This document shows positions 1-64,000 of a DNA stretch of 64,000 bases, piece by piece. The stretch is from Pseudoclavibacter sp. RFBB5. Its GTDB lineage: Bacteria > Actinomycetota > Actinomycetes > Actinomycetales > Microbacteriaceae. The position numbers were made by a program, and so were the translations under genes. The DNA lies in the NCBI RefSeq assembly GCF_002931555.1, contig NZ_PSTZ01000010.1:248001-312000 (forward strand), given 5' to 3'. Under the pieces are notes generated by a model. The model saw nothing but the letters and a program-made list of their open reading frames with translations, did no database searches and was not told the origin of the DNA. How positions within the stretch are numbered: the first letter of the stretch is position 1; every line of letters starts with the position of its first letter.

Positions 1-37
1 CGCACGCGCGGTCAAGGAGCTCCAAGACCGAGCCTGA
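1..37 (+). CDS. 3' end of an upstream CDS (partial)
   Basis: Frame 2 reads ARAVKELQDRA and then TGA at 35-37, three bases before the next ATG. The short helical-looking tail and the tight spacing suggest the C-terminus of a gene that starts before the window and is transcribed together with the lipoprotein gene. The product cannot be identified from 11 residues. Confidence 0.4.
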   Translation, partial: ARAVKELQDRA

Positions 38-40
38 CCC

Positions 41-544
41 ATGACCTCACGCCGCAGCTCCCCGGCCCGCTGGAAGGCAGCGGGCCTTGGAGTCGTGGCC
101 ACCCTCACGGCGGCCTTCGCGCTGACCGGATGCACTGCGGCCGGATCGGGAGCGAGTTCGGAATCAGCCACCGGCACGTTCGCGCCGGCTCCCCCCGCCT
201 CGTCGGCTCCCCCTGACCAGCCGGGCGGCGCCACGGAGGCCGCCGGCGACCTGATCTTCGCCGCCACCGCCGACGACCGGCATTCGTGGATCACAGCCGA
301 GGCGCGCGTCTCGGGCGTCACCAGATCCGGCACCTGCGAGTACACAGCGAGCGCCGAGGGCGTCGACACGATCACGCGCACCGCCAAGGCGCTCCCCAGC
401 AACTACGACACCGTCTGCGGCGACATCTCCTTCGAGCTCGGCACGCCGGGGACCTACACGATCACGGTGACCGTCACCGATGTCACGGACCAGCCGCTCA
501 CGGCCAGTACCGACGTCGAGTTCCTGGGCGCATCCGCCGACTGA
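41..544 (+). CDS. small secreted lipoprotein, unknown function
   Basis: A 167-residue protein with a lipoprotein signal: basic N-terminus (residues 1-12), hydrophobic stretch (about 14-28) and a lipobox LTGC ending at Cys31, so it should be anchored to the outer face of the membrane. A Ser/Ala/Pro-rich linker (about 32-65) leads into a C-terminal region rich in Thr, Val and Gly, consistent with a small beta-sandwich; the segment GTYTITVTVTDV resembles PKD/Ig-like beta folds. The start lies 3 nt after the upstream stop, with AAGGAG about 20 nt upstream, so translation is probably coupled to the upstream gene. I do not recognise a specific family. Confidence 0.7.
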   Translation: MTSRRSSPARWKAAGLGVVATLTAAFALTGCTAAGSGASSESATGTFAPAPPASSAPPDQPGGATEAAGDLIFAATADDRHSWITAEARVSGVTRSGTCEYTASAEGVDTITRTAKALPSNYDTVCGDISFELGTPGTYTITVTVTDVTDQPLTASTDVEFLGASAD

Positions 545-561
545 CCCCGGGCCGCGCGAGC

Positions 562-1467
562 CTACCGTCCGCGGCGCACGAGGTGGCTGGCCCTCGCGCC
601 CGCCCCGCGCAGGAGCCGCTCGAGCTCGTCCGAGCGATGGCCGAGACGCGGCGACTCGAGCGAGAGTGCGACCGCTCCGATCACCTCACCCGAGGCGCTG
701 CGCACGCCGACGGCCGCGCACGTGTGACCTGGCACGAACTCCTCACGCTCCCAGGCCACGCCCCGCAGCCGTACCCGTTCGAGGTGTCGCTCGAGCTCGT
801 CGCGCGACGTGATCGTCGCATCCGTGAACGAGGGCATGCCGTTCGCGTCGAGGAATGAGTCACGCTCCTCCACGCTCATGCCGGCGAGGATGATCTTGCC
901 GAACGCTGTCGCGTGTGTCGCCTCGTGGAAGCCGAACTCGAGGGGGCGGATGCGCTGTGCACGCGCCGAGTCGGCGACGTGCGCCACGACCACATCCGTG
1001 CCCCGGTAGACCGCGAAGTACGCCGCCACGTCGCCGGCCTCGTGCAGCGCCTGCACGACCGCCCGCATGGGAGGCGAGACCCCGAGCTGCTGGTGCAGCG
1101 CCCGGCCGAGCTCGTGCACCTTGTAGCCCAGCTCGAACCGGCGCTCCTCGCGCAGGTGCACGAGGTAGTCCGCATCCACCAGCAGCTGGGCGAGCCGGTA
1201 GACGGTGGGCAGCGAGAACCCGAGCGTCTCCTTGATCTCAGTCGCGGTCGCGCCGCCGTTCTGGGCGACGAGCTCCAGCAGCGACAGCGCCTTGAGCGTG
1301 CTCGAGGAAGGCGCGGCCGACGCCGTGCCCGGGCCCGCGTCGCCCTCGAGGGGAGGCACGGCGGCGATCGAGGGGGCGGATCTGCTTCCGGGGGCATCCA
1401 CGTCGACACTCACCGCAGCAGTATGCGCAGTGAAGACTGGACCCGCGGTGAGTGTCGCGTGGCTCAT
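562..1467 (-). CDS. IclR-family transcriptional regulator
   Basis: A 301-residue protein with an unusually long, Ala/Pro-rich N-terminal extension (about residues 1-55), then the IclR winged HTH (about 57-110, with SLPTVYRLAQLL as recognition helix) and the IclR effector-binding domain (about 120-300, with HATAFGKIILA and the GAVALSL motif). It starts 9 nt after the stop of the GMC oxidoreductase on the same strand, so it is probably the last gene of that operon and may regulate it. IclR proteins usually respond to small carboxylates, aromatics or sugar derivatives; the ligand here is unknown. It ends 18 nt from the convergent lipoprotein gene with no clear hairpin between them. Confidence 0.9.
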   Translation of the reverse strand: MSHATLTAGPVFTAHTAAVSVDVDAPGSRSAPSIAAVPPLEGDAGPGTASAAPSSSTLKALSLLELVAQNGGATATEIKETLGFSLPTVYRLAQLLVDADYLVHLREERRFELGYKVHELGRALHQQLGVSPPMRAVVQALHEAGDVAAYFAVYRGTDVVVAHVADSARAQRIRPLEFGFHEATHATAFGKIILAGMSVEERDSFLDANGMPSFTDATITSRDELERHLERVRLRGVAWEREEFVPGHTCAAVGVRSASGEVIGAVALSLESPRLGHRSDELERLLRGAGARASHLVRRGR

Positions 1468-1476
1468 GACGTCTCC

Positions 1477-3078
1477 CTACAGCTCGCCGGCGCGCAGCTG
1501 CGTCGCCAGGTAGTCGGCCTGGCGCATGGCGAGCGCCACGATCGTGAGCGTCGGGTTGGCCGCGGCGCTCGTCGTGAACACGGATCCGTCGCCCACGAAC
1601 AGGTTCGGCACGTCGTGGGATGCACCCCACCGGTCGACGACCCCGTCCTCGGGTCGCTCGCTCATGCGCGCCGTCCCGAGGTTGTGGGTCGACGGATACG
1701 GCGGGGTGCGGTGCACGTGCTCCGCACCGACCGCCTCGTAGAGCAGCGTGCCGCGGTCGTAGCCGTGCTCGCGCATGGCCACGTCGTTGGGGTGGTCGTC
1801 GTAGTGCACGTTCGGGACGGGCAGCCCGTTCGCATCCGTCACCGAGCGGTTCAGGGTGATGCGGTTCGACTCCTGCGGCAGATCCTCACCGACGATCCAC
1901 ATGCCGGCCGTGTTCTCGTAGGCGTCGAGCACCGAGGTGAACGATTTGCCCCACGCGCCGGGGTCGGCGAAGCTCGCCAGGAACGCGGGCCCGAGCGAGA
2001 GGGTCTCCATGAAGTAGCCGCCCACGAAGCCGCGGCTCGGGTTGTGGCCGGACTCATCGCGGATCACGCCGGCCATCGTCTCGCCGCGGTACATGCGCAC
2101 GGGCTTGTCGAAGCGGGCGTACAGCGAACCGGTCGTGTGGCGCATGTAGTTGCGCCCGACCTGGCCGGACGAGTTCGCGAGGCCATCGGGGAACAGCGAG
2201 CTCGCACTCAGCAGCAGGAGGCGTGGCGTCTCGATCGAGTTGCCCGCCACGACGACGACCCTGGCCCGCTGGCGCTGCAGGTTGCCGTCCCGGTCGAGGT
2301 ACAGCACCCCATCCGCTCGCCCGTCGACGTCATGCGTGATCTGGACGGCGTGGCTCTCCGTGCGGAGGTCGAGGAGCCCCGTCGCGAGGGCACGCGGGAT
2401 CTCGCGCACCATCGTGCTCCACTTCGACTTGTTCTTGTCTCCCTGGAAGTTGAAGCCGTCCTGAATGGATGCGGGCCGCCCGTCGTACGGCTCCGCGTTC
2501 GTCCCATACGGCCCCGTCGAGTAGTGCGTGTACCCGGCCCGCTTCGCACCCTCGGCGAGCACCTTGTAGTTGTTGTTGGCCGGCAGCGGCGCCCGACCGC
2601 CCGTGTGCGTCGAGCCGATCGCGTCCTCGGCCTTCACATACCAGGGCGCGAGCTCGTCGAGCGTGATCGGCCAGTCGAGGAGGTTCGCCCCGTCGACGCG
2701 ACCGTACGTGCTGCGCGCCTTGAACTCGTGCTCGTAGAAGCGAGGCGTCGCGCCGGACCAGTGCGTCGTCGTGCCACCGACCGCCTTCACGATCCACGCG
2801 GGAAGGTTCGGGAAGTCCTTCGCGATGCGCCACGAGCCGCTCGTGGTTCGCGCATCCAGCCACGCCATCTGGTTGAAGGCCTGCCACTCGTTGTTCTCGT
2901 AGTCCTCGTTCTGCAGGTACGGGCCAGCCTCGAGGACAACCACCGGGATGCCCTTCGCGGTCAGCTCGTGCGCGATCGTGCCGCCTCCCGCCCCGGAGCC
3001 GACGACGACGACGACCTCGTCGTCCTGCGAGATGGGCTTCCCGAACTGCGTGGGGCGTGCGCCCGTGTCCTCGGTCAT
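1477..3078 (-). CDS. GMC-family FAD oxidoreductase (sugar/polyol dehydrogenase type)
   Basis: A 533-residue protein with an N-terminal FAD-binding Rossmann motif GSGAGGG (residues 27-33), the middle GGTTTHWSGATPR segment and the C-terminal GMC block with HNLGTARM (His465) and AANPTLT (Asn508), the usual catalytic His/Asn pair. It matches GMC enzymes of the gluconate 2-dehydrogenase/glucoside 3-dehydrogenase type, which oxidise a sugar hydroxyl with FAD. Its ATG overlaps the TGA of the small-subunit gene in an ATGA arrangement, supporting a heteromeric enzyme. No signal peptide is visible, so the location is probably cytoplasmic unless it is carried by a partner. No cytochrome c subunit is encoded nearby, so the electron acceptor is open. 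The substrate cannot be assigned. Confidence 0.88.
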   Translation of the reverse strand: MTEDTGARPTQFGKPISQDDEVVVVVGSGAGGGTIAHELTAKGIPVVVLEAGPYLQNEDYENNEWQAFNQMAWLDARTTSGSWRIAKDFPNLPAWIVKAVGGTTTHWSGATPRFYEHEFKARSTYGRVDGANLLDWPITLDELAPWYVKAEDAIGSTHTGGRAPLPANNNYKVLAEGAKRAGYTHYSTGPYGTNAEPYDGRPASIQDGFNFQGDKNKSKWSTMVREIPRALATGLLDLRTESHAVQITHDVDGRADGVLYLDRDGNLQRQRARVVVVAGNSIETPRLLLLSASSLFPDGLANSSGQVGRNYMRHTTGSLYARFDKPVRMYRGETMAGVIRDESGHNPSRGFVGGYFMETLSLGPAFLASFADPGAWGKSFTSVLDAYENTAGMWIVGEDLPQESNRITLNRSVTDANGLPVPNVHYDDHPNDVAMREHGYDRGTLLYEAVGAEHVHRTPPYPSTHNLGTARMSERPEDGVVDRWGASHDVPNLFVGDGSVFTTSAAANPTLTIVALAMRQADYLATQLRAGEL

Positions 3079-3686
3079 CGCTCGACTCCTTCGTGGCTCG
3101 CGGCGAGATCGCCTGGCTGGTTGGTGGAGATGGGGTTGCCGTCGCCGGCCGCCTCGGCTGCGGATGCCGCCGGGATGCGCACGGCACCCGTCTGCGGACG
3201 CTTCAGTCCGGGCAGCGGCGAGAACGGCACATCCGCTGGCTCCTCGATGAGTGGCTCAGGCACCCAGTCGAGGTCGTTGAAGCCCCGGTTCACGTACCCG
3301 CCGAGCTCGAACGAGGAACCCTCGTAGCCGACCGCCTTCCACACCTCCGGGTCGTCGTAGAGGTTCAGCACCGTCGTGCGGCGGATGAAGCCGAAGAAGT
3401 CGGTGTGCTCGATGCTCCGCAGCACGGCCGTCGCCTGGTCCTCGTCGAGGGCGGTGAAGTCGCCCGCCGACAGGGAGTCGAGCGTGAGGAGCCCCTGCGT
3501 GAGCGTCACCCGAAGCCACGTCGACGACTTCGACTCCTCGAGGATGATCTGCGCGGTCCGCTCGTACGGCGAATCGGGGAAGGACGGGTGCGGGAATGCC
3601 ACCCGGATGACGCGCACGAGCAGATCTCGAGCGTGCTCGGTGAGCTCTGTCTCGTTGAGCTGGGGGTACTTGGCCGGATATGCCAT
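3075..3686 (-). CDS. gluconate 2-dehydrogenase subunit 3-like protein
   Basis: A 203-residue protein beginning MAYPAKYPQLNETELTEHAR, similar to gluconate 2-dehydrogenase subunit 3 proteins, which accompany GMC catalytic subunits. I place the start at the ATG at 3686 because GGAGAGGAG lies 8-9 nt upstream; an open frame continues to 3830 but has non-coding composition. The usual Tat signal of this family is absent, so the complex may stay in the cytoplasm. The stop overlaps the start of the GMC gene (ATGA), implying coupled translation. The C-terminus holds a Pro/Ala-rich tail. Its role in family members is assembly or export of the catalytic subunit; whether that holds here is inference. Confidence 0.85.
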   Translation of the reverse strand: MAYPAKYPQLNETELTEHARDLLVRVIRVAFPHPSFPDSPYERTAQIILEESKSSTWLRVTLTQGLLTLDSLSAGDFTALDEDQATAVLRSIEHTDFFGFIRRTTVLNLYDDPEVWKAVGYEGSSFELGGYVNRGFNDLDWVPEPLIEEPADVPFSPLPGLKRPQTGAVRIPAASAAEAAGDGNPISTNQPGDLAASHEGVER

Positions 3687-4007
3687 GGGTGTCGCTCTCC
3701 TCTCCATTGAGGTCTTGGTATGCGGTGGTCCCGATAGGCCCGTCGAGGCCGGACTCGAACCGTCCGGTGCCGGTGGGGGCCAGCACCCGCCTCGCGTCAT
3801 CGGCGACGCGGCGGTGGATGCGGTGCTCATACGGTGCCCCGCACGATCCTCTCCTCACCACTCGCATTCTCGACATGCAAGAAACGGCGTTGCCTGGGTG
3901 GTCGCAGCGACGGGAGTCTGTGACGTGTCGGGGCGGATGAGAACGGCCCCGCGCATCCCGCAGGCAGCACCCTTCGCGCCTGCAGCAACTGAGAACAGGA
4001 GACAACG
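3687..4007. other. divergent intergenic region, no gene
   Basis: The 321 bp separate the GMC operon (leftward) from the DJ-1 family gene (rightward). Both ends carry good ribosome binding sites, GGAGAGGAG for the leftward gene and AGGAG 6 nt before 4008 for the rightward one. I found no open frame with coding character and no clear -35/-10 pair, although the promoters for both directions must lie here. Confidence 0.5.
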
Positions 4008-4571
4008 ATGTCCAAGGTCCTTATCCTCGCTGGTGACTTTTCCGAGACCCTCGAGGTGTTCTACCCGTACGAGCGGCTCCGCGAGGAGGGCTACGAGCCC
4101 GTCATCGCGGCCCCGACCAAGAAGCGCCTGCAGTTCGTGGTGCACGACTTCGAGGGCTACGACACGTTCACGGAGAAGCTCGGGCACGGCTGGAACGCCG
4201 ACATCGCCCTCGCCGACGTGAACCCCTCCGACTACGTCGCCCTCGTCGTTCCCGGTGGGCGCGCCCCCGAGTACCTGCGCAACAACGAGGACGTGAAGCG
4301 CATCGTGAGGCACTTCTTCGGCGAGGACTCCCCCGTCGCCGTCACCTGCCACGGGCCGATCATCCTCGCGAAGGCGGGCGTGCTCGAGGGTCGTACCACG
4401 TCGGGCTTCCCCGAGATCGCGGCCGACATCGAGGCCGGCGGCGGCACCTACGAGAGCTCGGAGGCCCTCGTCGACGGCAACCTCGTGAGCGCCCGCGCCT
4501 GGAACGACAACGGCCCCTGGTTCGGCAAGTTCATCGCGCTCCTTCGCGAGAAGGCCCCCCTCTCCGCGTAG
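4008..4571 (+). CDS. DJ-1/PfpI-family protein
   Basis: A 187-residue protein of normal family length. It has the DJ-1/PfpI fold signature VLILAGDFSETLE at the N-terminus, the conserved acidic region near Glu13/Glu16, and the nucleophile-elbow AVTCHGP with Cys114 followed by His115. Members act as proteases, glyoxalase/deglycase-like enzymes or chaperones; the family alone does not decide which. The start is supported by AGGAG 6 nt upstream. It is transcribed away from the GMC dehydrogenase operon, so it may share a regulatory region with it. The 3' side runs into a palindromic repeat cluster (4649-4787) that could also end transcription. Confidence 0.88.
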   Translation: MSKVLILAGDFSETLEVFYPYERLREEGYEPVIAAPTKKRLQFVVHDFEGYDTFTEKLGHGWNADIALADVNPSDYVALVVPGGRAPEYLRNNEDVKRIVRHFFGEDSPVAVTCHGPIILAKAGVLEGRTTSGFPEIAADIEAGGGTYESSEALVDGNLVSARAWNDNGPWFGKFIALLREKAPLSA

Positions 4572-4648
4572 CGCCCGCAGGCGCGCTCCCCCTGCCCCGC
4601 CCCTGCCCCGCTCGCTCCCGTCCTCGTCCCCGTCCCCGTCCCCGGCGT

Positions 4649-4704
4649 AGACCTGGGGCTTGTGCATCCGCCATACTCGCCCGGCGTGCGCAAGCCCCAG
4701 GTCT
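4649..4704. repeat. palindromic repeat, family A copy 1
   Basis: Left arm AGACCTGGGGCTTGTGCA (4649-4666) and right arm TGCGCAAGCCCCAGGTCT (4687-4704) pair at 17 of 18 positions around a 20-nt loop. The 4572-4899 gap holds this copy, a degraded copy at 4732-4787 and a C-rich tract (about 4596-4645); no gene is visible in the gap. The same arms recur after the next gene (5961-6288). Confidence 0.85.
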
Positions 4705-4731
4705 CACCCGCGCTTCCCACCGCGCCAACGC

Positions 4732-4787
4732 ACACCTAGGGCCAACGCATCCACACCACCCCCGCAGCATGCGCAACCCCCAGGTCT
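4732..4787. repeat. palindromic repeat, family A copy 2 (degraded)
   Basis: Left arm begins ACACCTAGGG and continues to CGCATCC; right arm is TGCGCAACCCCCAGGTCT (4770-4787). About 13 of 19 arm positions still pair. The right arm is nearly identical to that of copy 1, so the decay is mostly in the left arm. Confidence 0.7.
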
Positions 4788-4899
4788 CGCCACGCGTGAC
4801 GCCGCCAGCGCCGGGGTTGACTGCGTTGTCACAGGGGCTCTCTCCACAGGCAGTAGTTCCCCAAGACCGTGGATGCTGGCCCGCGTCTAGCTTCGGCCT

Positions 4900-5931
4900 A
4901 TGACTTCGGGCCAGAGACCCCCGCGATTTCGGACAGAGCTCCCGGCTGAGCTCCGGGGCCAGAGCTTCACGGTCGCGGATGCGCAAGCGCTCGGGGTAGG
5001 CAGGGGCCGACTGCAGAACCGCGGCCTTGAGCGCCCCTTTCGCGGAGTGCGCGTCGACGCCCTCGCGCTCGAGCCGATGATTGAGCATGAGGCTAAGGCC
5101 GCTGCCATCCGCCGCAGGTTGCGAGCCCACGACCTGCAGTACGCACCGCTCTTGAAAGAGTCGCAGGCATACGGGGCGATCTCGGCGGCTCGCGTGCTCG
5201 GTCTCCCGCTGCCGTGGCCGCTGCTCAACGACACACGCGTGCATCTCATCGTGCCGGAAGGCAGGAACCTCCCGAGGCGACCCGGCGTGGTCACACGAAT
5301 CGTGCCGCTGCGACTCTGGCGCACGTTTGCGTTCGAGGGAGTCCTCCTGCCGCACCCGACACTGCTGTACTGCCTGATGAGCCGTGATCTGGTGCGGTCG
5401 AATGCCTCCGCCGCGCGGTCGGACCTGCTCAGTCTCGGCGACGCGCTCGTGACGGTCGCACGGAACTACCCGAACCGTGTCTGGAACGGCAACCTCACGA
5501 CTCGCGCGGCCCTCGCCAGCGCAGTCGCCGAGTGGTCACCCGGTTACGGCTCCTCACTGCTCCGCGAGATGACCCCGCAGATTCGCGAAGAGGTGGAGTC
5601 GCCGTATGAGAGCCTCATGCGCTTCGCGCTCCACGATTCCGGGTACCCGGAGCTCGCGGTGCAGCACTCACTGCAACTTGGCGGCGTGGAGCTGGCTCGG
5701 CCCGACTGCGCCGACCTCAAAGCCAAGATCGCCTACGACTTCGAGGGCCTCGGTCACTTGGTGAGCCCAAGCCAGTGGCGACGGGACGTGAAGCGAGCGC
5801 GGCTTGTCACCAACCTGGTCTGGCACGGTGAACGCCTCACGCACTCGGACCTCTGGCCGGACCCCAGTGAGTTCATCAGGCACGCGCACGGTCTCCGTGA
5901 GCGGCGATTGCGTCTCCTCGGCGAGATGTGA
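4900..5931 (+). CDS. AbiEi/DUF559-like protein with a nuclease-like C-terminal domain
   Basis: A 343-residue protein. Residues about 20-55 (FTVADAQALGVGRGRLQNRGLERPF-RGVRV region) look like the winged-helix N-terminus common in actinobacterial AbiEi-type proteins. Residues about 230-343 look like a Vsr/DUF559-type PD-(D/E)XK fold: ESPYES (233-238), ARPD (Asp269), IAYDFEG (Asp280, Glu282) and QWRRD (292-296). The usual EYDG motif is changed to AYDFEG, so activity is uncertain. The gene stands alone, without an obvious toxin partner, and is bracketed on both sides by family A palindromes. It has no strong ribosome binding site. Such proteins are widespread and uncharacterised in high-GC actinobacteria; the family call is mine from motifs, not from a search. 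Confidence 0.65.
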   Translation: MTSGQRPPRFRTELPAELRGQSFTVADAQALGVGRGRLQNRGLERPFRGVRVDALALEPMIEHEAKAAAIRRRLRAHDLQYAPLLKESQAYGAISAARVLGLPLPWPLLNDTRVHLIVPEGRNLPRRPGVVTRIVPLRLWRTFAFEGVLLPHPTLLYCLMSRDLVRSNASAARSDLLSLGDALVTVARNYPNRVWNGNLTTRAALASAVAEWSPGYGSSLLREMTPQIREEVESPYESLMRFALHDSGYPELAVQHSLQLGGVELARPDCADLKAKIAYDFEGLGHLVSPSQWRRDVKRARLVTNLVWHGERLTHSDLWPDPSEFIRHAHGLRERRLRLLGEM

Positions 5932-5960
5932 CTCCCTGCGTGCGGTGAAATCTGACGCAA

Positions 5961-6053
5961 TGCGCGCGCATCCCAAGGTCTCCGCGGGCGACGCCACAAA
6001 CCTTGGCCCGGTGCACCCACACCGCAGAAAGCGAATGCGCAAGACCTAGGTCT
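5961..6053. repeat. palindromic repeat, family A copy 3 with an extra half copy
   Basis: A half copy (5961-5994: GCGCATCCCAAGGTCTCC followed by a GCGGGCGACGCC tail) precedes a degraded full copy with left arm ACCTTGGCCCGGTGCA (from about 5998) and right arm TGCGCAAGACCTAGGTCT (6036-6053). The tail AAGGTCTCCGC-GGCGACGCC is repeated at 6208-6228 with one change, so the repeat unit extends beyond the palindrome. The gap 5932-6322 contains only repeats of this family and no gene. Confidence 0.7.
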
Positions 6054-6157
6054 GCCGAAGGGCTGCTTCAACAGTGCTGCCCGGGACCGGCCCCTGGCCC
6101 GGGCGGGCGAGCGGTACACAACGCGCGGATTCGCCACCCCTCAGCCAATCCTGCGCG

Positions 6158-6215
6158 GAGACCTGGGGCTCCCGCATCCACCCTTCGCGCAGGCCGTGCG
6201 CAACCCCAAGGTCTC
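6158..6215. repeat. palindromic repeat, family A copy 4
   Basis: Left arm GAGACCTGGGGCTCCCGCA (6158-6176) and right arm GTGCGCAACCCCAAGGTCTC (6196-6215) pair at about 15 of 19 positions. It lies 13 nt from copy 5. Confidence 0.75.
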
Positions 6216-6228
6216 CGCCGGCGACGCC

Positions 6229-6288
6229 GCAGACCTTGGGCAAGCGCATCCACGCTTCAGAGACAGGATGCGCAAGGCCCAGGTCTGC
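6229..6288. repeat. palindromic repeat, family A copy 5
   Basis: Arms 6229-6251 (begins GCAGACCTTGGGCAAGCGCA) and 6266-6288 (ends CAAGGCCCAGGTCTGC) pair at 19 of 23 positions around a 14-nt loop. It lies 35 nt beyond the 3' end of the acetoin reductase gene, so it may also act as that gene's terminator. Confidence 0.8.
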
Positions 6289-6322
6289 GGCGGGGCCGGC
6301 CGGCCGCGCCGCGCGGCGGGGG

Positions 6323-7108
6323 CTAGCTGAACTGGATGCCGCCGTCGACGAGGATCGTCTGGCCGGTGACGTAGTCGGAGTCCTCGGACGACAGGTAGGA
6401 GACGAGCTGAGCGACGTCGTTCGGCACGGAGACGCGGCCGAGGAGGATGGACTTCGCGTTCTCCGCGAGCGCCTCACCCTTCGCGAGGCCCTGCTTCGCG
6501 CCGAGCTTCTCGTCGATGAGGTCCCACATGGCGGTGCCCACGATGCCGGGACCGTACGCGTTGACCGTGATCTTGTGCTCCGCCCACTCCATCGCGGCTG
6601 CCTGCGTGAGGCCGCGCACGGCCCACTTCGACGCCGAGTACGGGCCGAGGAGCGCGAACGGGCGGAACGCGACGATCGACGCCGCACCGATGATCTTGCC
6701 GCCGCCGCCCTGCTTGATGAACTGCCTGGCCGCCGAGCGGTACTGGTAGAAGACGCCGGTGACGTTCACGTCGAGCACGCGCTGGAAGTCGGCGCTCGAG
6801 TAGTCGAGCAGCGACTCGACCTGCGCGATGCCGGCGTTGGCGATGAACACATCCAGCTTCCCGGCCTTCTCGGCCGTGAACTCGACGAGGGCGTCGACGG
6901 ATGCCTCATCCGTGACGTCGACGACAGCTCCTGTCGCCCGTCCCCCCGCGTGCTCGATGGCGGTGACCGTCTCCTCGACGCCGGCCTGGGCGCCCTCCAG
7001 GTCGGCGACGATGACGTGCAGTCCGTCCCGGCCGAGACGCTCTGCGATTCCCTTGCCGATGCCCCGTGCTGCTCCCGTGACGATGGCGACGCGCTGTTCG
7101 GTGCTCAT
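6323..7108 (-). CDS. SDR oxidoreductase, probable diacetyl/acetoin reductase
   Basis: A 261-residue classical short-chain dehydrogenase with cofactor motif TGAARGIG (11-18), NAG (91-93), and catalytic Ser144, Tyr157 and Lys161. The block after the active site, AVRGLTQAAAMEWAEHKITV then NAYGPGIVGTAMWD, is characteristic of diacetyl reductase/(S,S)-butanediol dehydrogenase enzymes (BudC-like), which reduce diacetyl and acetoin with NADH. AAGGAGGATTC before the ATG supports the start. No other acetoin gene (budA, budB, acoABC) is nearby, so the substrate is from family resemblance only. It is preceded by a 288-bp gap holding a hairpin and a short tandem repeat. Confidence 0.85.
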   Translation of the reverse strand: MSTEQRVAIVTGAARGIGKGIAERLGRDGLHVIVADLEGAQAGVEETVTAIEHAGGRATGAVVDVTDEASVDALVEFTAEKAGKLDVFIANAGIAQVESLLDYSSADFQRVLDVNVTGVFYQYRSAARQFIKQGGGGKIIGAASIVAFRPFALLGPYSASKWAVRGLTQAAAMEWAEHKITVNAYGPGIVGTAMWDLIDEKLGAKQGLAKGEALAENAKSILLGRVSVPNDVAQLVSYLSSEDSDYVTGQTILVDGGIQFS

Positions 7109-7273
7109 GAATCCTCCTTGACTCGAGCGGCGCCTGCGCTCCGGTGCGCGGCGCTCGCTGCGAGGCTATGGAGGACGCACCGTCCGACGAAAGCGTCCCT
7201 CTCGCTGAGCGAGAACGCGCATCCGCACCCGCATCCACGCCCGCCACCCTTCATCCGTCACCCCGCACGCAGA

Positions 7274-7323
7274 CATACGGAAAGCGCCGGTTCGTCGAGC
7301 AACGGACCGGCACTTTCCGTGTG
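7274..7323 (-). terminator. long hairpin, candidate terminator of the DUF2867 gene
   Basis: Arms CATACGGAAAGCGCCGGT (7274-7291) and ACCGGCACTTTCCGTGTG (7306-7323) form an 18-bp stem with two wobble/mismatch positions and a 14-nt loop. It lies 74 nt past the stop of the gene ending at 7397. No U-tract follows, as is common for GC-rich actinobacterial terminators. Confidence 0.5.
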
Positions 7324-7346
7324 GATGCTGGGGCCCAGAAGGTCGC

Positions 7347-7381
7347 CCGGAGGGACCAGCCGGAGGGACCAGCCGGAGGGA
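7347..7381. repeat. short tandem repeat, 13-bp unit x 2.7
   Basis: CCGGAGGGACCAG is repeated at 7347-7359 and 7360-7372, with a partial unit CCGGAGGGA at 7373-7381. It lies just downstream of the DUF2867 gene stop. Confidence 0.85.
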
Positions 7382-7396
7382 TGAGAGTGGGAGTCC

Positions 7397-9076
7397 TCAG
7401 TCGTCCGCGTTCGCGGCTGCCGTCGCTACGATGCGGGAGGCCATCGTCGCGAAGATGAAGCCGTGGAAGGGGAAGACGGCAGCCCAGTAGAGGCGGCCGA
7501 GCAGCCCCTGCGGGAAGTAGACGGCGCGCTGCTCGTAGCGCGAGCGGATGCGTTCCCCATCCTTCTCGCCGTCGCCCTGCGCGTCCGTCTCGCCCTCGCC
7601 GTCGCCGACGGGCACGGCCCGCATCTCGAGCCAGGCGAGCCCGGGGACGCGCATCTCGGCGCGAAGGCGGAGCAGCGACCCGTGCTCACCGCCACGTTCG
7701 ATCGTCTCGACGCGCCAGAAGTCGAGGGCGTCACCTTCGGCGAGACGGTCCGGGTTCGTGCGTCCGCGCCGCAGGCCGACACCGCCGACTAGCTTGTCCA
7801 TGATGCCTCTGGCTCCCCAGAGCAGCTTCGACGAGTACCAGCCGTTGTCGCCGCCGATGCCCTCGATGACGCGGAACAGCTGCTCGGGCGGCACCGTGCT
7901 CTCCTTCGACTGCTCGTCGGTGAACACCGTCTGCCCTGCCCAGTCGGGGTCGGCGGGCAGCGGGTCGCTCGGCGAGTTGTGCACGTTCGCGTCTCGCCAG
8001 CTGGTCTCGGTCGCGCGCAGCTTCTCGCGGCCGAGCGCCAGCTCGACGGCTCGCAGGTACGTCGTGAGGCCTTCCTCGGGCGGCGGGATGAGCGCGTCCA
8101 CGTCTCGGTTCTTGACGACGCACTCGTTCTGGAGCGACTCGACGAGCGGGCGGGCGATCGATTTCGGGATGGGCGTGACGAGGTTCACCCACCTCGATGC
8201 GAGGCCGGGCGTGAAGACGGGGAGCGAGGCGATGGCACGCTGCGGAAGGCCAGCTTTCACCGCGTACCCGTTCATCATCTGCCCGTACCTGAGCACGTCT
8301 GGCCCGCCGATGTCGAGCGGACGGTTCACATCCGCTTCCACTCGGGCGGCACCTAGGAGGTAGTGGAGCACGTCACGCACGGCGATGGGCTGGATGTGGT
8401 TGCGCACCCACTGCGGGGCCGGCATGTAGGGAAGCACGTCGGTGAGGTGGCGGACCATCTCGAACGACGCCGATCCTGAACCGATGACGATGCCGGCCTG
8501 CAGCACGATCGTCGGCACGGGCGAGTTCAGGAAGACCTCGCCGACCTCCTTGCGGGAGCGCAGGTGCTTCGAGAGCTTCGCGTCGTCGGGATGCAAGCCG
8601 CCGAGGTACACGATGCGGGAGACGTTCGCTTTCGCGGCCTGCTCGGCGACGTTCTCGGCGAGCTTCAGATCGGTGCGCTCGAAGTCGGAGCCTGAGCCCA
8701 TCGCGTGCACGAGGTAGTAGACGACGTCGATGTCCTGCATCGCTTCGCCAACGGCCTTCGGATCGTCGGCGTCACCCACGACGACGTCGACCTGGTCGCC
8801 CCAGTCGTAGGCGGCGACGCGGCCTGCGTTGCGGGCGAGCACGCGCACGCGGTAGCCGGCGGTGAGGAGGCGCGGCACGAGGCGCCCCCCGAGGTAGCCG
8901 GTGGAACCGAAGACGAGAACGCGGGGAGCGGACCCGTCGGGGCGCGGCTTGGCCTTGAGCGCGGGCTCGTTGCCGGTCGGTGCGGGGGTCGCGGGAGTGG
9001 TGTTGTTGGCCGGGGCGTCGCCGGTCGTGAAGTCGTTGCCTGCGGGGCCGGATGGGGGCGTGCCTGGGGATGCCAT
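7397..9076 (-). CDS. NAD(P)-binding SDR-like protein with C-terminal DUF2867 domain
   Basis: A 559-residue protein. A disordered Pro/Thr/Ala-rich head (1-50) is followed by an atypical SDR/NmrA-like Rossmann domain beginning RVLVFGSTGYLGGRLV, with LVHAMGSGSDF and IVYLGGLH segments (about 52-290), and then a C-terminal DUF2867 domain (about 370-550) with WRVE and a hydrophobic tail FPFHGFIFATMAS. This two-domain layout is known in actinobacteria and proteobacteria but has no firm function; a role in membrane or quinone-linked redox metabolism is often guessed. The Gly/Asp/Glu-rich insert near 485-505 is unusual. It stands as a single gene between two hairpins (7274-7323 and 9154-9188). Confidence 0.8.
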   Translation of the reverse strand: MASPGTPPSGPAGNDFTTGDAPANNTTPATPAPTGNEPALKAKPRPDGSAPRVLVFGSTGYLGGRLVPRLLTAGYRVRVLARNAGRVAAYDWGDQVDVVVGDADDPKAVGEAMQDIDVVYYLVHAMGSGSDFERTDLKLAENVAEQAAKANVSRIVYLGGLHPDDAKLSKHLRSRKEVGEVFLNSPVPTIVLQAGIVIGSGSASFEMVRHLTDVLPYMPAPQWVRNHIQPIAVRDVLHYLLGAARVEADVNRPLDIGGPDVLRYGQMMNGYAVKAGLPQRAIASLPVFTPGLASRWVNLVTPIPKSIARPLVESLQNECVVKNRDVDALIPPPEEGLTTYLRAVELALGREKLRATETSWRDANVHNSPSDPLPADPDWAGQTVFTDEQSKESTVPPEQLFRVIEGIGGDNGWYSSKLLWGARGIMDKLVGGVGLRRGRTNPDRLAEGDALDFWRVETIERGGEHGSLLRLRAEMRVPGLAWLEMRAVPVGDGEGETDAQGDGEKDGERIRSRYEQRAVYFPQGLLGRLYWAAVFPFHGFIFATMASRIVATAAANADD

Positions 9077-9153
9077 GCTCGCGAGGCTATGACTTCAGAC
9101 TGACCGAAAGATGATGGGTTGACATCGCGGAGTTCGGGCCGTCCGGGACGGGG

Positions 9154-9188
9154 AAGACCCCCGAGCGGCCGAGCCGCTCGAGGGTCTT
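9154..9188 (-). terminator. terminator of the dipZ-sigK-rskA transcript
   Basis: Arms AAGACCC-C-CGAGCGGC (9154-9169) and GCCGCTCG-A-GGGTCTT (9173-9188) give a 15-bp stem with one mismatch and a 3-nt loop, 24 nt after the rskA stop. On the minus strand a T-containing stretch (GGGTCTTCCCC) ends the stem. Confidence 0.8.
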
Positions 9189-9211
9189 TCCGGCTGTGCT
9201 CTGCTCGGCTT

Positions 9212-10213
9212 CTAGCTCTGCACGACCGCGACCGGGTCGGTGGTGGGGAGGCCCGTCTCCGAGCCGCCCTTCGACTCGACGGTGACACCGACGGCCATGC
9301 CGGGCGCGAATGTGCCGTCGAGCACGCGCACTGCCGGGGATCCGTCGGCCATCGTCAGGATGCCGGCAGGTGCCGGACCCTCGCCGTCGATGTACCAGAG
9401 CTCGTAGTCGTTCTCAGCTGGCAGCTGGGCCATGCCGTGGGCGACGACCGCCGACTGGCCGAGTTCCTCGGACCAGTAGACGGTGACCGTCCCGCCGCCG
9501 GCGACCTCGGTGCGGGCGCTGTCGACGTCGGGGGCGGCGAGGATCAGCGCGACGTCACCGTCGGCGGTCGGCGGCTCCTGCCCATCCTGCCCGAACCCGC
9601 CGAAGGCGAAGCCTCCGCCGAGGAACAGGCCGACGGCCAGCACGACGGCCGCGGTTGCTGCGAACATCGCCTGTGCGCTGCTGCGGAACCAACGGCCACG
9701 GGCACGCGTCTCGACGGGACCGAAGTCGTCCTCGCCGTGGCCGGTGCTGGATGCGCCCCCGCCAGCCGAGGCGATGCGACGATCGTCGTGGAGATCACGA
9801 TCGTCGTCCTCGTCGGTCTGCGGCTCCGGGACGAGGGATAGCTTGCGCCGTCCCTCGCCGTCGGTGTCTTCGTTCGCCACGTCGGCGCGCGAAGGCACTC
9901 CGGTCGCGTCCGAGGCATCGGCGGAGGACGTCGCATCCCGCTCGTCGCCGATCGGGTTCTGCTGCGGGAAGCTGTCGAGCTTCGCGAACAGCGAGTCCTT
10001 CATGGAGAGGGGCGGTCGGATGGGGTCCGTGGCCAGCGCGAGCTGGGCTGCGGCCTCCTGGTAGCTCTCGAACTCCTCGGAGAGCTCGCCGTCTTCCAGG
10101 AGCTTGTTGAGCAGCGCCCGGTCGGCGGCATCGTCGAAGTCGTTGGCGGAGAGCGCCTCTGCAGCAAGCAGCTGCTCGAGCTCTTCGCGTTCGCGATCCT
10201 GTTCGTTGCTCAT
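9212..10213 (-). CDS. rskA: anti-sigma-K factor RskA
   Basis: A 333-residue single-pass membrane protein. The N-terminal cytoplasmic part (about 1-80) is the sigma-binding region; a long acidic, low-complexity linker (about 85-175) follows; one transmembrane helix lies at about 181-207; the outside domain (about 215-333) matches the RskA C-terminal domain, with VTVYWSEELGQSAVVAHGM, YELWYIDG and the APGMAVGVTVESKGGSETG block. Its ATG overlaps the stop of sigK (ATGA), the normal arrangement for a sigma/anti-sigma pair. In mycobacteria RskA holds SigK at the membrane until a signal releases it by proteolysis. The linker is longer and more acidic than I would expect. Confidence 0.9.
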   Translation of the reverse strand: MSNEQDREREELEQLLAAEALSANDFDDAADRALLNKLLEDGELSEEFESYQEAAAQLALATDPIRPPLSMKDSLFAKLDSFPQQNPIGDERDATSSADASDATGVPSRADVANEDTDGEGRRKLSLVPEPQTDEDDDRDLHDDRRIASAGGGASSTGHGEDDFGPVETRARGRWFRSSAQAMFAATAAVVLAVGLFLGGGFAFGGFGQDGQEPPTADGDVALILAAPDVDSARTEVAGGGTVTVYWSEELGQSAVVAHGMAQLPAENDYELWYIDGEGPAPAGILTMADGSPAVRVLDGTFAPGMAVGVTVESKGGSETGLPTTDPVAVVQS

Positions 10214-10893
10214 GACTCCACCCCCAACTCTCGTCGCAGCCGATTCATTCCGTCTCTGATTCTCGTCTTCACCGTGCCGAGCGGCACCTCGAGCCGTTCC
10301 GCGATCTCACTCTGCGTGAGACCCCCGTAGTAGGCAAGGGTGACGGCTTCACGTTGTTGATCGCTGAGCTTCGCGAGCGCCTGCTGTGCACGCTTGTGCT
10401 CGATGCTGATCTCCGCGGATTCGGCGACGTCGTCGCGTTCCCCTTCGAAGTCCCGCACCCCGATCTTCAGGTCACGGTCCTTCGACGCCTGGGATGCACG
10501 CACCCGGTCGATGGCTCTGCGGTGCGCGACAGTCAGCATCCAGGTGGTCGCCTTGCCCTTGCTCGGCGAGTACGACGCGGCGGTCTGCCAGATCTCCAGC
10601 AGCACTTCCTGTGCGACCTCTTCGGATTGCGCCTGGTCGACAAGCACTCGCCGGATCAGCCCCAGAACTCGCGGGGCCATGAGGTCGTAGAGGGTGGAGA
10701 AGGCTTCCTTGCTTCCTGTGGCGGTACGCACGAGAAGTTCCTCTATCTCTCCGATGGCTTCGCTCACCAGCTCAGCTTGCCATCTCTCGAAGCTTTCGCG
10801 AATTCGGTTGACTTCAACCTGTGAATCAGCGGGAGCTCTGGCGGGGGCTGGGTCGTTCGGCCTGGCCTCAACCGAAGGTGAATGAGTAAGCAT
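10210..10893 (-). CDS. sigK: ECF RNA polymerase sigma factor SigK
   Basis: A sigma-70 family ECF protein of about 227 residues. Region 2 is [17 protein letters not shown] through [16 protein letters not shown] and [17 protein letters not shown]; region 4 is [19 protein letters not shown] followed by the [23 protein letters not shown]. It is followed by rskA with an ATGA overlap and preceded by dipZ, whose stop lies inside the sigK reading frame. The start is uncertain: ATG at 10893 has a G-rich stretch 7-12 nt upstream, a GTG at 10902 is in frame, and family members usually lack the first 50 residues, so a later start is possible. Probably autoregulated through the promoter before dipZ. Confidence 0.9.
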
Positions 10894-12664
10894 CCACGCC
10901 ACCCCCCAGCGTCACGGTCAGCTCTCCCTGCTTGCTCTGGTCCCCTTCGAAGAGGAGGTACGAGCCTGGGTTGCCTTCGACCTGGATCTCGCGGGGGCCC
11001 GTGCCGTCGTCGACGGTCACCGTGCCCGATCCGCCGAGCACCATCCGGATGGTCGAGGCCGTGTACGAGAGCTTGATCTTGCCCTCGTCGTCGCTTCTGA
11101 TGCCCTGCGAGTCGAGGTTGAAGTCGCCTTCGAGGGAGAACGTGTCCTGCTGCTGCTCGGCGGGGAACGTGAAGCTGCGGTCGCCCTGGCCGTAATCGCC
11201 CTCACCTGCGTAGTTGACGACCTTCGTCGGCATCAGGTAGGTCTCGGGGGTCGTGCTTCCGAGCTCGGGCGTCGTGTCCGAGGTGTCGGTCTCACCCGGC
11301 AGCTGCACGTCGGGGTTGGCTTCCTTGAGGAGGTCGCGGATCTGCGCCTCGGTCTCCGCGTATCCGCCTTCACCGAAGTGGATGGCGCGGACGGTGCCGC
11401 TCGCGTCGATCAGGTAGTGGGCTGGCCAGTAGCGGTTGCGGTAGTTCGTCCACGTGCCGAGGTTGTTGTCGAGTGCGACGGGGTACTCGATGCCGAACTC
11501 GTCGATCGCGTTTGAGACGTTGGATGCTTCCTTCTCGAAGGCGTACTCGGGCGAGTGGATGCCGATGACCTGCAGGCCGGCGTCCTTGTAGGCCTGGTCC
11601 CAGGCGGTGACGTGAGGGATCGAGCGGATGCAGTTGATGCAGGAGTAGGCCCAGAAGTCGATGAGCACGACCTTGCCCTCAGCTGCCTGCGCTGCGAGCT
11701 GCACCTCTTCGCCGTCGGGAGTGTTCATCCACTCCTGGATGTCGAGGATCTCGGGCGCGGGACCGCAGTCGCCGAGCTCAGGATCGCCGGGCGTGCAGTT
11801 GGTGAGCTGCTCGTTCTGGTCGTTGACGAGGCCGCCGAACGCGAGGGCCTCTTCGACCTGCTCGTTCGAGTTGAACTGCTCCTGCAGGCCCGCCGTGTAG
11901 TCAGGGACGAGGCGCTGGAGCAGCTGCGGGAGGTTGAAGACGAGGCCGATCGCGAGGGCGATCATGACGACGCCGGCCGTGATGCGGATGCCGCGCTGGT
12001 GCTTGCGGAACGACTTGACGCGCTCGCCCACCCGGCGCCCGGCGAGGGCGAAGATGAGGAGCGGGATCGCCGCACCGATGCCGAAGGTCACCGTGAGGAT
12101 GACCGTCTCGATGCCAATCTGGCCGGTCGAGCCTGCAACCGTGATGGCGGCGAGCACGGGGCCGGCGCACGGCACGTAGACGGCGCCGAGGGCGATGCCG
12201 AGGAGGAAGCCGCCGCGGTCGGTGTTGACCTGCTTCTGCGGGATCCACGAGAACGGCTTCTCGAGGAGGTGCTCGAACTTCGGCACGATGAGGCCGACTC
12301 CGATGAGCACCAGCACGATGATGCCCGCCCAGCGGAGCACATCCTGGGGGAGGCCCAGGAGGCTGAGGAGCAGCGAGCCGAGCAGCGTGAAGACGCTGAA
12401 GCTTGTAACGAGGCCCAGGATGACGAGGTACGGACGGGCGGATGCGCGCCGCTTCGTCTTCTGCTCGCTCTTGACTCTCGTCTTGAGCGCGCCCTCGTCG
12501 GGCCCATCGGCCCCGGGATCCTGGGCCTCGGCTTGCATCTCCTCGTCGCTGCGCGCACCCTGCACGCCGCCCGAGAAGAAGATGACGGGCAGCACCGGGA
12601 GGATGCACGGCGATATTCCCGTGATGAGGCCTCCGAGGAAGCCGATGAGTCCTAGCGAGATCAT
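10868..12664 (-). CDS. dipZ: DipZ-like CcdA/thioredoxin fusion
   Basis: A 598-residue protein in three parts. Residues 1-275 are a CcdA-type membrane domain with the paired redox cysteines Cys20 (GISPCILP) and Cys166 (YVPCAGP). Residues about 310-460 are an extracytoplasmic TlpA-like thioredoxin domain with the motif CINC (Cys342, Cys345) after FWAYS. Residues about 470-598 are a beta-rich C-terminal domain as in mycobacterial DipZ. It passes electrons from cytoplasmic thioredoxin across the membrane to exported thiols. A highly charged loop (about 35-75) interrupts the first membrane segments. GGGAG before the ATG supports the start. It is followed by sigK with overlapping frames, so SigK output and exported thiol redox are genetically tied. 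Confidence 0.92.
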
Positions 12665-12717
12665 GTTGCGCTCCCTGCAGCGTGGCTGTCAGGCGGTCAG
12701 TGATGCCTGTGAACGGA

Positions 12718-12745
12718 GTTCGGAGCGGTGTCCGTTTCGGTTTGG
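12718..12745 (-). promoter_or_regulatory. predicted SigK-type promoter of dipZ-sigK-rskA
   Basis: On the minus strand: CCAAACC, 15 nt, CCGAAC, ending about 54 nt before the dipZ ATG. The same layout (CCAATCC-N15-CCGAAT) occurs before the divergent fasciclin gene. Mycobacterial SigK promoters as I recall them have CCATCC, about 16 nt, CCGAAT. Confidence 0.7.
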
Positions 12746-12860
12746 TCTCACCACCTCTTCTGTTGCTGGAGGAGGTCACATCCCGGGCCTCGGAGGGGCA
12801 CCCATATGTAAGGACTCGAAACCCGCGATTGCGACGCCCCAGAATTTATTCCGAACTTTT

Positions 12861-12888
12861 CCAATCCGTCCCGGGAGGGCCTCCGAAT
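12861..12888 (+). promoter_or_regulatory. predicted SigK-type promoter of the fasciclin lipoprotein
   Basis: CCAATCC (12861-12867), a 15-nt spacer and CCGAAT (12883-12888), about 62 nt before the ATG at 12951. The hexamer CCGAAT is the same as the mycobacterial SigK -10 element as I recall it. Confidence 0.75.
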
Positions 12889-12950
12889 GTCTCAGTGAAC
12901 CGCAACGGATGCGGCTCCGGCCCACCGGCCGAGAAATGAGGAGTGAAGTT

Positions 12951-13640
12951 ATGCGCACTATCACCAGGAAGGGCTCACTCGCCCTCCTCTCGCTGGCGGC
13001 CATCTCGACCTTCGGCCTGGCAGCCTGCTCGAACTCGGCCCCCACGGCTGAGCCTGACGCCTCGATGGAAGCGTCCCCCATGGAGACGACCATGGAGTCG
13101 CCCATGGAGACCTCCATGGAGACGATGGACCCAGCCGCCAACCTCGTTGGCCCCGGCTGCGCGGACTACGCGGCACAGGTGCCGGACGGCGCTGGCTCGG
13201 TTCAGGGCATGTCCCAGGACCCGGTTGCGGTCGCGGCCTCCAACAACCCGCTGCTCACGCAGCTCACCGCAGCGGTCTCCGGACAGCTCAACCCTGATGT
13301 CGACCTCGTCTCGACGCTGAACGGTGGCGAGTTCACGGTGTTCGCACCGGTGGATGAGGCCTTCGGCAAGATTGATGCCGGCACGATCGAGACGCTCAAG
13401 ACCGACGCGGACCTGCTCTCGGGCATCCTGACCTACCACGTCGTCGAGGGACAGATCCTGCCTGACGAGATCGCTGGCGAGCACACGACCGTCCAGGGCG
13501 AGACCGTCACCGTTGAGGGCTCGGGCGACGACCTGACCGTCGGTGCCGGTGGCGCCAAGGTCATCTGCGGTGGAGTCCAGACGGCCAACGCGACTGTCTA
13601 CCTGATCGACTCGGTGCTCATGCCGCCGTCGAAGATGTAA
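12951..13640 (+). CDS. fasciclin (FAS1) domain lipoprotein, MPT83/MPT70-like
   Basis: A 229-residue protein. The lipobox LAAC ends at Cys26. A Met/Glu-rich linker (about 38-61) has six Met residues, each followed by Glu or Asp, encoded by a slightly repetitive DNA segment. The FAS1 domain fills residues about 95-229, with [29 protein letters not shown] and a C-terminal [11 protein letters not shown] block. GAGGAGTGAAG before the ATG at 12951 fixes the start; the frame is open upstream to 12195 but that part overlaps dipZ on the other strand. MPT70 and MPT83 are the main SigK targets in mycobacteria, and this gene faces dipZ-sigK-rskA with a matching promoter, so it is very likely the SigK target here. 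A strong terminator follows. Confidence 0.92.
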
Positions 13641-13669
13641 GGCAGTACCTACTAACACAAATAACAGAT

Positions 13670-13698
13670 AAGGCCCCGGATCTTGCATCCGGGGCCTT
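13670..13698 (+). terminator. terminator of the fasciclin gene
   Basis: AAGGCCCCGGAT (13670-13681) and ATCCGGGGCCTT (13687-13698) form a perfect 12-bp stem with a 5-nt loop, followed by a T-rich tract (TTCTCTGATTCTTTTT). It lies 30 nt after the stop. Confidence 0.93.
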
Positions 13699-13923
13699 TC
13701 TCTGATTCTTTTTGCGCATTTGGCGGATATGACCGCGACTATCACAGGAAGAGCACGGCTTTCCGAGTGTTTGCGCACAGGATTTCCATATACCGATATC
13801 CGGGGTCCACAATGGACTGTCCGGTGAAGAGCCTGGCTGCACCGCTGAGCGCCACGAGCGCCACAAGGGGCGGCCAGCGTCCGACACCGGCGACTACAGT
13901 CAACATCGAACTTTGGAGCTCTC

Positions 13924-14196
13924 ATGGGATTCCTCGCATTCCTCCTTCTCGGACTCATCGCCGGGGCCATCGCGAAGCTCATCCTGCCCGGCAAGCAGGG
14001 CGGCGGATGGATCGCAACCCTCATCCTCGGCGTCATCGGCGCACTGCTGGGTGGATGGATCGGCACGGCGCTCTTCGGCGCTGACGTCGACTCGTTCTTC
14101 TCGCTGAGCAGCTGGCTCCTCGCCATCGGCGGGTCGCTCATCGTGCTCGTCATCTGGGGCTTCATCACAAGCCGCGGCAGCAAGAACAAGGCGTAA
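13924..14196 (+). CDS. GlsB/YeaQ/YmgE-family membrane protein
   Basis: A 90-residue integral membrane protein with three hydrophobic segments (about 2-18, 28-50 and 62-82), Gly-rich turns such as GKQGGGWIATLILGVIGALLGGWIG, and a short basic tail. This is the usual size and pattern of the transglycosylase-associated/GlsB stress-response membrane family, whose molecular role is not settled. GGAG lies 6 nt before the ATG. The 225 bp upstream (13699-13923) hold no gene. It is monocistronic, ending in a UUCG-loop terminator. Confidence 0.88.
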   Translation: MGFLAFLLLGLIAGAIAKLILPGKQGGGWIATLILGVIGALLGGWIGTALFGADVDSFFSLSSWLLAIGGSLIVLVIWGFITSRGSKNKA

Positions 14197-14208
14197 CCCG
14201 TACGACCT

Positions 14209-14246
14209 CAACAGCGGACCTCGGCTTCGGCCGGGGTCCGCTGTTG
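14209..14246 (+). terminator. terminator with UUCG tetraloop
   Basis: CAACAGCGGACCTCGGC (14209-14225) and GCCGGGGTCCGCTGTTG (14230-14246) form a 17-bp stem with one wobble pair closed by TTCG, a very stable tetraloop. A TTTG tail follows. It lies 12 nt after the GlsB-family stop. Confidence 0.93.
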
Positions 14247-14289
14247 TTTGCGCTCGCGCTCTCGTGGCTAGCTGTGGTTCGCTCGATGC

Positions 14290-15033
14290 ATGACCCCGAG
14301 CGCGACCATCCCCCACCCCGACCGTGCAGCGGCCCGCTGGCGCGCACTCGAACGCTGGGAGCAGTTGACGGCGCTGCCGATGTTCTTTGTGGCTGTCGCC
14401 TTCTTCGCGGCCTCGTCCATCCTGCTCATCGACGTGCAGCTGCCGACGGATGCGCAGGGCCAGCTCACGACGGTCGTGTCGGTCAGCTGGATGCTCTTCA
14501 TCGCCGAGTTCGTCGTGCGTCTCCTGGTCAGCCCCGCCAAGCTCACCTTCGTCAGATCCCGATGGTTCGACCTGCTGTCGCTATTCGTCGTGATCCTGCG
14601 ACCGTTCCTCATCGTCACGTACCTCTGGCGGCTGCCGTTCTTCCGAGGCGGCGGCGCGAGGGCCAAGCGCACCCGCAACGTCCTCGCCGTCTCGATCGCG
14701 TCGCTCCTGTACGTATACACGGCCTCGCTCGGCGTGTACCTCGTCGAACACAACACCTCAGGCGCGAACATCCTGAGCATGGGCGACGCCCTCTGGTGGG
14801 GGTTCACCACCATAACGACGGTCGGCTACGGCGACTTCACACCCGTCACGATCGCGGGGCGCGCGCTCGCCGTCTCCCTCATGGTCTCCGGCGTGCTCAT
14901 CGTAGGCTTCGTGAGCGCGACGATCATGTCGGCCATCCGCGAAGACGCGCACACGATCGCAGCGAAGCTGACAGCGAAGGTGCCGGGCGAAGCCGAGGCG
15001 ACGGCCCAGGGCCAGGGCCAGGCCGCTCGCTGA
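14290..15033 (+). CDS. voltage-gated-type potassium channel protein
   Basis: A 247-residue membrane protein with six predicted hydrophobic segments. S1-S4-like helices occupy about 28-115 and the pore unit about 135-220, with selectivity filter TTVGYGD (Val178, Gly179, Tyr180, Gly181, Asp182) after WWGFTTI. The putative S4 has only a few basic residues (Arg near 90-130), so voltage sensing is doubtful. There is no large cytoplasmic RCK domain; the C-terminal 25 residues are charged and Ala/Gln-rich. It lies between two terminators and appears monocistronic. Confidence 0.9.
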   Translation: MTPSATIPHPDRAAARWRALERWEQLTALPMFFVAVAFFAASSILLIDVQLPTDAQGQLTTVVSVSWMLFIAEFVVRLLVSPAKLTFVRSRWFDLLSLFVVILRPFLIVTYLWRLPFFRGGGARAKRTRNVLAVSIASLLYVYTASLGVYLVEHNTSGANILSMGDALWWGFTTITTVGYGDFTPVTIAGRALAVSLMVSGVLIVGFVSATIMSAIREDAHTIAAKLTAKVPGEAEATAQGQGQAAR

Positions 15034-15099
15034 CGCCTTGAGCCCAGCCCGACCGGGCCGACGCCAAAGACCGGCCAACACATAAGACCCGCCGACGCG

Positions 15100-15133
15100 A
15101 AAGACCCGGCCGCCAGAAGGCAACCGGGTCTTT
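15100..15133 (+). terminator. terminator after the K+ channel gene
   Basis: AAAGACCCGG (15100-15109) and CCGGGTCTTT (15124-15133) form a perfect 10-bp stem with a 14-nt loop and a TTTGTTTG tail. It may work in both directions, serving also the tRNA-Met gene that ends at 15139. Confidence 0.88.
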
Positions 15134-15138
15134 GTTTG

Positions 15139-15212
15139 TAGCTGGAGAGAGATTCGAACTCTCGACCTCACGATTATGAGTCGTGCGCTCTCACCAACTG
15201 AGCTACCCAGCC
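15139..15212 (-). tRNA. tRNA-Met (CAT)
   Basis: The minus strand folds into a standard cloverleaf: acceptor GGCTGGG with TCCAGCT, D arm GCTCAGTTGGTGAGAGC, anticodon loop CTCATAA with CAT, and T arm GAGAGTTCGAATCTCTC. The acceptor stem has two G-U pairs. CCA is not encoded. It is an elongator-type Met tRNA rather than the initiator, because the anticodon stem lacks the three G-C pairs. Confidence 0.95.
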
Positions 15213-15244
15213 AAGGGTTTCTGCAACAGACACCTGCTCCAGAA

Positions 15245-15319
<75 letters not shown>

Positions 15320-15415
15320 GAGATGCCAATCGAGCTTGTGGCTCGGAATGGCACCAGATGAGGATAGCACCTCACGGAACCCCGTGAGAACACGACCCTC
15401 GTCGTGGACCGCGTG

Positions 15416-16669
15416 TTACGCGCCAGCGCTTTCGCCTGGCATCGTGACGACCGTGGAAACCACGTTGAACTGCGTGAGGAAGGCGATCGGGTCGATCTTG
15501 TTGCCGTCCGCCGTGTGCACCTCGAGGTGCAGGTGGGGGCCAGTGGATGCGCCCGTGTTGCCGACCTTGCCGAGCTCGTCGCCGACCTTGACGACGTCGC
15601 CGACCTTGACCGCGATGGAGCCGGTCAGCATGTGGCCGTAGACGCTCTCGTAGCTCTGCCCGTTGATGACGTGCTCGACGATGACGTGCACGCCGAGGCC
15701 GCCGTTGTCGGTCGGGGTGACGCTCTTGACGGTGCCGCCGGCGATCGAGCCGATCGGCGTGCCCTGAGCGGGTGCGAAGTCGATGCCCATGTGGTTCGTG
15801 CTGCCGATGCCACCGGGCGAGACGCGAGGACCGAAGTCGTCGGTGATCGCGACGCCGACCGGGAACGGCCACTGCACGGTCGAGGAGAGGTCGTTCTTGT
15901 AGGTGCCACGGTCGACGAGGCTCATGAGGTTGGCGGCGGTGGCCGACCCCATCGTGGTGACGGCGTACGCGTCTTCGCGCTCGACCGTCGTGCCTTCGCC
16001 ACCGGAGACCGTGAGGGTCTGGCCGGGAACCGAGGAGACGGCGTCGGCCAGCGCTGCTGCGCTGTCGCCTGCGACCTGGTCTTCCTGAGTGGAGGTCGCG
16101 TTGGCGGGCATCGTCGAGACGACGGCGATGGTCGCCGCGAAGCCGAGTGCCGTGACGCCTGCCGCGCCGCGGAGGAGGGCGCCGCGCTTCTTGTGCGACG
16201 ACTCTGAGTTCTTGACGCGGACGAGGCCGCGGCGGCCGGTCTTGCTGTCGACCTCGGGGCGAAGAGCCTCTTCGTTGCGTGCGAAGCTCAGCGGCACTTC
16301 GAGGACCGCGACCGAAGCGCGCTCGATGCGAGCGGTCGACTCGGTCTCGTCGGAGCGGATCTGCGCGACTTCGGCGATGCTCGGCGTGACGATGGACGCG
16401 GGGGCCGGTGCAGGTGCGGAGACGACGGGCGCCGCCTCGGCGATCGACACGACCTGCGGCGCAAGGGCCGCGGTGATGACGGGGGCCGTCTGCACTGGAG
16501 TCGAGGTGCGCTCCGCCTCGCGGCGGGCACGGCGGGAGGTGAATGCCTCCGGCGTTGCCTCTGGCGCGCTAGCCGCGAGCGATGCGAGACGCTCTGCTTC
16601 GCGGAGTTCTCGACGGGTCATGGGCGCCGGCTGAGCCTGCTCCTGGCCCGATGTGAGAAGGGAAGTCAA
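15416..16669 (-). CDS. M23-family peptidoglycan endopeptidase, membrane-anchored
   Basis: A 417-residue protein. A long Ala/Pro/Glu-rich cytoplasmic head (1-160) precedes a signal-anchor helix (about 165-190, after KKRG). The C-terminal LytM/M23 domain (about 275-405) carries the zinc ligands: His293 and Asp297 in NHMGIDFA, and His379/His381 in PHLHLE. It should cleave peptide cross-links in the cell wall. The start is a TTG at 16669, supported by AAGGA 9 nt upstream; an ATG at residue 17 is possible but has no ribosome binding site. The two tRNA genes are downstream on the same strand. Confidence 0.9.
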   Translation of the reverse strand: MTSLLTSGQEQAQPAPMTRRELREAERLASLAASAPEATPEAFTSRRARREAERTSTPVQTAPVITAALAPQVVSIAEAAPVVSAPAPAPASIVTPSIAEVAQIRSDETESTARIERASVAVLEVPLSFARNEEALRPEVDSKTGRRGLVRVKNSESSHKKRGALLRGAAGVTALGFAATIAVVSTMPANATSTQEDQVAGDSAAALADAVSSVPGQTLTVSGGEGTTVEREDAYAVTTMGSATAANLMSLVDRGTYKNDLSSTVQWPFPVGVAITDDFGPRVSPGGIGSTNHMGIDFAPAQGTPIGSIAGGTVKSVTPTDNGGLGVHVIVEHVINGQSYESVYGHMLTGSIAVKVGDVVKVGDELGKVGNTGASTGPHLHLEVHTADGNKIDPIAFLTQFNVVSTVVTMPGESAGA

Positions 16670-16708
16670 CGATTCATATCCTTACCGCGGTTTATAACGA
16701 ACTGGTAA

Positions 16709-16738
16709 ATAGTAACGCGCAGGTCACGGAAACTTCAA
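16709..16738 (-). promoter_or_regulatory. candidate promoter of the M23 peptidase gene
   Basis: On the minus strand: TTGAAG, 18 nt, TACTAT, in the only AT-rich stretch of this gap, about 40 nt before the TTG start. The match to a housekeeping sigma promoter is moderate. Confidence 0.45.
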
Positions 16739-16897
16739 GGTCTCCGGGGAATCAAGGCTCTGTGTGGCCCGTCGCGAGGGTCGGCCCATCGGCCGCGTGG
16801 CCAGCAATCACGCGGGAGGGCGCGGGAGCCGACGACGTTCCAAGTCGGGCGTAATTCTTGCTGTCCAGCGCACCCCGGGCGTGCCACCGTCACGGAT

Positions 16898-17767
16898 TCA
16901 GAGGCCAACCCCAGGAAGCAACGTGACCAGATCGGCCAGCTCGACCTCGAGACCCGGCTTGGCCGCGATGATCAGGCGGCGCCCTTCGCGCCCCATCGCC
17001 TCGCCCACGACGACCGCGCCGGCCTCGCGGGCGACCAGCGCCGCCCCTGCGTGATCCCACGGGTTCAGCCCCGACTCGTAGTACGCATCCAGCCGATTGA
17101 TCGCGATGTTGCAGAGATCAAGGGATGCGGCGCCCACGCGGCGCAGGTCGCGCACGCGACCGGCAAGCGTCGTCCACTGCTCCGCCTGCTGCACACGACG
17201 CTCGGCCGCGTAGCTGAAGCCCGTGCCGACGAGAGCGAGCTCGAGAGGCGGGGCCGCGTCCACGTGCAGCCGCTCGCCGTTGCACCAGGACCCCTGCCCA
17301 CGCATGGCGGTGAAGGACTCGCGACCTTCCGGGTTGACGACGGCTGAGGCGAGCGCGGTGAAGCTTGAGGGCTCAGAACCTGGATCGCCGAGAACGACCG
17401 CGACGCTCACCGCGTAGTTCGGGTAGCCGTAGAGGTAGTTGACGGTGCCATCGATGGGGTCGACCACCCAGGTCAGTCCCGTCTCGCTTGCCGTGGCGTC
17501 TGATTCCTCACCGAAGAAGCCATCGCCAGGGCGGAGCTCCTCGAGACGGCGGCGGATGTGGGCCTCTGATTCCCGGTCAGATGCGGTGACGATGTCCACC
17601 GACGACGACTTCGTGTCGGCGACCGCCACGCCTTCCTTCCGGCGCGCAGCCACGAGCTCGCCGGCCTCCGTCGCGAGCGTCACCGCGATGTCGAGGAGCT
17701 CCCGCAGCTGCTCGGGAGCGAACTGATCGGCGTCTGGTGCAGGTGAGGAAGCGTCGCGTTGGGTCAC
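16898..17767 (-). CDS. inositol monophosphatase-family phosphatase
   Basis: A 289-residue protein with the metal-binding motifs of the family: GEES (Glu87, Glu88), WVVDPIDGTVNY (Asp103, Asp106) and WDHAGAALVAREAGA (Asp238). It should remove phosphate from myo-inositol 1-phosphate or a related sugar phosphate with Mg2+; histidinol phosphatase is an alternative seen in actinobacteria. The start is a GTG at 17767; the open frame extends a further 1.3 kb upstream, but that part lies antisense to fruR and fruK and is not coding. It is divergent from the fructose operon. Confidence 0.9.
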   Translation of the reverse strand: MTQRDASSPAPDADQFAPEQLRELLDIAVTLATEAGELVAARRKEGVAVADTKSSSVDIVTASDRESEAHIRRRLEELRPGDGFFGEESDATASETGLTWVVDPIDGTVNYLYGYPNYAVSVAVVLGDPGSEPSSFTALASAVVNPEGRESFTAMRGQGSWCNGERLHVDAAPPLELALVGTGFSYAAERRVQQAEQWTTLAGRVRDLRRVGAASLDLCNIAINRLDAYYESGLNPWDHAGAALVAREAGAVVVGEAMGREGRRLIIAAKPGLEVELADLVTLLPGVGL

Positions 17768-17806
17768 CGCTGGAGCGTAGCAAGCGCGCCCTTCGCGGGC
17801 TGATTC

Positions 17807-17850
17807 TGTGTTTGTGTTTGTTTCTCTTGTTTTACGCCCGCTTCGGGCGT
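17807..17850 (+). promoter_or_regulatory. T-rich repeats and small hairpin before fruR, candidate operator
   Basis: TGTGTTTGTGTTTGTTT (17807-17823) contains direct TGTTTG repeats, unusual in this GC-rich DNA, followed by TTGTTTTA and the hairpin ACGCCCG-CTT-CGGGCGT (17834-17850). DeoR-type regulators often bind such direct repeats, so autoregulation by FruR is suspected. Confidence 0.35.
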
Positions 17851-17894
17851 ACGCTCTCCACCAGAACCAACACCCGGATCGCACAGGAGCATCC

Positions 17895-18680
17895 ATGTAC
17901 GCAACGGAGCGGCACGCGCTCATCCTCGAACGCATCACCCAGCACGGGAAAGTCGCCGTGCGGGAACTCGCGGGCGACCTCGACGTCACACCAGAGACCA
18001 TCCGCCGCGACCTCGACCAGCTCGAGCTCGAGAACCTCGTCAGACGAGTCCACGGCGGAGCCGTCAGCAACTCCCTCGGCAGCCTCGCCGAGACCGCCGT
18101 CGCCGAACGGCAGCCGCTCAACCACGACGCCAAGGTGAGCATCGGCGAAGCCGCCGAGCGCCTCATCCCCCGCGGCTTCACCGGGTCCATCCTCATCGAC
18201 GCCGGGACGACCACCGCCGAGATCGCCGCGGCCCTCGTGCGACGACCCTCAGACGAGCTCGCGAAGCTGCAGGTCATCAGCAACTCCCTGCCCATCCTCG
18301 CGCTCCTCGCGGCGCACAGCGAGCTCACGACGATCGCCATCGGCGGGCGAGTGCGAGGCCTCACGAGCGCCGCCGTCGGCCCGAGCGCCCTCGCCCAGCT
18401 CGCCGCGCTCCGCCCCGACCTCGCCTTCGTCGGCACCAACGGCATCAGCGCCGAATTCGGGCTCAGCACCCCAGACCCCGACGAGGCGGCAGTGAAGTCG
18501 GCCATGTGCCGAGGCGCCCGCCGCGTGGTCGTCGCCGTCGACGCCTCCAAGTTCGACCAAGACGCCCTCACCCACATCGCGCCGCTCTCCAGCGTCGATG
18601 CCCTGGTCACCGACCAGCCCCCGCGTGCGGCACTCGCCGCCGCGCTCACCGAGAACGACGTGGAAGCAGTGCTCGCATGA
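17895..18680 (+). CDS. fruR: DeoR-family regulator of the fructose operon
   Basis: A 261-residue protein. The N-terminal winged HTH (about 1-57) has the DeoR signature VRELAGDLDVTPETIRRDL; the C-terminal DeoR sensor domain (about 75-240) has DAGTTTAEIA and GTNGISAEFGLSTPDPDEAAVK, the sugar-phosphate pocket typical of GlpR/FruR proteins. The start at 17895 is set by AGGAG 5 nt upstream. Its stop overlaps the fruK start (ATGA). The expected inducer is fructose 1-phosphate or a similar sugar phosphate, repressing the fruR-fruK-fruA operon in its absence. Confidence 0.9.
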   Translation: MYATERHALILERITQHGKVAVRELAGDLDVTPETIRRDLDQLELENLVRRVHGGAVSNSLGSLAETAVAERQPLNHDAKVSIGEAAERLIPRGFTGSILIDAGTTTAEIAAALVRRPSDELAKLQVISNSLPILALLAAHSELTTIAIGGRVRGLTSAAVGPSALAQLAALRPDLAFVGTNGISAEFGLSTPDPDEAAVKSAMCRGARRVVVAVDASKFDQDALTHIAPLSSVDALVTDQPPRAALAAALTENDVEAVLA

Positions 18681-19684
18681 TCGTCACCGTCACCGCCAAC
18701 CCAGCAATCGACAAGACCCTCGCCCTCCCCCACCCGCTCGCTCGAGGTGAAGTCCAGCGACTCACCGGCAGCGAGTCGCAGGCGGGCGGCAAGGGCATCA
18801 ACGTCTCCCGCGCCCTCCGCGCCTCCAAGCTCGACAACCTCGCCATCTTCCCCGCATCCGCAGACGACGACTTCACGCACCTCGTCGAAGCCGAGGGGCT
18901 CCGGATGCTCCCCGTCCGCATCGAAGGCAAGGTGCGCACCAACTTCGCCGTCACCGAGACCGACGGCACCACCACCAAGCTCAACGAGCCCGGCCCGCAC
19001 CTCAGCGCCGAAGAAGCAGACGCCCTCGTCGCCGCCGTCGTCGCCGCATCCCACGGCGCCGACTGGCTTGTCCTCGCGGGCTCCCTGCCGCTCGGAGTCG
19101 ACTCCTCCTTCTACGCAACGCTCATCGAGGCCGTTCGCGCCGAGCTCGGCGACGCATCACCGCGCGTCGCCGTCGACAGCTCAGACGCCCCGCTCGAAGC
19201 ACTCCTCGCATCCGGAACCCGCGTGCAGCTCATCAAGCCGAACGCCTTCGAGCTCGCCGACCTGAGCGGCATCTCCGACGGAGACACCCTCGAAGCCGAC
19301 CCGCAGCTCGCCGCCGACGCTGCGGGGAGAGCCCTCGAACGGGGAGCCGACGCCGTGCTCGCCACCCTCGGAGGAGCAGGCGCCATCTACCGAGACGCCA
19401 CCACCAGCCTCTTCGCCACCCCGCCACCCACTCGCGTGCGCAGCACCGTCGGAGCAGGCGACTCGTCGCTCGCCGGCTACCTGCTCGCGAGCGTCACCGG
19501 GGCCACCCCCGAACGCGCCCTCGCCCAAGCCGTCGCCCACGGAAGCGCCGCAGCTTCCCTCCCCGGCAGCGGAGTCCCATCCCCCGAGCAGACACAGCCG
19601 GACCTCGTCCGCATCGACCACCTCGCCACCACCGGCGAACACAGCAACAGCATCGCAACCAGCACCAAGGAGAACGCATCATGA
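18677..19684 (+). CDS. fruK: 1-phosphofructokinase
   Basis: A 335-residue PfkB-family kinase. Signatures are the N-terminal TANPAIDKTL with the substrate motif GGKGINVSRAL, and the C-terminal VGAGDSSLAGYLLA with catalytic Asp262. It phosphorylates fructose 1-phosphate, the product of the PTS permease encoded next, to fructose 1,6-bisphosphate. The start (ATG 18677) overlaps the fruR stop and its own stop overlaps the fruA start, both ATGA, so the three genes are translationally coupled. The last 30 residues are Ser/Thr-rich and not part of the kinase fold. Confidence 0.93.
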   Translation: MIVTVTANPAIDKTLALPHPLARGEVQRLTGSESQAGGKGINVSRALRASKLDNLAIFPASADDDFTHLVEAEGLRMLPVRIEGKVRTNFAVTETDGTTTKLNEPGPHLSAEEADALVAAVVAASHGADWLVLAGSLPLGVDSSFYATLIEAVRAELGDASPRVAVDSSDAPLEALLASGTRVQLIKPNAFELADLSGISDGDTLEADPQLAADAAGRALERGADAVLATLGGAGAIYRDATTSLFATPPPTRVRSTVGAGDSSLAGYLLASVTGATPERALAQAVAHGSAAASLPGSGVPSPEQTQPDLVRIDHLATTGEHSNSIATSTKENAS

Positions 19685-21717
19685 CCACCTACATCACGCC
19701 AGGGCTCGTCGCCCTCGACGTCGACCTGGGTGCGGACAAGACCGATGTCATCCGCAACCTCGCCGAACGCGTCGTCTCGCAGGGCCGCGCGACCGACGCC
19801 GCAGGGCTCGCCGCCGACGCCCTCGCCCGCGAAGAACAGGGAGCGACCGGCGTGCCTGGCGGCATCGCCATCCCGCACTGCCGCTCCGGCGCCGTCACCG
19901 AGGCCACGCTCGCCATGTCGCGCCTCAACCCGGGTGTCGACTTCGGCGCCCACGACGGGCCCAGCGACCTCGTCTTCTTCATCGCCGCCCCCGACGGCGC
20001 CCACGACGAGCACCTCCAGATGCTCTCCAAGCTCGCCCGCTCCCTCATGGTCCCCGAGTTCAACGACTCGCTCCGCGCCGCGACCACCCCGGAAGAGATC
20101 GTCGCGATCGTCGAGAAGGCCCTCGAGCCCGAGGAAGCCAAGCCGGCAGCTGCTGCCGCACCCGCGGCTCCCGCCGCGAGCGGAGCATCCACCGGCCCCG
20201 TCATCGTCGCCGTCACGTCCTGCGCCACCGGCATCGCCCACACCTTCATGTCAGCGGATGCGCTCACCGCGAAGGCCAAGGAGATGGGCATCGAGTTCTA
20301 CGTCGAGCCGCAGGGCTCCTCGAAGGTCACGCCCCTCGACCCCGCCATCATCAAGCGCGCAGACGCCGTCATCTTCGCCAACGACGTCGACGTGCGCGAC
20401 CGCGGCCGCTTCGCCGGCAAGCCCGTCGTGCAGTCGCCCGTGAAGCGCGGCATCGACCACCCGGACGAGCTGCTGGGCGAGGCCGTCGCCGCAGCCAAGG
20501 ACCCGAACGCCAAGCGCGTCCCGGCCGTCGACTCCAGCGAAGCATCCGAGAACAACGCCAACGAGAGCGTCGGCGCCCGCATCAAGCGCTGGCTGCTCAC
20601 CGGCGTCAGCTACATGATCCCGTTCGTCGCAGGTGGCGGCCTCCTCATCGCCCTCGGCTTCCTCCTCGGCGGCTACGACATCGTCAGCGACGGCCGCAAC
20701 ACCGACATCATCCTGCAGAACTCGCTCTTCAACCTGCCGCCAGACGAAGCAACCCGCTCGGGCCTCCTCGTCTACCTCGGCGCAGTCGCATCCGCCATCG
20801 GGCAAGCCTCCATGGGCTTCCTCGTGCCAGCCCTCGCCGGCTACATCGCCTACGCCATCGCCGACCGTCCAGGCATCGCGCCCGGCTTCGTCGCCGGTGC
20901 CGTCGCAGGCATCATGGGCGCCGGCTTCATCGGCGGCATCGTCGGTGGCCTCATCGCAGGTGGCGCGGCCTACTGGATCGGCTCGTGGAACGTGCCCCGC
21001 TGGATGCGCGGCCTCATGCCGGTCGTCATCATCCCGCTCGTCGGCTCCATCATCGCCTCCGGCCTCATGGTCATCCTCCTCGGCGGCCCCATCGCGGCCC
21101 TCACCAACGGCCTCAACACCTGGCTCACCGGCCTCACCGGCGCCAGCGCCGTACTCCTCGGCATCATCCTCGGCACCATGATGTGCTTCGACCTCGGAGG
21201 CCCCGTCAACAAGGTCGCCTACGCGTTCGCAGTCGCCGGCCTCGGCGCCGGATCCTTCGACAACCAGGCACCCTGGATGATCATGGCCACCGTCATGGCA
21301 GCCGGCATGGTCCCGCCGCTCGCCATGGCACTCGCCACCACCATCGCACCGCGCCTCTTCTCCCCCGTGGAGAAGGAGAACGGCCGCGCGGCCTGGCTTC
21401 TCGGAGCTGCCTTCATCTCCGAAGGCGCCATCCCGTTCGCCGCAGCCGACCCGCTGCGTGTGATCCCCGCGAGCATCCTCGGTGGTGCCGCCACCGGGGC
21501 CATCACCATGGCCACGGGCGTCACCTCGCAGGCACCCCACGGCGGAATCTTCGTGTTCTTCGCCATCGGCAACCTGCTCTGGTTCGTGCTCGCGATCCTC
21601 ATCGGAACCGTCATCTCCGGCCTCACCGTCATCGCCCTCAAGAAGTGGGTGCGCAAGGCACCGGTCGACGCCGACGTGCCAGTCGCCGCCTCGCTGCAGG
21701 GCGAGCTCGCGCACTAG
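19681..21717 (+). CDS. fruA: fructose PTS transporter, EIIABC
   Basis: A 678-residue protein with all three PTS domains: EIIA (about 1-150) with phosphorylated His66 in IAIPHCRSG; an Ala/Pro linker; EIIB (about 175-270) with phosphorylated Cys181 in VTSCATGIAHTFM; and EIIC (about 295-660), the membrane channel, with SYMIPFVAGGGLLIALGFLL and the GGPVNKVAYAFA loop. It takes up fructose and phosphorylates it to fructose 1-phosphate. No ptsH or ptsI gene is in the window, so phosphate must come from EI and HPr encoded elsewhere. A family B palindrome starts 30 nt after the stop and may end the transcript. Confidence 0.94.
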   Translation: MTTYITPGLVALDVDLGADKTDVIRNLAERVVSQGRATDAAGLAADALAREEQGATGVPGGIAIPHCRSGAVTEATLAMSRLNPGVDFGAHDGPSDLVFFIAAPDGAHDEHLQMLSKLARSLMVPEFNDSLRAATTPEEIVAIVEKALEPEEAKPAAAAAPAAPAASGASTGPVIVAVTSCATGIAHTFMSADALTAKAKEMGIEFYVEPQGSSKVTPLDPAIIKRADAVIFANDVDVRDRGRFAGKPVVQSPVKRGIDHPDELLGEAVAAAKDPNAKRVPAVDSSEASENNANESVGARIKRWLLTGVSYMIPFVAGGGLLIALGFLLGGYDIVSDGRNTDIILQNSLFNLPPDEATRSGLLVYLGAVASAIGQASMGFLVPALAGYIAYAIADRPGIAPGFVAGAVAGIMGAGFIGGIVGGLIAGGAAYWIGSWNVPRWMRGLMPVVIIPLVGSIIASGLMVILLGGPIAALTNGLNTWLTGLTGASAVLLGIILGTMMCFDLGGPVNKVAYAFAVAGLGAGSFDNQAPWMIMATVMAAGMVPPLAMALATTIAPRLFSPVEKENGRAAWLLGAAFISEGAIPFAAADPLRVIPASILGGAATGAITMATGVTSQAPHGGIFVFFAIGNLLWFVLAILIGTVISGLTVIALKKWVRKAPVDADVPVAASLQGELAH

Positions 21718-21747
21718 GTCGCTCGCGTCGCGGACGCCTCCCTCTGA

Positions 21748-21813
21748 CTCGGGATGGGTTCCACGCTTCGAGATGGGTTGCACCCCATCCGGAAGCGCGG
21801 GACCCATCCCGAG
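21748..21813. repeat. palindromic repeat, family B copy 1
   Basis: Outer arms CTCGGGATGGGT (21748-21759) and ACCCATCCCGAG (21802-21813) are perfectly complementary. Inside, CCACGCTTCG pairs imperfectly with CGGAAGCGCGG, and GATGGG with CCCATC. It lies between fruA and the symporter gene, and could also act as the fru operon terminator. Related copies are at 55753-56047. Confidence 0.85.
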
Positions 21814-21906
21814 ACTCGTTGAGGTGCGGCCACGCCCTCACACTCGTCCATCCGAGTAGTCCGCATCGTTACTCCAGCGAAACTTCCCTGCGGGCATACT
21901 CACACT

Positions 21907-23376
21907 ATGGACTTCATCAACGAACTCATACTCGCCGGCGGTGACTTGCTGTGGACGTGGGCAGTGCTGCCCATCCTGGCCCTGCTCGGTGTGTACTTCA
22001 CCATCCGCTCCGGCGTGGTCCAGTTCCGCCTCATCCCGGAGATGTTCCGTACCCTCACGAACAAGACCCCCCTCAACGAGGCGGGCGAACCGCAGTCGGT
22101 CTCCGCGTTCCAGGCATTCACGATCTCCGCCGCATCGCGAGTCGGAGTCGGCAACATCGCCGGCGTCGGCACCGCGATCGCCATCGGCGGACCAGGCGCG
22201 GTGTTCTGGATGTGGGCGATGGCGTTCATCGGCGGCGCGTCGAGCTTCGTGGAGTCCACGCTCGGGCAGCTCTACAAGGTGCGCGACAAGGACAGCTTCC
22301 GCGGCGGGCCCGCCTACTACATGCAGTACGGGCTCAAGTCACGCTGGATGGGCATCCTCTTCGCCGTCATCCTCGTCATCTGCTTCCCCTTCGCCTTCAG
22401 CTCCCTCCAGGCGAACACCATCTCGGCGACCGTCTCCGCGAGCTTCGACGGCGACGTAAGCTGGATCCCGTGGGTCGTCGGCATCGTCCTCGCCATCCTG
22501 ACGGCGCTCGTCATCTTCGGCGGCGTGCACCGCATCGCCTCGATCACGCAGGCCGTCGTGCCCCTCATGGCCCTCATGTACCTCCTCATGGGCATCGTCA
22601 TCGTCGGCATGAACATCGACCAGCTCCCGGTCGTGTTCGGTCAGATCTTCACCCAGGCGTTCGGCTTCAACGAGGTGCTCGGCGCCACCGTGGGCACCAT
22701 CATCATGACCGGCGTCAAGCGAGGCATGTTCTCCAACGAGGCAGGCCTCGGCTCAGCGCCGAACGCCGGCGCCAGCGCGGCAGTCACCCACCCCGTCAAG
22801 CAGGGCCTCGTGCAGACCCTCGGCGTCTACTTCGACACGTTCCTGGTCTGCTCGATCACCGCATTCATCGTCCTCGTCTCGACACCGGACCTCGCGGGGG
22901 CGGAACGAGGAATCGCCCTCACGCAAGCGGCCGTCGTCGGGGCGCTTGGGCCGTGGTCGAACATCCTGCTGAGCATCATCATCTTCCTGCTCGCGTTCAG
23001 CTCGATCATCGGCAACTACTACTACGGCGAATCGAACATCGAGTTCATCAACCCGAACAAGACCGTGCTCCGCGTCTACCGCTTCGCCGTCGTGGCCGTC
23101 GTCCTCCTCGGATCCATCGCCTCGGCCGACCTCATCTGGAACACGGCAGACGGCATCATGGGGCTCATGGCGCTCGTGAACCTCGTCGCCATCGGCCTCC
23201 TCTCCGGCGTGGCCTTCAAGCTGCTGAAGGACTACACCGATCAGCGCAAGCTGGGCAAGGATCCCGTCTTCACGCGCTCACGGCTCCCGGAGCTCCAGGG
23301 CGTGCACTGCTGGGAGAACGAGCTCAGCGTGACGGGCCCCGTCACCGTCGTCGACGAAGCCAAGGCGCGCGGCTGA
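21907..23376 (+). CDS. alanine/glycine:cation symporter (AGCS family)
   Basis: A 489-residue membrane protein with about 10-11 hydrophobic segments. AGCS signatures are TISAASRVGVGNIAGVGTAI (about 76-95), GGPGAVFWMW, FRGGPAYYMQYG and GVKRGMFSNEAGLGSAPNA. These proteins import alanine or glycine with Na+ (or H+). No glycine riboswitch is visible in the 189-bp leader, which instead contains a family B palindrome. A strong terminator follows the gene. The C-terminal 45 residues are charged and cytoplasmic. Confidence 0.93.
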   Translation: MDFINELILAGGDLLWTWAVLPILALLGVYFTIRSGVVQFRLIPEMFRTLTNKTPLNEAGEPQSVSAFQAFTISAASRVGVGNIAGVGTAIAIGGPGAVFWMWAMAFIGGASSFVESTLGQLYKVRDKDSFRGGPAYYMQYGLKSRWMGILFAVILVICFPFAFSSLQANTISATVSASFDGDVSWIPWVVGIVLAILTALVIFGGVHRIASITQAVVPLMALMYLLMGIVIVGMNIDQLPVVFGQIFTQAFGFNEVLGATVGTIIMTGVKRGMFSNEAGLGSAPNAGASAAVTHPVKQGLVQTLGVYFDTFLVCSITAFIVLVSTPDLAGAERGIALTQAAVVGALGPWSNILLSIIIFLLAFSSIIGNYYYGESNIEFINPNKTVLRVYRFAVVAVVLLGSIASADLIWNTADGIMGLMALVNLVAIGLLSGVAFKLLKDYTDQRKLGKDPVFTRSRLPELQGVHCWENELSVTGPVTVVDEAKARG

Positions 23377-23414
23377 TCCGGCGCAGCTGAGGCAGCGCAC
23401 CTGCCGCGCAGAAC

Positions 23415-23460
23415 AGAGCCGGGCCCGCATCCACTGATACGTGGATGCGAGCCCGGCTCT
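23415..23460 (+). terminator. strong terminator between symporter and nhaA
   Basis: AGAGCCGGGCCCGCATCCAC (23415-23434) pairs with the arm 23441-23460 (begins GTGGATGCGA) over 20 bp with one mismatch and a 6-nt loop, then TTCT. The flanking genes converge, and the hairpin could stop both. Confidence 0.93.
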
Positions 23461-23478
23461 TCTCGGTTGACGCTGGAG

Positions 23479-24804
23479 TCAGCTCTCCTTGGTGTGCGGC
23501 TGCGCGTCGCGCCCGTCGACGTGGGCATCGATCTCGGACTCGTCGGCGTCGCTTCCGATCGGCGTCCTGTCGATGTCGGGGATGCCGTCCTCGTTCATGT
23601 CGTCGCTGCGAGCGCGCTTCGCGTCGTGACGCAGCGTGATCGCGGCGAGCACGGCCGCGAGGAGGCTGCCGCCGAGCACGGCGAGCTTCGCAGCCGCCGT
23701 GTGCTCTGAGTCGGGGAACGAGAGCTCGGCGATGAGCAGCGAGACCGTGAAGCCGATGCCGGTGAGGAAGCCGACCGGGAGCAGGTCTCTGACGCCGATC
23801 GCGTCGGGGAGCCTCAGCGGTGTCAGCTTCACGACGAGCGCTGTCATGCCGAGCACGCCGATGAGCTTTCCGAGCACGAGTGCCGCTGCGATCGCGATGA
23901 ACACGGGCTGCGAGACCACCGCTCCGAGACCATCACCGTCCACGATGTTCACACCGGCGGCGAAGAACGCGAAGACGGGCAGCGCGAAGCCCGACGAGAA
24001 CGGACCGATCTTGTCGCCGAACCGATGCGTGCGCGAGTCGGTTTCGCCGTGGACCTTCTTAGATGGCACGCAGAACCCGAGCAGCACACCCGCGATGGTC
24101 GCGTGCACGCCCGCCTCGTGCATGAGCACCCAGGCGATGATCGCGATCGGCAGCAGCAGCCACCAGGAGGGGCGCTTGGAGCGGACGACGAGCAGGAAGA
24201 CGCCGACCGCGACGAGCGATCCGAGCAGCGCGAGCAGGTTGATGCCCGCCGTGTAGAAGATGGCGATGATGACAATCGCGAGGAGGTCGTCGACGACCGC
24301 GAGTGTCAGCAGGAAGGTGCGGACTCCGCGCGGGAGTCCGCGTCCGAAGATGGCGAGGACTCCCAGGGCGAAGGCGATGTCCGTCGCAGTCGGGATCGCC
24401 CAGCCGTGGAGCGCCGAGGTGTCGCCGAGGACGGACACCGCGATCACGTAGAGGATGGCCGGCATCGCCATGCCCGCGACGGCGCCGAGGACTGGCACCG
24501 CCGCCTCCTTCGGCTTGCGGAGGCTGCCCGAGACGAACTCGTGCTTCAGCTCCACGCCGACGGTGAAGAAGAAGACCGCGAGCAGGCCGTCAGCCGCCCA
24601 GGTCGCGAGCGACAGGTCGAGGTGGATGGCGGCTGGCCCGATCGTGATCGCGCTGAGCGCCTCGTAGCCTCCGCGCCACGGCGAGTTCGCCCAGATGAGG
24701 GCGATGGCGGCCGCGAACAGGAGGAGGGCCCCTCCGGTGGTCTCGCGCATGATCCACGCGTTCAGTCGCGCGAAGCCTGTCGGTCGAGTGGCGGGTGCTG
24801 TCAT
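23479..24804 (-). CDS. nhaA: Na+/H+ antiporter NhaA
   Basis: A 441-residue protein with the NhaA layout: FFFTVGVELKHEFVSGSLR, the PTATDIAFALGVLA motif, and the ion-binding pair Asp172/Asp173 in LAVVDDLLAIV. It exports Na+ (or Li+) in exchange for protons at alkaline pH or high salt. I start it at the ATG at 24804, which has AGGAG 4 nt upstream; the frame stays open to 24918. The C-terminal 50 residues are very acidic and Asp-rich, and extend beyond the usual E. coli length of about 390 residues. Confidence 0.93.
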   Translation of the reverse strand: MTAPATRPTGFARLNAWIMRETTGGALLLFAAAIALIWANSPWRGGYEALSAITIGPAAIHLDLSLATWAADGLLAVFFFTVGVELKHEFVSGSLRKPKEAAVPVLGAVAGMAMPAILYVIAVSVLGDTSALHGWAIPTATDIAFALGVLAIFGRGLPRGVRTFLLTLAVVDDLLAIVIIAIFYTAGINLLALLGSLVAVGVFLLVVRSKRPSWWLLLPIAIIAWVLMHEAGVHATIAGVLLGFCVPSKKVHGETDSRTHRFGDKIGPFSSGFALPVFAFFAAGVNIVDGDGLGAVVSQPVFIAIAAALVLGKLIGVLGMTALVVKLTPLRLPDAIGVRDLLPVGFLTGIGFTVSLLIAELSFPDSEHTAAAKLAVLGGSLLAAVLAAITLRHDAKRARSDDMNEDGIPDIDRTPIGSDADESEIDAHVDGRDAQPHTKES

Positions 24805-24936
24805 GGTTCTCCTGACGTCTGAGACCGGCCAGCGGGTTGTGGCACAGCCGCCGACCAGACTTCCCGGCACACCGGGAGACGAGTCTACCGCTCGCCCGGC
24901 GTGCATAGCAGCGCGCATGCGGACGCGGCGCGGCGT

Positions 24937-27900
24937 TCAGAGGCCGCGGGTGAGGACCTCGTCGAGGGCTGCGACGAACGTGTCGGCGCTCGCCTTCGTG
25001 AAGCACAGCGGCGGCTTCACCTTCAGGACGTTGCCGCGGTCGCCGGTGGGCTGCACGACGATGCCGATGGCGAGCATCCGGTCGCAGAGGGCGAGCGTCT
25101 CGGCCGTGGCCGGCTCGAGCGTCTCGCGGTCGCGCACCAGCTCGATGCCCTGGTACAGCCCGCGCCCGTGGATGGCGCCGATGAGCGGCTGCCGCTCTGC
25201 GAGACTCAGCAGCTGCTCGCGCAGGTAGCCGCCGATCTCGCGCGCGTTCTCCTGCAGCCGGTCGTCGCGCATGATGTCGAGCACGGTCACGCCGAGCCTC
25301 GCGCTGAGCGTGGAGCCGCCGGCGGAGGAGAAGAAGGTGCCCTGGTCGGCGAGGGCCTCGGCGATCTCGGAGCGCGTGATGACGGCGCCGAGCGGATGCC
25401 CGTTGCCCATGGCCTTCGCAACGGTCACCACGTCCGGCACGATGGGCTCGCCGTCAGGGCCGGCGTGCTGTTCGAAGCCCCAGAAGACGTCGCCCTGCCG
25501 CCCGTACCCGACCTGGACCTCATCGGAGATGACCACTCCCCCGCCGGCGCGGACCGCGTCGTAGACGGCGGCGAGGTAGCCCGGGGGCACCTCGATGGCA
25601 CCCGCGTTGCCGTTCCGCGGCTCGGCGATGAACGTGCCGATCGGGGTTCCGGCGGCGGCGAGGCGCTCGAGCTCGGCGAGCGCATCCGCCGCGTACCGCT
25701 GACCCGCGTCGTCACCACGATGCGTGCCCCGGTAGGCGTTGGGCGCGTCGAGCGCGTGCACCCAGGGCGCGCGCAGCTCGGCGGCGAGCGGATTGTCGGA
25801 GGTCGACGTCGAGACGGCATCGGCCGCGTACGACCAGCCGTGGTACGACTCCTCGACGCAGGCGACGTCGTCGCGCCCCGCGAACGCCTTCGTGAGCCGG
25901 AGTGCGAGATCGACGGCCTCGGTGCCGCTGTTGACGAGCAGCACGGTGTCGAAGCTGTCAGGCAGAGTCTCGAGAAGCCGCCGGGAGAGCTCTGCGACCG
26001 ACGCGTAGTTGAACCGTGAGTTGGTGTTGAGCATGCGCCACTGCTGCGCGACCGCGTCTGCAAGCACGGGATGCCCGTGGCCGAGGGCCGTGACGTTGTT
26101 GACCATGTCGAGGTAGTGGCGGCCAGCGGTGTCGATGAGCATCTCGCGCCAGCCGCGTTCGAACTGCGGCGGATGCGCGTAGTAGTGGCCTTGCAGGGGC
26201 GCGTAGGTGTCGAGTCGCGCGCGGAGGGTCTCGTCGGCTCCTGTTCCGGCTCCAGCTCTGCCCCCGCTCGGAGCGAGCCCGATGAGCTCGCTCGGGTCGC
26301 CGATGACGGCGAGCCAGGCCGGGAACTCCTCGGCGGTCACGAAGCGCGGGACCGGCGCGGCAGCGGCGTCCACCGCCGACACCTCGCCGAGTTGCAGGGA
26401 GACCTGCGCCCAGCCGGCGATCTCGGCGAATGGGTCACCCTCGTCGACGCGAGTGGGGACAGCTGCGCTCTCTCCTTCGAGCGAGCGGCCCTCGACGAGC
26501 CCGCGGGCACCGGCGATCACGAGTGTGCGCGTGCCGTCCGTAAGCGTGACGTGTCCCTCGGCCGAGGACACGAGGCCCGAGAACGGTGCCGTCAGTGCGA
26601 GGTCGTCTGTGCTGTACAGCTCGACGCCGGTGGCGACGTTGGCGGGGGCATCACGGGAGACGCCCACCGAGCGGGTGAGTCGCGGCTCGCCGAAGCGAGT
26701 CGCGGCGACCCCGCCCGTGCGGGCGGCGAGCAGCAGCAGCTGTGCCTCGGCTTCGGCCCCTTCGTCACCGAGCCAGGAGCCGTCGCGCAGTGCGGCGCTC
26801 GTGTGGTCGAGGGTGACGACGCGGATGCGGCGGGCGAGTTCGGGGTCGAGGAGCGTCGCGCCCTTGGGTGCCGTGGCTGGCCCTGCCGCGACCGTGCGTC
26901 CGAGTGCTCGTCGGATCGCGGCCGTCGCGACGCGCGAGTCGAGGGCGGCCGGGACGGCGAAGATGGTCCACTCGCGCTCGAGGGCCTCCTCGGCGTAGTC
27001 GTTGCCCTCGTCGATGGCGACCTGCTGCAGGCCGCTGACGACGAGGGTCGCGCCCCTGAGCACGATGAGCGGCCAGAGCGCGTCGATCTCGGCGTCGGTG
27101 AGCGGCACGACCGCGTCGAAGGCGCGGATGAGCGGCAGCACGGCGAGGGGGCGAGCGGGGTCGTGGTGGAACACGGCCGTGCAGGCGACCGCCAGCTCGG
27201 CGATGCGCCACCCCGTTCCCACGTCGCCGAAGTCGATGATGCCGGAGAGCTCGGGGCGGCCGAGCGCGCCGGCCGTCGCGACGAGGTTGTCGTCGGTGAG
27301 GTCGCCGTGGATGGCCTGCAGCGGCAGTTCGTGCTTGATGGGAGCAAGCGCGGCCGTGACGTCCTCGAGCGCGCCGAGCACGAAGGCCTGCCGTTCGGGC
27401 TCGGTGACGTAGCCGATGAGATCCTCGACGAGCTGTTCGCCGACGCGCAGATCCCACTGCAGCTCGCGGTCGAGACCGGGATGCTCGAAGCCGGCGAGCG
27501 TCGCGACGGCCTGCCCGACGAGCGTGCCCATGGCCGCGATCGTTTCGGCGGAGAAGTGCTCGAAGTCGATGAGGGGCGTGCCCTCGACGAAGGCCAGCAG
27601 GCGGATGCTGTGCGGCGACCCATCGACGTCGGCCGTCTCGATGTCGTGGCCGTTGACGCTGGGCAGCGGGGCGGGCGAGGGGTGGCCCGCCGCGTGCATC
27701 CGCCGCATGGCCTCGTTCTGCGCCTCGATCTCGTCGCGGCGCACGGCCCGGTTGCTGACCTTGAACAGGACGCGGCGGCTCGGCGCGTGCGGGAGTGAAC
27801 CCGGCTCGGTGAACAGGAAGTTGCGGTCCTGCTGGCTGCCGAGCTCGCGAACCTCACCAGCGACGCCGTACAGCTCGGCCGCGATGCGACGCACCTCGTC

Positions 27901-27966
27901 GATCGTGATGTTCGGGCGCGGAAGGCCCTCTGCGAACGACGGAATGCCCTCTGCGAATGCGGCCAT
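24937..27966 (-). CDS. three-domain protein: APH-type kinase, M23-like insert, class III aminotransferase
   Basis: A 1009-residue fusion. Residues about 20-330 are an aminoglycoside/choline-kinase-like phosphotransferase with AIHGDLTDDN (His220, Asp222) and GIIDFGDVG. Residues about 395-560 sit where related fusions carry an M23 peptidase-like domain, but the zinc motifs HxxxD and HxH are missing. Residues about 590-1009 are a class III aminotransferase with SGTEAVDLALRL, ISDEVQVGYGR and the PLP lysine Lys851 in TVAKAMGNGHP. The same domain order is known in proteobacteria and actinobacteria and is thought to act on amino-alcohols or their phosphates, as in ethanolamine-phosphate lyases. GGGGGAGC before the ATG supports the start. 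The substrate is unknown. Confidence 0.88.
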   Translation of the reverse strand: MAAFAEGIPSFAEGLPRPNITIDEVRRIAAELYGVAGEVRELGSQQDRNFLFTEPGSLPHAPSRRVLFKVSNRAVRRDEIEAQNEAMRRMHAAGHPSPAPLPSVNGHDIETADVDGSPHSIRLLAFVEGTPLIDFEHFSAETIAAMGTLVGQAVATLAGFEHPGLDRELQWDLRVGEQLVEDLIGYVTEPERQAFVLGALEDVTAALAPIKHELPLQAIHGDLTDDNLVATAGALGRPELSGIIDFGDVGTGWRIAELAVACTAVFHHDPARPLAVLPLIRAFDAVVPLTDAEIDALWPLIVLRGATLVVSGLQQVAIDEGNDYAEEALEREWTIFAVPAALDSRVATAAIRRALGRTVAAGPATAPKGATLLDPELARRIRVVTLDHTSAALRDGSWLGDEGAEAEAQLLLLAARTGGVAATRFGEPRLTRSVGVSRDAPANVATGVELYSTDDLALTAPFSGLVSSAEGHVTLTDGTRTLVIAGARGLVEGRSLEGESAAVPTRVDEGDPFAEIAGWAQVSLQLGEVSAVDAAAAPVPRFVTAEEFPAWLAVIGDPSELIGLAPSGGRAGAGTGADETLRARLDTYAPLQGHYYAHPPQFERGWREMLIDTAGRHYLDMVNNVTALGHGHPVLADAVAQQWRMLNTNSRFNYASVAELSRRLLETLPDSFDTVLLVNSGTEAVDLALRLTKAFAGRDDVACVEESYHGWSYAADAVSTSTSDNPLAAELRAPWVHALDAPNAYRGTHRGDDAGQRYAADALAELERLAAAGTPIGTFIAEPRNGNAGAIEVPPGYLAAVYDAVRAGGGVVISDEVQVGYGRQGDVFWGFEQHAGPDGEPIVPDVVTVAKAMGNGHPLGAVITRSEIAEALADQGTFFSSAGGSTLSARLGVTVLDIMRDDRLQENAREIGGYLREQLLSLAERQPLIGAIHGRGLYQGIELVRDRETLEPATAETLALCDRMLAIGIVVQPTGDRGNVLKVKPPLCFTKASADTFVAALDEVLTRGL

Positions 27967-28092
27967 GACTGCTCCCCCTCGAGTCGCCGACCGGTGCGCG
28001 GTCGAACCGAGGCAATGCTAGCGGCGGCCGCCGACATCGCGGTCGAGGGCGAGCGAACCAAGCGGACTGCCCGTCGCGTTCGACCCGCACGC

Positions 28093-29601
28093 TCAGCCGT
28101 GGCTCGCAGCGATTCTCTGCGCTTCGGGCTCACGAACCTCATCGTCTCCGCGCTCGCTGGAGAGCCTGCCGGATGGGAGGAGCATCGCCGCGGCGAACCC
28201 TGCCACGTACACGATCGAGAGCCCCACGAAGATCGGCGAGAAGACGTCGCGATAGATCGCCGCGACGGCGGCCTGGAATCCAGGCTCGCTCGCATGCACG
28301 GCCGCGGGAGTGAGACCTGCCGCGTCGACGCCCAGCGGGAGCATCGCGACGACGCCGATGCCGATCACGCCGCCGATGATGGCGGTCGTGACGGTCGTGC
28401 CGACCTGTCCGACGATGCTGACGGAGGCCGTCACCGCCCCGGTCGCACTCTTGGGCGCGGCGCTCTGCACGACGGCGATCATGAGGCTCATGAACGAGCC
28501 GGAGCCGAGTCCTACCACGAACATGACGACCATCGGCGTCCAGAGTGGCAACCCGACGGGCAGCAGCGACATGGTGAAGAGTCCGCCTGCACCCAGGGCC
28601 GTGCCGATGATCGGGAAGATCCGATACCTGCCGGTCTTGCTCGCGAGGAAGCCGACGAGCAGGTTGCTGACGAGCATTCCCATGACGGTCGCGATCGGGA
28701 CGAGCCCGGAGACGGTGGCTGAGGTTCCGTACGCCATCTGCACGTAGGTGGGCAGGTAGGCGGTGATGGAGATGAGCCCCACGCCGTTGACTGCGGCGAT
28801 GATGGTGCCGACGGACACCGTCCGGTTCTTGAAGATGGTGAGCGGCACGAGCGGGTTCTCGGCTCGGACTTCAGCCCAGAAGAAGATGGTGAAGGCGACC
28901 AGTGCGACAGCGAACGCGGCGAGGGCTGACGCGAGGAGCTGCGCATCCGAGGCCCAGGTCACGCCGAGCACGAGGGCGACGAGCGCGACGGTGAACGCCA
29001 CGGCGCCGAGCGTGTCGAAGCGGCGCATCGAAGTTCGCGGGATGCTCGGGATGGCGAAGAGCGCGAGGACGAGCGCGACGATGCCGACCGGGAGATTGAT
29101 CCAGAACAGCCATTGCCATCCCCAGTTGTCTGCGATCAGGCCGCCGAGGAAGGGGCCGACCAGGATCGCGACCGGGAAGGCCGCTCCGATGATGGCCATG
29201 TACTTCGGGCGGGCTCTGGGGCTCGTGACCTGCGCGACGATCGTCTGCGACATGAGCTGCAGGCCCGCGGAGCTCATTCCCTGGAAGACCCGAGCCGCGA
29301 TGAGCAGCCCCATGTTGGGCGCGAATCCGCATGCGAGCGAGGCGATGAGGAAGAGGATGAGCGAGGCGATGAACACGGAGCGGGCGCCCATGATGTCGCC
29401 GAGCTTTCCGATGACGGGCAGCAGCACGGTGCTGGCGAGCGTGTAGCTGACGACGACCCACCCCATCTCCTCGAGTGCGCTGAGCTCACCCGCGATAGTC
29501 GCGAGCGACGTGGAGACGACGGTGTGGTCGAGGGCACCGAGGAAGGTGACGGTGAGGAGCGAGGCGACGAGGAGTCGGAGCCGTGTTGGGGAGAGTGACA
29601 T
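28093..29601 (-). CDS. MFS drug exporter, DHA2 (14-TM) family
   Basis: A 502-residue membrane protein with about 14 hydrophobic segments. Motifs typical of EmrB/QacA exporters are LGALDHTVVSTSLATIAGEL near the N-terminus (motif D1), GKLGDIMGARSVF (motif A) and the motif C-like GPFLGGLIADNWGWQWLFWI. It exports drugs or metabolites with protons. It is divergent from a ROK regulator, with a palindrome in the shared promoter region (29712-29734). The last 30 residues are charged and cytoplasmic. Confidence 0.9.
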   Translation of the reverse strand: MSLSPTRLRLLVASLLTVTFLGALDHTVVSTSLATIAGELSALEEMGWVVVSYTLASTVLLPVIGKLGDIMGARSVFIASLILFLIASLACGFAPNMGLLIAARVFQGMSSAGLQLMSQTIVAQVTSPRARPKYMAIIGAAFPVAILVGPFLGGLIADNWGWQWLFWINLPVGIVALVLALFAIPSIPRTSMRRFDTLGAVAFTVALVALVLGVTWASDAQLLASALAAFAVALVAFTIFFWAEVRAENPLVPLTIFKNRTVSVGTIIAAVNGVGLISITAYLPTYVQMAYGTSATVSGLVPIATVMGMLVSNLLVGFLASKTGRYRIFPIIGTALGAGGLFTMSLLPVGLPLWTPMVVMFVVGLGSGSFMSLMIAVVQSAAPKSATGAVTASVSIVGQVGTTVTTAIIGGVIGIGVVAMLPLGVDAAGLTPAAVHASEPGFQAAVAAIYRDVFSPIFVGLSIVYVAGFAAAMLLPSGRLSSERGDDEVREPEAQRIAASHG

Positions 29602-29711
29602 GTGTGTGAGCCCGAACGATCGGACGGTCTGCGCGACATCGTGTGCACCTGCCGCTGCTTTGCGACGGCGACGGGCTCGCTGAGCCCCACGCAGGTCCCA
29701 ACCTACGCTGA

Positions 29712-29734
29712 CTTATGTAGAAAATCTACTTAAG
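29712..29734. promoter_or_regulatory. AT-rich inverted repeat in the MFS/ROK divergent promoter
   Basis: CTTATGTAGA (29712-29721), AAA, TCTACTTAAG (29725-29734): 9 of 10 bases pair. It is the only AT-rich segment in the 181-bp gap and lies about 110 bp before the MFS start and 50 bp before the ROK start. The size fits a regulator dimer site for the ROK protein or for an unlinked MarR/TetR-type protein. Confidence 0.55.
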
Positions 29735-29782
29735 ATGCTCGGGTCCCGGTCGCCGCGACCGGGGGTCCGATAAAGTTCTGGA

Positions 29783-31060
29783 ATGAGAGAGTCGACGCTA
29801 CGATTCGGCGCGCAGACCGACGAGGTCACCAGCCTTCTCCGAGTGGTCAACCTCGTGAGGACGCGACAGGCCGTGACGCGACCCCAGATCGGCACGGCGA
29901 CCGGCCTCGGGCGAGGAGTCGTGACTCAGAGGGTCGACCAGGCCATGGACATGGGCTACATCGTGGAAGGCGAAGTCGGCCCATCCTCTGGCGGGCGCGC
30001 CCCGCGCACGCTCCGGTTCAACAGCGAGCGGGGCTTCATCGTGACGTGCGCCATCGGCGCCTTGCACCTCCACGTCGGACTCTCACATCTCGAGGGCGAC
30101 GTGACCGCGCACGCGCATCTCGACTGGGACATCGCACGCGGTCCAGCTGCGACCCTGGACGCGGCGCTGGAGCTCATCGAGCAGCTGCTCACCGAGGAAC
30201 GGGCGAGAACCGGCGACGAGACACAGGTCTGGGGCATCGCTGTCGGCATCCCCGGCCCTGTGGACTTCACCTCCGGAAGACCGGTCGCCCCGCCGATCAT
30301 GCCAGGCTGGAACGGCTTCGACTTCCGCCGGCGTTTCAAGCAGCACTTCGACGCGCCCGTCTGGGTGGACAAGGACGTCAACCTCCTCGCGATCAACGAG
30401 CGCACCAACCGCCAGCTCCCCGATATCGATCTGATCTACTGCAAGGTCGGCTCTGGCATCGGCGCTGGCCTGGTCTCTCGCGGCCGGATCCACCGCGGAG
30501 CCAACGGAACGGCAGGCGACCTCGCGCACGTGAAGCTCGCGGGGTCGGACATCGCGTGTCGGTGCGGCAAGCTGGGCTGCGTCGAGGCCGTCGCGGGCGG
30601 CTGGGCTCTCGTCAGGGATGCGAAGCTCGCTATCGAGGAGGGGGCGAGGGGAATGCTCGCCTCGCGAGTCGCCGCTGGAGCTCCGCTCATTCCGGAGCTC
30701 ATAGCCGTGTCGGCCGAAGACGGCGACGCACTCGCGATACAGCTCACCCAGCGGTCCGCGCGGGTCATCGGCGAGGCCCTCTCGGGCATGGTCAACGTGT
30801 TCAACCCGAAGGTGATCGTCATCGGAGGTGCGCTCGCGTCAGCTGGGGAGATCTTCCTCTCCGAGGTGAGGCACCGCGTGTATGAGCAGTCTGCGCCGCT
30901 CGCGACCCGCGATCTCAACGTGATGGTGTCGGTCGGGGACGTCAGGGAGCCGCTCCGGGGAGGCGCCGCGTTGGTTCGCGAGCAGCTCTTCGAGGAGACC
31001 TTCCCGCGTTGGTTCGCGAACGGCCGCCCCGAGATCTCGGCGTTCGAGTCGGAGCATTGA
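29783..31060 (+). CDS. ROK-family transcriptional regulator (first)
   Basis: A 425-residue protein. The N-terminal winged HTH (about 15-75; VTRPQIGTATGLGRGVVTQRV) is followed by a ROK sugar-binding domain (about 80-400), with VWVDKDVNLLA, SGIGAGLV, HRGANGTAGDLAH and the zinc motif CRCGKLGC (Cys259, Cys261, Cys266). ROK regulators of this kind repress sugar-utilisation genes and bind a sugar or sugar phosphate. It lies upstream of a GH43 gene on the same strand, which makes that gene a likely target. It is about 32% longer than a plain ROK kinase, as expected with a DNA-binding head. Confidence 0.9.
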   Translation: MRESTLRFGAQTDEVTSLLRVVNLVRTRQAVTRPQIGTATGLGRGVVTQRVDQAMDMGYIVEGEVGPSSGGRAPRTLRFNSERGFIVTCAIGALHLHVGLSHLEGDVTAHAHLDWDIARGPAATLDAALELIEQLLTEERARTGDETQVWGIAVGIPGPVDFTSGRPVAPPIMPGWNGFDFRRRFKQHFDAPVWVDKDVNLLAINERTNRQLPDIDLIYCKVGSGIGAGLVSRGRIHRGANGTAGDLAHVKLAGSDIACRCGKLGCVEAVAGGWALVRDAKLAIEEGARGMLASRVAAGAPLIPELIAVSAEDGDALAIQLTQRSARVIGEALSGMVNVFNPKVIVIGGALASAGEIFLSEVRHRVYEQSAPLATRDLNVMVSVGDVREPLRGGAALVREQLFEETFPRWFANGRPEISAFESEH

Positions 31061-31094
31061 CCACCCCCTGGGGCACACACCGCTCAGCGCATCC

Positions 31095-31123
31095 TTGACA
31101 TATGTCCATTTCGCACATAACTT
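31095..31123 (+). promoter_or_regulatory. promoter of the GH43 gene with overlapping palindrome
   Basis: TTGACA (31095-31100), 17 nt, TAACTT (31118-31123). The perfect palindrome GACATATGTC (31097-31106) overlaps the -35 element, a position suited to repression, for example by the adjacent ROK regulator. Confidence 0.65.
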
Positions 31124-31240
31124 TGCGAGTCAGTCCCCAGCCAGCCCGGCCACCCCCTCACGGCTCGCCAGCGACTCCTCAGCGCGCGTCCACCAGCGAA
31201 GGTGCGGCGCAGAATGTTCGACTCGAAGGATGACCATCTC

Positions 31241-32719
31241 ATGAGAACTCCGAGTGCCGGCAAGTTCAGGAACCCCATCCTGGACGGCGATCGGCCTGAT
31301 CCAACCGTCATCAAGAGTGGTGACGACTACTGGATGACCTACTCCTCCTTCGACTCAGCTCCAGGAATTCCGATCTACCACTCCACAGATCTCGTGAACT
31401 GGACGCACCGGGGATCCGCCCTGGAGGATCCCCCCGGGGTGGTCTTCGCGATGGACATCGCCGAAGTCGATGGCCATTTCTACATCTACATCCCCTTCAT
31501 CCCGGCGCCGTGGTCGACGACGATCGCCGATGCTTCGATATTCGTCATCCACGCTCCTTCGATGACCGGGCCATGGAGCGACCCGATCGATCTGCAGATA
31601 CGAGGAGCGATCGATCCTGGGCATGCGATCGGTGAGGACGGGAAGCGATACCTCTTCGTCAACGGAGTGCGCAAGATACAGCTCACCGACGACGGGTTGG
31701 CGACCGTCGGAGAGCTTGAGCATGTCTATGACGGCTGGCAGTACCCCGACGAATGGATCACCGAGGCGTACGCCCTTGAAGGCCCGAAGATCCTCCGTCG
31801 GAATGGCTGGTTCTACCTCGTGAGCGCCGTCGGAGGAACTGGCGGCCCGTCTACGGGTCACATGGTGATCGTCGCCCGTTCTCGGACCATCAGCGGCGTG
31901 TGGGAGAACTCCCCGAGCAATCCGGTTGCCCGCACGACAGACCCCTCGGAAGCATGGTGGTCGCGGGGCCATGCGACGCTCATCGAGGGGCCGAGGGGCG
32001 ATTGGTGGATGCTGTCCCACGGTTACGAGAACGGCTATCGCACGTTGGGAAGACAGCTTCTTCTCGAACCCATCGCCTGGACAGACGATGACTGGCCCGT
32101 TGCGCTGGCTCAGGACATCTCGATGGATCTCGACGCTCCCGATCGATCCACTCTGCAGATCCGTGACTCCGCTGGAGCCGAGTCCCTCCCAGAGTTTGAG
32201 CTCGGCGAGCGCTGGACGTTCTACGGACCGACACCCGGCGAAAGCTCGCGACTCACCGTGCACCAGGATTCGCTGGAGGTCGTCGGCAAGGGCGGCAGCG
32301 TGGCGGAGTCCTCACCGCTCGTCCGAACGGGCGGTGATCGCTCGTACGAGTTCTCCGCCGTGGTCGAGCTGGATGGTGACGCTGAAGCAGGCCTCATGCT
32401 GTTCTTCAACAATCGACTGTTCTGCGGCCACACGATCAACGGAACGCAGATGAACACCTACTCGGGCGGCGTGAAGACCTACTGGCACGAACCCGTCACG
32501 GCCACTCGGCGCATCCATCTCAAGTTGGTCAACGACCAGCACATTCTCACCAGCTGGCACAGCCTTGACGGTGAGAACTGGACGCGACACGGCGTGCGCT
32601 ACGAGACCTCCGGCTACCACGCGAACACGATCGGCGATCTCGTCAGCCTGCGCCCCGCCCTCGTCTCTGCGGGGACGGGGTCGGCGAAGTTCTCTGAAAT
32701 CCGCTATCAGCCGCTCTAG
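31241..32719 (+). CDS. glycoside hydrolase family 43-type enzyme
   Basis: A 492-residue protein, no signal peptide, so intracellular. The five-bladed propeller domain (about 8-300) starts NPILDGDRPDPTV with likely catalytic base Asp20; Asp125 (GAIDPGH) is the probable pKa modulator and Glu180 (ALEGPKI) the general acid, the pattern of GH43. The C-terminal part (about 310-492) is a beta-sandwich with FNNRLFCGHTINGTQ and WHSLDGENWT, like the second domain of GH43 xylosidases. Activity is probably beta-xylosidase or alpha-L-arabinofuranosidase; the exact subfamily is open. I use the ATG at 31241 because GAAGGA lies 10 nt upstream. Confidence 0.88.
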   Translation: MRTPSAGKFRNPILDGDRPDPTVIKSGDDYWMTYSSFDSAPGIPIYHSTDLVNWTHRGSALEDPPGVVFAMDIAEVDGHFYIYIPFIPAPWSTTIADASIFVIHAPSMTGPWSDPIDLQIRGAIDPGHAIGEDGKRYLFVNGVRKIQLTDDGLATVGELEHVYDGWQYPDEWITEAYALEGPKILRRNGWFYLVSAVGGTGGPSTGHMVIVARSRTISGVWENSPSNPVARTTDPSEAWWSRGHATLIEGPRGDWWMLSHGYENGYRTLGRQLLLEPIAWTDDDWPVALAQDISMDLDAPDRSTLQIRDSAGAESLPEFELGERWTFYGPTPGESSRLTVHQDSLEVVGKGGSVAESSPLVRTGGDRSYEFSAVVELDGDAEAGLMLFFNNRLFCGHTINGTQMNTYSGGVKTYWHEPVTATRRIHLKLVNDQHILTSWHSLDGENWTRHGVRYETSGYHANTIGDLVSLRPALVSAGTGSAKFSEIRYQPL

Positions 32720-32750
32720 GACAGCCTGGAACGCCATCCCGCTCCAGGGA

Positions 32751-32792
32751 GAGGCCCGTGCACACGAGATCGAACTCGCGCGCACGGGCCTC
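32751..32792. terminator. bidirectional terminator
   Basis: GAGGCCCGTGC (32751-32761) and GCACGGGCCTC (32782-32792) form a perfect 11-bp stem with a 20-nt loop between the convergent GH43 and esterase genes. Confidence 0.8.
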
Positions 32793-32799
32793 GCGTCGT

Positions 32800-33648
32800 C
32801 TACATACGGTCGGCGCTCAGCCAGGCGACCATGCGCTCGATGCTCTGAGCGGCCCCGACCTGTGCGGGGCCATCAAGATGGCCGTGAGCAGTCGTCGGCT
32901 CGACGACGACCAGTGCGTCATTCCCTGCTTCGATGAGTTCGGAAGCGAAGCGCTGACCGGACGCACGAAGGGGGTCTGAGTCGCTGTTGAGGAGGAACGA
33001 CGGTGGTAGCCCTCCGACGTCGTGCCCTCCTGGGAACGCATACGGGTGCAGCAGGTGAGCCGGATCGCCCACGTAGTTCAGGTTGATGAGGCGCACATCG
33101 TCGGCCGTGAAGCTGCGGCCTCCCGAATATCTGCACTTCGCGTCGATTTCAGCTGTCAGCGGTGGCAGCGCACGATGGAACAGCCCGTAGGCGAGGACGA
33201 GGGATGCCGGCTGGGGTCCGCCCCGATCCCGGAGGCGGAGGGCCGCACCTGCAGCGAGGTTGGCCCCTGCGCTCGCGCCGCCGAGAGACCAGCCAGGCGG
33301 GTCGACCTCCGGGACGAGACCGGATGCGGCAGTCCACGCCGCGGTGACCTCGTCCGAGGCCACAGGGAAGCGCACTCCGTCTTTCACGGGAACGCCACCT
33401 GCCTCAGCTGCGAACCAGTCAGGCGTGGGCGCCAGCTGATAGTCGACCGCGATGACTGCGATTCCGCGCGCGGCGATCTGCCTGGCAACCCAGTCGCTCT
33501 CGAGCTGATCGAGGCCGCCGAGGGCGAATGCACCCCCGTGCGCCCAGACGAGGCCCCTGGTCGGCGAAGAGGGGACGTAGGTTCTGACGGCGAGCCCGCC
33601 ATGCGGACCCTCGATCGTGATGTCCTCAACTCGGATAGCAACGGCCAT
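32800..33648 (-). CDS. alpha/beta hydrolase (HSL-type esterase)
   Basis: A 282-residue protein with the hormone-sensitive-lipase family marks: oxyanion motif HGG (37-39), nucleophile elbow GASAG with Ser126, Asp in LNSDSDPLR and His in TAHGHLDG. It should cleave short-chain esters, for example acetyl or aromatic esters on plant glycosides given its neighbours, but the substrate is inference. Its ATG lies 22 nt inside the end of the GH106 gene, so it is the last gene of the importer/GH106 operon. No signal peptide, so intracellular. Confidence 0.88.
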   Translation of the reverse strand: MAVAIRVEDITIEGPHGGLAVRTYVPSSPTRGLVWAHGGAFALGGLDQLESDWVARQIAARGIAVIAVDYQLAPTPDWFAAEAGGVPVKDGVRFPVASDEVTAAWTAASGLVPEVDPPGWSLGGASAGANLAAGAALRLRDRGGPQPASLVLAYGLFHRALPPLTAEIDAKCRYSGGRSFTADDVRLINLNYVGDPAHLLHPYAFPGGHDVGGLPPSFLLNSDSDPLRASGQRFASELIEAGNDALVVVEPTTAHGHLDGPAQVGAAQSIERMVAWLSADRM

Positions 33649-36600
33649 GCTGCGCTCTTCTCTCGTGTTCGCGGCTCGATGCGTGTTCGCACTCTGCGTC
33701 GTCGTAGACCACCGTGACTGGCCCGACGACGCCCGCTGGGAGGAGTTCAGCCTGATCGTCGAACACTCGCGTCATGGGCTCGAAGAGCGAACCGGAGGTG
33801 ACCTGCCCTTCAGCGATCAGACGGTTCCGCCACGGGTTGGTCACGCGAAGCTCCACGACGTTGCGCCCCTGACCAAGACCGCGGGCGGGAAGCTCGAAGG
33901 GCGCGGTCCACACGATGCCTGCGTCGATGCCGTTGATCGTCACCTCCGCGATATCGCTGATGTCGCCGAACCGGATGCGGACAGGATGCCCCGCTTCGGG
34001 AAGGTCGAACTCGAACCGATACTGGACCGTCCCCGAGAACCGCTGGCCTTCGTCATCGAGTTCAGTCCAGCGGATCGGCTCTGTGCTCCGGATGGGTTCA
34101 GCGCCCGGGAGGGTCATGGTCCATTCGCCCCCGACGGGGACATCGAGGGGCGCGCTCGACGGAGAGACTCCGTCCCCTGTTTCGCCCGGAAGCACGAAGA
34201 CGGAGCCGTACGGTGCGAGCGAGAGCTCGAATCCGGTCCCGTCGGAGGTGGGCCGCAGCTCGCGCCTCTCGAGTGCGACCGGGTCCCACGCAACCAAGGG
34301 TCGGTCACACCCGGGCAAGGAGATGGTCGTGGTCACGGGGTCCTCGTGCGCATTGGCGAGAAAGACGAGCAGCTCGCCGTCAACCCATCTCGCGATGCGT
34401 CGCACGTCGGTGTGAGGCACAACGAGCACCGGGGGAAAGTGTCGACGGAGCACATCGCCGAGCTCTCGAGTCGCGTGAACGTGGTCGCTATGCGTCGGCC
34501 CCCAGATCTGATCGCACAGCCTGGCGTGGCGCTTGCCGTCATCGGCGAGGGAGCGAAGTGCCGGGCGCGTACCGACGACCGTGGCACCGGCCTCCACGAG
34601 TCGCAGGATGCCCTCGAGTACCGACGTGCTCATCCGGTCACTGGAGCCTCCGAGGTAGAGCACGCGGTAGCGGGAGCTGCCTGCGCCCAGCACGCCGTCC
34701 GCGACTTCGAGGATCCCCGACAGCGCATCGGGGCCGATGTAGTCGAAGTCGTAGTCGCGCGGGACGCGCTCGTTGAAGTGATCTCCGTAGAGCCCGGTGA
34801 CGGGTGCCTCCTCGCCGATGAAGAAGGCGACGTCAACCGCTGGCCGCCCCCGGGAGAGCAGGTGCGAGCAGCGCGCGAGGTAGTCGATCCAGGGGCGGGC
34901 GACATGGGCCCAGGTCTCGTTCCGCGTGAATGCCTGGCCCAGTGATGGAGCGAGCGCCATCCCAGGAGGAGGCACCTGTGACGGCTGGTGCGGTGACGAG
35001 TGGATGCAGAATCGGGTGACACCGAGGGTGAGCTGCAGGTCGGCGACGTGCTTGAGCGACTTGGGCGAATCGCTCCACGGGTTTCGACCGGAGGTGAAGG
35101 CTTCCGAACCGGTGTGCGTTCGCTGGTGGACGTGTGCCACCGACGATGCGCCCTTGAGATCGGCAACGTAGCTCGGGGCGGGGCCCGTCTTCGAGTCGAA
35201 GGTCCACATCGCCCCCATGGGGACGTCGGCGTGCGAGCGCATCGCGAGGTCGTCCCCGAGCTGAGGCCGCCGATCTTCGAGCGCCTCCGCGTAGTAGGCC
35301 ATGCCGCGCTGGTGCGCTTCATCGGCCAGGGTGCCGTAGTACGCATCCGCGAACACTTCAGTGATCGTTCGTCTGAAGTCGCTGAGGAACAGGTCGGTCG
35401 CGGCGACGCTGTCGACCTGGAAGCCTACCGCGGCGAGCAGCCACGGGACGGGGTTGTAGCCGCGGAGCCGGACGAAATGCTCGACGAGGCGATCGCTGAT
35501 GTTCTGCAGGCCGGCTTCGATGCTGTCGCTCAGGAGCGCGTCGATCTCCGCGTCGCCGAACTGGTCGAGGTGGCGAGTGATGTAGGCCCGCACTCGATCG
35601 GCATCGAGCTTGTCGACTTCCAACCCGGTCGCTTCGGGCAGGGCCGGGCCATTCGTCTGCCCGGTGAGCGACGACCCGAAGCGGATGATCCGCCACCGTC
35701 CTGCTGGGAGCGGCTCGGTCAGCCGATCCCCGCTCAGGTTTCCGCTGAGATCGATGACCGCCTCGGACGGGACGACGGCATGGGCTGCCTGCGGGTCGGT
35801 GTCGAGCGCGTCGTAGTCGACAGAGGTAGCGAACCCGCTCTTGGCTTCGACGTGCGCTGGCCTCCCCGCTTCGTGGAGTTCGAAGCGGTCGACGATGAAC
35901 TCGCTCAGGGGCTGGAACACGGGCGGCGGTCTGACACCGCGCTCGAACGCCGAGGAGACGGCGCGGATGCCGTCTGCGCTGAGCAGCAGGCGAAACGCGC
36001 GTCCGGAGACCGGCGCGAACGACGCGGTTCGGGACGGGCACTGGTTCACTGGGAACGACGTCACATCCACGTACTCGCCGCTCCCGTCCTGCACCTGGAG
36101 CGTCGCCTCGACCGCCGGTGCGGCACCGAAACCGTGCGGGCCAGGGAGCACGATGACACACGAACGCACAGTGACCGGCTCGTCGAAATGCTGCTCGACC
36201 CAGGCTGTCGAGAACTCGTCGGGGTCGCGTTCGAGCCGAACGCTCCCACCCGACGCCTTCATGTCCCCGCTGGGAACGGAAGGGGCAGAGGTCTCGATGC
36301 CCTCAGGCTCGAGGGCATCGTGCTCGGGGTCGAACGGAACGGCCAGCACGAAGAGATCCTTGACGTGCCCGGATCCGGCTCCGGCGCCGCTCCCCCATTT
36401 GGGCACCGCTTGGAAGGGCCCCGCGACATCGGGCAGCGGGGCTAGCTCGGCCAGCGTTGCGCCGTCCACGACCGTCTGCGACCAGACGAGCTTGCGCATG
36501 GCGTCGTCCGCACTGACCCATGGGGCGCCAGACGCGCTCCACCCCGCCGACGTCGCCACGGTGAACTCCAGACCCAGTTCGCGGGCAGTCGCGCTGGCTG

Positions 36601-36844
36601 TCCTGATCGCGTCCCGCCACCGCCCCGTCCCCGGGATGACCGGGTCCGGGACGACAAGCGGGTTCCCAAGCGCACCGTCGAAGGCCTGGACCCCCCGGAT
36701 CCCGACCGCGTGCAGCCAGCGCAGATCGGCGTCGATGCCGTCTGGATCGACGTTCCCGTCCATCCAGTGCCACCAGGCACGAGGTCGCGCGTCGTCTGGC
36801 GGCTGAACGAACGCGTTCCAGAGGTCATCGTGGCGGTCGGTCAT
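33626..36844 (-). CDS. GH106-type alpha-L-rhamnosidase
   Basis: A 1072-residue protein. The N-terminal RPRAWWHWMDGNVDPDGI and LRWLHAVGIRGVQAFDG segment is the start of the TIM-barrel of the GH106 rhamnosidase family. After the barrel and intermediate beta domains, the C-terminus (about 950-1050) is a jelly roll with VTINGIDAGIVWTAPFELP and VTNPWRNRLIAEGQ. No signal peptide is seen, so it acts inside the cell on imported oligosaccharides or glycosides. The start at 36844 has AAGGA 8 nt upstream; the frame is open to 37072 but overlaps the ABC ATPase gene. It follows the importer genes after 49 nt. Rhamnose on pectin (rhamnogalacturonan) or on flavonoid glycosides are both plausible substrates. 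Confidence 0.85.
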   Translation of the reverse strand: MTDRHDDLWNAFVQPPDDARPRAWWHWMDGNVDPDGIDADLRWLHAVGIRGVQAFDGALGNPLVVPDPVIPGTGRWRDAIRTASATARELGLEFTVATSAGWSASGAPWVSADDAMRKLVWSQTVVDGATLAELAPLPDVAGPFQAVPKWGSGAGAGSGHVKDLFVLAVPFDPEHDALEPEGIETSAPSVPSGDMKASGGSVRLERDPDEFSTAWVEQHFDEPVTVRSCVIVLPGPHGFGAAPAVEATLQVQDGSGEYVDVTSFPVNQCPSRTASFAPVSGRAFRLLLSADGIRAVSSAFERGVRPPPVFQPLSEFIVDRFELHEAGRPAHVEAKSGFATSVDYDALDTDPQAAHAVVPSEAVIDLSGNLSGDRLTEPLPAGRWRIIRFGSSLTGQTNGPALPEATGLEVDKLDADRVRAYITRHLDQFGDAEIDALLSDSIEAGLQNISDRLVEHFVRLRGYNPVPWLLAAVGFQVDSVAATDLFLSDFRRTITEVFADAYYGTLADEAHQRGMAYYAEALEDRRPQLGDDLAMRSHADVPMGAMWTFDSKTGPAPSYVADLKGASSVAHVHQRTHTGSEAFTSGRNPWSDSPKSLKHVADLQLTLGVTRFCIHSSPHQPSQVPPPGMALAPSLGQAFTRNETWAHVARPWIDYLARCSHLLSRGRPAVDVAFFIGEEAPVTGLYGDHFNERVPRDYDFDYIGPDALSGILEVADGVLGAGSSRYRVLYLGGSSDRMSTSVLEGILRLVEAGATVVGTRPALRSLADDGKRHARLCDQIWGPTHSDHVHATRELGDVLRRHFPPVLVVPHTDVRRIARWVDGELLVFLANAHEDPVTTTISLPGCDRPLVAWDPVALERRELRPTSDGTGFELSLAPYGSVFVLPGETGDGVSPSSAPLDVPVGGEWTMTLPGAEPIRSTEPIRWTELDDEGQRFSGTVQYRFEFDLPEAGHPVRIRFGDISDIAEVTINGIDAGIVWTAPFELPARGLGQGRNVVELRVTNPWRNRLIAEGQVTSGSLFEPMTRVFDDQAELLPAGVVGPVTVVYDDAECEHASSREHERRAQHGRCYPS

Positions 36845-36893
36845 GGCGGTGTCCTTCTTGCTCACGTCGTTGAAGCTGGCTGCCGCGGCGTCC

Positions 36894-37781
36894 TCAGCGG
36901 ACCGCTGTGATCGACTCCGTCTGCGCCTCGAGGAACCTGCGCCGTTCCGTTCGTCGCTTCGCTTGCACCGCGGGATTCGCGACAGGAGCTGCGAGCAGCA
37001 GCGCCCGCGTGTAGGCGTGCTGGGGGTCCTCGATGACCGAGGCAGTCGGCCCGGTCTCGAGGATGCGCCCATCGCGCATGACTGCTACCCGCTGGCTGAT
37101 GTGCTTGACGACATCGAGGTCGTGGGTGATGAAGAGCAGAGCGACGCCAGTGCGTTCGCGGATCTCGGTGAAGAGCTCCAGGACGCGTGCTTGGGTCGTC
37201 AGGTCCAGGGCGCTGACCGCCTCATCGCAGACGATCAGGCGCGGGTCCCGGCACAGCGCGCGAGCGATGGCGATTCGCTGCCGCTGACCGCCGGAGAACT
37301 CCTTCGCGTAGCGGTTTCCGGAGTTCGCGGGCAACTGGACCTGGTCGAGGAGGTCGCGGACCCGCGCGTCGGCCTCGGTTCGCGTGCTGCCCGTGACGAG
37401 GAGCGGTTCGGTGAGGATGTCGTTGACCGTCATGGCGGGGTTCAGCGACGTGTACGGGTCCTGGAACACCACCTGGATATCGCGGCTCAGCGCCCGGCGC
37501 TCCTTGGGCTTGAGGTTGACGATCGATCGCCCATCGAACCGGATCTCGCCGGACGCGATCGGTGCCAGCCCGAGGACGGCGCGTCCGATGGTCGACTTCC
37601 CGGACCCGGACTCTCCGACGAGCCCGACCGTCTCGCCCGGCGCGATGCGCAGATCGACCTCGTGGAGCACGCGGAACTTCTTCCGCTTCCGGACCCGGCC
37701 CGGGTACTCGACGACGAGCTTCTGGATCGACAACAGGTCTCCCTGAGGCGTCGGGGTGGGTGTTTCCTGGGCGGCGCTCAT
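36894..37781 (-). CDS. ABC transporter ATP-binding protein (OppF/DppF-type)
   Basis: A 295-residue ATPase with Walker A GESGSGKST (56-64), signature FSGGQRQRIAIARAL, Walker B RLIVCDEAVSALD and the H-loop ITHDLDVV; the C-terminal ILETGPTASVIEDPQHAYTRALL is typical of the Opp/Dpp class. It energises the peptide/oligosaccharide importer encoded just upstream. The start at 37781 (AAGGGAGCG upstream) overlaps the stop of the permease-ATPase gene as ATGA. Confidence 0.92.
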   Translation of the reverse strand: MSAAQETPTPTPQGDLLSIQKLVVEYPGRVRKRKKFRVLHEVDLRIAPGETVGLVGESGSGKSTIGRAVLGLAPIASGEIRFDGRSIVNLKPKERRALSRDIQVVFQDPYTSLNPAMTVNDILTEPLLVTGSTRTEADARVRDLLDQVQLPANSGNRYAKEFSGGQRQRIAIARALCRDPRLIVCDEAVSALDLTTQARVLELFTEIRERTGVALLFITHDLDVVKHISQRVAVMRDGRILETGPTASVIEDPQHAYTRALLLAAPVANPAVQAKRRTERRRFLEAQTESITAVR

Positions 37782-39622
37782 GCGTTCGCTCCCTTCGAGC
37801 TTGGGATTCCGTCCGCTGCAGACGACGCTGGGTCGTCTGTCTCCCATTCCACCTGTCCGAGCGTGGATGCGAGGAGCGAGCGGGTGTACTCGTGCTGTGG
37901 CCTCGCGAAGAGTTCGGTCACCTCTGCGACCTCGACGATCTCGCCCGAGCGCATGACGGCGACTCGATCGCAGATGTCGGCGACGACTCCGAAGTTGTGC
38001 GTCACGATGATCACGCCCATGCCGCGTTCCGCTTGCAGGTCGCGGATCAGCTCGAGGACGTCGGCCTGCACCGTCACATCCAGCGCCGTCGTCGGCTCGT
38101 CCGCGATGAGCAGGTCGGGGTTGCAGGAGACAGCGCCCGCGATCAGCACGCGCTGCGCCATTCCGCCGGAGATCTCGTGGGGGTACGAGCGGAAGAGCCG
38201 TTCCGGGTCGGGGATGCCCACTCGCGCGAGGAGCCGCAGTGCTTCCGCCTTGGCCTCGTTCTTCCCGAGCCCGAGGTGATGACGCATGGGCTGCGTCAGC
38301 TGGAAGCCGATCCGGAACGCAGGATCGAGATTGCTCATCGGCTCCTGTGGGATGTACCCGATCGACTTTCCGAGGAGTGCAGCACGCTTCTTCGGGGAGA
38401 GCTCGAGCAGATCCTGCCCATTGAACGTGAGGGCATCAGCCTGCATACGCGCCTCGGGTGGCAGCAGCCCGAGCACCGAGAACGCCGTCTGCGACTTGCC
38501 GGAACCCGACTCGCCGACGAGACCGAGGATCTCACCGCGCTCGAGCGTCAGCGACACCTGCTTGACGACCATGGTCTCGCCGCCGTCGGCTCGGGGGTAC
38601 GACACCCGAAGCCCTTCGACCCCGATGAGCTGGCCAGCTGGCGTGTGGGTAGTGACCTCGGGTCGCGGCGCTGTCGGCTCGGACGCGCGGTTCGCAACCA
38701 CGTTCCTCGCATTCCGCACTTTGCGGGTCGGCGCGATCGTGTGATCGGAGAGCGCATCCCGGATGCCGTTTCCGATGAGGGTGAACGACATGATCGTGAG
38801 GACCAGCGCCAGGCTCGGCCAGAGCAGCAGCACCGGCGCGCTGTAGATGTTCTGGGAGGCGTCCTGGAGCATGAGGCCCCAGCTCGACCGGTCGCTCGAG
38901 CCGAGCCCGAGGAAGGCGATGCCTGCCTCGATGCCAATGCCGGCGCTCGCCAGCATGGCCGCTTGGATGATCGTGGGCTTGATCACGACGGGGAGGATGT
39001 GCCTGCGCATGATGCGCGTGTCTCCCAGACCGGAGACCTTGGCGGCGTCGACGTAGAGCTCCTCGCGCACAGCGCGAACGGAGCTTCGGATGAGCAGGAA
39101 GACCGAGGGGGCGATGAGGACGCCGAAGACGGCGAGGGCGAGCTCGGAGCTGCGCCCGACCCTCGCGAGGACGACGAGGAGCACGACGATCGCGGGGAGC
39201 GACATGAGCGCACCGCTGATCCAGACGCTGATCCCGTCGACCAGGCCCCGGCGGTACCCCGCGAGGAGACCGCTCGGGATGCCGATCGCCATGCTCACGC
39301 CGATCACGATCGCCGCGCTGATCAGGCTGGTCCGGGCACCGTAGAGGAGGTTCGCCCAGACGTCGCGTCCCACCCCATCGGCTCCCAGCGGGTGCTCGGC
39401 GGTGAACGGAGGTGCGAGCACGTCGGCGATCTTCGCCTCGAGGGGGTCGTAGGACGTCAGCAGGGGTGCGCAGATCGCTGCGAGGATGACCACCAGGATG
39501 AACGAGGCGGAGACGACGACCGCGGGGTCGCGAAGGAGCCGTCGAAGCACCCCTGGGCGGCGATCGTCCTCTTCGCTGAGCTGCAGCGAGGCGGACGTTC
39601 CGGAGACGAGATCGGCAGTCAT
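37778..39622 (-). CDS. ABC transporter permease/ATPase fusion (DppC-DppD type)
   Basis: A 614-residue single chain. Residues 1-300 are an OppC/DppC-type permease with about six membrane segments (VVSASFILVVILAAICAPLL first) and the HPLGADGVGRDVWANLLYGAR block. Residues about 325-600 are an OppD/DppD-type ATPase with Walker A GESGSGKSQ, signature ISGGMAQRVLIAGA and Walker B LLIADEPTTALD. Such fusions are found in a subset of actinobacterial importers. The ATG at 39622 overlaps the dppB-type stop (ATGA). No frameshift or stop separates the parts, so the fusion is real in this sequence. Confidence 0.92.
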   Translation of the reverse strand: MTADLVSGTSASLQLSEEDDRRPGVLRRLLRDPAVVVSASFILVVILAAICAPLLTSYDPLEAKIADVLAPPFTAEHPLGADGVGRDVWANLLYGARTSLISAAIVIGVSMAIGIPSGLLAGYRRGLVDGISVWISGALMSLPAIVVLLVVLARVGRSSELALAVFGVLIAPSVFLLIRSSVRAVREELYVDAAKVSGLGDTRIMRRHILPVVIKPTIIQAAMLASAGIGIEAGIAFLGLGSSDRSSWGLMLQDASQNIYSAPVLLLWPSLALVLTIMSFTLIGNGIRDALSDHTIAPTRKVRNARNVVANRASEPTAPRPEVTTHTPAGQLIGVEGLRVSYPRADGGETMVVKQVSLTLERGEILGLVGESGSGKSQTAFSVLGLLPPEARMQADALTFNGQDLLELSPKKRAALLGKSIGYIPQEPMSNLDPAFRIGFQLTQPMRHHLGLGKNEAKAEALRLLARVGIPDPERLFRSYPHEISGGMAQRVLIAGAVSCNPDLLIADEPTTALDVTVQADVLELIRDLQAERGMGVIIVTHNFGVVADICDRVAVMRSGEIVEVAEVTELFARPQHEYTRSLLASTLGQVEWETDDPASSAADGIPSSKGANA

Positions 39623-40560
39623 GAGACACGCACCTTCGGGTTGACCCATCCCTGGGCGAGATCGACGAGCAGGTTCACGATCACGACGAGCACGACCGTG
39701 ATGACGACGACCCCCATGACCACCGGGAGGTCGCCTTGGCTTGCGGAGATGGACGCCTGCGTCCCGATCCCCGGGATGTTGAAGACCTTCTCCACGATCA
39801 CCGACCCGGAGATGGAGACGATGAACATGAGGGAGACCGTTGTCAGCGTCGGGCCTGCCGCATTCCGCAAGGCGTGCTGGAGCAGGACGCGCGACTCGGG
39901 GATGCCACGGCTGCGCAGCGTGCGCACGAAGTCCTGTCGTAGCACGTCGATCATGGAGCCGCGGATCTGCATGGCGATCGATGCGACTGCGCCGAGCGCG
40001 AGCGCGACGACCGGCAGGATGATCGACGCGAACCACAGCGACGGTGATGCGAACAAGCCGACGTACCCCGTCGCTGGAAGGAGCCGCAGCTGCACGGCGA
40101 AGACGTAGGCCAGGACGATCGCGACCAGGAAGCCTGGAATCGCCTGGACGAAGGTCGAGGAGACCTGCAGCCCACGATCGAGCGCACCGCGGCGGAGGGC
40201 CGCCGCGACACCGACTCCTGCGCCGAGGATGGAGGCGAGCAGGATGGAGCCGATCACCATGGAGAGCGTCGGCGGCAGCGTGAGGGCGACGACCTGGGTG
40301 ACTGGCTGGTTCCCGTACCAGGAGGCGCCGAGGTCGCCTTGGATCGCCGAGGTGAGCCAGTTCCAGTACTGCGCGAGGACGGGCTCCGTGAGGCCAAGCT
40401 CAACACGCTTCTGTTCGACCTGCTCCACGGTCGCGGTCGGACCGAGAATCTGCCGCGCAGGATCCGCGCCGGTCAAGTTGAGCAGGAAGAAGGTGAACGT
40501 CGAGATGACGAACAGCAGCAGCGCTCCCGCGCCGAGCCGGCGGAGGATGAAGACGAGCAT
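39619..40560 (-). CDS. ABC transporter permease (OppB/DppB-type)
   Basis: A 313-residue membrane protein starting MLVFILRRLGAGALLLFVIS, with six membrane segments and the EAA-like loop near FVRTLRSRGIPESRVLLQHALRN split by the usual Gly. The GADPARQILG segment after the first helix is typical of this class. It forms the channel together with the permease half of the fusion protein. It lies 87 nt downstream of the binding-protein gene in the same operon. Confidence 0.92.
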   Translation of the reverse strand: MLVFILRRLGAGALLLFVISTFTFFLLNLTGADPARQILGPTATVEQVEQKRVELGLTEPVLAQYWNWLTSAIQGDLGASWYGNQPVTQVVALTLPPTLSMVIGSILLASILGAGVGVAAALRRGALDRGLQVSSTFVQAIPGFLVAIVLAYVFAVQLRLLPATGYVGLFASPSLWFASIILPVVALALGAVASIAMQIRGSMIDVLRQDFVRTLRSRGIPESRVLLQHALRNAAGPTLTTVSLMFIVSISGSVIVEKVFNIPGIGTQASISASQGDLPVVMGVVVITVVLVVIVNLLVDLAQGWVNPKVRVS

Positions 40561-40647
40561 GGTGGACTCCTGGGCTGTCGAGTGGGGATCTGGAAGGTGG
40601 TGCGGCCGCCAACGGCCGACGCCCGGGGAGGGCGCCGGCCATCAGAT

Positions 40648-42171
40648 TCAGCTGGTCGGCTGGATGTTCCAGATCGGCGGGAAGGTGGAGTACTTCTGCC
40701 CTTCCGCGGTCACGCCGCTGGAGAGCCCGAAGGAGTTGTCGCCCTGGATCCACGGGGCGAACCAGGCCTGCTCCACGACGTAGGTGTTGAGTTCCTGGAA
40801 GGTCTTCGCCTGCTCGTCCCCGGTCTCGCCCTGCGCCTTGGTGATGAGCTCGACGATCTTCGGGTCGTTCACGTGGAAGGTGTTCCAGAGTGCATCCGGG
40901 TCCAGCGCGATCTGCGTCGTGTCCCAGGAGCGGTTGGCGTCGAGCCGGAAGATCGCTGCGGGGTACTTCGCGCCGAGAAGGTCTGAGATGAACGTCTCAC
41001 CGTTGACCGGCTGGTATTCCGTCGTGATGCCGATCGCTGCGAGGGCTTCGGTGACCGCTGCCTGCTCCGAAGGGTAGATCGGCGAGACGTCCGGCATCGG
41101 CAGCACGAACCCGTCTGCGTAGCCGGCTTCGGCCATCAGCTCCTTGGCCTTGGCGACGTCGTAGGGGTAGCGCTCTTCCAGCTCAGGCAGGTACGCGGTG
41201 CTGTCGACGCTGAACATCTGCGCCGTCTTCGCCCCCTTGCCGTTGTAGAGCTGGTCGAAGAGCGACTGGCGGTCGAGCGCGTAGTTGATGGCCTGGCGGA
41301 CGCGCACGTCGGCCAGAGCGGGCACGAGCGTGCCCTCACGATCGAAGAGGTAGAGCCCGTTCGCGTTGTAGGACGGGAAGGAGACGACTTCCTGCCCCGC
41401 GGAGGAGACCGACTCGACGTCCTTCGGTTCGATGTTCGCGACGTTCACCTGGCCCGCTCGGAGCGCGTTGATCATGGCGTTCTTGTCGTTGAAGATCGTC
41501 GCCGTGATCTCGTCGTACGGGTACAGCTCCTGGTTCCAGTAGTCGGCGTTGCGTGTGTACACGTACTTGCTGCCCGCCTGGGTCGAGGGGCTGAGGGTGT
41601 ACGGGCCGGATCCGACGGGAGTGGTCGCGAGCGATCCATCTTCCAGGTGGCTGGGGCTGGCCATCATGCCGGCAGGGCCGCCGAGGCTGGGCAGGAATGA
41701 GGGGTCCGGCGCAGACAGCTTGATGTCGACAGCGGTGGGGTCGACCACGGTCACCTCTTCGATGAACCGAAGCTGGGTTGCACTTCCACCGGAACCGGTC
41801 TTCGCGGACTCGAGGTTCGCCTTGACGGCCTCTGCGTCGAGGGCGGTGCCGTCGGTGAACTTCACATCGTCGCGGAGCTTGAGGCTCAGCACGGTGCTGT
41901 CGTCGTTGTAGGACCATTCGGTGGCGACGTTGGCCACCGGCTCGCCCTCGTTGTCGTTGCGCAGCAGCGAGTCGTAGACGGGCTGGGTGTACCAGATCTC
42001 GGGCCCCGTGAGCAGGTCACCGGGCTGCCAGGACTGCGGCGGGGAGACGGTAGCCAGTGCCAGGGTCCCGCCGGTCGACGACCCGCCGGCAGCAGGTTGT
42101 CCCGAGCATGCGGTGGCGGCGAGCGCGATGGCTATGGCAGCGGCGGCAGCTGTCGCGAATTTTCTTCTCAT
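40648..42171 (-). CDS. ABC transporter substrate-binding lipoprotein (SBP family 5)
   Basis: A 507-residue lipoprotein with a signal peptide ending at Cys22 (ATAC). The mature part has the family 5 blocks YNDDSTVLSLKLRDDVKFTD and GSGPYTL, and the N-terminal region LLTGPEIWYTQPVYDSLL. Members bind peptides, but in this class also oligosaccharides, nickel or glycosides. The gene heads an operon with permease, permease-ATPase, ATPase, GH106 and esterase genes, so an oligosaccharide or glycoside ligand is more likely here than a peptide. Confidence 0.9.
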   Translation of the reverse strand: MRRKFATAAAAAIAIALAATACSGQPAAGGSSTGGTLALATVSPPQSWQPGDLLTGPEIWYTQPVYDSLLRNDNEGEPVANVATEWSYNDDSTVLSLKLRDDVKFTDGTALDAEAVKANLESAKTGSGGSATQLRFIEEVTVVDPTAVDIKLSAPDPSFLPSLGGPAGMMASPSHLEDGSLATTPVGSGPYTLSPSTQAGSKYVYTRNADYWNQELYPYDEITATIFNDKNAMINALRAGQVNVANIEPKDVESVSSAGQEVVSFPSYNANGLYLFDREGTLVPALADVRVRQAINYALDRQSLFDQLYNGKGAKTAQMFSVDSTAYLPELEERYPYDVAKAKELMAEAGYADGFVLPMPDVSPIYPSEQAAVTEALAAIGITTEYQPVNGETFISDLLGAKYPAAIFRLDANRSWDTTQIALDPDALWNTFHVNDPKIVELITKAQGETGDEQAKTFQELNTYVVEQAWFAPWIQGDNSFGLSSGVTAEGQKYSTFPPIWNIQPTS

Positions 42172-42649
42172 GTGCGTTTCCTTCGGCTGAGGTGTTGTGC
42201 TCCGAACGTCGGCAGCTTCGCCAGGAGAGCGGTGACACCATCACAGCGCCGTGGCTGCTGGCGACACCCTCCCGCCGCGGCGACCTTGTCGCGGGAGGGA
42301 GGAAGAGACGTCGTTGTTTCTTTGTTCAGGCCCGGTGTTCGGATTCGAGTCGCGTCCAGGCCCAGACCGAGACTCGTGACGCAGAACCGCTTGCTTGCGT
42401 GTTCCGGTGCGCCTAGTCCAGACTTTAGCCCAGAATGAACATAAATAGGGTCCTGGGAGATAGCGACCAGTGATGCCCGGTATAGACAGATGTGAGGCGG
42501 GCTTCAGAGAGCCGGATGCCGCCCTCATCCCACCGACCGTACTCGCTGCGCCGCATGGACCGCCGAGCCCAGAAGCTAGACTCGGCGGCGACCAGAACGG
42601 CACGGGCGCCGCGCGGGAAGCCACTGACAGACGACGAGGACGGCAGAGC
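42172..42649. promoter_or_regulatory. divergent regulatory region with a leader hairpin
   Basis: The 478 bp separate the importer operon from the second ROK gene. It contains the hairpin CCCTCCCGC (42267-42275) / GCGGGAGGG (42291-42299), a perfect 9-bp stem with a 15-nt loop about 100 nt before the binding-protein start. An AT-rich patch (ACATAAATAGGG, about 42440) probably holds promoters. I see no gene in it. Confidence 0.5.
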
Positions 42650-43912
42650 ATGAGCAACGGTCAGCTTTCGCCTCAGGATGCCTTCGTGCACGGTCAGCTC
42701 ATCAACCTGATCCGCTCAGGACGAGCGAACACCCGGCCAGCGCTCGTCCGGGCCACGGGGCTGAGCAGGCGAATCGTCTCCGAGTGCGTCAGCCAGGCCG
42801 TCGAGACGGGACTCGTCGATGACAGCGAGTTCGCCGTCGCGGACATCGGCCGCCCTTCACGTCTGCTCCGCTTTCGCTCCGAAGTCGGCGTCGTCTACGT
42901 CGGAGTCATCGAATCCTCGCAACTCTGGGCAGCAGTCGCCACGCTCTCCGGCAGCTTGGTCGACTCCATGCATCTGACGTGGGACGCAGCGGTCGGCCCG
43001 GTCGACACCTTGAACGCCCTCAAGCAGATGTTCGAGCAGCTCGCTGCACGAGGCCACGCCACCCCGTGGGCCATCGGCATCGGGGTCTCCGGCATCGTCG
43101 ACTTCCAACGCGGACGTCTCGTGTCGTCACCCCTGCTCACCGGTTGGACAGACTTCAGCATCCGCTCGTTCCTCCGACAGCACTACGACGCACCGGTGTG
43201 GGTCGAACGCGATGTGAACGTGATGGCGCTCGGCGAGTGGCACCTAGGCAGCCCCGCGACCGAGGACGACCTCATGTACGTGCTGGTCGACGAGGAAGTC
43301 GGCGCGGCGGTCGTGACGCAGGGACTGATCCACCGAGGCCGTTCCGGCGCCACGGGCGCTATCGGGCACATGCGGGTCACCGACGACCCATCTTTCCCGT
43401 GCAGGTGCGGGCGCACTGGCTGTCTCGACGCAGTCGTGGCCGGATGGAGCCTGGCCGAGCGCCTGTCGGCTCGCGCAATGGAGAGCGCCTTCCTCGCAGC
43501 ACGCATCCGGGGCAAAGAACTGCTGACGGCCGAGGACGTCGGCGATGCCGCGCGAGCGGGGGACCCGGTCGCGGCTGAAGAGGTCCGTGCACGCATAAGG
43601 TTCCTGGGCTCCGCCCTCGCTCCGCATGTGAACTTCGCCAACCCGGGGACGCTGGTCATCGGCGGAGGTCTGATCCGAATCGGCGACTGGACCGTCGATC
43701 TCCTCGAGCAGGCCCTCCGCGAAGGCCTGACGCCCGACGCCTTGGAGCCTCTCTCCATCAGAGCGGCATCGTTGGACTACCGGGAGGGCCTGGTGGGCAG
43801 CGCGATCCTCGCGGTCGAGCAGCTTTTCGCGGCGGACACGGTAGGCCTCTGGATCGATCAGGGCTCACCGGTCGGACGGGCAGCTTCGCTCCAGGATCTC
43901 CTCGCGGACTAG
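42650..43912 (+). CDS. ROK-family transcriptional regulator (second)
   Basis: A 420-residue protein with an N-terminal winged HTH (about 12-70; TRPALVRATGLSRRIVSECV) and a ROK domain with VWVERDVNVMALGEW, HRGRSGATGAIGHM and zinc motif CRCGRTGC (Cys251, Cys253, Cys258). GAGGA 9 nt before the ATG at 42650 fixes the start, although the frame is open from 42470. It is divergent from the importer/GH106 operon and convergent with the DUF1593 gene, so it probably controls one or both. It is clearly related to the first ROK protein in domain layout, but the two differ too much for a recent duplication. Confidence 0.9.
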   Translation: MSNGQLSPQDAFVHGQLINLIRSGRANTRPALVRATGLSRRIVSECVSQAVETGLVDDSEFAVADIGRPSRLLRFRSEVGVVYVGVIESSQLWAAVATLSGSLVDSMHLTWDAAVGPVDTLNALKQMFEQLAARGHATPWAIGIGVSGIVDFQRGRLVSSPLLTGWTDFSIRSFLRQHYDAPVWVERDVNVMALGEWHLGSPATEDDLMYVLVDEEVGAAVVTQGLIHRGRSGATGAIGHMRVTDDPSFPCRCGRTGCLDAVVAGWSLAERLSARAMESAFLAARIRGKELLTAEDVGDAARAGDPVAAEEVRARIRFLGSALAPHVNFANPGTLVIGGGLIRIGDWTVDLLEQALREGLTPDALEPLSIRAASLDYREGLVGSAILAVEQLFAADTVGLWIDQGSPVGRAASLQDLLAD

Positions 43913-45330
43913 CTCGCCGGCCCCGCGCCGACCGTCAGCACGAATCTGGCATAGCCGGTCAGAGCAGGAACACCGTCGTCGACAGCCTCGACGATGACGT
44001 GGATCTGCTCCCCTTGCACCGCGTCCGCCGCCACCCGCACCAGGCACTTGCCCGGCAGGACAACGATCTCGGAATCCGACCCTTGATCCTGGAAGGCCGT
44101 CACCGAGATGTCCCCGCCGTCCGGGTCGACGACCGTGAAATCCAGCTGGACACGTTCGCCTGGTCGCACAGCACGATCCAGCCCGGTCGCCGAGACGCGA
44201 GGCGCGTGATTGGCGTCCGCAGGGTCGGCGGTGACGGTCCAGCGCAGGCGAGCAGCGAAGTCCCTCTGGAATGCGCCGATCCACCGACCTGCGTCGCCGG
44301 CATCCGTGATCGGAGCCCCCGGCGTCCACGACACCGCCCCCGCGCTGTCCCATCGGTTGGGGTCATCGGCATGCGGAGTCTGCCTGCCGCCCCATCCCCC
44401 AAACGACGGATGCTCGGCATTCCGAAGTCCGTTGTCGATGTGCATCGCGAAGTTCGAGGAGTCGCCCTCCGAGATCCACGCGCCGGCATCGTGGAGCGGC
44501 GCCCAGAGCTGGTATCCACGAGCGACGAGGTCATCGGCGGAAGCACCTCGAACGCCGAAGTAGTCCTCCGGGTCGAAGCCGTCAGCCATCTGCTCGCCGT
44601 CACCCCAGACGCGGTAGGCCTTCCCGAGAGGTCCGACCGAGGACACGTGCTGGCGCATCCACTCCGCAGAGAGATACTCCGCAGCACCATCCGGCACGAC
44701 GTGCCATGCGAAATAGCCCCACGCCGTCGTCGCGACGTCCCGGAACTCGATCTCCGGCCAGACCGGCCGGATGTAGGCAGCGAAGGCGTCGTCCTGCTCT
44801 CCGAAGCTCGTGATCACCGTGCGCCCGACGACCAGAGCTCGGATCACCTCCCACTGGGAGGTGCCTCGATACTGCTCCTCGATGGACTTGAGCGCGCGGG
44901 CGATGGTGTTCATACCACCCCACGCCTGCGCGAAGATCTTGCCAGGCGCGTCACCCAGCAGCACGTCGCGGACCAGATCCGACCCGGCCGTGGGTTCCCG
45001 CATATCGCCGACCTCACCCACGTTCCCGACCGCGATCAGCGCACGGAGGCGCTCGGGGTCCGGATAGCGATCGTCGTGACGGACGAGGTTCTCGTGCACC
45101 TCCGCATACGCATCCACTGCCAGATCGATGTGCATCCGCGCACCCGGCGCTGGCCAGCGGTGAGGGGCGATACCTCGGGACTCGTCGCCCGCGTGATGGA
45201 CCTGGCTCGCCGAGTAGACCAGGGCGGCGATGTCGATCTCGTTGCTGTACAGCAGGAGTCGGAGCATCGAGTTCAGGTCGTCCAGCTCTGGATCGGTGGT
45301 GACGATGATGCGCGCTGGCGCTGTCGCCAT
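43909..45330 (-). CDS. DUF1593 (nucleoside hydrolase-like) protein
   Basis: A 473-residue protein. The N-terminal domain (about 5-310) starts IIVTTDPELDDLNSMLRLL, with an Asp cluster (13, 17, 18) like the calcium site of nucleoside hydrolases, and matches DUF1593; the C-terminal part (about 370-473) is an Ig/cadherin-like domain with VQLDFTVVDPDGGDISVTAF. Such proteins accompany plant cell-wall degradation genes and are sometimes called cellulose-binding, but the reaction is unknown. No signal peptide is seen. The start at 45330 has AGAGAGG upstream. Its stop shares the CTAG of the convergent ROK gene stop. Confidence 0.82.
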   Translation of the reverse strand: MATAPARIIVTTDPELDDLNSMLRLLLYSNEIDIAALVYSASQVHHAGDESRGIAPHRWPAPGARMHIDLAVDAYAEVHENLVRHDDRYPDPERLRALIAVGNVGEVGDMREPTAGSDLVRDVLLGDAPGKIFAQAWGGMNTIARALKSIEEQYRGTSQWEVIRALVVGRTVITSFGEQDDAFAAYIRPVWPEIEFRDVATTAWGYFAWHVVPDGAAEYLSAEWMRQHVSSVGPLGKAYRVWGDGEQMADGFDPEDYFGVRGASADDLVARGYQLWAPLHDAGAWISEGDSSNFAMHIDNGLRNAEHPSFGGWGGRQTPHADDPNRWDSAGAVSWTPGAPITDAGDAGRWIGAFQRDFAARLRWTVTADPADANHAPRVSATGLDRAVRPGERVQLDFTVVDPDGGDISVTAFQDQGSDSEIVVLPGKCLVRVAADAVQGEQIHVIVEAVDDGVPALTGYARFVLTVGAGPAS

Positions 45331-45380
45331 GGCTCGCCTCTCTGTTGCAATCGTGTTTGGGACCTGACGCGGGATCTGCG

Positions 45381-46364
45381 TCAGGTCTCGAAGGCATCCC
45401 GCCTGATGGCATCGAGGGTCTCGAACACACTGGTTGTGTCCTCGAGCGTGTGCGTGGGGTGCTCGAGGAGACCGGACATCGCAGCGTCGTTGGCCGCGCG
45501 GAGCATCGGCGTGTAGCCGTGTCCCTCGCGATCCACGGTGCAGTGACGCGCTCGTGGCCCCTCGGGGCCGTAGGAGTGGACCGTGAGGCTCGACGCGAAC
45601 CAGAAGCCTGGATCGATGTCGATCCAGCCCTGATCCCCGGAAATGGCCGCCGAAGAGCTGAGGAACTCCACCATGGAACTCGCCCCGTGCGCGAAGCGCC
45701 CGCCGTCGTACTCGAGCGTGAAGTGCTCGCTCAGGTCGTTGCTGTCCGCCCTGACCGTACCGTTGGCGTGCACGCGTTCCGGGGCGCCGAGCATCATGTG
45801 GCTCAGCGTGACGGGATAGATGCCCTGGTCGAGAAGCGCGCTGCCTCCCGGCTGCCAACGGCTTGAGCCATCCCGCGGGAAAGGCGCACCGAAGGATGCT
45901 TGCACGGCGCGGACCTGGCCGATCTCTCCTGACCTCACGATGTCGCCGACAAGCGCCATGAGCGGATTGAATTTCATCCACATGGCCTCCATGAGGAAGA
46001 GACCCTCGTCGCGGGCCAGTTCCGCGAGCTCACGAACCTCACGAGCATCGAGGCCCAGGGGCTTCTCGCACAGCACATGCTTGCCATGCAGCAACGCGCG
46101 CCTGGCCAGTTCGAAGTGCGTCACGTGAGGCGTGCAGAGGTACACGATGTCGATGTCCGACTCCAGCATCGCCGTGTAGTCGTCGAAGGGGTTCGGGATG
46201 TCGAAGTCGACCGCGAACCTCGTCGAACGCTCGATGCTTCTGGAGGCGACCGCCACGAGAGATGCGGACTCGACCAGATGAAGGTCATGCGCGATCTGCT
46301 TCGACACCGCGCCGGTGCCCGCTATGCCCCACCGGAGCGGTCGCCGCTCGTCTGCGCTATCCAT
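45381..46364 (-). CDS. Gfo/Idh/MocA-family sugar oxidoreductase
   Basis: A 327-residue protein with the Rossmann start WGIAGTGAVSKQIAHDL, the CTPHVTHFELARRALLHGKHVLCEKPLG block containing the family EKP motif, and the C-terminal alpha/beta domain starting near FGAPFP. It resembles the trans-1,2-dihydrobenzenediol/D-xylose dehydrogenase branch. It oxidises or reduces a sugar with NAD(P)H. The ATG lies within the last 8 nt of the GH35-like gene, so the two are coupled. The substrate is unknown. Confidence 0.9.
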   Translation of the reverse strand: MDSADERRPLRWGIAGTGAVSKQIAHDLHLVESASLVAVASRSIERSTRFAVDFDIPNPFDDYTAMLESDIDIVYLCTPHVTHFELARRALLHGKHVLCEKPLGLDAREVRELAELARDEGLFLMEAMWMKFNPLMALVGDIVRSGEIGQVRAVQASFGAPFPRDGSSRWQPGGSALLDQGIYPVTLSHMMLGAPERVHANGTVRADSNDLSEHFTLEYDGGRFAHGASSMVEFLSSSAAISGDQGWIDIDPGFWFASSLTVHSYGPEGPRARHCTVDREGHGYTPMLRAANDAAMSGLLEHPTHTLEDTTSVFETLDAIRRDAFET

Positions 46365-48000
46365 CAGTCGGATCCGCGAACTCCAGCAGCGTGATCCTCA
46401 CCGCTGTCACACCTGCCATGTCGAGCGTCACGAGACGCTCATCACCGTTCAGCAGACGTCCTCCAACCAACTCGCCCTCCTCCAGGCGGAGCTCCTGCAC
46501 GCTGGATATCTCGACCGTCGCCCCCTCACGCGAGAAATCGACGATCGCGCGCTGCCCGACAGCCAGGTACTCGAGCGGTCCCGTCTGCACGACGATGCCG
46601 AAGGGACGCGAGTCGGCGAAGGAGGGGGCGTGCGCGGTCGGGAGGTTCTCGTCCGGGAGCGATGGAAGTTCCGGGAGGCGAACGCCGACATCCAAGAGCA
46701 CATCGGCGAGCGTCTTCGGAGCACTCCGGACGACCACGGTGGTCGATCCGAACTGACCTGTTGCAGAGTCGACGCCCTGGTCGAGGGCGAACCCCATGAC
46801 CAGGCCGGCCCGGCGAGCATCGAGCAGTTGGGGTGCCATGCCGATGAGGTGCCGGAAGCCGGCGAACAGCTGACTCCCCGGACGGACGTCGTCGATCCCG
46901 AACGCGTGATACCCGATCGCGTCGAACGAGCCGAAGGCACGGAATGCATCGCCCGTGATGACGCGGGCCTCCGGCACGAAGAGCGGGTTGTCCTCGGAGG
47001 CGTACTCGCGCATAACGGATTCACTGTCTGGCGTGTAGATGTCCGGTGCGAGGAAGTCGAGGTGCGGTGCAGCCGCCCGCCAGACGCCACCCATCCGGGC
47101 CGTGGGGCCACCGCTCGGGTACTGACCCGGGAGGTCCTGTCCCGGCTGAGGCCCAAGCCAGGCATTGGCGTAGGCGGGCAGGCCCTTGATGGACTTGCCC
47201 CGCTTGGCGAGTTCCCCGAGGTAGCTGGCGAAGCCCCACGCCATGAACACCTCGTCGGCGACGAGATTCTCGTCGCCCCAGCGATCCTGCCAGGATGCTC
47301 CGGCCGCTCCGGGGGCTCGGAACAGCTCCACGATGTCGTCGTGGAACCCTTCGGGGTGACGTCCCACGGCTTCCAGGAGAGCCGCCGGCACCGGCGACTG
47401 CCACGCGTCCTCGGCTACCGCAGCGCGGTCGCGGCTGACGCCGAGGAGTCCGACCTCATTCTCCACCTGCATGATGATGACGGTGTGCTGCTCGTCGACG
47501 AGGGCAATGTGTCGCATGAGCGCCTCGTACGCCCTTGCATCTGCCTCCCTCAACCGAGGCGAGAAGACTGACAGCGTCGGTTTCGGCATCGAGCCGGGGT
47601 AGGTGAGCGGGGCTCTCATCGGCGAAGGCCCGCGGTCCGCACGCTCGAACCGGGAGGGGTCGCGGCGAACCCAGCTCGGCGCGTAGGTCGAGGTGGCGTT
47701 CTTGAACGCGCCGAACCAGATGAGCACAAGGCGGATGCCCGCCGCGCGCGCGCCTTCCAGGAGGGCGTCGACGACGCTGAAGTCGAAATCGCCCTCGCTC
47801 GGCTCCACCTGGTCCCAGGCGACTGGCGCGACGACCGAGTTGATCCCCGACTCTGCGAGAGCGGCCCAGACCTTCTCCATGTGGACGGGATCGGAAGCAC
47901 TGGAGTTGCGCAGCTCTCCGCCGACGCAGAGGAACGGCGCCCCGTCCACGATCAACTCTGCGTGCTTGCCTGAACGTGTGAGGTGTGGAAGCTCGAACAT
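46357..48000 (-). CDS. GH35-like beta-galactosidase (DUF5597-type)
   Basis: A 547-residue intracellular enzyme. The TIM barrel has VAPVAWDQVEPSEGDFDF, the acid/base motif QVENEVG (Glu180 and Glu182, Glu180 being the likely acid/base) and the candidate nucleophile in LFVPEARV; the C-terminal 130 residues form a beta domain. This matches GH35-like proteins with a DUF5597 C-terminus, seen in bacterial beta-galactosidase-type enzymes. AAGGAG 6 nt before the ATG supports the start. It is first of a three-gene operon with the oxidoreductase and DUF1593 protein. Confidence 0.85.
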   Translation of the reverse strand: MFELPHLTRSGKHAELIVDGAPFLCVGGELRNSSASDPVHMEKVWAALAESGINSVVAPVAWDQVEPSEGDFDFSVVDALLEGARAAGIRLVLIWFGAFKNATSTYAPSWVRRDPSRFERADRGPSPMRAPLTYPGSMPKPTLSVFSPRLREADARAYEALMRHIALVDEQHTVIIMQVENEVGLLGVSRDRAAVAEDAWQSPVPAALLEAVGRHPEGFHDDIVELFRAPGAAGASWQDRWGDENLVADEVFMAWGFASYLGELAKRGKSIKGLPAYANAWLGPQPGQDLPGQYPSGGPTARMGGVWRAAAPHLDFLAPDIYTPDSESVMREYASEDNPLFVPEARVITGDAFRAFGSFDAIGYHAFGIDDVRPGSQLFAGFRHLIGMAPQLLDARRAGLVMGFALDQGVDSATGQFGSTTVVVRSAPKTLADVLLDVGVRLPELPSLPDENLPTAHAPSFADSRPFGIVVQTGPLEYLAVGQRAIVDFSREGATVEISSVQELRLEEGELVGGRLLNGDERLVTLDMAGVTAVRITLLEFADPTDG

Positions 48001-48116
48001 GGGATCTCCTTGGGTTTTCGTGAGCGGTGCGACAGTGCACGGTGATGCGGTGGAGGGCGGAACGTGCGGACGTTCGGCGCCGATGAGTCTGCTGGTGGGG
48101 CGGTCCTGCGCGGCGG

Positions 48117-49127
48117 TTAGTCCTGTTTCGTCGAGAAGGCCGAGTCGAACGCGGCCTCCGACGGGCGGTACGTGGAGAGCTTGCGCACGAACCCCAACGC
48201 CTCAGGAGCACCCACGAGACGGTCCATGCCGGCGTCCTCCCACTCCACCGACAACGGCCCCTCGTAGCCGATCGCGTTCAGCATGCGGAAGCAGTCCTCC
48301 CACGGCACATCCCCGTGCCCGGTCGAGATGAAGTCCCAACCCCGCCTCGGGTCAGCCCAGGGCAGGTGCGACGACAGGCGCCCGTTCCGGCCATTGCTGA
48401 GGCGCTTCTTCGTGTCCTTGCAGTGCACGTGATAGATGCGGTCCTGGAAGTCCCACAAGAACCCGACCGGGTCGATGTCCTGCCACACCATGTGCGAGGG
48501 ATCCCAGTTCAACCCGAACGACTCCCGGTGCCCGATCGCCTCCAACGCGCGCTTCGTGGTCCAGTAGTCGTACGCGATCTCGGACGGGTGCACCTCGTGC
48601 GCGAACCGAACCCCGACCTCCTCGAACACGTCCAGGATCGGGTTCCACCTGTCCGCGAAGTCCTGATAGCCGGCATCCACCATCGCCTCCGTGGCGGGAG
48701 GGAACATCGCCACGTACTTCCAGATGCTCGACCCCGTGAACCCGGTGACGGTCTTCACGCCGAGCGCCGCCGCGAGACGGGCCGTGTTCTTCAGCTCCTC
48801 CGCCGCACGCTGCCGCACGCCCTCCGGGTCGCCGTCACCCCACACTCGGTCGGAGACGATGTCGCGGTGCCGCTGGTCGATCGGGTCGTCACACACCACC
48901 TGCCCCTTGAGGTGGTTCGAGATCGTCCACACCTTCAGACCATTGCGCTCGAGAATGTCGAGCTTGCCCTGGACGTACTCGGCGTCATCCCACCGCCACG
49001 GATCCAGGTGATCACCCCAGCAGGCGATCTCGAGACCGTCATACCCCCACTCCCCCGCAAGGCGCGCAACCTCCTCGAACGGCAGATCGGCCCACTGACC
49101 GGTGAACAACGTGACAGGACGAGACAT
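48117..49127 (-). CDS. sugar phosphate isomerase/epimerase-family TIM-barrel protein
   Basis: A 336-residue xylose isomerase-like TIM barrel. Likely metal ligands are in [26 protein letters not shown] and [10 protein letters not shown], giving the usual Glu/Asp/His/Glu set. Such enzymes isomerise or epimerise sugars or act on 3-keto-sugars. It is the last gene of the C-glycoside operon (after a 45-nt gap from the Gfo/Idh/MocA gene) and may process the sugar released by the deglycosidase; that role is inference. GAGGAG 4 nt before the ATG supports the start. Confidence 0.88.
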
Positions 49128-49172
49128 GCTTCTCCTCTTAGCTGGCGTTCTCGAATGCTGAAGCCGCGCTGC

Positions 49173-50327
49173 TCAGACAGCGACGGCGGACCGGGTCTCG
49201 ACCCACGCGCTCTCCGCGGCCGAGCTGCGCTCGACGGCGTCGAGCACTCGCTGCACGCTGAGCCCCTCTTCGAAGCTCGAGTGCAACGGGGTGCCGTCTG
49301 CGATGGCGGTGATGAGGTCGACAACCTGGTGCGTGAAGCCGTGCTCGTAGCCGAGCATGTGGCCGGCCGGCCACCAGGCCGAGACGTAGGGATGGACTGG
49401 CTCGGTCACGAGGATCTGCGCGAACCCCTGCGCCCGACTGTCCGCCGTGCGGTCGTAGTACTGCAGCGAGTTGAGATCCTCGAAGTTCCACGCGAGAGCG
49501 CCGAACTCGCCGGAGACCTCGATGGCGAGCGCGTTCTTGCGGCCCGTCGCGAAGCGGCTCGCGTCGAACGAGGCGAGCGCCCCGCCCGAGAGCCGCCCGG
49601 TGAAGATCGCGATGTCGTCGACCGTCACGGACCCAGTGCCCGAGCCGTCGGCGAGCGGCCGCTCAGTGATGATCGTGTCGATCGTGCCGGAGACCCGCTC
49701 GATGTTCTGGCCTGTGACGAACTGCGTGAGATCGATGGCGTGCGCCCCGATGTCGCCGAGCGCACCCGAACCCGCGAACTCCTTCTGCAGGCGCCACGAG
49801 AGCGCCGCATCCGGGTCGACGAGCCAGTCCTGCTGGTACGAGGCACGCACCCGGTGGATGCGGCCGATCCTGCCCTCGGCGATCAGGTCGCGCAGCAGGG
49901 TCACGGCTGGCACGCGACGGTAGGTGAACCCGACCATCGACTTCACGCCGTGCTCTGCCGCGCGAGCGGCCGCATCCGCCATCGACTCGCCCTCTGCGAC
50001 CGTGTTGGAGAGCGGCTTCTCGACGATGACGTGCTTGCCCGCCTCGAGCGCCGCGATGGCGATCTGTGCGTGCGAGTCACCTGGCGTGACGATGTCGACG
50101 ATGTCGATGTCGTCTCGCCCGATGACCTCACGCCAGTCGGTGGCCGACTCCTGCCAGCCCCACTGCCTCGCGGCCTCCGCGACGGCCTCACCGTTGCGCC
50201 CGACCACAACCGCCATCTCGACCTCGGCTGGCAGGCCGAAGACGCGAGGCGCCTGCCGCCAGCCGACCGAGTGAGCGGCTCCCATGAAGCCGTAGCCGAT
50301 CATGGCGACTCGAAGGGGCTTGGTCAT
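49173..50327 (-). CDS. Gfo/Idh/MocA-family oxidoreductase
   Basis: A 384-residue protein. N-terminal Rossmann VAMIGYGFMGAAHSVGWRQ, the IVDIVTPGDSHAQIAIAALEAGKHVIVEKPL block (EKP motif), and the C-terminal fold with GDIGAHAIDLTQFV. It oxidises or reduces a sugar or a keto-sugar. I choose the ATG at 50327, where the conserved MTKPLRVAMIG begins; a start at 50363 adds 12 residues. It lies 69 nt downstream of the deglycosidase alpha gene and probably acts on the 3-keto-sugar product. Known C-glycoside clusters in related actinobacteria often carry such a gene, as I recall. Confidence 0.9.
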   Translation of the reverse strand: MTKPLRVAMIGYGFMGAAHSVGWRQAPRVFGLPAEVEMAVVVGRNGEAVAEAARQWGWQESATDWREVIGRDDIDIVDIVTPGDSHAQIAIAALEAGKHVIVEKPLSNTVAEGESMADAAARAAEHGVKSMVGFTYRRVPAVTLLRDLIAEGRIGRIHRVRASYQQDWLVDPDAALSWRLQKEFAGSGALGDIGAHAIDLTQFVTGQNIERVSGTIDTIITERPLADGSGTGSVTVDDIAIFTGRLSGGALASFDASRFATGRKNALAIEVSGEFGALAWNFEDLNSLQYYDRTADSRAQGFAQILVTEPVHPYVSAWWPAGHMLGYEHGFTHQVVDLITAIADGTPLHSSFEEGLSVQRVLDAVERSSAAESAWVETRSAVAV

Positions 50328-50396
50328 AGGAGCTTCGCTTCTCTCTGCGGGATGGTCGATCATGGTCGGTCTTCTTGCGGTGCGGACGCGTGCAGG

Positions 50397-51500
50397 TCAG
50401 CGGCGAACCGGCAACGCGTGGTGCGCTGCGAGCACTCGCCGCGCTTCAGCTGGGTCGGTGATCATCCGCGATCCCGCATCAGCAGCGGCGGAGCGCTGAA
50501 CGGCCTGCTCGTCGCGCACGATGTCGAACGCGCTCTGCCAGTGGTTCCAGTGCCATCCCTCGTATTCGCTCGAGACGGCGCCCGAGTAGCCCTGCTCGAC
50601 AAGCAGTGCGATGAGCTCGCGCACGGGAACCGAGGGTTCCTCGCCGTGCTCGTCGATGCCGAAGAACTTGCCGTGCACGTGCTTGACCCACGGCATGATC
50701 TCGAGCCAGTCCTCGACGCGGGCCGGACCGAAGAGACCGGTGCCGTTGATGGCGAAGTCGATGCCGAAGTCGGGGCGGCCGTGCTTGGCGGCGAGGCCGA
50801 TGAACGAGCCGAAGCGCTTGCCGTGCACGCCCTGGTCGGCCGGCGGGCCTTCCGCGTAGTAGCCGTCCCACAGCTCGACGAGCTCGGCGAGCAGCTCTTC
50901 AGAGGCACCGCGGCGGCGGTAGGCCTCGACGGCGGATGGGGCGAACGCCTTGGTGGTGGCGCCCCAGTCGGCGGTGAAGCCGAGGAACGGGGAGCCGACC
51001 TGCTCGAAGCGGTCGCGCAGCGCGAGGATGCGCGGGTGCGACGCGTACTGGTCAGCATGGACCTCGAGCGCGAGGGTCACGCCGTGCTTCTCGGCGATCG
51101 GCGCGAGCTGCTCCATCGAGTCCGGCGTGATCGAGATCTGCACGCGGGCGACGGGGAAGCCGAGCTTGGCAGCAGCCTCGATCTGCCGCGTCATGTACTC
51201 GACGAGCTCGTCCTGCGACAGCAGGCGGTCGCGGTGGATGCCGATGTCGGCGTTGACCGCGAGCGAGGTGCGCACGAGGTCGAGCTCCTCGACGAGGTCC
51301 GAGAACTGACCGGCGAACTCATCCGTCACGTGCGGGAAGCCGCGAACGCTCGAGAACCCGATCATCTCGATTCCCGGCCCGAAACCGTCAGCCGCTACCT
51401 TGCGGATGAGCCCCTCGAGGTCGTACTCGCGTCCGTGGAACGCGCGGGTGAAGCTGTAGAGGGTGACCCCCTGGATGGGGGTGCCGAGCTCGCCGGTCAT
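50397..51500 (-). CDS. C-glycoside deglycosidase alpha subunit-like TIM-barrel protein
   Basis: A 367-residue xylose isomerase-like TIM barrel. Candidate metal ligands are Glu146 (ALEVHAD), Asp178 (FTADWG), His276 (HVHGKFF) and Glu312 (SSEYEG). The next gene upstream encodes a beta-subunit-like protein and overlaps this start as ATGA, which is the arrangement of the two-subunit C-glycoside deglycosidases described in Microbacterium, Arthrobacter and gut Eubacterium. These cleave the carbon-carbon bond of a 3-keto-C-glycoside, giving the aglycone and an unsaturated keto-sugar. The assignment rests on the partner gene and the 3-oxidase gene as much as on the sequence. Confidence 0.8.
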   Translation of the reverse strand: MTGELGTPIQGVTLYSFTRAFHGREYDLEGLIRKVAADGFGPGIEMIGFSSVRGFPHVTDEFAGQFSDLVEELDLVRTSLAVNADIGIHRDRLLSQDELVEYMTRQIEAAAKLGFPVARVQISITPDSMEQLAPIAEKHGVTLALEVHADQYASHPRILALRDRFEQVGSPFLGFTADWGATTKAFAPSAVEAYRRRGASEELLAELVELWDGYYAEGPPADQGVHGKRFGSFIGLAAKHGRPDFGIDFAINGTGLFGPARVEDWLEIMPWVKHVHGKFFGIDEHGEEPSVPVRELIALLVEQGYSGAVSSEYEGWHWNHWQSAFDIVRDEQAVQRSAAADAGSRMITDPAEARRVLAAHHALPVRR

Positions 51501-51892
51501 GCGGAAACCGCCTTCATCGTCTTGGAGCTGTGTTCTTCGATGCGGAGCACCCCGTGGTCAGACACGATGTACGGGATGTACAGGCTCAGGTCGACGTCGA
51601 CGGTGTGCTCTTCATCGCCGGCGGTGATCGGGATGTCACCTTCGACGACAACCGAGTCGGTCGGGAACCACCATTCGCTGCTGTCGCCAGCGAGTTCGTC
51701 GGGCGCATACGTCTTCCCGTTCATGGTCCAGCGCAGCGACTCCAGCGAGGCGGCAACGCCGTCGACGGACAGGCCGAACTCGGAGATGCAGGATGCGGGA
51801 AGCGCGCGGTACCAGGGCAGACGCACCTCGACAGAGGTGCGTGCCCCGTTCGTCTTGAGTGTGTCTCGTTCAATCATCCGATCAGGAATCAT
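51497..51892 (-). CDS. C-glycoside deglycosidase beta subunit-like protein (DUF6379)
   Basis: A 131-residue all-beta protein (many alternating hydrophobic strands: TSVEVRLPWYRALP, VSVDGVAASLESLRW-like segments, HTVDVDLSLYIPYI). Size, strand pattern and the motif LPWYRALPASCISEF match the small beta subunit of C-glycoside deglycosidases, which caps the alpha-subunit barrel and completes the active site. GGAGG 5 nt before the ATG gives a strong start. Its stop overlaps the alpha start. It follows the 3-oxidase gene after 30 nt. On its own such a small protein would be called hypothetical; the neighbourhood makes the call firm. Confidence 0.8.
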   Translation of the reverse strand: MIPDRMIERDTLKTNGARTSVEVRLPWYRALPASCISEFGLSVDGVAASLESLRWTMNGKTYAPDELAGDSSEWWFPTDSVVVEGDIPITAGDEEHTVDVDLSLYIPYIVSDHGVLRIEEHSSKTMKAVSA

Positions 51893-51922
51893 GGTGGCCT
51901 CCTAGCCAGTTGTCAGTCATGG

Positions 51923-53509
51923 TCAGTTCTGTGTCGCCTGAGCGACGACGGCTGGTGCCGTGGTGAGCTTCGCCGCGACGTCGCGGGCACCCTTCACCGC
52001 GAGCGCGACGCCCGTGAGCGTCGGGTTACAGGCCGTCGAGGTAGGGATGACGCCGTTGCCGGCGACATAGAGCCCCGGCACGCCCCACACCTCGCTCGTC
52101 GGCGAGCAGACGCTCTCGCCATCGTCCGTCTCGCCCATGCGAGTCGTGCCCTGGTAGTGCAGGGACGCCCCGAACGGCAGGCGCATGACCCGCTCGTCGA
52201 GGGGTTCGCCGACAGCCGCGCCGAGCCTGCGCAGCTCGGTCTCGGCCGCATCCATCACCGCCCGGTCCTTGTCGGTGGCGGTGTAGTGGATGCGCACGGC
52301 GGGCATCCCGTAGCTGTCGAGGTGCCCCTCTGTGAAGAGCACGCGGTCGTCGCGCTGCAGCTCCTTCGCGCAGAACATGCCGAGCCCCACGATGGAGCCG
52401 GGGATGACCGCGTCGTCGACCGCGACGGGCACGGGGGACGCGTCGAGCTGCATGATCTGCCCGTGGAACGGCTTCGCGTCGGTGTACGGCACCCAGCTGA
52501 CGCCGCTCGTCTCGCTGATCGCGCCAGCAGCCTTGTCGGTTGCCGCTGCCGCCGAGCTTTCCGGCGCCTCGATGCCGGTGATGCGGGCGGCGAAGACAAC
52601 CTGCGACTGGTCGTTGAGGTAGCGGCCGAGCGCGTCAGGGCGGACGCCCGAGGCCCACAGCACCTGCGGGGTGCGGAGGGCATCGGCGGCCACGACGACC
52701 ACTCGGGCCGCGACCACGCTGAGCTGCTCGGCACCGGTCTCGCTGAGGTCGCGCACCTCCACGCCCGCGGCCGCTCCGTCGTCGCCGATGACAGTCCGGG
52801 TGACGAGGGACTCGTCGAAGAGCTCGAAGTTGGGGTTCTCGCGAGTCACGTCACCGAGAACGACGTCCGAGCCGGACCAGACGAGCCGTCCGTCGTCGCG
52901 GTGACGCACGGCGAGCGGCATGCGCTGCACGCGGGCGACAGGCTCGCGACCCTCGTCGACAACCGGTGAGAGCCGATCACGGATGAGCTGGCTGAACGGC
53001 GCACCCTCGAACGCGTCGGTGGTCACCCCGAGCAGGCGCTCGGCCTCGCCGAGGAGCTCATCGAGCTCACCCGTCGAGTCGAGGAAAGCAACGCGCTCGC
53101 TCTCCCCCGGACGGGGGCAGGCACCAGTCCAGTGCGCCGACATGCCGCCGACGTTGCTCGACATGGCCGCGACAGGCAGCCCCTCGCCGCCGCCGACGGA
53201 GAAATCGCCGTCGGGAAGGAGGTACGTGCCCGGGCGTGACTGACGCTTCCCCTGCGCGAGGGCGACGGGACTGTTGAGCTTGGAGGCAGCCTCCCCTGGC
53301 CCCTCGGAGCGCCGTTGGGCAGTGGCGCGTGCCTCGAGGTCCTCGATGTTCTTGACGTGCGCGCCGGGCGGGTTCGACACGGTCGGCCCGACCTCGAACA
53401 TCGCGATGCGCAGCTCGGGTGCTGTCTCGCTCAGGATGCGTGCGTACGTTGCGCCGGCCGGTCCGCTGCCGACGATGGCGACGTCAACACGTTCGGGGTA
53501 GCGGGTCAT
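51923..53509 (-). CDS. pyranose-oxidase-like C-glycoside 3-oxidase (GMC family)
   Basis: A 528-residue FAD enzyme with N-terminal GSGPAG (14-19), the segment VGGMSAHWT (His126), which corresponds to the flavin-linking STHWT of pyranose 2-oxidase, and the C-terminal catalytic pair His451 (LHYQGTTRMG) and Asn495 (TACNPTLTG). This is the CarA/pyranose oxidase branch, which oxidises the C3 hydroxyl of the sugar in C- or O-glycosides. Oxidation at C3 is needed before the deglycosidase can cut. The ATG overlaps the stop of the upstream isomerase gene (ATGA). Whether FAD is covalently bound cannot be told from sequence. Confidence 0.85.
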   Translation of the reverse strand: MTRYPERVDVAIVGSGPAGATYARILSETAPELRIAMFEVGPTVSNPPGAHVKNIEDLEARATAQRRSEGPGEAASKLNSPVALAQGKRQSRPGTYLLPDGDFSVGGGEGLPVAAMSSNVGGMSAHWTGACPRPGESERVAFLDSTGELDELLGEAERLLGVTTDAFEGAPFSQLIRDRLSPVVDEGREPVARVQRMPLAVRHRDDGRLVWSGSDVVLGDVTRENPNFELFDESLVTRTVIGDDGAAAGVEVRDLSETGAEQLSVVAARVVVVAADALRTPQVLWASGVRPDALGRYLNDQSQVVFAARITGIEAPESSAAAATDKAAGAISETSGVSWVPYTDAKPFHGQIMQLDASPVPVAVDDAVIPGSIVGLGMFCAKELQRDDRVLFTEGHLDSYGMPAVRIHYTATDKDRAVMDAAETELRRLGAAVGEPLDERVMRLPFGASLHYQGTTRMGETDDGESVCSPTSEVWGVPGLYVAGNGVIPTSTACNPTLTGVALAVKGARDVAAKLTTAPAVVAQATQN

Positions 53510-54300
53510 GCGGCCACCCCGACTTCCCGCACGAAGGCGACCGAAGCCGCGGACTCCGTGGTCGGGGAGTACTCGAGCCCGACGGGCCCGTCATAGCCGG
53601 ACGCGCGCAGCACGGAGAACTTCTCCGCCCAATCGAGCGCACCGCTGCCGGGCTCGCCACGGCCGGGCGCATCCGCCAACTGCACGTACTTGACGATGGC
53701 GCCGGCGTTCGCGAGTTCGGTGGCCATGTCCTCGCCCTCGACGGCCGAGTGGTAGATGTCGTAGAGCACGCCGAAGTTCGGAGAATCGACGCCGCGCGCA
53801 ACGTAGACGGCGTCAGAGGTGCGGTCGATGAGCGCACCCGGGTGGTCGACGCGGATGTTGACGGGCTCGAGCACGAGCGTGATGCCGGAACCCTCGATCT
53901 GCGCGATGGCCTTCTCGTAGATGGCGATCAGTTCGTCGAGCTGCGTCTGACGCTTCGAGCCGCCGAAACCGGTACCGCTGCCGACGACGAGTCGCGGGCA
54001 ACCGAGCTCCTGGGCGATGGCGACCCCCTCGTCGAGGCACTGGTAGAAGAAGGAATGGTCTTTCGGCGGCAGCATGAACTGCGTTCGCGGCTCGGCGAGC
54101 TGGGCCGTGAGCTGCGTGCCGGTCTCCTGCAGTGCCGCCTTGAGAGCGGGGATGTCCTTGGGCTTGGCGGGCGCGTCGCGCCCGGTCGGTCCCCACATCT
54201 CGACGGCATCGAAGCCCGCCGCAGCGGCGGCGCGGACGCGGTCCTGGTAATCGCCTGCCTCGGTGAAGAGGAGCTCGATGTTCGGAGCGAGCTGGTACAT
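53506..54300 (-). CDS. hydroxypyruvate isomerase-family TIM-barrel protein
   Basis: A 264-residue xylose isomerase-like barrel with LVLEPVNIRVDHPG, LYDIYHSAVEGED, VQLADAPGRGEPGSG and GLEYSP, the pattern of the hydroxypyruvate isomerase (Hyi/OtnI) group. It interconverts small aldose/ketose or keto acids; here it may handle the released sugar. AAGGAAAG before the ATG at 54300 fixes the start; the frame is open to 54336. It is the first gene of the C-glycoside operon and faces the LysR regulator. Confidence 0.85.
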   Translation of the reverse strand: MYQLAPNIELLFTEAGDYQDRVRAAAAAGFDAVEMWGPTGRDAPAKPKDIPALKAALQETGTQLTAQLAEPRTQFMLPPKDHSFFYQCLDEGVAIAQELGCPRLVVGSGTGFGGSKRQTQLDELIAIYEKAIAQIEGSGITLVLEPVNIRVDHPGALIDRTSDAVYVARGVDSPNFGVLYDIYHSAVEGEDMATELANAGAIVKYVQLADAPGRGEPGSGALDWAEKFSVLRASGYDGPVGLEYSPTTESAASVAFVREVGVAA

Positions 54301-54759
54301 GGTCTTTCCTTCTACGAGGTGAGGAGGTGGCGTCACTCGACACAGCCGAGAGGCAACAGGAATCGAAACAGGCGGCTCCAGTACGCGTCGAGCACAACGT
54401 CACCTTCGGGGGAACGTCGCACATTGAGCGGCATACGGAGAGCGATGTCATGATTCGAGGCAGAGTTCGCAGGTGAGAGATCCGGCCGGATTGGGTTCCC
54501 CACGACAAGCTTCTTTGCTCGTTTTTCTATTGCCCTCTCAGAGTACGCACTTATGCTCGTTTCGTGCATAAACATCCCTGATGCACCTCTTCGCCGCCAC
54601 GGATGCGTGGCGACGAGTCCTCGGCGCACCCGGGGAGGCGTCCTTCCCGGACCGCGCCGACCGCAACCGAGCGAAGCCCCCGCGAGCAAATCGATGCTCC
54701 TGCTCCGCAGACCGAGAAGGCTAAGCTGGCAGCACACCACGACCCGGAAGCACAACGAA
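54301..54759. promoter_or_regulatory. divergent promoter region of the C-glycoside operon and LysR gene
   Basis: The 459-bp gap includes the inverted repeat TTATGC-N9-GCATAA (54551-54571), which fits the T-N11-A box of LysR-type regulators and lies about 250 bp before the operon and 190 bp before the regulator. An AT-rich stretch (TTTTTCTATTGCCC, about 54521) lies near it. I see no gene in the gap; open frames here have non-coding composition. Confidence 0.6.
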
Positions 54760-55698
54760 GTGACCTCAGAAACTCCGCTCTCCAGGCTCGACCTGAACTT
54801 GCTCGTCTCCCTCGATGCACTGCTCACCGAGCGCAGCGTGACCCGAGCGGCAGAGCGCCTGCACCTCAGCCAGCCGGCGCTCAGCGCATCCCTCGGCAGG
54901 CTGCGCACACACTTCGACGACAAGATCCTCGCGCGCACGGGGAACACCTACGAGCTCACGCCCCTCGCCGTCCGCCTCAGCGAGCTGACCGCCACCGCCC
55001 TCGACTCCGCCAGGCGCGTGTTCGACAGCCAGGCCGAATGGAACCCGACCCAGTCCACGCGCGAGTTCACGGTGCTCGGATCCGACTACGGCTTCGCGAC
55101 GATCGGTGTCGCCGTCTCCAAGCTCGCCGCCCAGGCCGCACCCGGCGTCCGCTTCCGGTTCCGAATGCACAATCCCAGCATCGTCGAGGACGCGATCGCG
55201 CAGCTCCGTTCGGTCGACGCCATGATGATCCCCCACGGCTTCCTCAGCGAACTCCCCTTCAACGATCTCTTCACCGACGAGTGGCGCATCATCTGCTCCC
55301 ACAACAATCCGCACGTCGGCGAGCACCTCACGATGGAGAACATCGCCGAGCTGCCGTGGGTGTTCAACTACCTGTCGCGTTCGGCGTTCACCTCGGCCAG
55401 CCGCCAGATCCGCGAACTCGGAATCGAGCCGATCGTCGCCGCCGTCGTCGAAGGCTTCCACGTGCTCCCCCACTTCGTCGAGGGCACGAACCGGCTCGCG
55501 CTCATGCAGAAGCGGCTCACCGACATTCTCATCCCGAACGATGAGTTCCGGGTACTGGAACCCCCCTTCGACGCAACCCCCATCTCGGCGGCCCTCTGGT
55601 GGCATCCCACGCACAGCAGTGACCCCGAGCACGCGTGGATGCGCCGCCTCTTCGCGCAAGCCGGCGCCGAGATGCAGGCGGAGGCCGGCTCGGCGTAA
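54760..55698 (+). CDS. LysR-family transcriptional regulator (NodD-like group)
   Basis: A 312-residue protein. The N-terminal winged HTH (about 5-65) reads LDLNLLVSLDALLTERSVTR with LHLSQPALSASLGRLR; the C-terminal substrate-binding domain follows (about 95-305). The beginning of the DNA-binding part resembles NodD and related flavonoid or aromatic-responsive regulators. I start at the GTG at 54760 (GGAAG 9 nt upstream); an open frame reaches back to 54553. Divergent from the C-glycoside operon and next to a LysR-type box, it is its likely activator, with the glycoside or aglycone as likely inducer (inference). Confidence 0.88.
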   Translation: MTSETPLSRLDLNLLVSLDALLTERSVTRAAERLHLSQPALSASLGRLRTHFDDKILARTGNTYELTPLAVRLSELTATALDSARRVFDSQAEWNPTQSTREFTVLGSDYGFATIGVAVSKLAAQAAPGVRFRFRMHNPSIVEDAIAQLRSVDAMMIPHGFLSELPFNDLFTDEWRIICSHNNPHVGEHLTMENIAELPWVFNYLSRSAFTSASRQIRELGIEPIVAAVVEGFHVLPHFVEGTNRLALMQKRLTDILIPNDEFRVLEPPFDATPISAALWWHPTHSSDPEHAWMRRLFAQAGAEMQAEAGSA

Positions 55699-55752
55699 GT
55701 CGGTTGCGCCGCGCGTCCGGCATGCGGAGGCTGCAGTTGCGGCTACGGCTAC

Positions 55753-55820
55753 TTCGGGATGGGTTTCTCACTTCGTTGCGGAAAGTTCGCCAGCACGAAG
55801 CGAGGTTTCCACCCCGAGAC
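55753..55820. repeat. palindromic repeat, family B copy 2 (core type II)
   Basis: Outer arms TCGGGATGGGTT (from 55754) and the degraded TTTCCACCCCGA (to 55818); inside, CTCACTTCGT pairs with ACGAAGCGAG around GCGGAAAGTTCGCC. The 569-bp gap 55699-56267 holds three family B copies and one tandem array but no gene. Confidence 0.8.
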
Positions 55821-55867
55821 TGTCGCGCAGCGCCACCGGCCCACCCCGCCGCACCCCATCCCACCGC

Positions 55868-55937
55868 CTCGGGATGGGTTCCGCGCACGCAGATGGGTTG
55901 CAAGCCCCCCCGAAGCGCCAAAGCCATCCCGAAACTC
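55868..55937. repeat. palindromic repeat, family B copy 3 (core type I)
   Basis: Outer arms CTCGGGATGGGTT (from 55868) and AAGCCATCCCGA (55921-55932). The core AGATGGGTTGCA is shared with copy 1 at 21748, 34 kb away. Confidence 0.82.
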
Positions 55938-55978
55938 GCTCGGCGGCGACGCCACCCGGCGCACTCACCCGCCCCAAC

Positions 55979-56047
55979 CTCGGGATGGGTTCCTCACCTC
56001 GTTGCGGAAAGTTCGCCAGCACGAAGCGAGAAAGCCATCCCGAGACG
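55979..56047. repeat. palindromic repeat, family B copy 4 (core type II)
   Basis: Outer arms CTCGGGATGGGTT (from 55980) and AAGCCATCCCGAG (56032-56044). The core GTTGCGGAAAGTTCGCCAGC is identical to that of copy 2 over about 30 nt. Confidence 0.85.
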
Positions 56048-56129
56048 GAAGAAGTGGGGGTCGGGTCAAGGGCAACCGGTGGGGTCAACCGTCATCCAAG
56101 CAACCGTCATCGAGGCAGCAACGCAGCGG

Positions 56130-56280
56130 TCAGCGACTCAGCGGTCAGCGGGTCAGCGGGTCAGCGGTCAGCGGGTCAGCGGGTCAGCGGTCAGCGGGTC
56201 AGCGGGTCAGCGGTCAGCGGGTCAGCGGTCAGCGGGTCAGCGGGTCAGCGGTCAGCGGGTCAGCAACTCAGCGGGTCAGG
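56130..56280. repeat. tandem array of TCAGCGG/TCAGCGGG units, 7-8-8 pattern
   Basis: Nineteen TCAGC cores separated mostly by GG or GGG, so 7-bp and 8-bp units alternate, largely as 7-8-8 (a 23-bp higher unit). Two units have variant linkers (GAC, AAC). The array covers the stop codon and the last codons of the thiolase gene; on that strand every unit carries TGA, so stops occur in all frames. Confidence 0.95.
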
Positions 56281-57485
56281 ATGAGGGCGTCGCCCTGGCC
56301 GCCTCCGCCGCAGAGGGCGACCGCGGCCGTTCCGCCGCCTCGGCGGTTGAGTTCGTGCACGGCGTGGACGACGACGCGAGCTCCGGATGCGCCGATCGGG
56401 TGGCCGAGGGCGATCGCGCCGCCGTGCGGATTCACGACCTCGTCGGGGACGCCGAGCTCGGTCTGCGACTGCACGACGACGGCCGCGAAGGCCTCGTTGA
56501 TCTCGACATGGTCAAGCGAGGAGACTTCGATGCCCTGCTTCTCGCAGGCCCGCGCGATAGCGCGGGACGGCTGCGACTGCAGCGATGCGTCTGGTCCGGC
56601 GACCTGGCCAGCTGCGCCGACGACCGCGAGCACGTCGTAGCCGTGCGCGTCGGCGAACGCGCGAGTCGTGAGGACAACCGCGGACGCACCGTCGGAGATG
56701 GGCGAGGCGTTGCCTGCCGTGATCGTCCCGTCCGCGGTGAAGGCGGCGCGCAACCCGGCAAGCGATTCGGCGGTCGTGGAGGGGCGGATGCCCTCGTCGC
56801 GGGTCACCCGAACCGGGTCGCCCCGACGGGCGGGCACGTCGATGGCCACGATCTCGGCGTCGAACAGCCCAGCCTCCACGGCCGCGGCGGCGCGCTGGTG
56901 GGAGCGCGCGGCGACCGCGTCCTGCGCCTCGCGCGTGATGCCGAGGCTCGTGTTGTGCTGCTCGGTGAGGAGGCCCATGCTCTGCCCGGATGCCGCATCC
57001 GTCAGCCCGTCGTGCGCCATATGATCGAGCGCCTCGACCGAGCCGTACGCCCAGCCCTTGCGTGAACCGGTGAGCAGGTGCGGCGCCTGGCTCATCGACT
57101 CCATGCCGGCCGCGACGACGAGCTGCGCGTCGCCGGTCTTCAGCAGGCGGGCAGCGTCGATGACAGCGGTGAGCCCCGAGAGGCAGACTTTGTTGATGGA
57201 GGCGACGTGCGCGGACGCCGGGATGCCCGCGGCGAGCGCCGCCTGGCGTCCGGCGTTCTGCCCGACCCCGGCGGAGAGCACGTGCCCGACCAGGACGGCG
57301 TCGACCAGCGACGCGTCGATGCTGCCCTGTGCGAGCGCGCCGCTGATCGCGGCGGCGCCGAGCTGCGGGGCGGTCAGCGTCGAGAGCTGCCCGTTGAGCT
57401 TGCCCTGCGGGGTCCGGGCGGCGGCGACGATGACGACGTCGTTCGCGGCCGGAGCTGGGCTCGCGCCGAAGTCTGTGCCGCTCAT
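56268..57485 (-). CDS. acetyl-CoA C-acyltransferase (thiolase)
   Basis: A 405-residue thiolase. The nucleophile is Cys101 in INKVCLSGLTAV; HVEINEAFAAV, the NPHGGAIALGHPIGASGAR block and the C-terminal CGGGGQGDA (second catalytic Cys) are intact. It cleaves or forms a beta-ketoacyl-CoA with CoA. It is the last of six coupled genes of a ring- or acid-degradation operon, so a thiolytic final step to acetyl-CoA fits. The ATG overlaps the upstream FAH-family stop (ATGA). The final codons, Leu-Thr-Arg-stop, already belong to the tandem array. Confidence 0.93.
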   Translation of the reverse strand: MSGTDFGASPAPAANDVVIVAAARTPQGKLNGQLSTLTAPQLGAAAISGALAQGSIDASLVDAVLVGHVLSAGVGQNAGRQAALAAGIPASAHVASINKVCLSGLTAVIDAARLLKTGDAQLVVAAGMESMSQAPHLLTGSRKGWAYGSVEALDHMAHDGLTDAASGQSMGLLTEQHNTSLGITREAQDAVAARSHQRAAAAVEAGLFDAEIVAIDVPARRGDPVRVTRDEGIRPSTTAESLAGLRAAFTADGTITAGNASPISDGASAVVLTTRAFADAHGYDVLAVVGAAGQVAGPDASLQSQPSRAIARACEKQGIEVSSLDHVEINEAFAAVVVQSQTELGVPDEVVNPHGGAIALGHPIGASGARVVVHAVHELNRRGGGTAAVALCGGGGQGDALILTR

Positions 57486-58504
57486 GCGCTCACGCGTCCT
57501 CTCGTTCGTGCCCGCGACGCCGCTCGGGCACGCGGGACCGGCACGGCGTCGACGGCCGCACCGATGACGTTGCTGATGTCGCCGATGCGTTCGACACGCA
57601 GCTCGACGACGTCGCCCTCCGCGAGCGGTGGCGGCGTGAGCGAGCCCGCGCGGCCCCACAGCTCGGCGAGGCATCCGCCGTTGCCAGCGGTGCCGGAGCC
57701 GAGCACGTCACCCGGCACGACCCGCGAGTTCCGGGACGCGTAGACCAGGAGCTGCGGGAACGACCAGCCCATGTTCGAGAGCAGGTCGCTGCCGATGAGC
57801 TCGCCGTTGACGAGCGCCTGCAGCTCGAGCTCGAGGAAGCCGTCGGCGTCGTGCGCGTCGGCGAGCTCGTCGGCCGTGACGATCCACGGCCCGAGCGTCG
57901 CGGCAAAGTCCTTGCCCTTGCAGGGTCCGAGGCGCACCTTCATCTCGCGCGACTGGATGTCACGCGCCGACCAGTCGTTGAAGACGCTGTAGCCGAAGAT
58001 GTGGTCGGCCGCGGCCGCCTCGTCGAGGTTCGACCCCTCGCTGCCGTCCACCGCGCCGACGATCACGGCGACCTCGAGCTCGAAGTCGAGCCGCTCGGTC
58101 ACGGGCGGGCGGATGCTCGCCCCGCTGCCCACAAGCGAGTGCGGGTTGGTGAAGTAGAAGGTGGGCGCGTCGTACCACTCGGCGACGACCCCCGAGTCGC
58201 CGTCGATCGACTTCACGACGCCCTCGACGTGCTCCTCGAACGCGACGAAGTCGCGCACGCTCGGCGCCTCGATGGGGGCGAGCAGCTCGACGTCGGCGAG
58301 CGACGGGGCGAGACCGAGGGAACCGTCCGCCCAGGCGCCCTCGATGAGCGAGGCCGCGATCGCGTTGGCGCGGTCGAGGCCGAGCCTCGTCGCGCCGAGC
58401 ACGGTCAACCCGTCGGCGAACGCGAGCAACCGGTCGCCGCCCTCGTGCGCGACGACGACCCCGTCGTGCGTTCGGCCGTCGTGCATCCACCTGGCGTATC
58501 TCAC
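57482..58504 (-). CDS. fumarylacetoacetate hydrolase-family protein (first in sequence order)
   Basis: A 340-residue protein with an N-terminal ARWMHDG-type domain and the FAH catalytic domain (about 85-310): FVAFEEHVEG, DFELEVAVIVG (metal-binding Glu residues), GYSVFNDWSARDIQ, GKDFAATLGPWIV and GSGTAGNGGCLAELWG. Members hydrolyse or decarboxylate beta-diketo acids such as fumarylacetoacetate or 2-oxo-hept-3-ene-dioate. The start is a GTG that overlaps the upstream stop (GTGA). A second FAH gene lies in the same operon (61806-62801). Confidence 0.9.
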   Translation of the reverse strand: MRYARWMHDGRTHDGVVVAHEGGDRLLAFADGLTVLGATRLGLDRANAIAASLIEGAWADGSLGLAPSLADVELLAPIEAPSVRDFVAFEEHVEGVVKSIDGDSGVVAEWYDAPTFYFTNPHSLVGSGASIRPPVTERLDFELEVAVIVGAVDGSEGSNLDEAAAADHIFGYSVFNDWSARDIQSREMKVRLGPCKGKDFAATLGPWIVTADELADAHDADGFLELELQALVNGELIGSDLLSNMGWSFPQLLVYASRNSRVVPGDVLGSGTAGNGGCLAELWGRAGSLTPPPLAEGDVVELRVERIGDISNVIGAAVDAVPVPRARAASRARTRGRVSA

Positions 58505-59574
58505 CGTGCCGCCTCCACGGTGTTCCAGACGCGGGGTAGCCGCGCGGCGTTGCCGAACAGGATCTGCGCCTCGTCCTCGGCGCCGAGTTCCGCGTCGTGG
58601 ACACGCTCGACGGGGTTCTCGACGCCCATGTCGAAGGGGTAGTCGGAGCCGAGGAGCACCCGGTCGGCGCCGACGGCGGCGACGAGGTTCCGCAGCGCGT
58701 CGGGCGTGTGCACGAGCGAGTCGAAGCTCAGCTGCCGCAGGTACGTGGACGGCGCGCGCAGGCAGGTGCGCGCCTCGGGCCGCACCTCCCAGGCGTGGTC
58801 GGAGCGGCCGATGAACGTCGGCAGGTAGCCGCCGCCGTGCGCCGCGATGAGCACGAGGTTCGGGAAGCGGTCGAGCACGCCACCGAAGATGAGGTGGGAG
58901 ATCGCGGCCGCGTTCTCGGCGGGCTGGCCGACCGTGTTGGAGAGGTAGAAGCGGTCGAGGCGCTCGTCGAGGCTGCAGCCGAACGGGTGCAGGAACACGA
59001 TCGCCTCGAGCTCCTCGGCACGGCGCCAGAAGTCGTCGAGGCGCTCGTCGCTGAGCTCCACGTCACCCGCGAACGACGACAGCTCGACCCCGGCGAGCCC
59101 GTTGGTCAGCACGGCGTCGTCGAGCAGCTCGACGAGACGGTGCGGATGCTGCAACGGCACGAGCCCGAGCCCGCGCAGCCGTTCGGGCGCACCGGCTACG
59201 TGCTCGGCGATGGCCGCGTTGGCCTCCTTCGCCGCCCAGACGGCGAGCTCCTCGCCCGCCCACGGGTAGTAGTGGCTGGGCGAGGGCGAGACGAGCTGCA
59301 CATCCACGCCCTGCGCATCCATCACCGCGAGGCGCTCTTCGAGGGAGATGAGCTTCGGGAAGCGCGACTTGATCATGGCACCGGATGCGGCGAGGCTCGC
59401 CGGCCCGTTGCGCTTGGCCTCGAGCTCGCCGGCGGCGGCGAAGCCCTCGGGGTCGCGGCCCTGCACGGCGCCCTGGAGGGCGGGGAGGAGGAGGTGCGCG
59501 TGGACGTCGACGACCTGGCCTGAAGCGCTGGAAGCGTCGGTCGCGTTCACGGCTGCGTCGCTCCCGCCGCTCAT
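58501..59574 (-). CDS. ACMSD-like amidohydrolase-family protein
   Basis: A 357-residue TIM-barrel metalloenzyme with DVHAHLLLP (His25, His27), FLHPFGC, AAHGGGYLP and GSDYPFD, the ligand set of the 2-amino-3-carboxymuconate-semialdehyde decarboxylase group. Members decarboxylate or hydrate ring-derived or aromatic acids (for example gamma-resorcylate or 2-hydroxy-muconate derivatives). The ATG overlaps the upstream stop (ATGA). The substrate is unknown. Confidence 0.88.
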   Translation of the reverse strand: MSGGSDAAVNATDASSASGQVVDVHAHLLLPALQGAVQGRDPEGFAAAGELEAKRNGPASLAASGAMIKSRFPKLISLEERLAVMDAQGVDVQLVSPSPSHYYPWAGEELAVWAAKEANAAIAEHVAGAPERLRGLGLVPLQHPHRLVELLDDAVLTNGLAGVELSSFAGDVELSDERLDDFWRRAEELEAIVFLHPFGCSLDERLDRFYLSNTVGQPAENAAAISHLIFGGVLDRFPNLVLIAAHGGGYLPTFIGRSDHAWEVRPEARTCLRAPSTYLRQLSFDSLVHTPDALRNLVAAVGADRVLLGSDYPFDMGVENPVERVHDAELGAEDEAQILFGNAARLPRVWNTVEAAR

Positions 59575-60704
59575 GCGGGCACCGCCACGAGCTGCGCAAC
59601 GCCGCCCATGAGGGCTGGCACGTTGCCGTCACGCTTGCCCTCGAGCTGCCACTGGCCGAGCGTCGTGGACGCCTCGACGACGTGCGATGCGCGGGGGATG
59701 CGGCGGGCATGGAAGTCGTCCCAGAACTGCTGGTCGAGCTGGTCGCTCTCGAGGAGCATCGTGGCGAGCACGAGCCCGTCCTCGGCGGCCTGAGCCGCGC
59801 CCTGCGCGATGGTCGGAGGGCAGCTGTGGGCGGCGTCGCCGATGATGACGACCCGGCCGCGGTTCCATGCATCCGGAACGACGTGGGAGGTGAAGAGCGT
59901 GTAGTGCACGCGGGCCGACTCGGTGAGCGAGTCGCGGATCTCCTGCCACGGCCCGCCGTAGCTGCCGGCGAGGTCGCGCATGATCTCGACGCTCTCGGCT
60001 GGCGTGAGGCCGGTGCGGTCCTGCGCCTTCTCGACGAGGTAGGCGTAGATGCTGTTCTCGCCCGTCGGGCAGTAGCCGGCGATGAAGCAGCGGCCGCCGT
60101 AGTAGAGGTCGGTGTGGGTGACCTCGGCGGGGCGCTCCACGAAGGCGCGCCAGATGCCCATGCCCGTGCGCTCGGGCTTGGTCTCGATGCCGATGAGCGA
60201 TCGGGTCGGCGAGTTGAGGCCGTCTGCGCCGATGACGAGGTCGACGCGCGAGGTGTCGCCCGCATCCGTCGTCAGGGTCACACCATCGGCGTCCTGCTCG
60301 AGGCCCGTGACGGTCGTGCCGTAGTGGATGCGCGCGCCGACTTCGAGGGCGCGCTCGGCCAGGATCTTGGCCAGGTCGGGACGGTACATGCCGGCCGTCG
60401 CCGGGTACTCGGGGCCGCCCGTGCGGGTCTCGGTGAGGCTCGCGATGACCGTGCCCGCCGGGTCGGGGGCGCGCATGCTGACCTCGTCGAACGAGTACGA
60501 CTGCTCCTGGATGCGCTCCCAGATGCCGACCTGGTCGAAGACGCGCAGCGCGTTGCCCTGCAGGGTGATGCCGGAGCCGAGGGCCGTGACCTCGGACTTC
60601 GCCTCGTAGACGTCGACCTCGACGCCGCCGTCGGCCAGGATGATCGCTGAGACCATGCCCGCGACTCCGCCTCCGACGATGGCGACCTTGGTAACTGCAC
60701 TCAT
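59571..60704 (-). CDS. FAD-dependent aromatic monooxygenase (salicylate hydroxylase-like)
   Basis: A 377-residue flavoprotein monooxygenase: GGGVAG (11-16), the DLVIGADGLNSPTR DG motif and RVVIIGDAAHSCPPTIAQGA (GD motif). It matches single-component hydroxylases of the salicylate/3-hydroxybenzoate type, which add an OH group to an aromatic ring with NAD(P)H and O2. AGGA 5 nt before the ATG at 60704 fixes the start; the frame is open to 60887. It is the only oxygenase in the operon and would activate the ring; there is no ring-cleavage dioxygenase in the window. Confidence 0.9.
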   Translation of the reverse strand: MSAVTKVAIVGGGVAGMVSAIILADGGVEVDVYEAKSEVTALGSGITLQGNALRVFDQVGIWERIQEQSYSFDEVSMRAPDPAGTVIASLTETRTGGPEYPATAGMYRPDLAKILAERALEVGARIHYGTTVTGLEQDADGVTLTTDAGDTSRVDLVIGADGLNSPTRSLIGIETKPERTGMGIWRAFVERPAEVTHTDLYYGGRCFIAGYCPTGENSIYAYLVEKAQDRTGLTPAESVEIMRDLAGSYGGPWQEIRDSLTESARVHYTLFTSHVVPDAWNRGRVVIIGDAAHSCPPTIAQGAAQAAEDGLVLATMLLESDQLDQQFWDDFHARRIPRASHVVEASTTLGQWQLEGKRDGNVPALMGGVAQLVAVPA

Positions 60705-60768
60705 GATGGTCCTGCTTTCTGCGTCTGCGTTGACGATGAAGATGTGCGTGCCGTGCGGCGGGGGCTGC

Positions 60769-61809
60769 TCAGCGGATGGCGATGGGGTTGACGGGAGACC
60801 CGACGGCGCCGGTGATGGGCAGCGGCGGGGCGACGAGGAGGAAGTCGTAGGTGCTGTCGGCGGCGCACGCATCGGCCAGGGATTCAAGGTCCCACATCTC
60901 GCCGATGGTCAGGCCCATGTTGGGGATGACAACCTGGTGGAGCGGTTGGAAGGCGTCGTCGAACTCGTTGGGGCGCACTTCGAAGCCCCACGTGTCGGTG
61001 GCGATCGCGGCGATCTCGCTGCGGTGCAGCCAGCCGGCCGTCGTGAAGGAGAGCCCGGCGCTTGGGCCGCCCGCGTAGCCGTTCCACCCGTCGCGCTGGG
61101 CGCGGGCGTAGCGGCCGGTGCGCACGAGCACGATGTCGCCACGGCCGACGGCGGCGGTCGCGCCCTGCGCGCGGATGCACGACTCGAGGTCGGCGGTCGT
61201 GATCGCGTAGCCGTCCTCGAGCTCCCCGTCTTCGCGGAGGTGCCTGCCGAGATCCAGCAGCACGCCGCGGCTCACGATCTCGGCCGCGGTGTGCTCGATG
61301 CCGGTGACGAGGTCGCCGTCACTCGTCACGACCTCACCGGAACGGCGACCGTTCCAGGCGTAGCCGTGGTCGAAGATGTGGCCGAGGCCGTCCCACTGCG
61401 TGGAGCACTGCAGGGGCATGGCGATGACATCGTCAGCCCCGCCGAGGCCGTGCGGGAACCCCTGGTTCGCGAGCTGCGCATCCGTGCCCGTGTCGAGCAT
61501 CGTGTGCACGGGGTTCGTGCGCCGACGCCACCCCATCTGGGGGCCGTTCATGTCGAAGGGCTGGGAGAGCGAGAAGCTGCGGCCCGTGCGCACGAGTTTT
61601 GCGGCGGCTGCGCGCTTGGCGTCGTCGATGAAGTTGAGCGTGCCGATGCGGTCGTCGTCGCCCCAGCGTCCCCAGTTGCGGTAGGCCTGCGCGGCGCGAG
61701 CGACCTCGGTGGTCGGGTCGGCGCGGTCGAGCTCGGCCGGGTTGTCGGTGGGGGTCCCCGTGACCGTGGGGGCGCCCCCGGCAACGGTCGTCTCGGTGAC
61801 GGAGGTCAT
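60769..61809 (-). CDS. cyclase-family metal-dependent hydrolase
   Basis: A 346-residue protein of the Cyclase family (kynurenine formamidase-like). The metal-binding segment is changed to QCSTQWDGLGHIF in place of the usual HxGTHxDxPxH; this QWDGLGH form is common in a separate subgroup. Further motifs are ILVRTG-like GDIVLVRTGRYA and GWLHRSEIAAIATDTWGFEV. Members hydrolyse amides, lactones or isatin-like rings. The ATG overlaps the upstream FAH stop (ATGA), and a 64-nt gap separates it from the monooxygenase gene, the only real gap in the operon. Confidence 0.88.
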   Translation of the reverse strand: MTSVTETTVAGGAPTVTGTPTDNPAELDRADPTTEVARAAQAYRNWGRWGDDDRIGTLNFIDDAKRAAAAKLVRTGRSFSLSQPFDMNGPQMGWRRRTNPVHTMLDTGTDAQLANQGFPHGLGGADDVIAMPLQCSTQWDGLGHIFDHGYAWNGRRSGEVVTSDGDLVTGIEHTAAEIVSRGVLLDLGRHLREDGELEDGYAITTADLESCIRAQGATAAVGRGDIVLVRTGRYARAQRDGWNGYAGGPSAGLSFTTAGWLHRSEIAAIATDTWGFEVRPNEFDDAFQPLHQVVIPNMGLTIGEMWDLESLADACAADSTYDFLLVAPPLPITGAVGSPVNPIAIR

Positions 61810-62801
61810 GACGACACCGCTTCCGCCCGCACCCGCGTCGTCTGCGTGCCGAGGCCCTCGATGACGCTCACCATGACGTCGCCGTCACGGAGGAGGCGGC
61901 CGTGCACGATGCCGTTGCCAGCTGGGCTGCCCGTGAGCAGCAGGTCGCCGGGGAGGAGCGGCATGTTCTCGGACGCGGCCGAGATGAGGGCCGGGATGTC
62001 GAAGAGGAGGTCGTCGGTGACGGCGTCCTGCATCGTGTCGCCGTTGAGCGTGAGCTTGAGCGTGAGCGAGTGCGGGTCGGTCACGAACTGCGCCGGCACG
62101 AGAAACGGGCCGGTGGGGAGGAAGCCCGGCGCGTTCTTGCCGCGGTACCAGTCGGTGCCGATCTCCTTCATGTCCTTGCGGAAGATGAGGTCGCGCGTCG
62201 AGATGTCGTTGACGATCGTGTAGCCAGCCACGTGATCGAAGGCGTCTTCGCGGGAGACGCGGTGGGCGCGCTTGCCGATGACCACCGCGAGCTCCAGCTC
62301 CCAGTCGTGCTGGTCGCTGTAGCCGGGCAGCTCGAGCTCGGCGTCGACGCCTGCGACGGCCGTCGGCAGGCCGATGAAGAAGTACGGCTCGCCGTCCCTG
62401 GCGCGCGCATCCATCATCTCGGCAGCCCACTCGCGCAGCTCCTCGATGGGGCGCGGATCGTTCTTGGCCCGGCCCGCGGCGACGAGGTCGATGACGTGCG
62501 TGCGGTAGTTGGCGCCCGTCTGCAGCACCTGGCGGGGCTCGACGGGGGCTTCCAGCGTGACGTCGTCGAGGGGCAGCCAGGCGCTGTCGTCGCTGGCGCT
62601 GGTCTGCGCGAGCTCGGCGACGCGGTCCCACGAGGCGGGCGCCCCGGCGAGGAAGTCGTTGAGGGAGTCGGCGCCGAGCTCTTCGCTGCTGAGCGGGCGG
62701 ATGCGGCCGGCCGCGACGAGTCCGAGCTGCGGCTTCCCCTCCCCCACGCTGAAGCGGGCAAGAGCGAAGTCGGCAGTCAGGCCTTCGGACGACGATGTCA
62801 C
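61806..62801 (-). CDS. fumarylacetoacetate hydrolase-family protein (first gene of the operon)
   Basis: A 331-residue protein. The FAH domain includes QTGANYRTHV, WELELAVVIGKRAHRVS, GYTIVNDISTRDLIF, GKNAPGFLPTGPFLVP and LLTGSPAGNGIVHGR. The start is GTG at 62801 (GGAG 7-8 nt upstream); a frame to 62843 adds 14 non-conserved residues. It leads the operon and lies divergent from the antitoxin gene. It is only distantly related to the other FAH protein here (57482-58504), so they are expected to act on different intermediates. Confidence 0.9.
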   Translation of the reverse strand: MTSSSEGLTADFALARFSVGEGKPQLGLVAAGRIRPLSSEELGADSLNDFLAGAPASWDRVAELAQTSASDDSAWLPLDDVTLEAPVEPRQVLQTGANYRTHVIDLVAAGRAKNDPRPIEELREWAAEMMDARARDGEPYFFIGLPTAVAGVDAELELPGYSDQHDWELELAVVIGKRAHRVSREDAFDHVAGYTIVNDISTRDLIFRKDMKEIGTDWYRGKNAPGFLPTGPFLVPAQFVTDPHSLTLKLTLNGDTMQDAVTDDLLFDIPALISAASENMPLLPGDLLLTGSPAGNGIVHGRLLRDGDVMVSVIEGLGTQTTRVRAEAVSS

Positions 62802-62950
62802 GGGTGGTCTCCAATTCACGACGCTTCGGTGCGTTCGTGACATAAGTCAACCGTGTGCCGCCGCATCAGCCAAGCCGGGATGCGTTATCCCGGGCATCAG
62901 GGTTGGTGATGGAGCGGTGGACGCTTCTCAACAGATTTCCCGATCGCGCC

Positions 62951-62972
62951 ACTTCAGAATTACTTCTGAAGT
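62951..62972 (+). promoter_or_regulatory. perfect palindromic operator before the antitoxin gene
   Basis: ACTTCAGAA (62951-62959), TTAC, TTCTGAAGT (62964-62972), 11 nt before the ATG. A perfect 9-bp inverted repeat at this position is typical of an autoregulated antitoxin. Confidence 0.8.
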
Positions 62973-62983
62973 ACGCTTTTGTC

Positions 62984-63439
62984 ATGCACTCCGCGACACC
63001 CACAAGCAGGACGTTCAACTCGTCCGACCTCAGCCGCAACGCACCGAAGGTCTTTGCGGCAGCTGAAGACCACCCCGTCGACGTCACCCGACGCGACGGT
63101 GAAGATCTTGTGCTGATGTCGAAGAGCGAGTCTCAGGCCCGCGATCAGCTCTTGGAGATCGCGGCGCAGCTCATCGCCGTAGCGACCGACGACCGCGGCT
63201 CGCTCGAGCACCGAATGTCGCAGATGTTTCCATGGATGCTGGCCCTCAGCCCAGATAGCCAACGCAAGTGCGCGCACGACCTGCTCGACGCGTCGCGTGC
63301 ATCCTTCTCTACCGGCCAGGCTCATCTTGCGATTGCCGAGTTCACGGCGTGGAAGGAAACGGCATCGGCGCTCGCGGCGGGACTGACCCCAGTTCAAGCC
63401 GACTGGCTCGAAGCCGACATCACCGTGGAACGCCCCTAG
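62984..63439 (+). CDS. Phd-like antitoxin with C-terminal helical extension
   Basis: A 151-residue protein. Residues about 8-50 (TFNSSDLSRNAPKVF then VDVTRRDGEDLVLMSK) match the Phd/YefM DNA-binding fold; the remainder (about 55-151) is alpha-helical and larger than a usual antitoxin tail, as in a group of actinobacterial antitoxins. I start at the ATG at 62984, 11 nt after the palindrome; there is no clear ribosome binding site, so leaderless or weak initiation is possible. The toxin gene follows after 3 nt. It should neutralise that toxin and repress the operon. Confidence 0.82.
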   Translation: MHSATPTSRTFNSSDLSRNAPKVFAAAEDHPVDVTRRDGEDLVLMSKSESQARDQLLEIAAQLIAVATDDRGSLEHRMSQMFPWMLALSPDSQRKCAHDLLDASRASFSTGQAHLAIAEFTAWKETASALAAGLTPVQADWLEADITVERP

Positions 63440-63442
63440 AAG

Positions 63443-63783
63443 GTGACGAAAGACACACCAGTCCCCCGCCCGACGAAGAAAGGCGAGTACCGCATCCGAT
63501 TCGCGACGAACTCGGCCAGGAAAGGCTGGATGGATCTGGCCGCCACGATCCGAAACCCGCTCGCCGATGCCGGGACTTCCTTACCACGACGCCCCAGGAG
63601 GCCACCCCGAACAACTACAGGCTTCGCGGCGAACTCGGCAGCCTTCATCGCAACGGTCGCGTCTACGCACGCTGGCAGCACAAGCCAACGCTGCGCGGCG
63701 ATGCCCGCATCTGGTTCTACGTCGAGGATGACGTCGTCTACCTGGAACACGTTCACACACATCACCCCCACGAGACGAAGTAG
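63443..63783 (+). pseudogene. RelE/ParE-like toxin gene, frameshifted
   Basis: From the GTG at 63443 the frame reads TKKGEYRIRFATNSARKGWM then LAATIRNPLADA, then the frame breaks near 63571. One frame over, the reading continues DFLTTTPQEATPNNYRLRG, LGSLHRNGRVYARWQHKP, DARIWFYVEDDVVYLEHV and HTHHPHETK to the TAG at 63783. Joined, this is a normal toxin of about 113 residues; inserting one base at the break would restore GCC-TGG-GAC (Ala-Trp-Asp). Without it the product is cut or ends in junk. A sequencing error or a true loss of toxin are both possible. The stop of the antitoxin is 3 nt upstream. Confidence 0.8.
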
Positions 63784-63811
63784 GTGCGCCAAGGGGGGCG
63801 TGGGTTTGAAC

Positions 63812-64000
63812 TCAGCTGATCGCCCTCGCGATCGGCAGCCCGCCGCCGTGCGAGGTGAGGCCGCCGTCGACGGCGAGCTCCGCGCCCGTCACGAACGAGG
63901 TCGCGGGTGAGAGCAGGCTCGCGACGACCTCGGCAACCTCGGCCGGTGATCCCGTGCGGCCAAGTGGTGTCAGCTCGACGTTGATGTCGCGGAACGCCGC
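63812..64000 (-). CDS. SDR-family oxidoreductase, C-terminal part (runs off the window)
   Basis: The last 62 codons of a gene that continues past the window edge. The sequence [20 protein letters not shown] then [20 protein letters not shown] is the usual C-terminus of a classical short-chain dehydrogenase/reductase (VTG-DGG motif). The cofactor and active-site motifs are outside the window, so the substrate is unknown. It converges on the toxin gene; no terminator is seen in the 28-nt gap. Confidence 0.88.

Follow-up and report, generated by a model that had tools for sequence, protein, structure and literature searches.

The window analyzed here, that is, the whole 64,000-nt stretch of Pseudoclavibacter sp. 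RFBB5 DNA (GCF_002931555.1, NZ_PSTZ01000010.1 positions 248,001-312,000, forward strand), contains a reverse-strand operon at 48117-54300 that very probably confers inducible catabolism of C-glycosides and belongs to the CarABC/PsG3Ox kind known from actinobacteria. We infer its reactions, substrate and regulation from homology and conserved residues, from fold predictions for two of the proteins, and from gene order and linkage. The operon probably serves to cut sugars off plant pigments at C-C bonds and then to recycle both halves. Its core, a flavin-dependent oxidase and a C-glycoside deglycosidase (CGD), is of an already known type; in addition, the locus points to a conserved isomerase-like gene (HYI) and a linked ring operon, neither of which has an assigned role in the literature consulted. 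The features of the locus are as follows:

53506..54300, minus strand: Hyi-like TIM barrel (HYI), operon gene 1 (Pfam AP_endonuc_2)
51923..53509, minus strand: predicted FAD-dependent C-glycoside/glycoside 3-oxidase (G3OX; phmmer 7qf8, 7dve)
51497..51892, minus strand: C-glycoside deglycosidase beta subunit (PF19906; model matches CGD beta subunits)
50397..51500, minus strand: C-glycoside deglycosidase alpha subunit, TIM barrel (7dnm_A; seven AgCGD2 residues kept)
49173..50327, minus strand: Gfo/Idh/MocA oxidoreductase (GFO), predicted 3-keto-sugar reductase (Pfam; NF052479 below cut-off)
48117..49127, minus strand: TIM barrel (HYD), predicted 2-hydroxy-3-keto-glucal hydratase (8ro4 and 2zds homology)
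46357..48000, minus strand: GH35-family/DUF5597 glycoside hydrolase (NF051902, 486 bits, just under the cut-off of 500)
45381..46364, minus strand: second Gfo/Idh oxidoreductase (GFO2; Pfam; neighbors in G054 and G178)
43909..45396, minus strand: Sde182 nucleoside-hydrolase-like protein, start provisional (PF07632, 212 bits)
54760..55698, plus strand: LysR-type regulator, divergent (PF00126, PF03466)
56268..62843, minus strand: ring-catabolism operon (thiolase, FAH hydrolase, amidohydrolase, FAD monooxygenase, PF04199 cyclase, FAH hydrolase)
36894..42171, minus strand: SBP_bac_5-type ABC importer, candidate uptake system

The operon genes run in the order HYI, oxidase, CGD beta, CGD alpha, Gfo/Idh reductase and HYD, opposite the divergent LysR gene. 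With support from Pfam, NCBIfam and PDB matches, the oxidase, the small beta protein, the TIM barrels, the Gfo/Idh enzyme and the LysR protein were all located where the original prediction had placed them. The ATGA coupling that it proposed holds for the beta and alpha genes (overlap at 51497-51500) but not for the oxidase and beta genes, which are separated by 30 bp; an ATGA overlap at 53506-53509 couples the 5' TIM barrel gene, HYI, to the oxidase gene. The start of HYI was set at ATG 54300 (264 aa) as the most likely one because homology begins there, and that of GFO is most likely ATG 50327, as in loci L039 and L041, the longest frame running from 50363. By homology, the LysR gene most likely starts at GTG 54760 and encodes 312 aa. 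The co-directional run extends past 48117 into the GH35/DUF5597, second Gfo/Idh and Sde182-like genes, with gaps of at most 116 bp.

The oxidase was closest to PsG3Ox (phmmer 7qf8, E 9.9e-228; 7dve, E 2.1e-214). It aligned with 7qf8 over residues 3-518, the insertion-1 region being free of gaps, and its H451 and N495 correspond to the PsG3Ox catalytic pair H440/N484. At the sequence level, the protein therefore agrees with glycoside/C-glycoside 3-oxidases in family, catalytic His/Asn and insertion 1, and is predicted to be one of them. The 131-residue protein, which the original prediction had suggested to be a deglycosidase beta subunit, matched the Pfam family CGDB (PF19906) with 50.6 bits against a cut-off of 27.6, and all 17 Foldseek matches of its predicted model (pLDDT 89.7) at E <= 0.001 were CGD beta subunits or fused CGDs, so that this identification is borne out by both profile and fold. 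The alpha subunit is homologous to 7dnm_A (E 1.2e-51); its E146, H148, D178, H276, K278, E312 and E314 correspond to E147, H149, D179, H269, K271, E305 and E307 of AgCGD2, and these seven metal or catalytic residues were all kept in 17 of 17 aligned alpha sequences. Y28 of the beta subunit was invariant in 16 sequences and, by coordinate offset, may be the counterpart of Tyr39 of PuCGE (phmmer 7bvr_B). The window alpha and beta subunits were 75% and 59% identical to the Arthrobacter globiformis pair that adjoins AgCGD2, compared with 33% and 39% to AgCGD2 itself; the PDB set contains no protein closely related to them. Prediction of C6- versus C8-glycoside preference from the AgCGD2 aglycone-pocket residues was dropped after an attempt by eye, because the Asn248/Met249 loop aligns ambiguously and no position could be assigned to the beta-loop insertion.

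In the proposed pathway, the oxidase would use O2 to oxidize C3 of the C-linked hexose, and the alpha/beta deglycosidase would then break the C-C bond by metal-assisted beta-elimination, releasing the aglycone and 2-hydroxy-3-keto-glucal. HYD is predicted to hydrate the latter to 3-keto-glucose, which GFO may reduce to glucose. HYD is homologous to PDB entry 8RO4 (E 2.4e-37), titled "2-hydroxy-3-keto-glucal hydratase", which we take to be AtHYD of Agrobacterium, and thus the operon fits a sequence of oxidation, beta-elimination, hydration and reduction. A closer match, 2ZDS (E 1.6e-164), is titled only "Putative DNA-binding protein", and the operon suggests a function for this structure. HYD retains the ExH, D, K and ExE positions, as does the alpha subunit. 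Its position 235 varies, however: among the 19 sequences aligned, 13 have His and 6 have Asp. A homologue with 69-71% identity adjoins levoglucosan dehydrogenase in two of six levoglucosan loci, from two actinobacteria; no close HYD was found in the remaining four. HYD was also present in 233 of 372 genomes without a CGD gene, so its presence is not specific. Of 12 HYD loci retrieved from outside CGD clusters, 11 had GFO and HYD side by side. GFO scored 333.8 bits against the levoglucosan dehydrogenase family NF052479, below the curated cut-off of 650. The earlier suggestion of a route for the released keto-sugar through the additional genes is therefore supported for the 3' barrel, a hydratase homologue, and plausible for the Gfo/Idh enzyme; the 5' barrel resembles neither lyase nor hydratase. 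The conserved operon supplies a candidate enzyme for every sugar step after aglycone release.

Comparison of related loci showed that the order HYI-oxidase-beta-alpha-(second CGD pair)-GFO-HYD was kept in 62 of 79 named loci, which had been found by HYI alone. This order is kept across genera, more than would be expected by chance. The window lacks the second, AgCGD2-type pair that is present in most relatives; in A. globiformis NBRC 12137, one of the 62, the second pair is AgCGD2 itself (100% over the fragments used). The locus of this strain (L199) comprises HYI, oxidase, CGD, GFO, HYD and LysR genes, while a search of its 10-kb flanks gave no ring genes. Of the 26 family genomes that have a CGD beta gene, 24 carry HYI, versus 6 of the 372 that lack one; the ring operon is nearly as closely linked, its cyclase gene occurring in 24 of 26 versus 10 of 372 (Fisher p 9e-31 and 2e-28, respectively, both ignoring shared ancestry).

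HYI, a candidate keto-glycoside isomerase or epimerase, probably acts beside the keto group that an intermediate carries, moving or inverting a position there. Among curated families, its best sequence relatives are hydroxypyruvate isomerase (TIGR03234; 157.9 bits, under the curated cut-off of 353.45, given also as 353) and 2-oxo-tetronate isomerase (NF043033; 116.5 bits, under the curated cut-off of 325). HYI shares the fold and the E-D-Q-E residues of these enzymes (3ngf alignment), E145, D181, Q207 and E243 being invariant in both sets of aligned sequences (21 and 32); unlike them, it falls below both cut-offs and is tied to C-glycoside genes. We tentatively propose that HYI might be a keto-glycoside isomerase, returning spontaneously formed 2-keto-C-glycosides to the cleavable 3-keto form. 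It has been reported that 3-keto-C-glycosides drift spontaneously to their 2-keto isomers and that the lyase PuCGE does not cleave the 2-keto product of nothofagin (PMC13273386). Thus, without an isomerase to keep the two forms in exchange, an oxidase-plus-lyase route would lose intermediate to a dead end.

Several other roles of HYI should be considered. It is possible, if rather doubtful, that HYI is a keto-glycoside epimerase, either a YcjR-like 4-epimerase or a 2-epimerase, which would admit non-gluco C-glycosides to the route. The predicted HYI model, matched best by 1k77/3ngf, is about equally close to YcjR (6wn6, a 3-keto-D-glucoside 4-epimerase; TM 0.77), D-tagatose 3-epimerases and Hyi proteins, and the invariant E-D-Q-E residues would suit such an enzyme as well; however, HYI is only 22% identical to YcjR in the fold alignment and its best curated relatives are the two isomerases. 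The same relatives, whose substrates are small free keto acids, would speak for a role after cleavage, in which HYI isomerizes released 3-keto-glucose or glucal. We consider this unlikely, as HYI is tightly linked to the oxidase and CGD genes, whereas HYD and GFO occur without HYI in most genomes. A second beta-eliminase for O-glycosides, similar to LgdB1 or AtOGE, is improbable: HYI belongs to the same TIM fold family as LgdB1 and has a similar size (30 kDa for LgdB1; PMC7676230), but the alpha-subunit residues ExH and HxK are missing from HYI, no eliminase title appears among the 50 PDB fold matches listed for it, and its identity to the barrels adjoining levoglucosan dehydrogenase that match most of its length is about 24%, a value that also ruled it out as an LgdB1 orthologue. 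If HYI does restore the 3-keto from the 2-keto form, enzymatic C-deglycosylation should give higher yields when it is added, and HYI and the ring operon would make the locus a complete program for both halves of C-glycosides under one LysR regulator.

C-glycosides withstand ordinary glycosidases. There is little reason to suppose that the operon serves mainly O-glycosides or free sugars through a pyranose-oxidase-like enzyme and broad lyases, with C-glycosides being incidental. Such a function would agree with GH35, GH106 and GH43 genes nearby, with the oxidation by PurA of daidzin, genistin and apigetrin, after which the sugar is lost spontaneously (PMC12724307), and with the elimination of 3-keto O-glucosides by PuCGE (PMC10628242). 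On the other hand, the beta subunit is retained alongside the alpha subunit, and alpha alone was reported to be inactive on a 3-keto-C-glycoside while keeping low O-glycoside activity (PMC13273386).

The neighboring ring-catabolism operon (56268-62843) probably consumes the aglycone. Its assignment as a flavonoid fde operon (fde/ifc; PMC11303751, PMC11069340) was dropped, since a Pfam scan of the seven proteins at 56268-63439 revealed no extradiol dioxygenase. On the other side, the GH35-family/DUF5597 hydrolase is likely a trimming enzyme of the CGD locus; in G054 and G178 it lies, together with GFO2, beside the genes for CGD and oxidase, and homologues of the SBP_bac_5-type ABC importer are also found at the CGD loci of these two genomes. 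GH35, GH106 and GH43 genes are all located near the operon.

With regard to regulation, the T-N11-A box that had been proposed for the LysR gene is uninformative as a bare pattern (1929 matches in the window), but a perfect 6-bp dyad around it, GTGCAT-N11-ATGCAC at 54564-54586, is indeed present in the 459-bp LysR/operon gap and represents a candidate operator. Perfect T-N11-A dyads occur six times per 64 kb, so the chance of one in 459 bp is approximately 4%. The regions upstream of 61 orthologous LysR genes, each about 300 bp long, were compared: 35 contain a T-N11-A dyad in which five or more of the six arm pairs match, against a background of 0.30 per 300 bp, and in 5 the dyad is perfect, against a background of 0.029. 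Because the loci are related, these counts are not a clean test. An overlapping dyad, TTATGC-N9-GCATAA at 54551..54571, is another candidate operator that occurs once in the window; this motif was picked post hoc from a footprint alignment of the LysR/HYI gap, itself poor. It gave six strand matches, that is, three palindromic sites, in 1.6 Mb of the 79 loci; two of the three fall in LysR/HYI gaps (L121 and L160), and its strict form was found in just 2 of 61 LysR upstream regions of named loci. Promoter and terminator scans yielded no more than shuffled sequences, and an Rfam scan of 43000-57000 gave no family at the gathering threshold. The divergent LysR protein would switch the operon on at the T-N11-A box.

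The combination of an FAD oxidase and nearby CGD alpha/beta genes is likewise seen in CarABC of Microbacterium sp. 5-2b, PurABC of Paenarthrobacter No. 37 and the PsG3Ox cluster (PMC8563793, PMC10646112, PMC12724307), whose hosts are soil actinobacteria and which have conserved residues in common with the window proteins. The window differs from them in having a single CGD pair, of a subfamily with no close PDB member, and its 131-aa beta subunit is smaller than CarC (19.6 kDa; PMC8563793). In the available portions of the accounts of these three systems, no role is assigned to HYD, GFO or HYI, and the steps assigned for oxidase-type systems of soil actinobacteria end at aglycone release; the main text of PMC10807413, on these oxidases, mentions no gene cluster, operon, isomerase, LysR or hydratase. 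The original view that C-glycoside deglycosidases need exactly an oxidase plus alpha and beta subunits was too narrow, as the oxidase is replaced in gut systems by DgpA, a Gfo/Idh enzyme (PMC8563793). Nor is the route of the keto-sugar, which had been called poorly described, without precedent: the logic of oxidation, elimination, hydration and reduction has been published for levoglucosan (PMC7676230) and for glucosides in Agrobacterium (PMC10628242). The levoglucosan pathway LgdA-LgdB1-LgdB2-LgdC (PMC7676230) and its LgdB3 variant (PMC10066097) follow the same four steps with Gfo/Idh and TIM-barrel enzymes, LgdA and LgdB1 being replaced in the window by the FAD oxidase and the alpha/beta deglycosidase, whereas in the AtOGE/AtHYD operon of Agrobacterium the eliminase AtOGE works on O-glucosides (PMC10628242).

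The genome carrying the window is 3.77 Mb in size and the window lies within its contig C9. Pseudoclavibacter strains were its nearest named matches at this locus among the best 79 of 106 relatives. The genes considered here were as follows:

54300-53506, reverse strand: HYI, hydroxypyruvate-isomerase-like TIM barrel, first gene of the run
53509-51923, reverse strand: FAD-dependent glycoside 3-oxidase, second
51892-51497, reverse strand: C-glycoside deglycosidase (CGD) beta, third
51500-50397, reverse strand: CGD alpha, fourth
50327-49173, reverse strand: GFO, first Gfo/Idh oxidoreductase, fifth
49127-48117, reverse strand: HYD, predicted 2-hydroxy-3-keto-glucal hydratase, sixth
54760-55698, divergent from the operon: LysR gene
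56268-62843: ring operon (thiolase, two FAH-type hydrolases, amidohydrolase, FAD monooxygenase and PF04199 cyclase)
36894-42171, downstream of the operon: SBP_bac_5-type importer
33626-37072, downstream: GH106 rhamnosidase
31202-32719, downstream: GH43

ATGA overlaps occurred at the HYI/oxidase and beta/alpha junctions, and the remaining gaps of the run were at most 116 bp. The original prediction of a LysR gene facing the operon with a T-N11-A box was borne out, with a perfect dyad at 54564-54586 inside the 459-bp gap between the LysR gene and HYI. After HYD, the reverse-strand run continued with GH35/DUF5597, a second Gfo/Idh gene (GFO2) and, as the last co-directional gene, one for an Sde182 nucleoside-hydrolase-like protein (43909-45396). 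A weak match to the oxidase (29% identity, 60 bits) was also seen near position 1400, at the opposite end of the window.

The oxidase matched the structure of PsG3Ox, a known glycoside 3-oxidase (7qf8, E 9.9e-228), whose H440/N484 were kept as H451/N495. It also matched PDB 7dve (E 2.1e-214), which we take to be MtCarA, although its tabulated molecule name is a different one. The small protein had been proposed as a CGD beta subunit, and both profile and fold agreed: it scored above the cut-off of the Pfam family CGDB (PF19906), and all 17 Foldseek matches of its AlphaFold model (pLDDT 89.7) at E <= 0.001 were CGD beta subunits or fused CGDs. CGD alpha matched the alpha subunit of AgCGD2 (E 1.2e-51). 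The seven metal/catalytic residues named in PMC8563793 were all present in it, and were kept in 17 of 17 aligned sequences. Many relatives, among them L039, L041 and a large share of the named loci, had between 3 and 6 matches to CGD beta in a single genome, which suggests an expansion for different aglycones; G366 had 11, some possibly one stretch counted twice at contig ends.

PF19906 was found in 26 of 398 genomes of the family. HYI (E <= 1e-40) occurred in 30 (24/26 with PF19906, 6/372 without), and HYD (E <= 1e-40) in 259 (26/26 and 233/372, respectively). In a wider survey of species genomes, with the HYI alignment alone as query, the 79 loci (the best 79 of 106 relatives) were viewed with 10-kb flanks, some shortened by contig ends. 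Matches to the oxidase, CGD beta and CGD alpha were each present in 77 loci (above 50% identity in 76 for each), GFO in 71, HYD in 66 and LysR in 60. The exact order HYI-oxidase-beta-alpha-alpha2-beta2-GFO-HYD was kept in 62 loci; L170 had HYI and LysR with no oxidase or CGD within its viewed flanks. The second CGD pair was absent from the window and from AY1F1 (L121). In A. globiformis NBRC 12137 (L199), this pair was AgCGD2 (100% over printed fragments) and adjoined orthologues of the CGD pair of the window (75% and 59%). Two genomes in which PF19906 had no match (G155 and G249; L113 and L114) carried an HYI homologue (47-48%) ~6.5 kb from an oxidase homologue (43%), so HYI may have been linked to the oxidase before it was linked to CGD.

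HYI scored 157.9 bits against the hydroxypyruvate isomerase model and 116.5 bits against that of 2-oxo-tetronate isomerase, in each case under the cut-off. Its E145, D181, Q207 and E243 aligned with 3ngf and were invariant in 21 of 21 and in 32 of 32 aligned sequences. HYI has neither the ExH nor the HxK residues seen in CGD alpha. The top fold matches of its predicted model (pLDDT 85.3) were 1k77 and 3ngf; 3-epimerases and YcjR came next, at similar TM-scores. According to Kastner 2026 (PMC13273386), 3-keto-C-glycosides turn spontaneously into 2-keto-C-glycosides, quantitatively or rapidly in the cases shown, and the C-glycoside lyase PuCGE fails to cleave the 2-keto product of nothofagin. 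An isomerase, which HYI may be, would presumably close this leak. PMC12724307 describes a soil-bacterium extract that turned 3-keto-puerarin, and its isomer as well, into daidzein, which is consistent with an isomerase but no proof of it. No assignment of such an isomerase gene was found in the open literature (titles and abstract beginnings, with few subscription papers covered).

In the PDB, HYD matched 2zds at E 1.6e-164, an entry with the title "Putative DNA-binding protein", and 8ro4 ("2-hydroxy-3-keto-glucal hydratase") at E 2.4e-37. E178-x-H180, D209, K237 and E295-x-E297 were invariant in 19 of 19 aligned sequences, and at position 235, 13 sequences had His and 6 had Asp. Of 12 HYD loci fetched from outside CGD clusters, 11 had GFO next to HYD. 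Levoglucosan dehydrogenase was over cut-off in 6 of 297 genomes of the order; when these loci were compared as 20-kb stretches, two had an HYD homologue (69-71%) adjoining a Gfo/Idh gene, with the dehydrogenase a few kb away, and the other four had weak or no HYD matches. Levoglucosan breakdown proceeds by oxidation, elimination, hydration and reduction (PMC7676230), and the same chemistry is given for the Agrobacterium and PUE operons in PMC10628242. On the basis of this adjacency and published chemistry, the best interpretation of GFO and HYD is that they form a hydration-reduction module of general use, which the C-glycoside operon has recruited. Contig C7 of this genome holds a second GFO/HYD pair, with an ABC importer and a ROK gene as neighbours. 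The two HYD copies of the genome (window 48117-49127 and L103:9849-10859) shared 95.8% DNA identity and differed at two residues, the window copy being less similar to its AY1F1 orthologue (93.1%). That these copies are nearly identical while the GFO proteins beside them share only 59% identity suggests gene conversion confined to HYD.

The cyclase of the ring operon (E <= 1e-100) was detected in 34 of 398 family genomes (24/26 with PF19906, 10/372 without). In 22 of the 24 genomes having both, the cyclase and a CGD beta gene were no more than 18 kb apart, the exceptions being G045 (different contig) and G150 (784 kb apart). We fetched 20 cyclase loci, 16 from PF19906 genomes and 4 from genomes without it. 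All kept the cyclase-monooxygenase-FAH order, and nine had the full set (FAH, cyclase, monooxygenase, amidohydrolase, FAH). A LysR gene 47-64% identical to that of the window was near the cyclase in three of the four loci without PF19906. It is natural to suppose that one LysR regulator controls both sugar removal and ring breakdown. The word fumarylacetoacetate was not found in the papers on these oxidases or CGDs turned up by our literature search. In the stretch separating the LysR gene from the ring operon, a short tandem array (56124-56279; 6.8 copies of a ~23-bp unit, CAGCGGGTCAGCGGGTCAGCGGT) overlapped the final bases of the thiolase frame.

The downstream importer and glycosidase genes would serve in trimming and uptake. 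In G054 and G178, the importer, GH35 and GFO2 had homologues at the CGD loci. Of the 79 named loci, 22 had a GH106 or GH43 homologue (>45% identity) no more than 10 kb away, a raw count without background control. In the viewed flanks of three relatives (L123, L175 and L199), importer genes near HYI differed in type from SBP_bac_5. The predicted C-glycoside route is nearly complete, and two conserved partners, HYI and the ring operon, make clear experiments possible. Overall, it is well supported that this is a catabolic locus of an already known kind.
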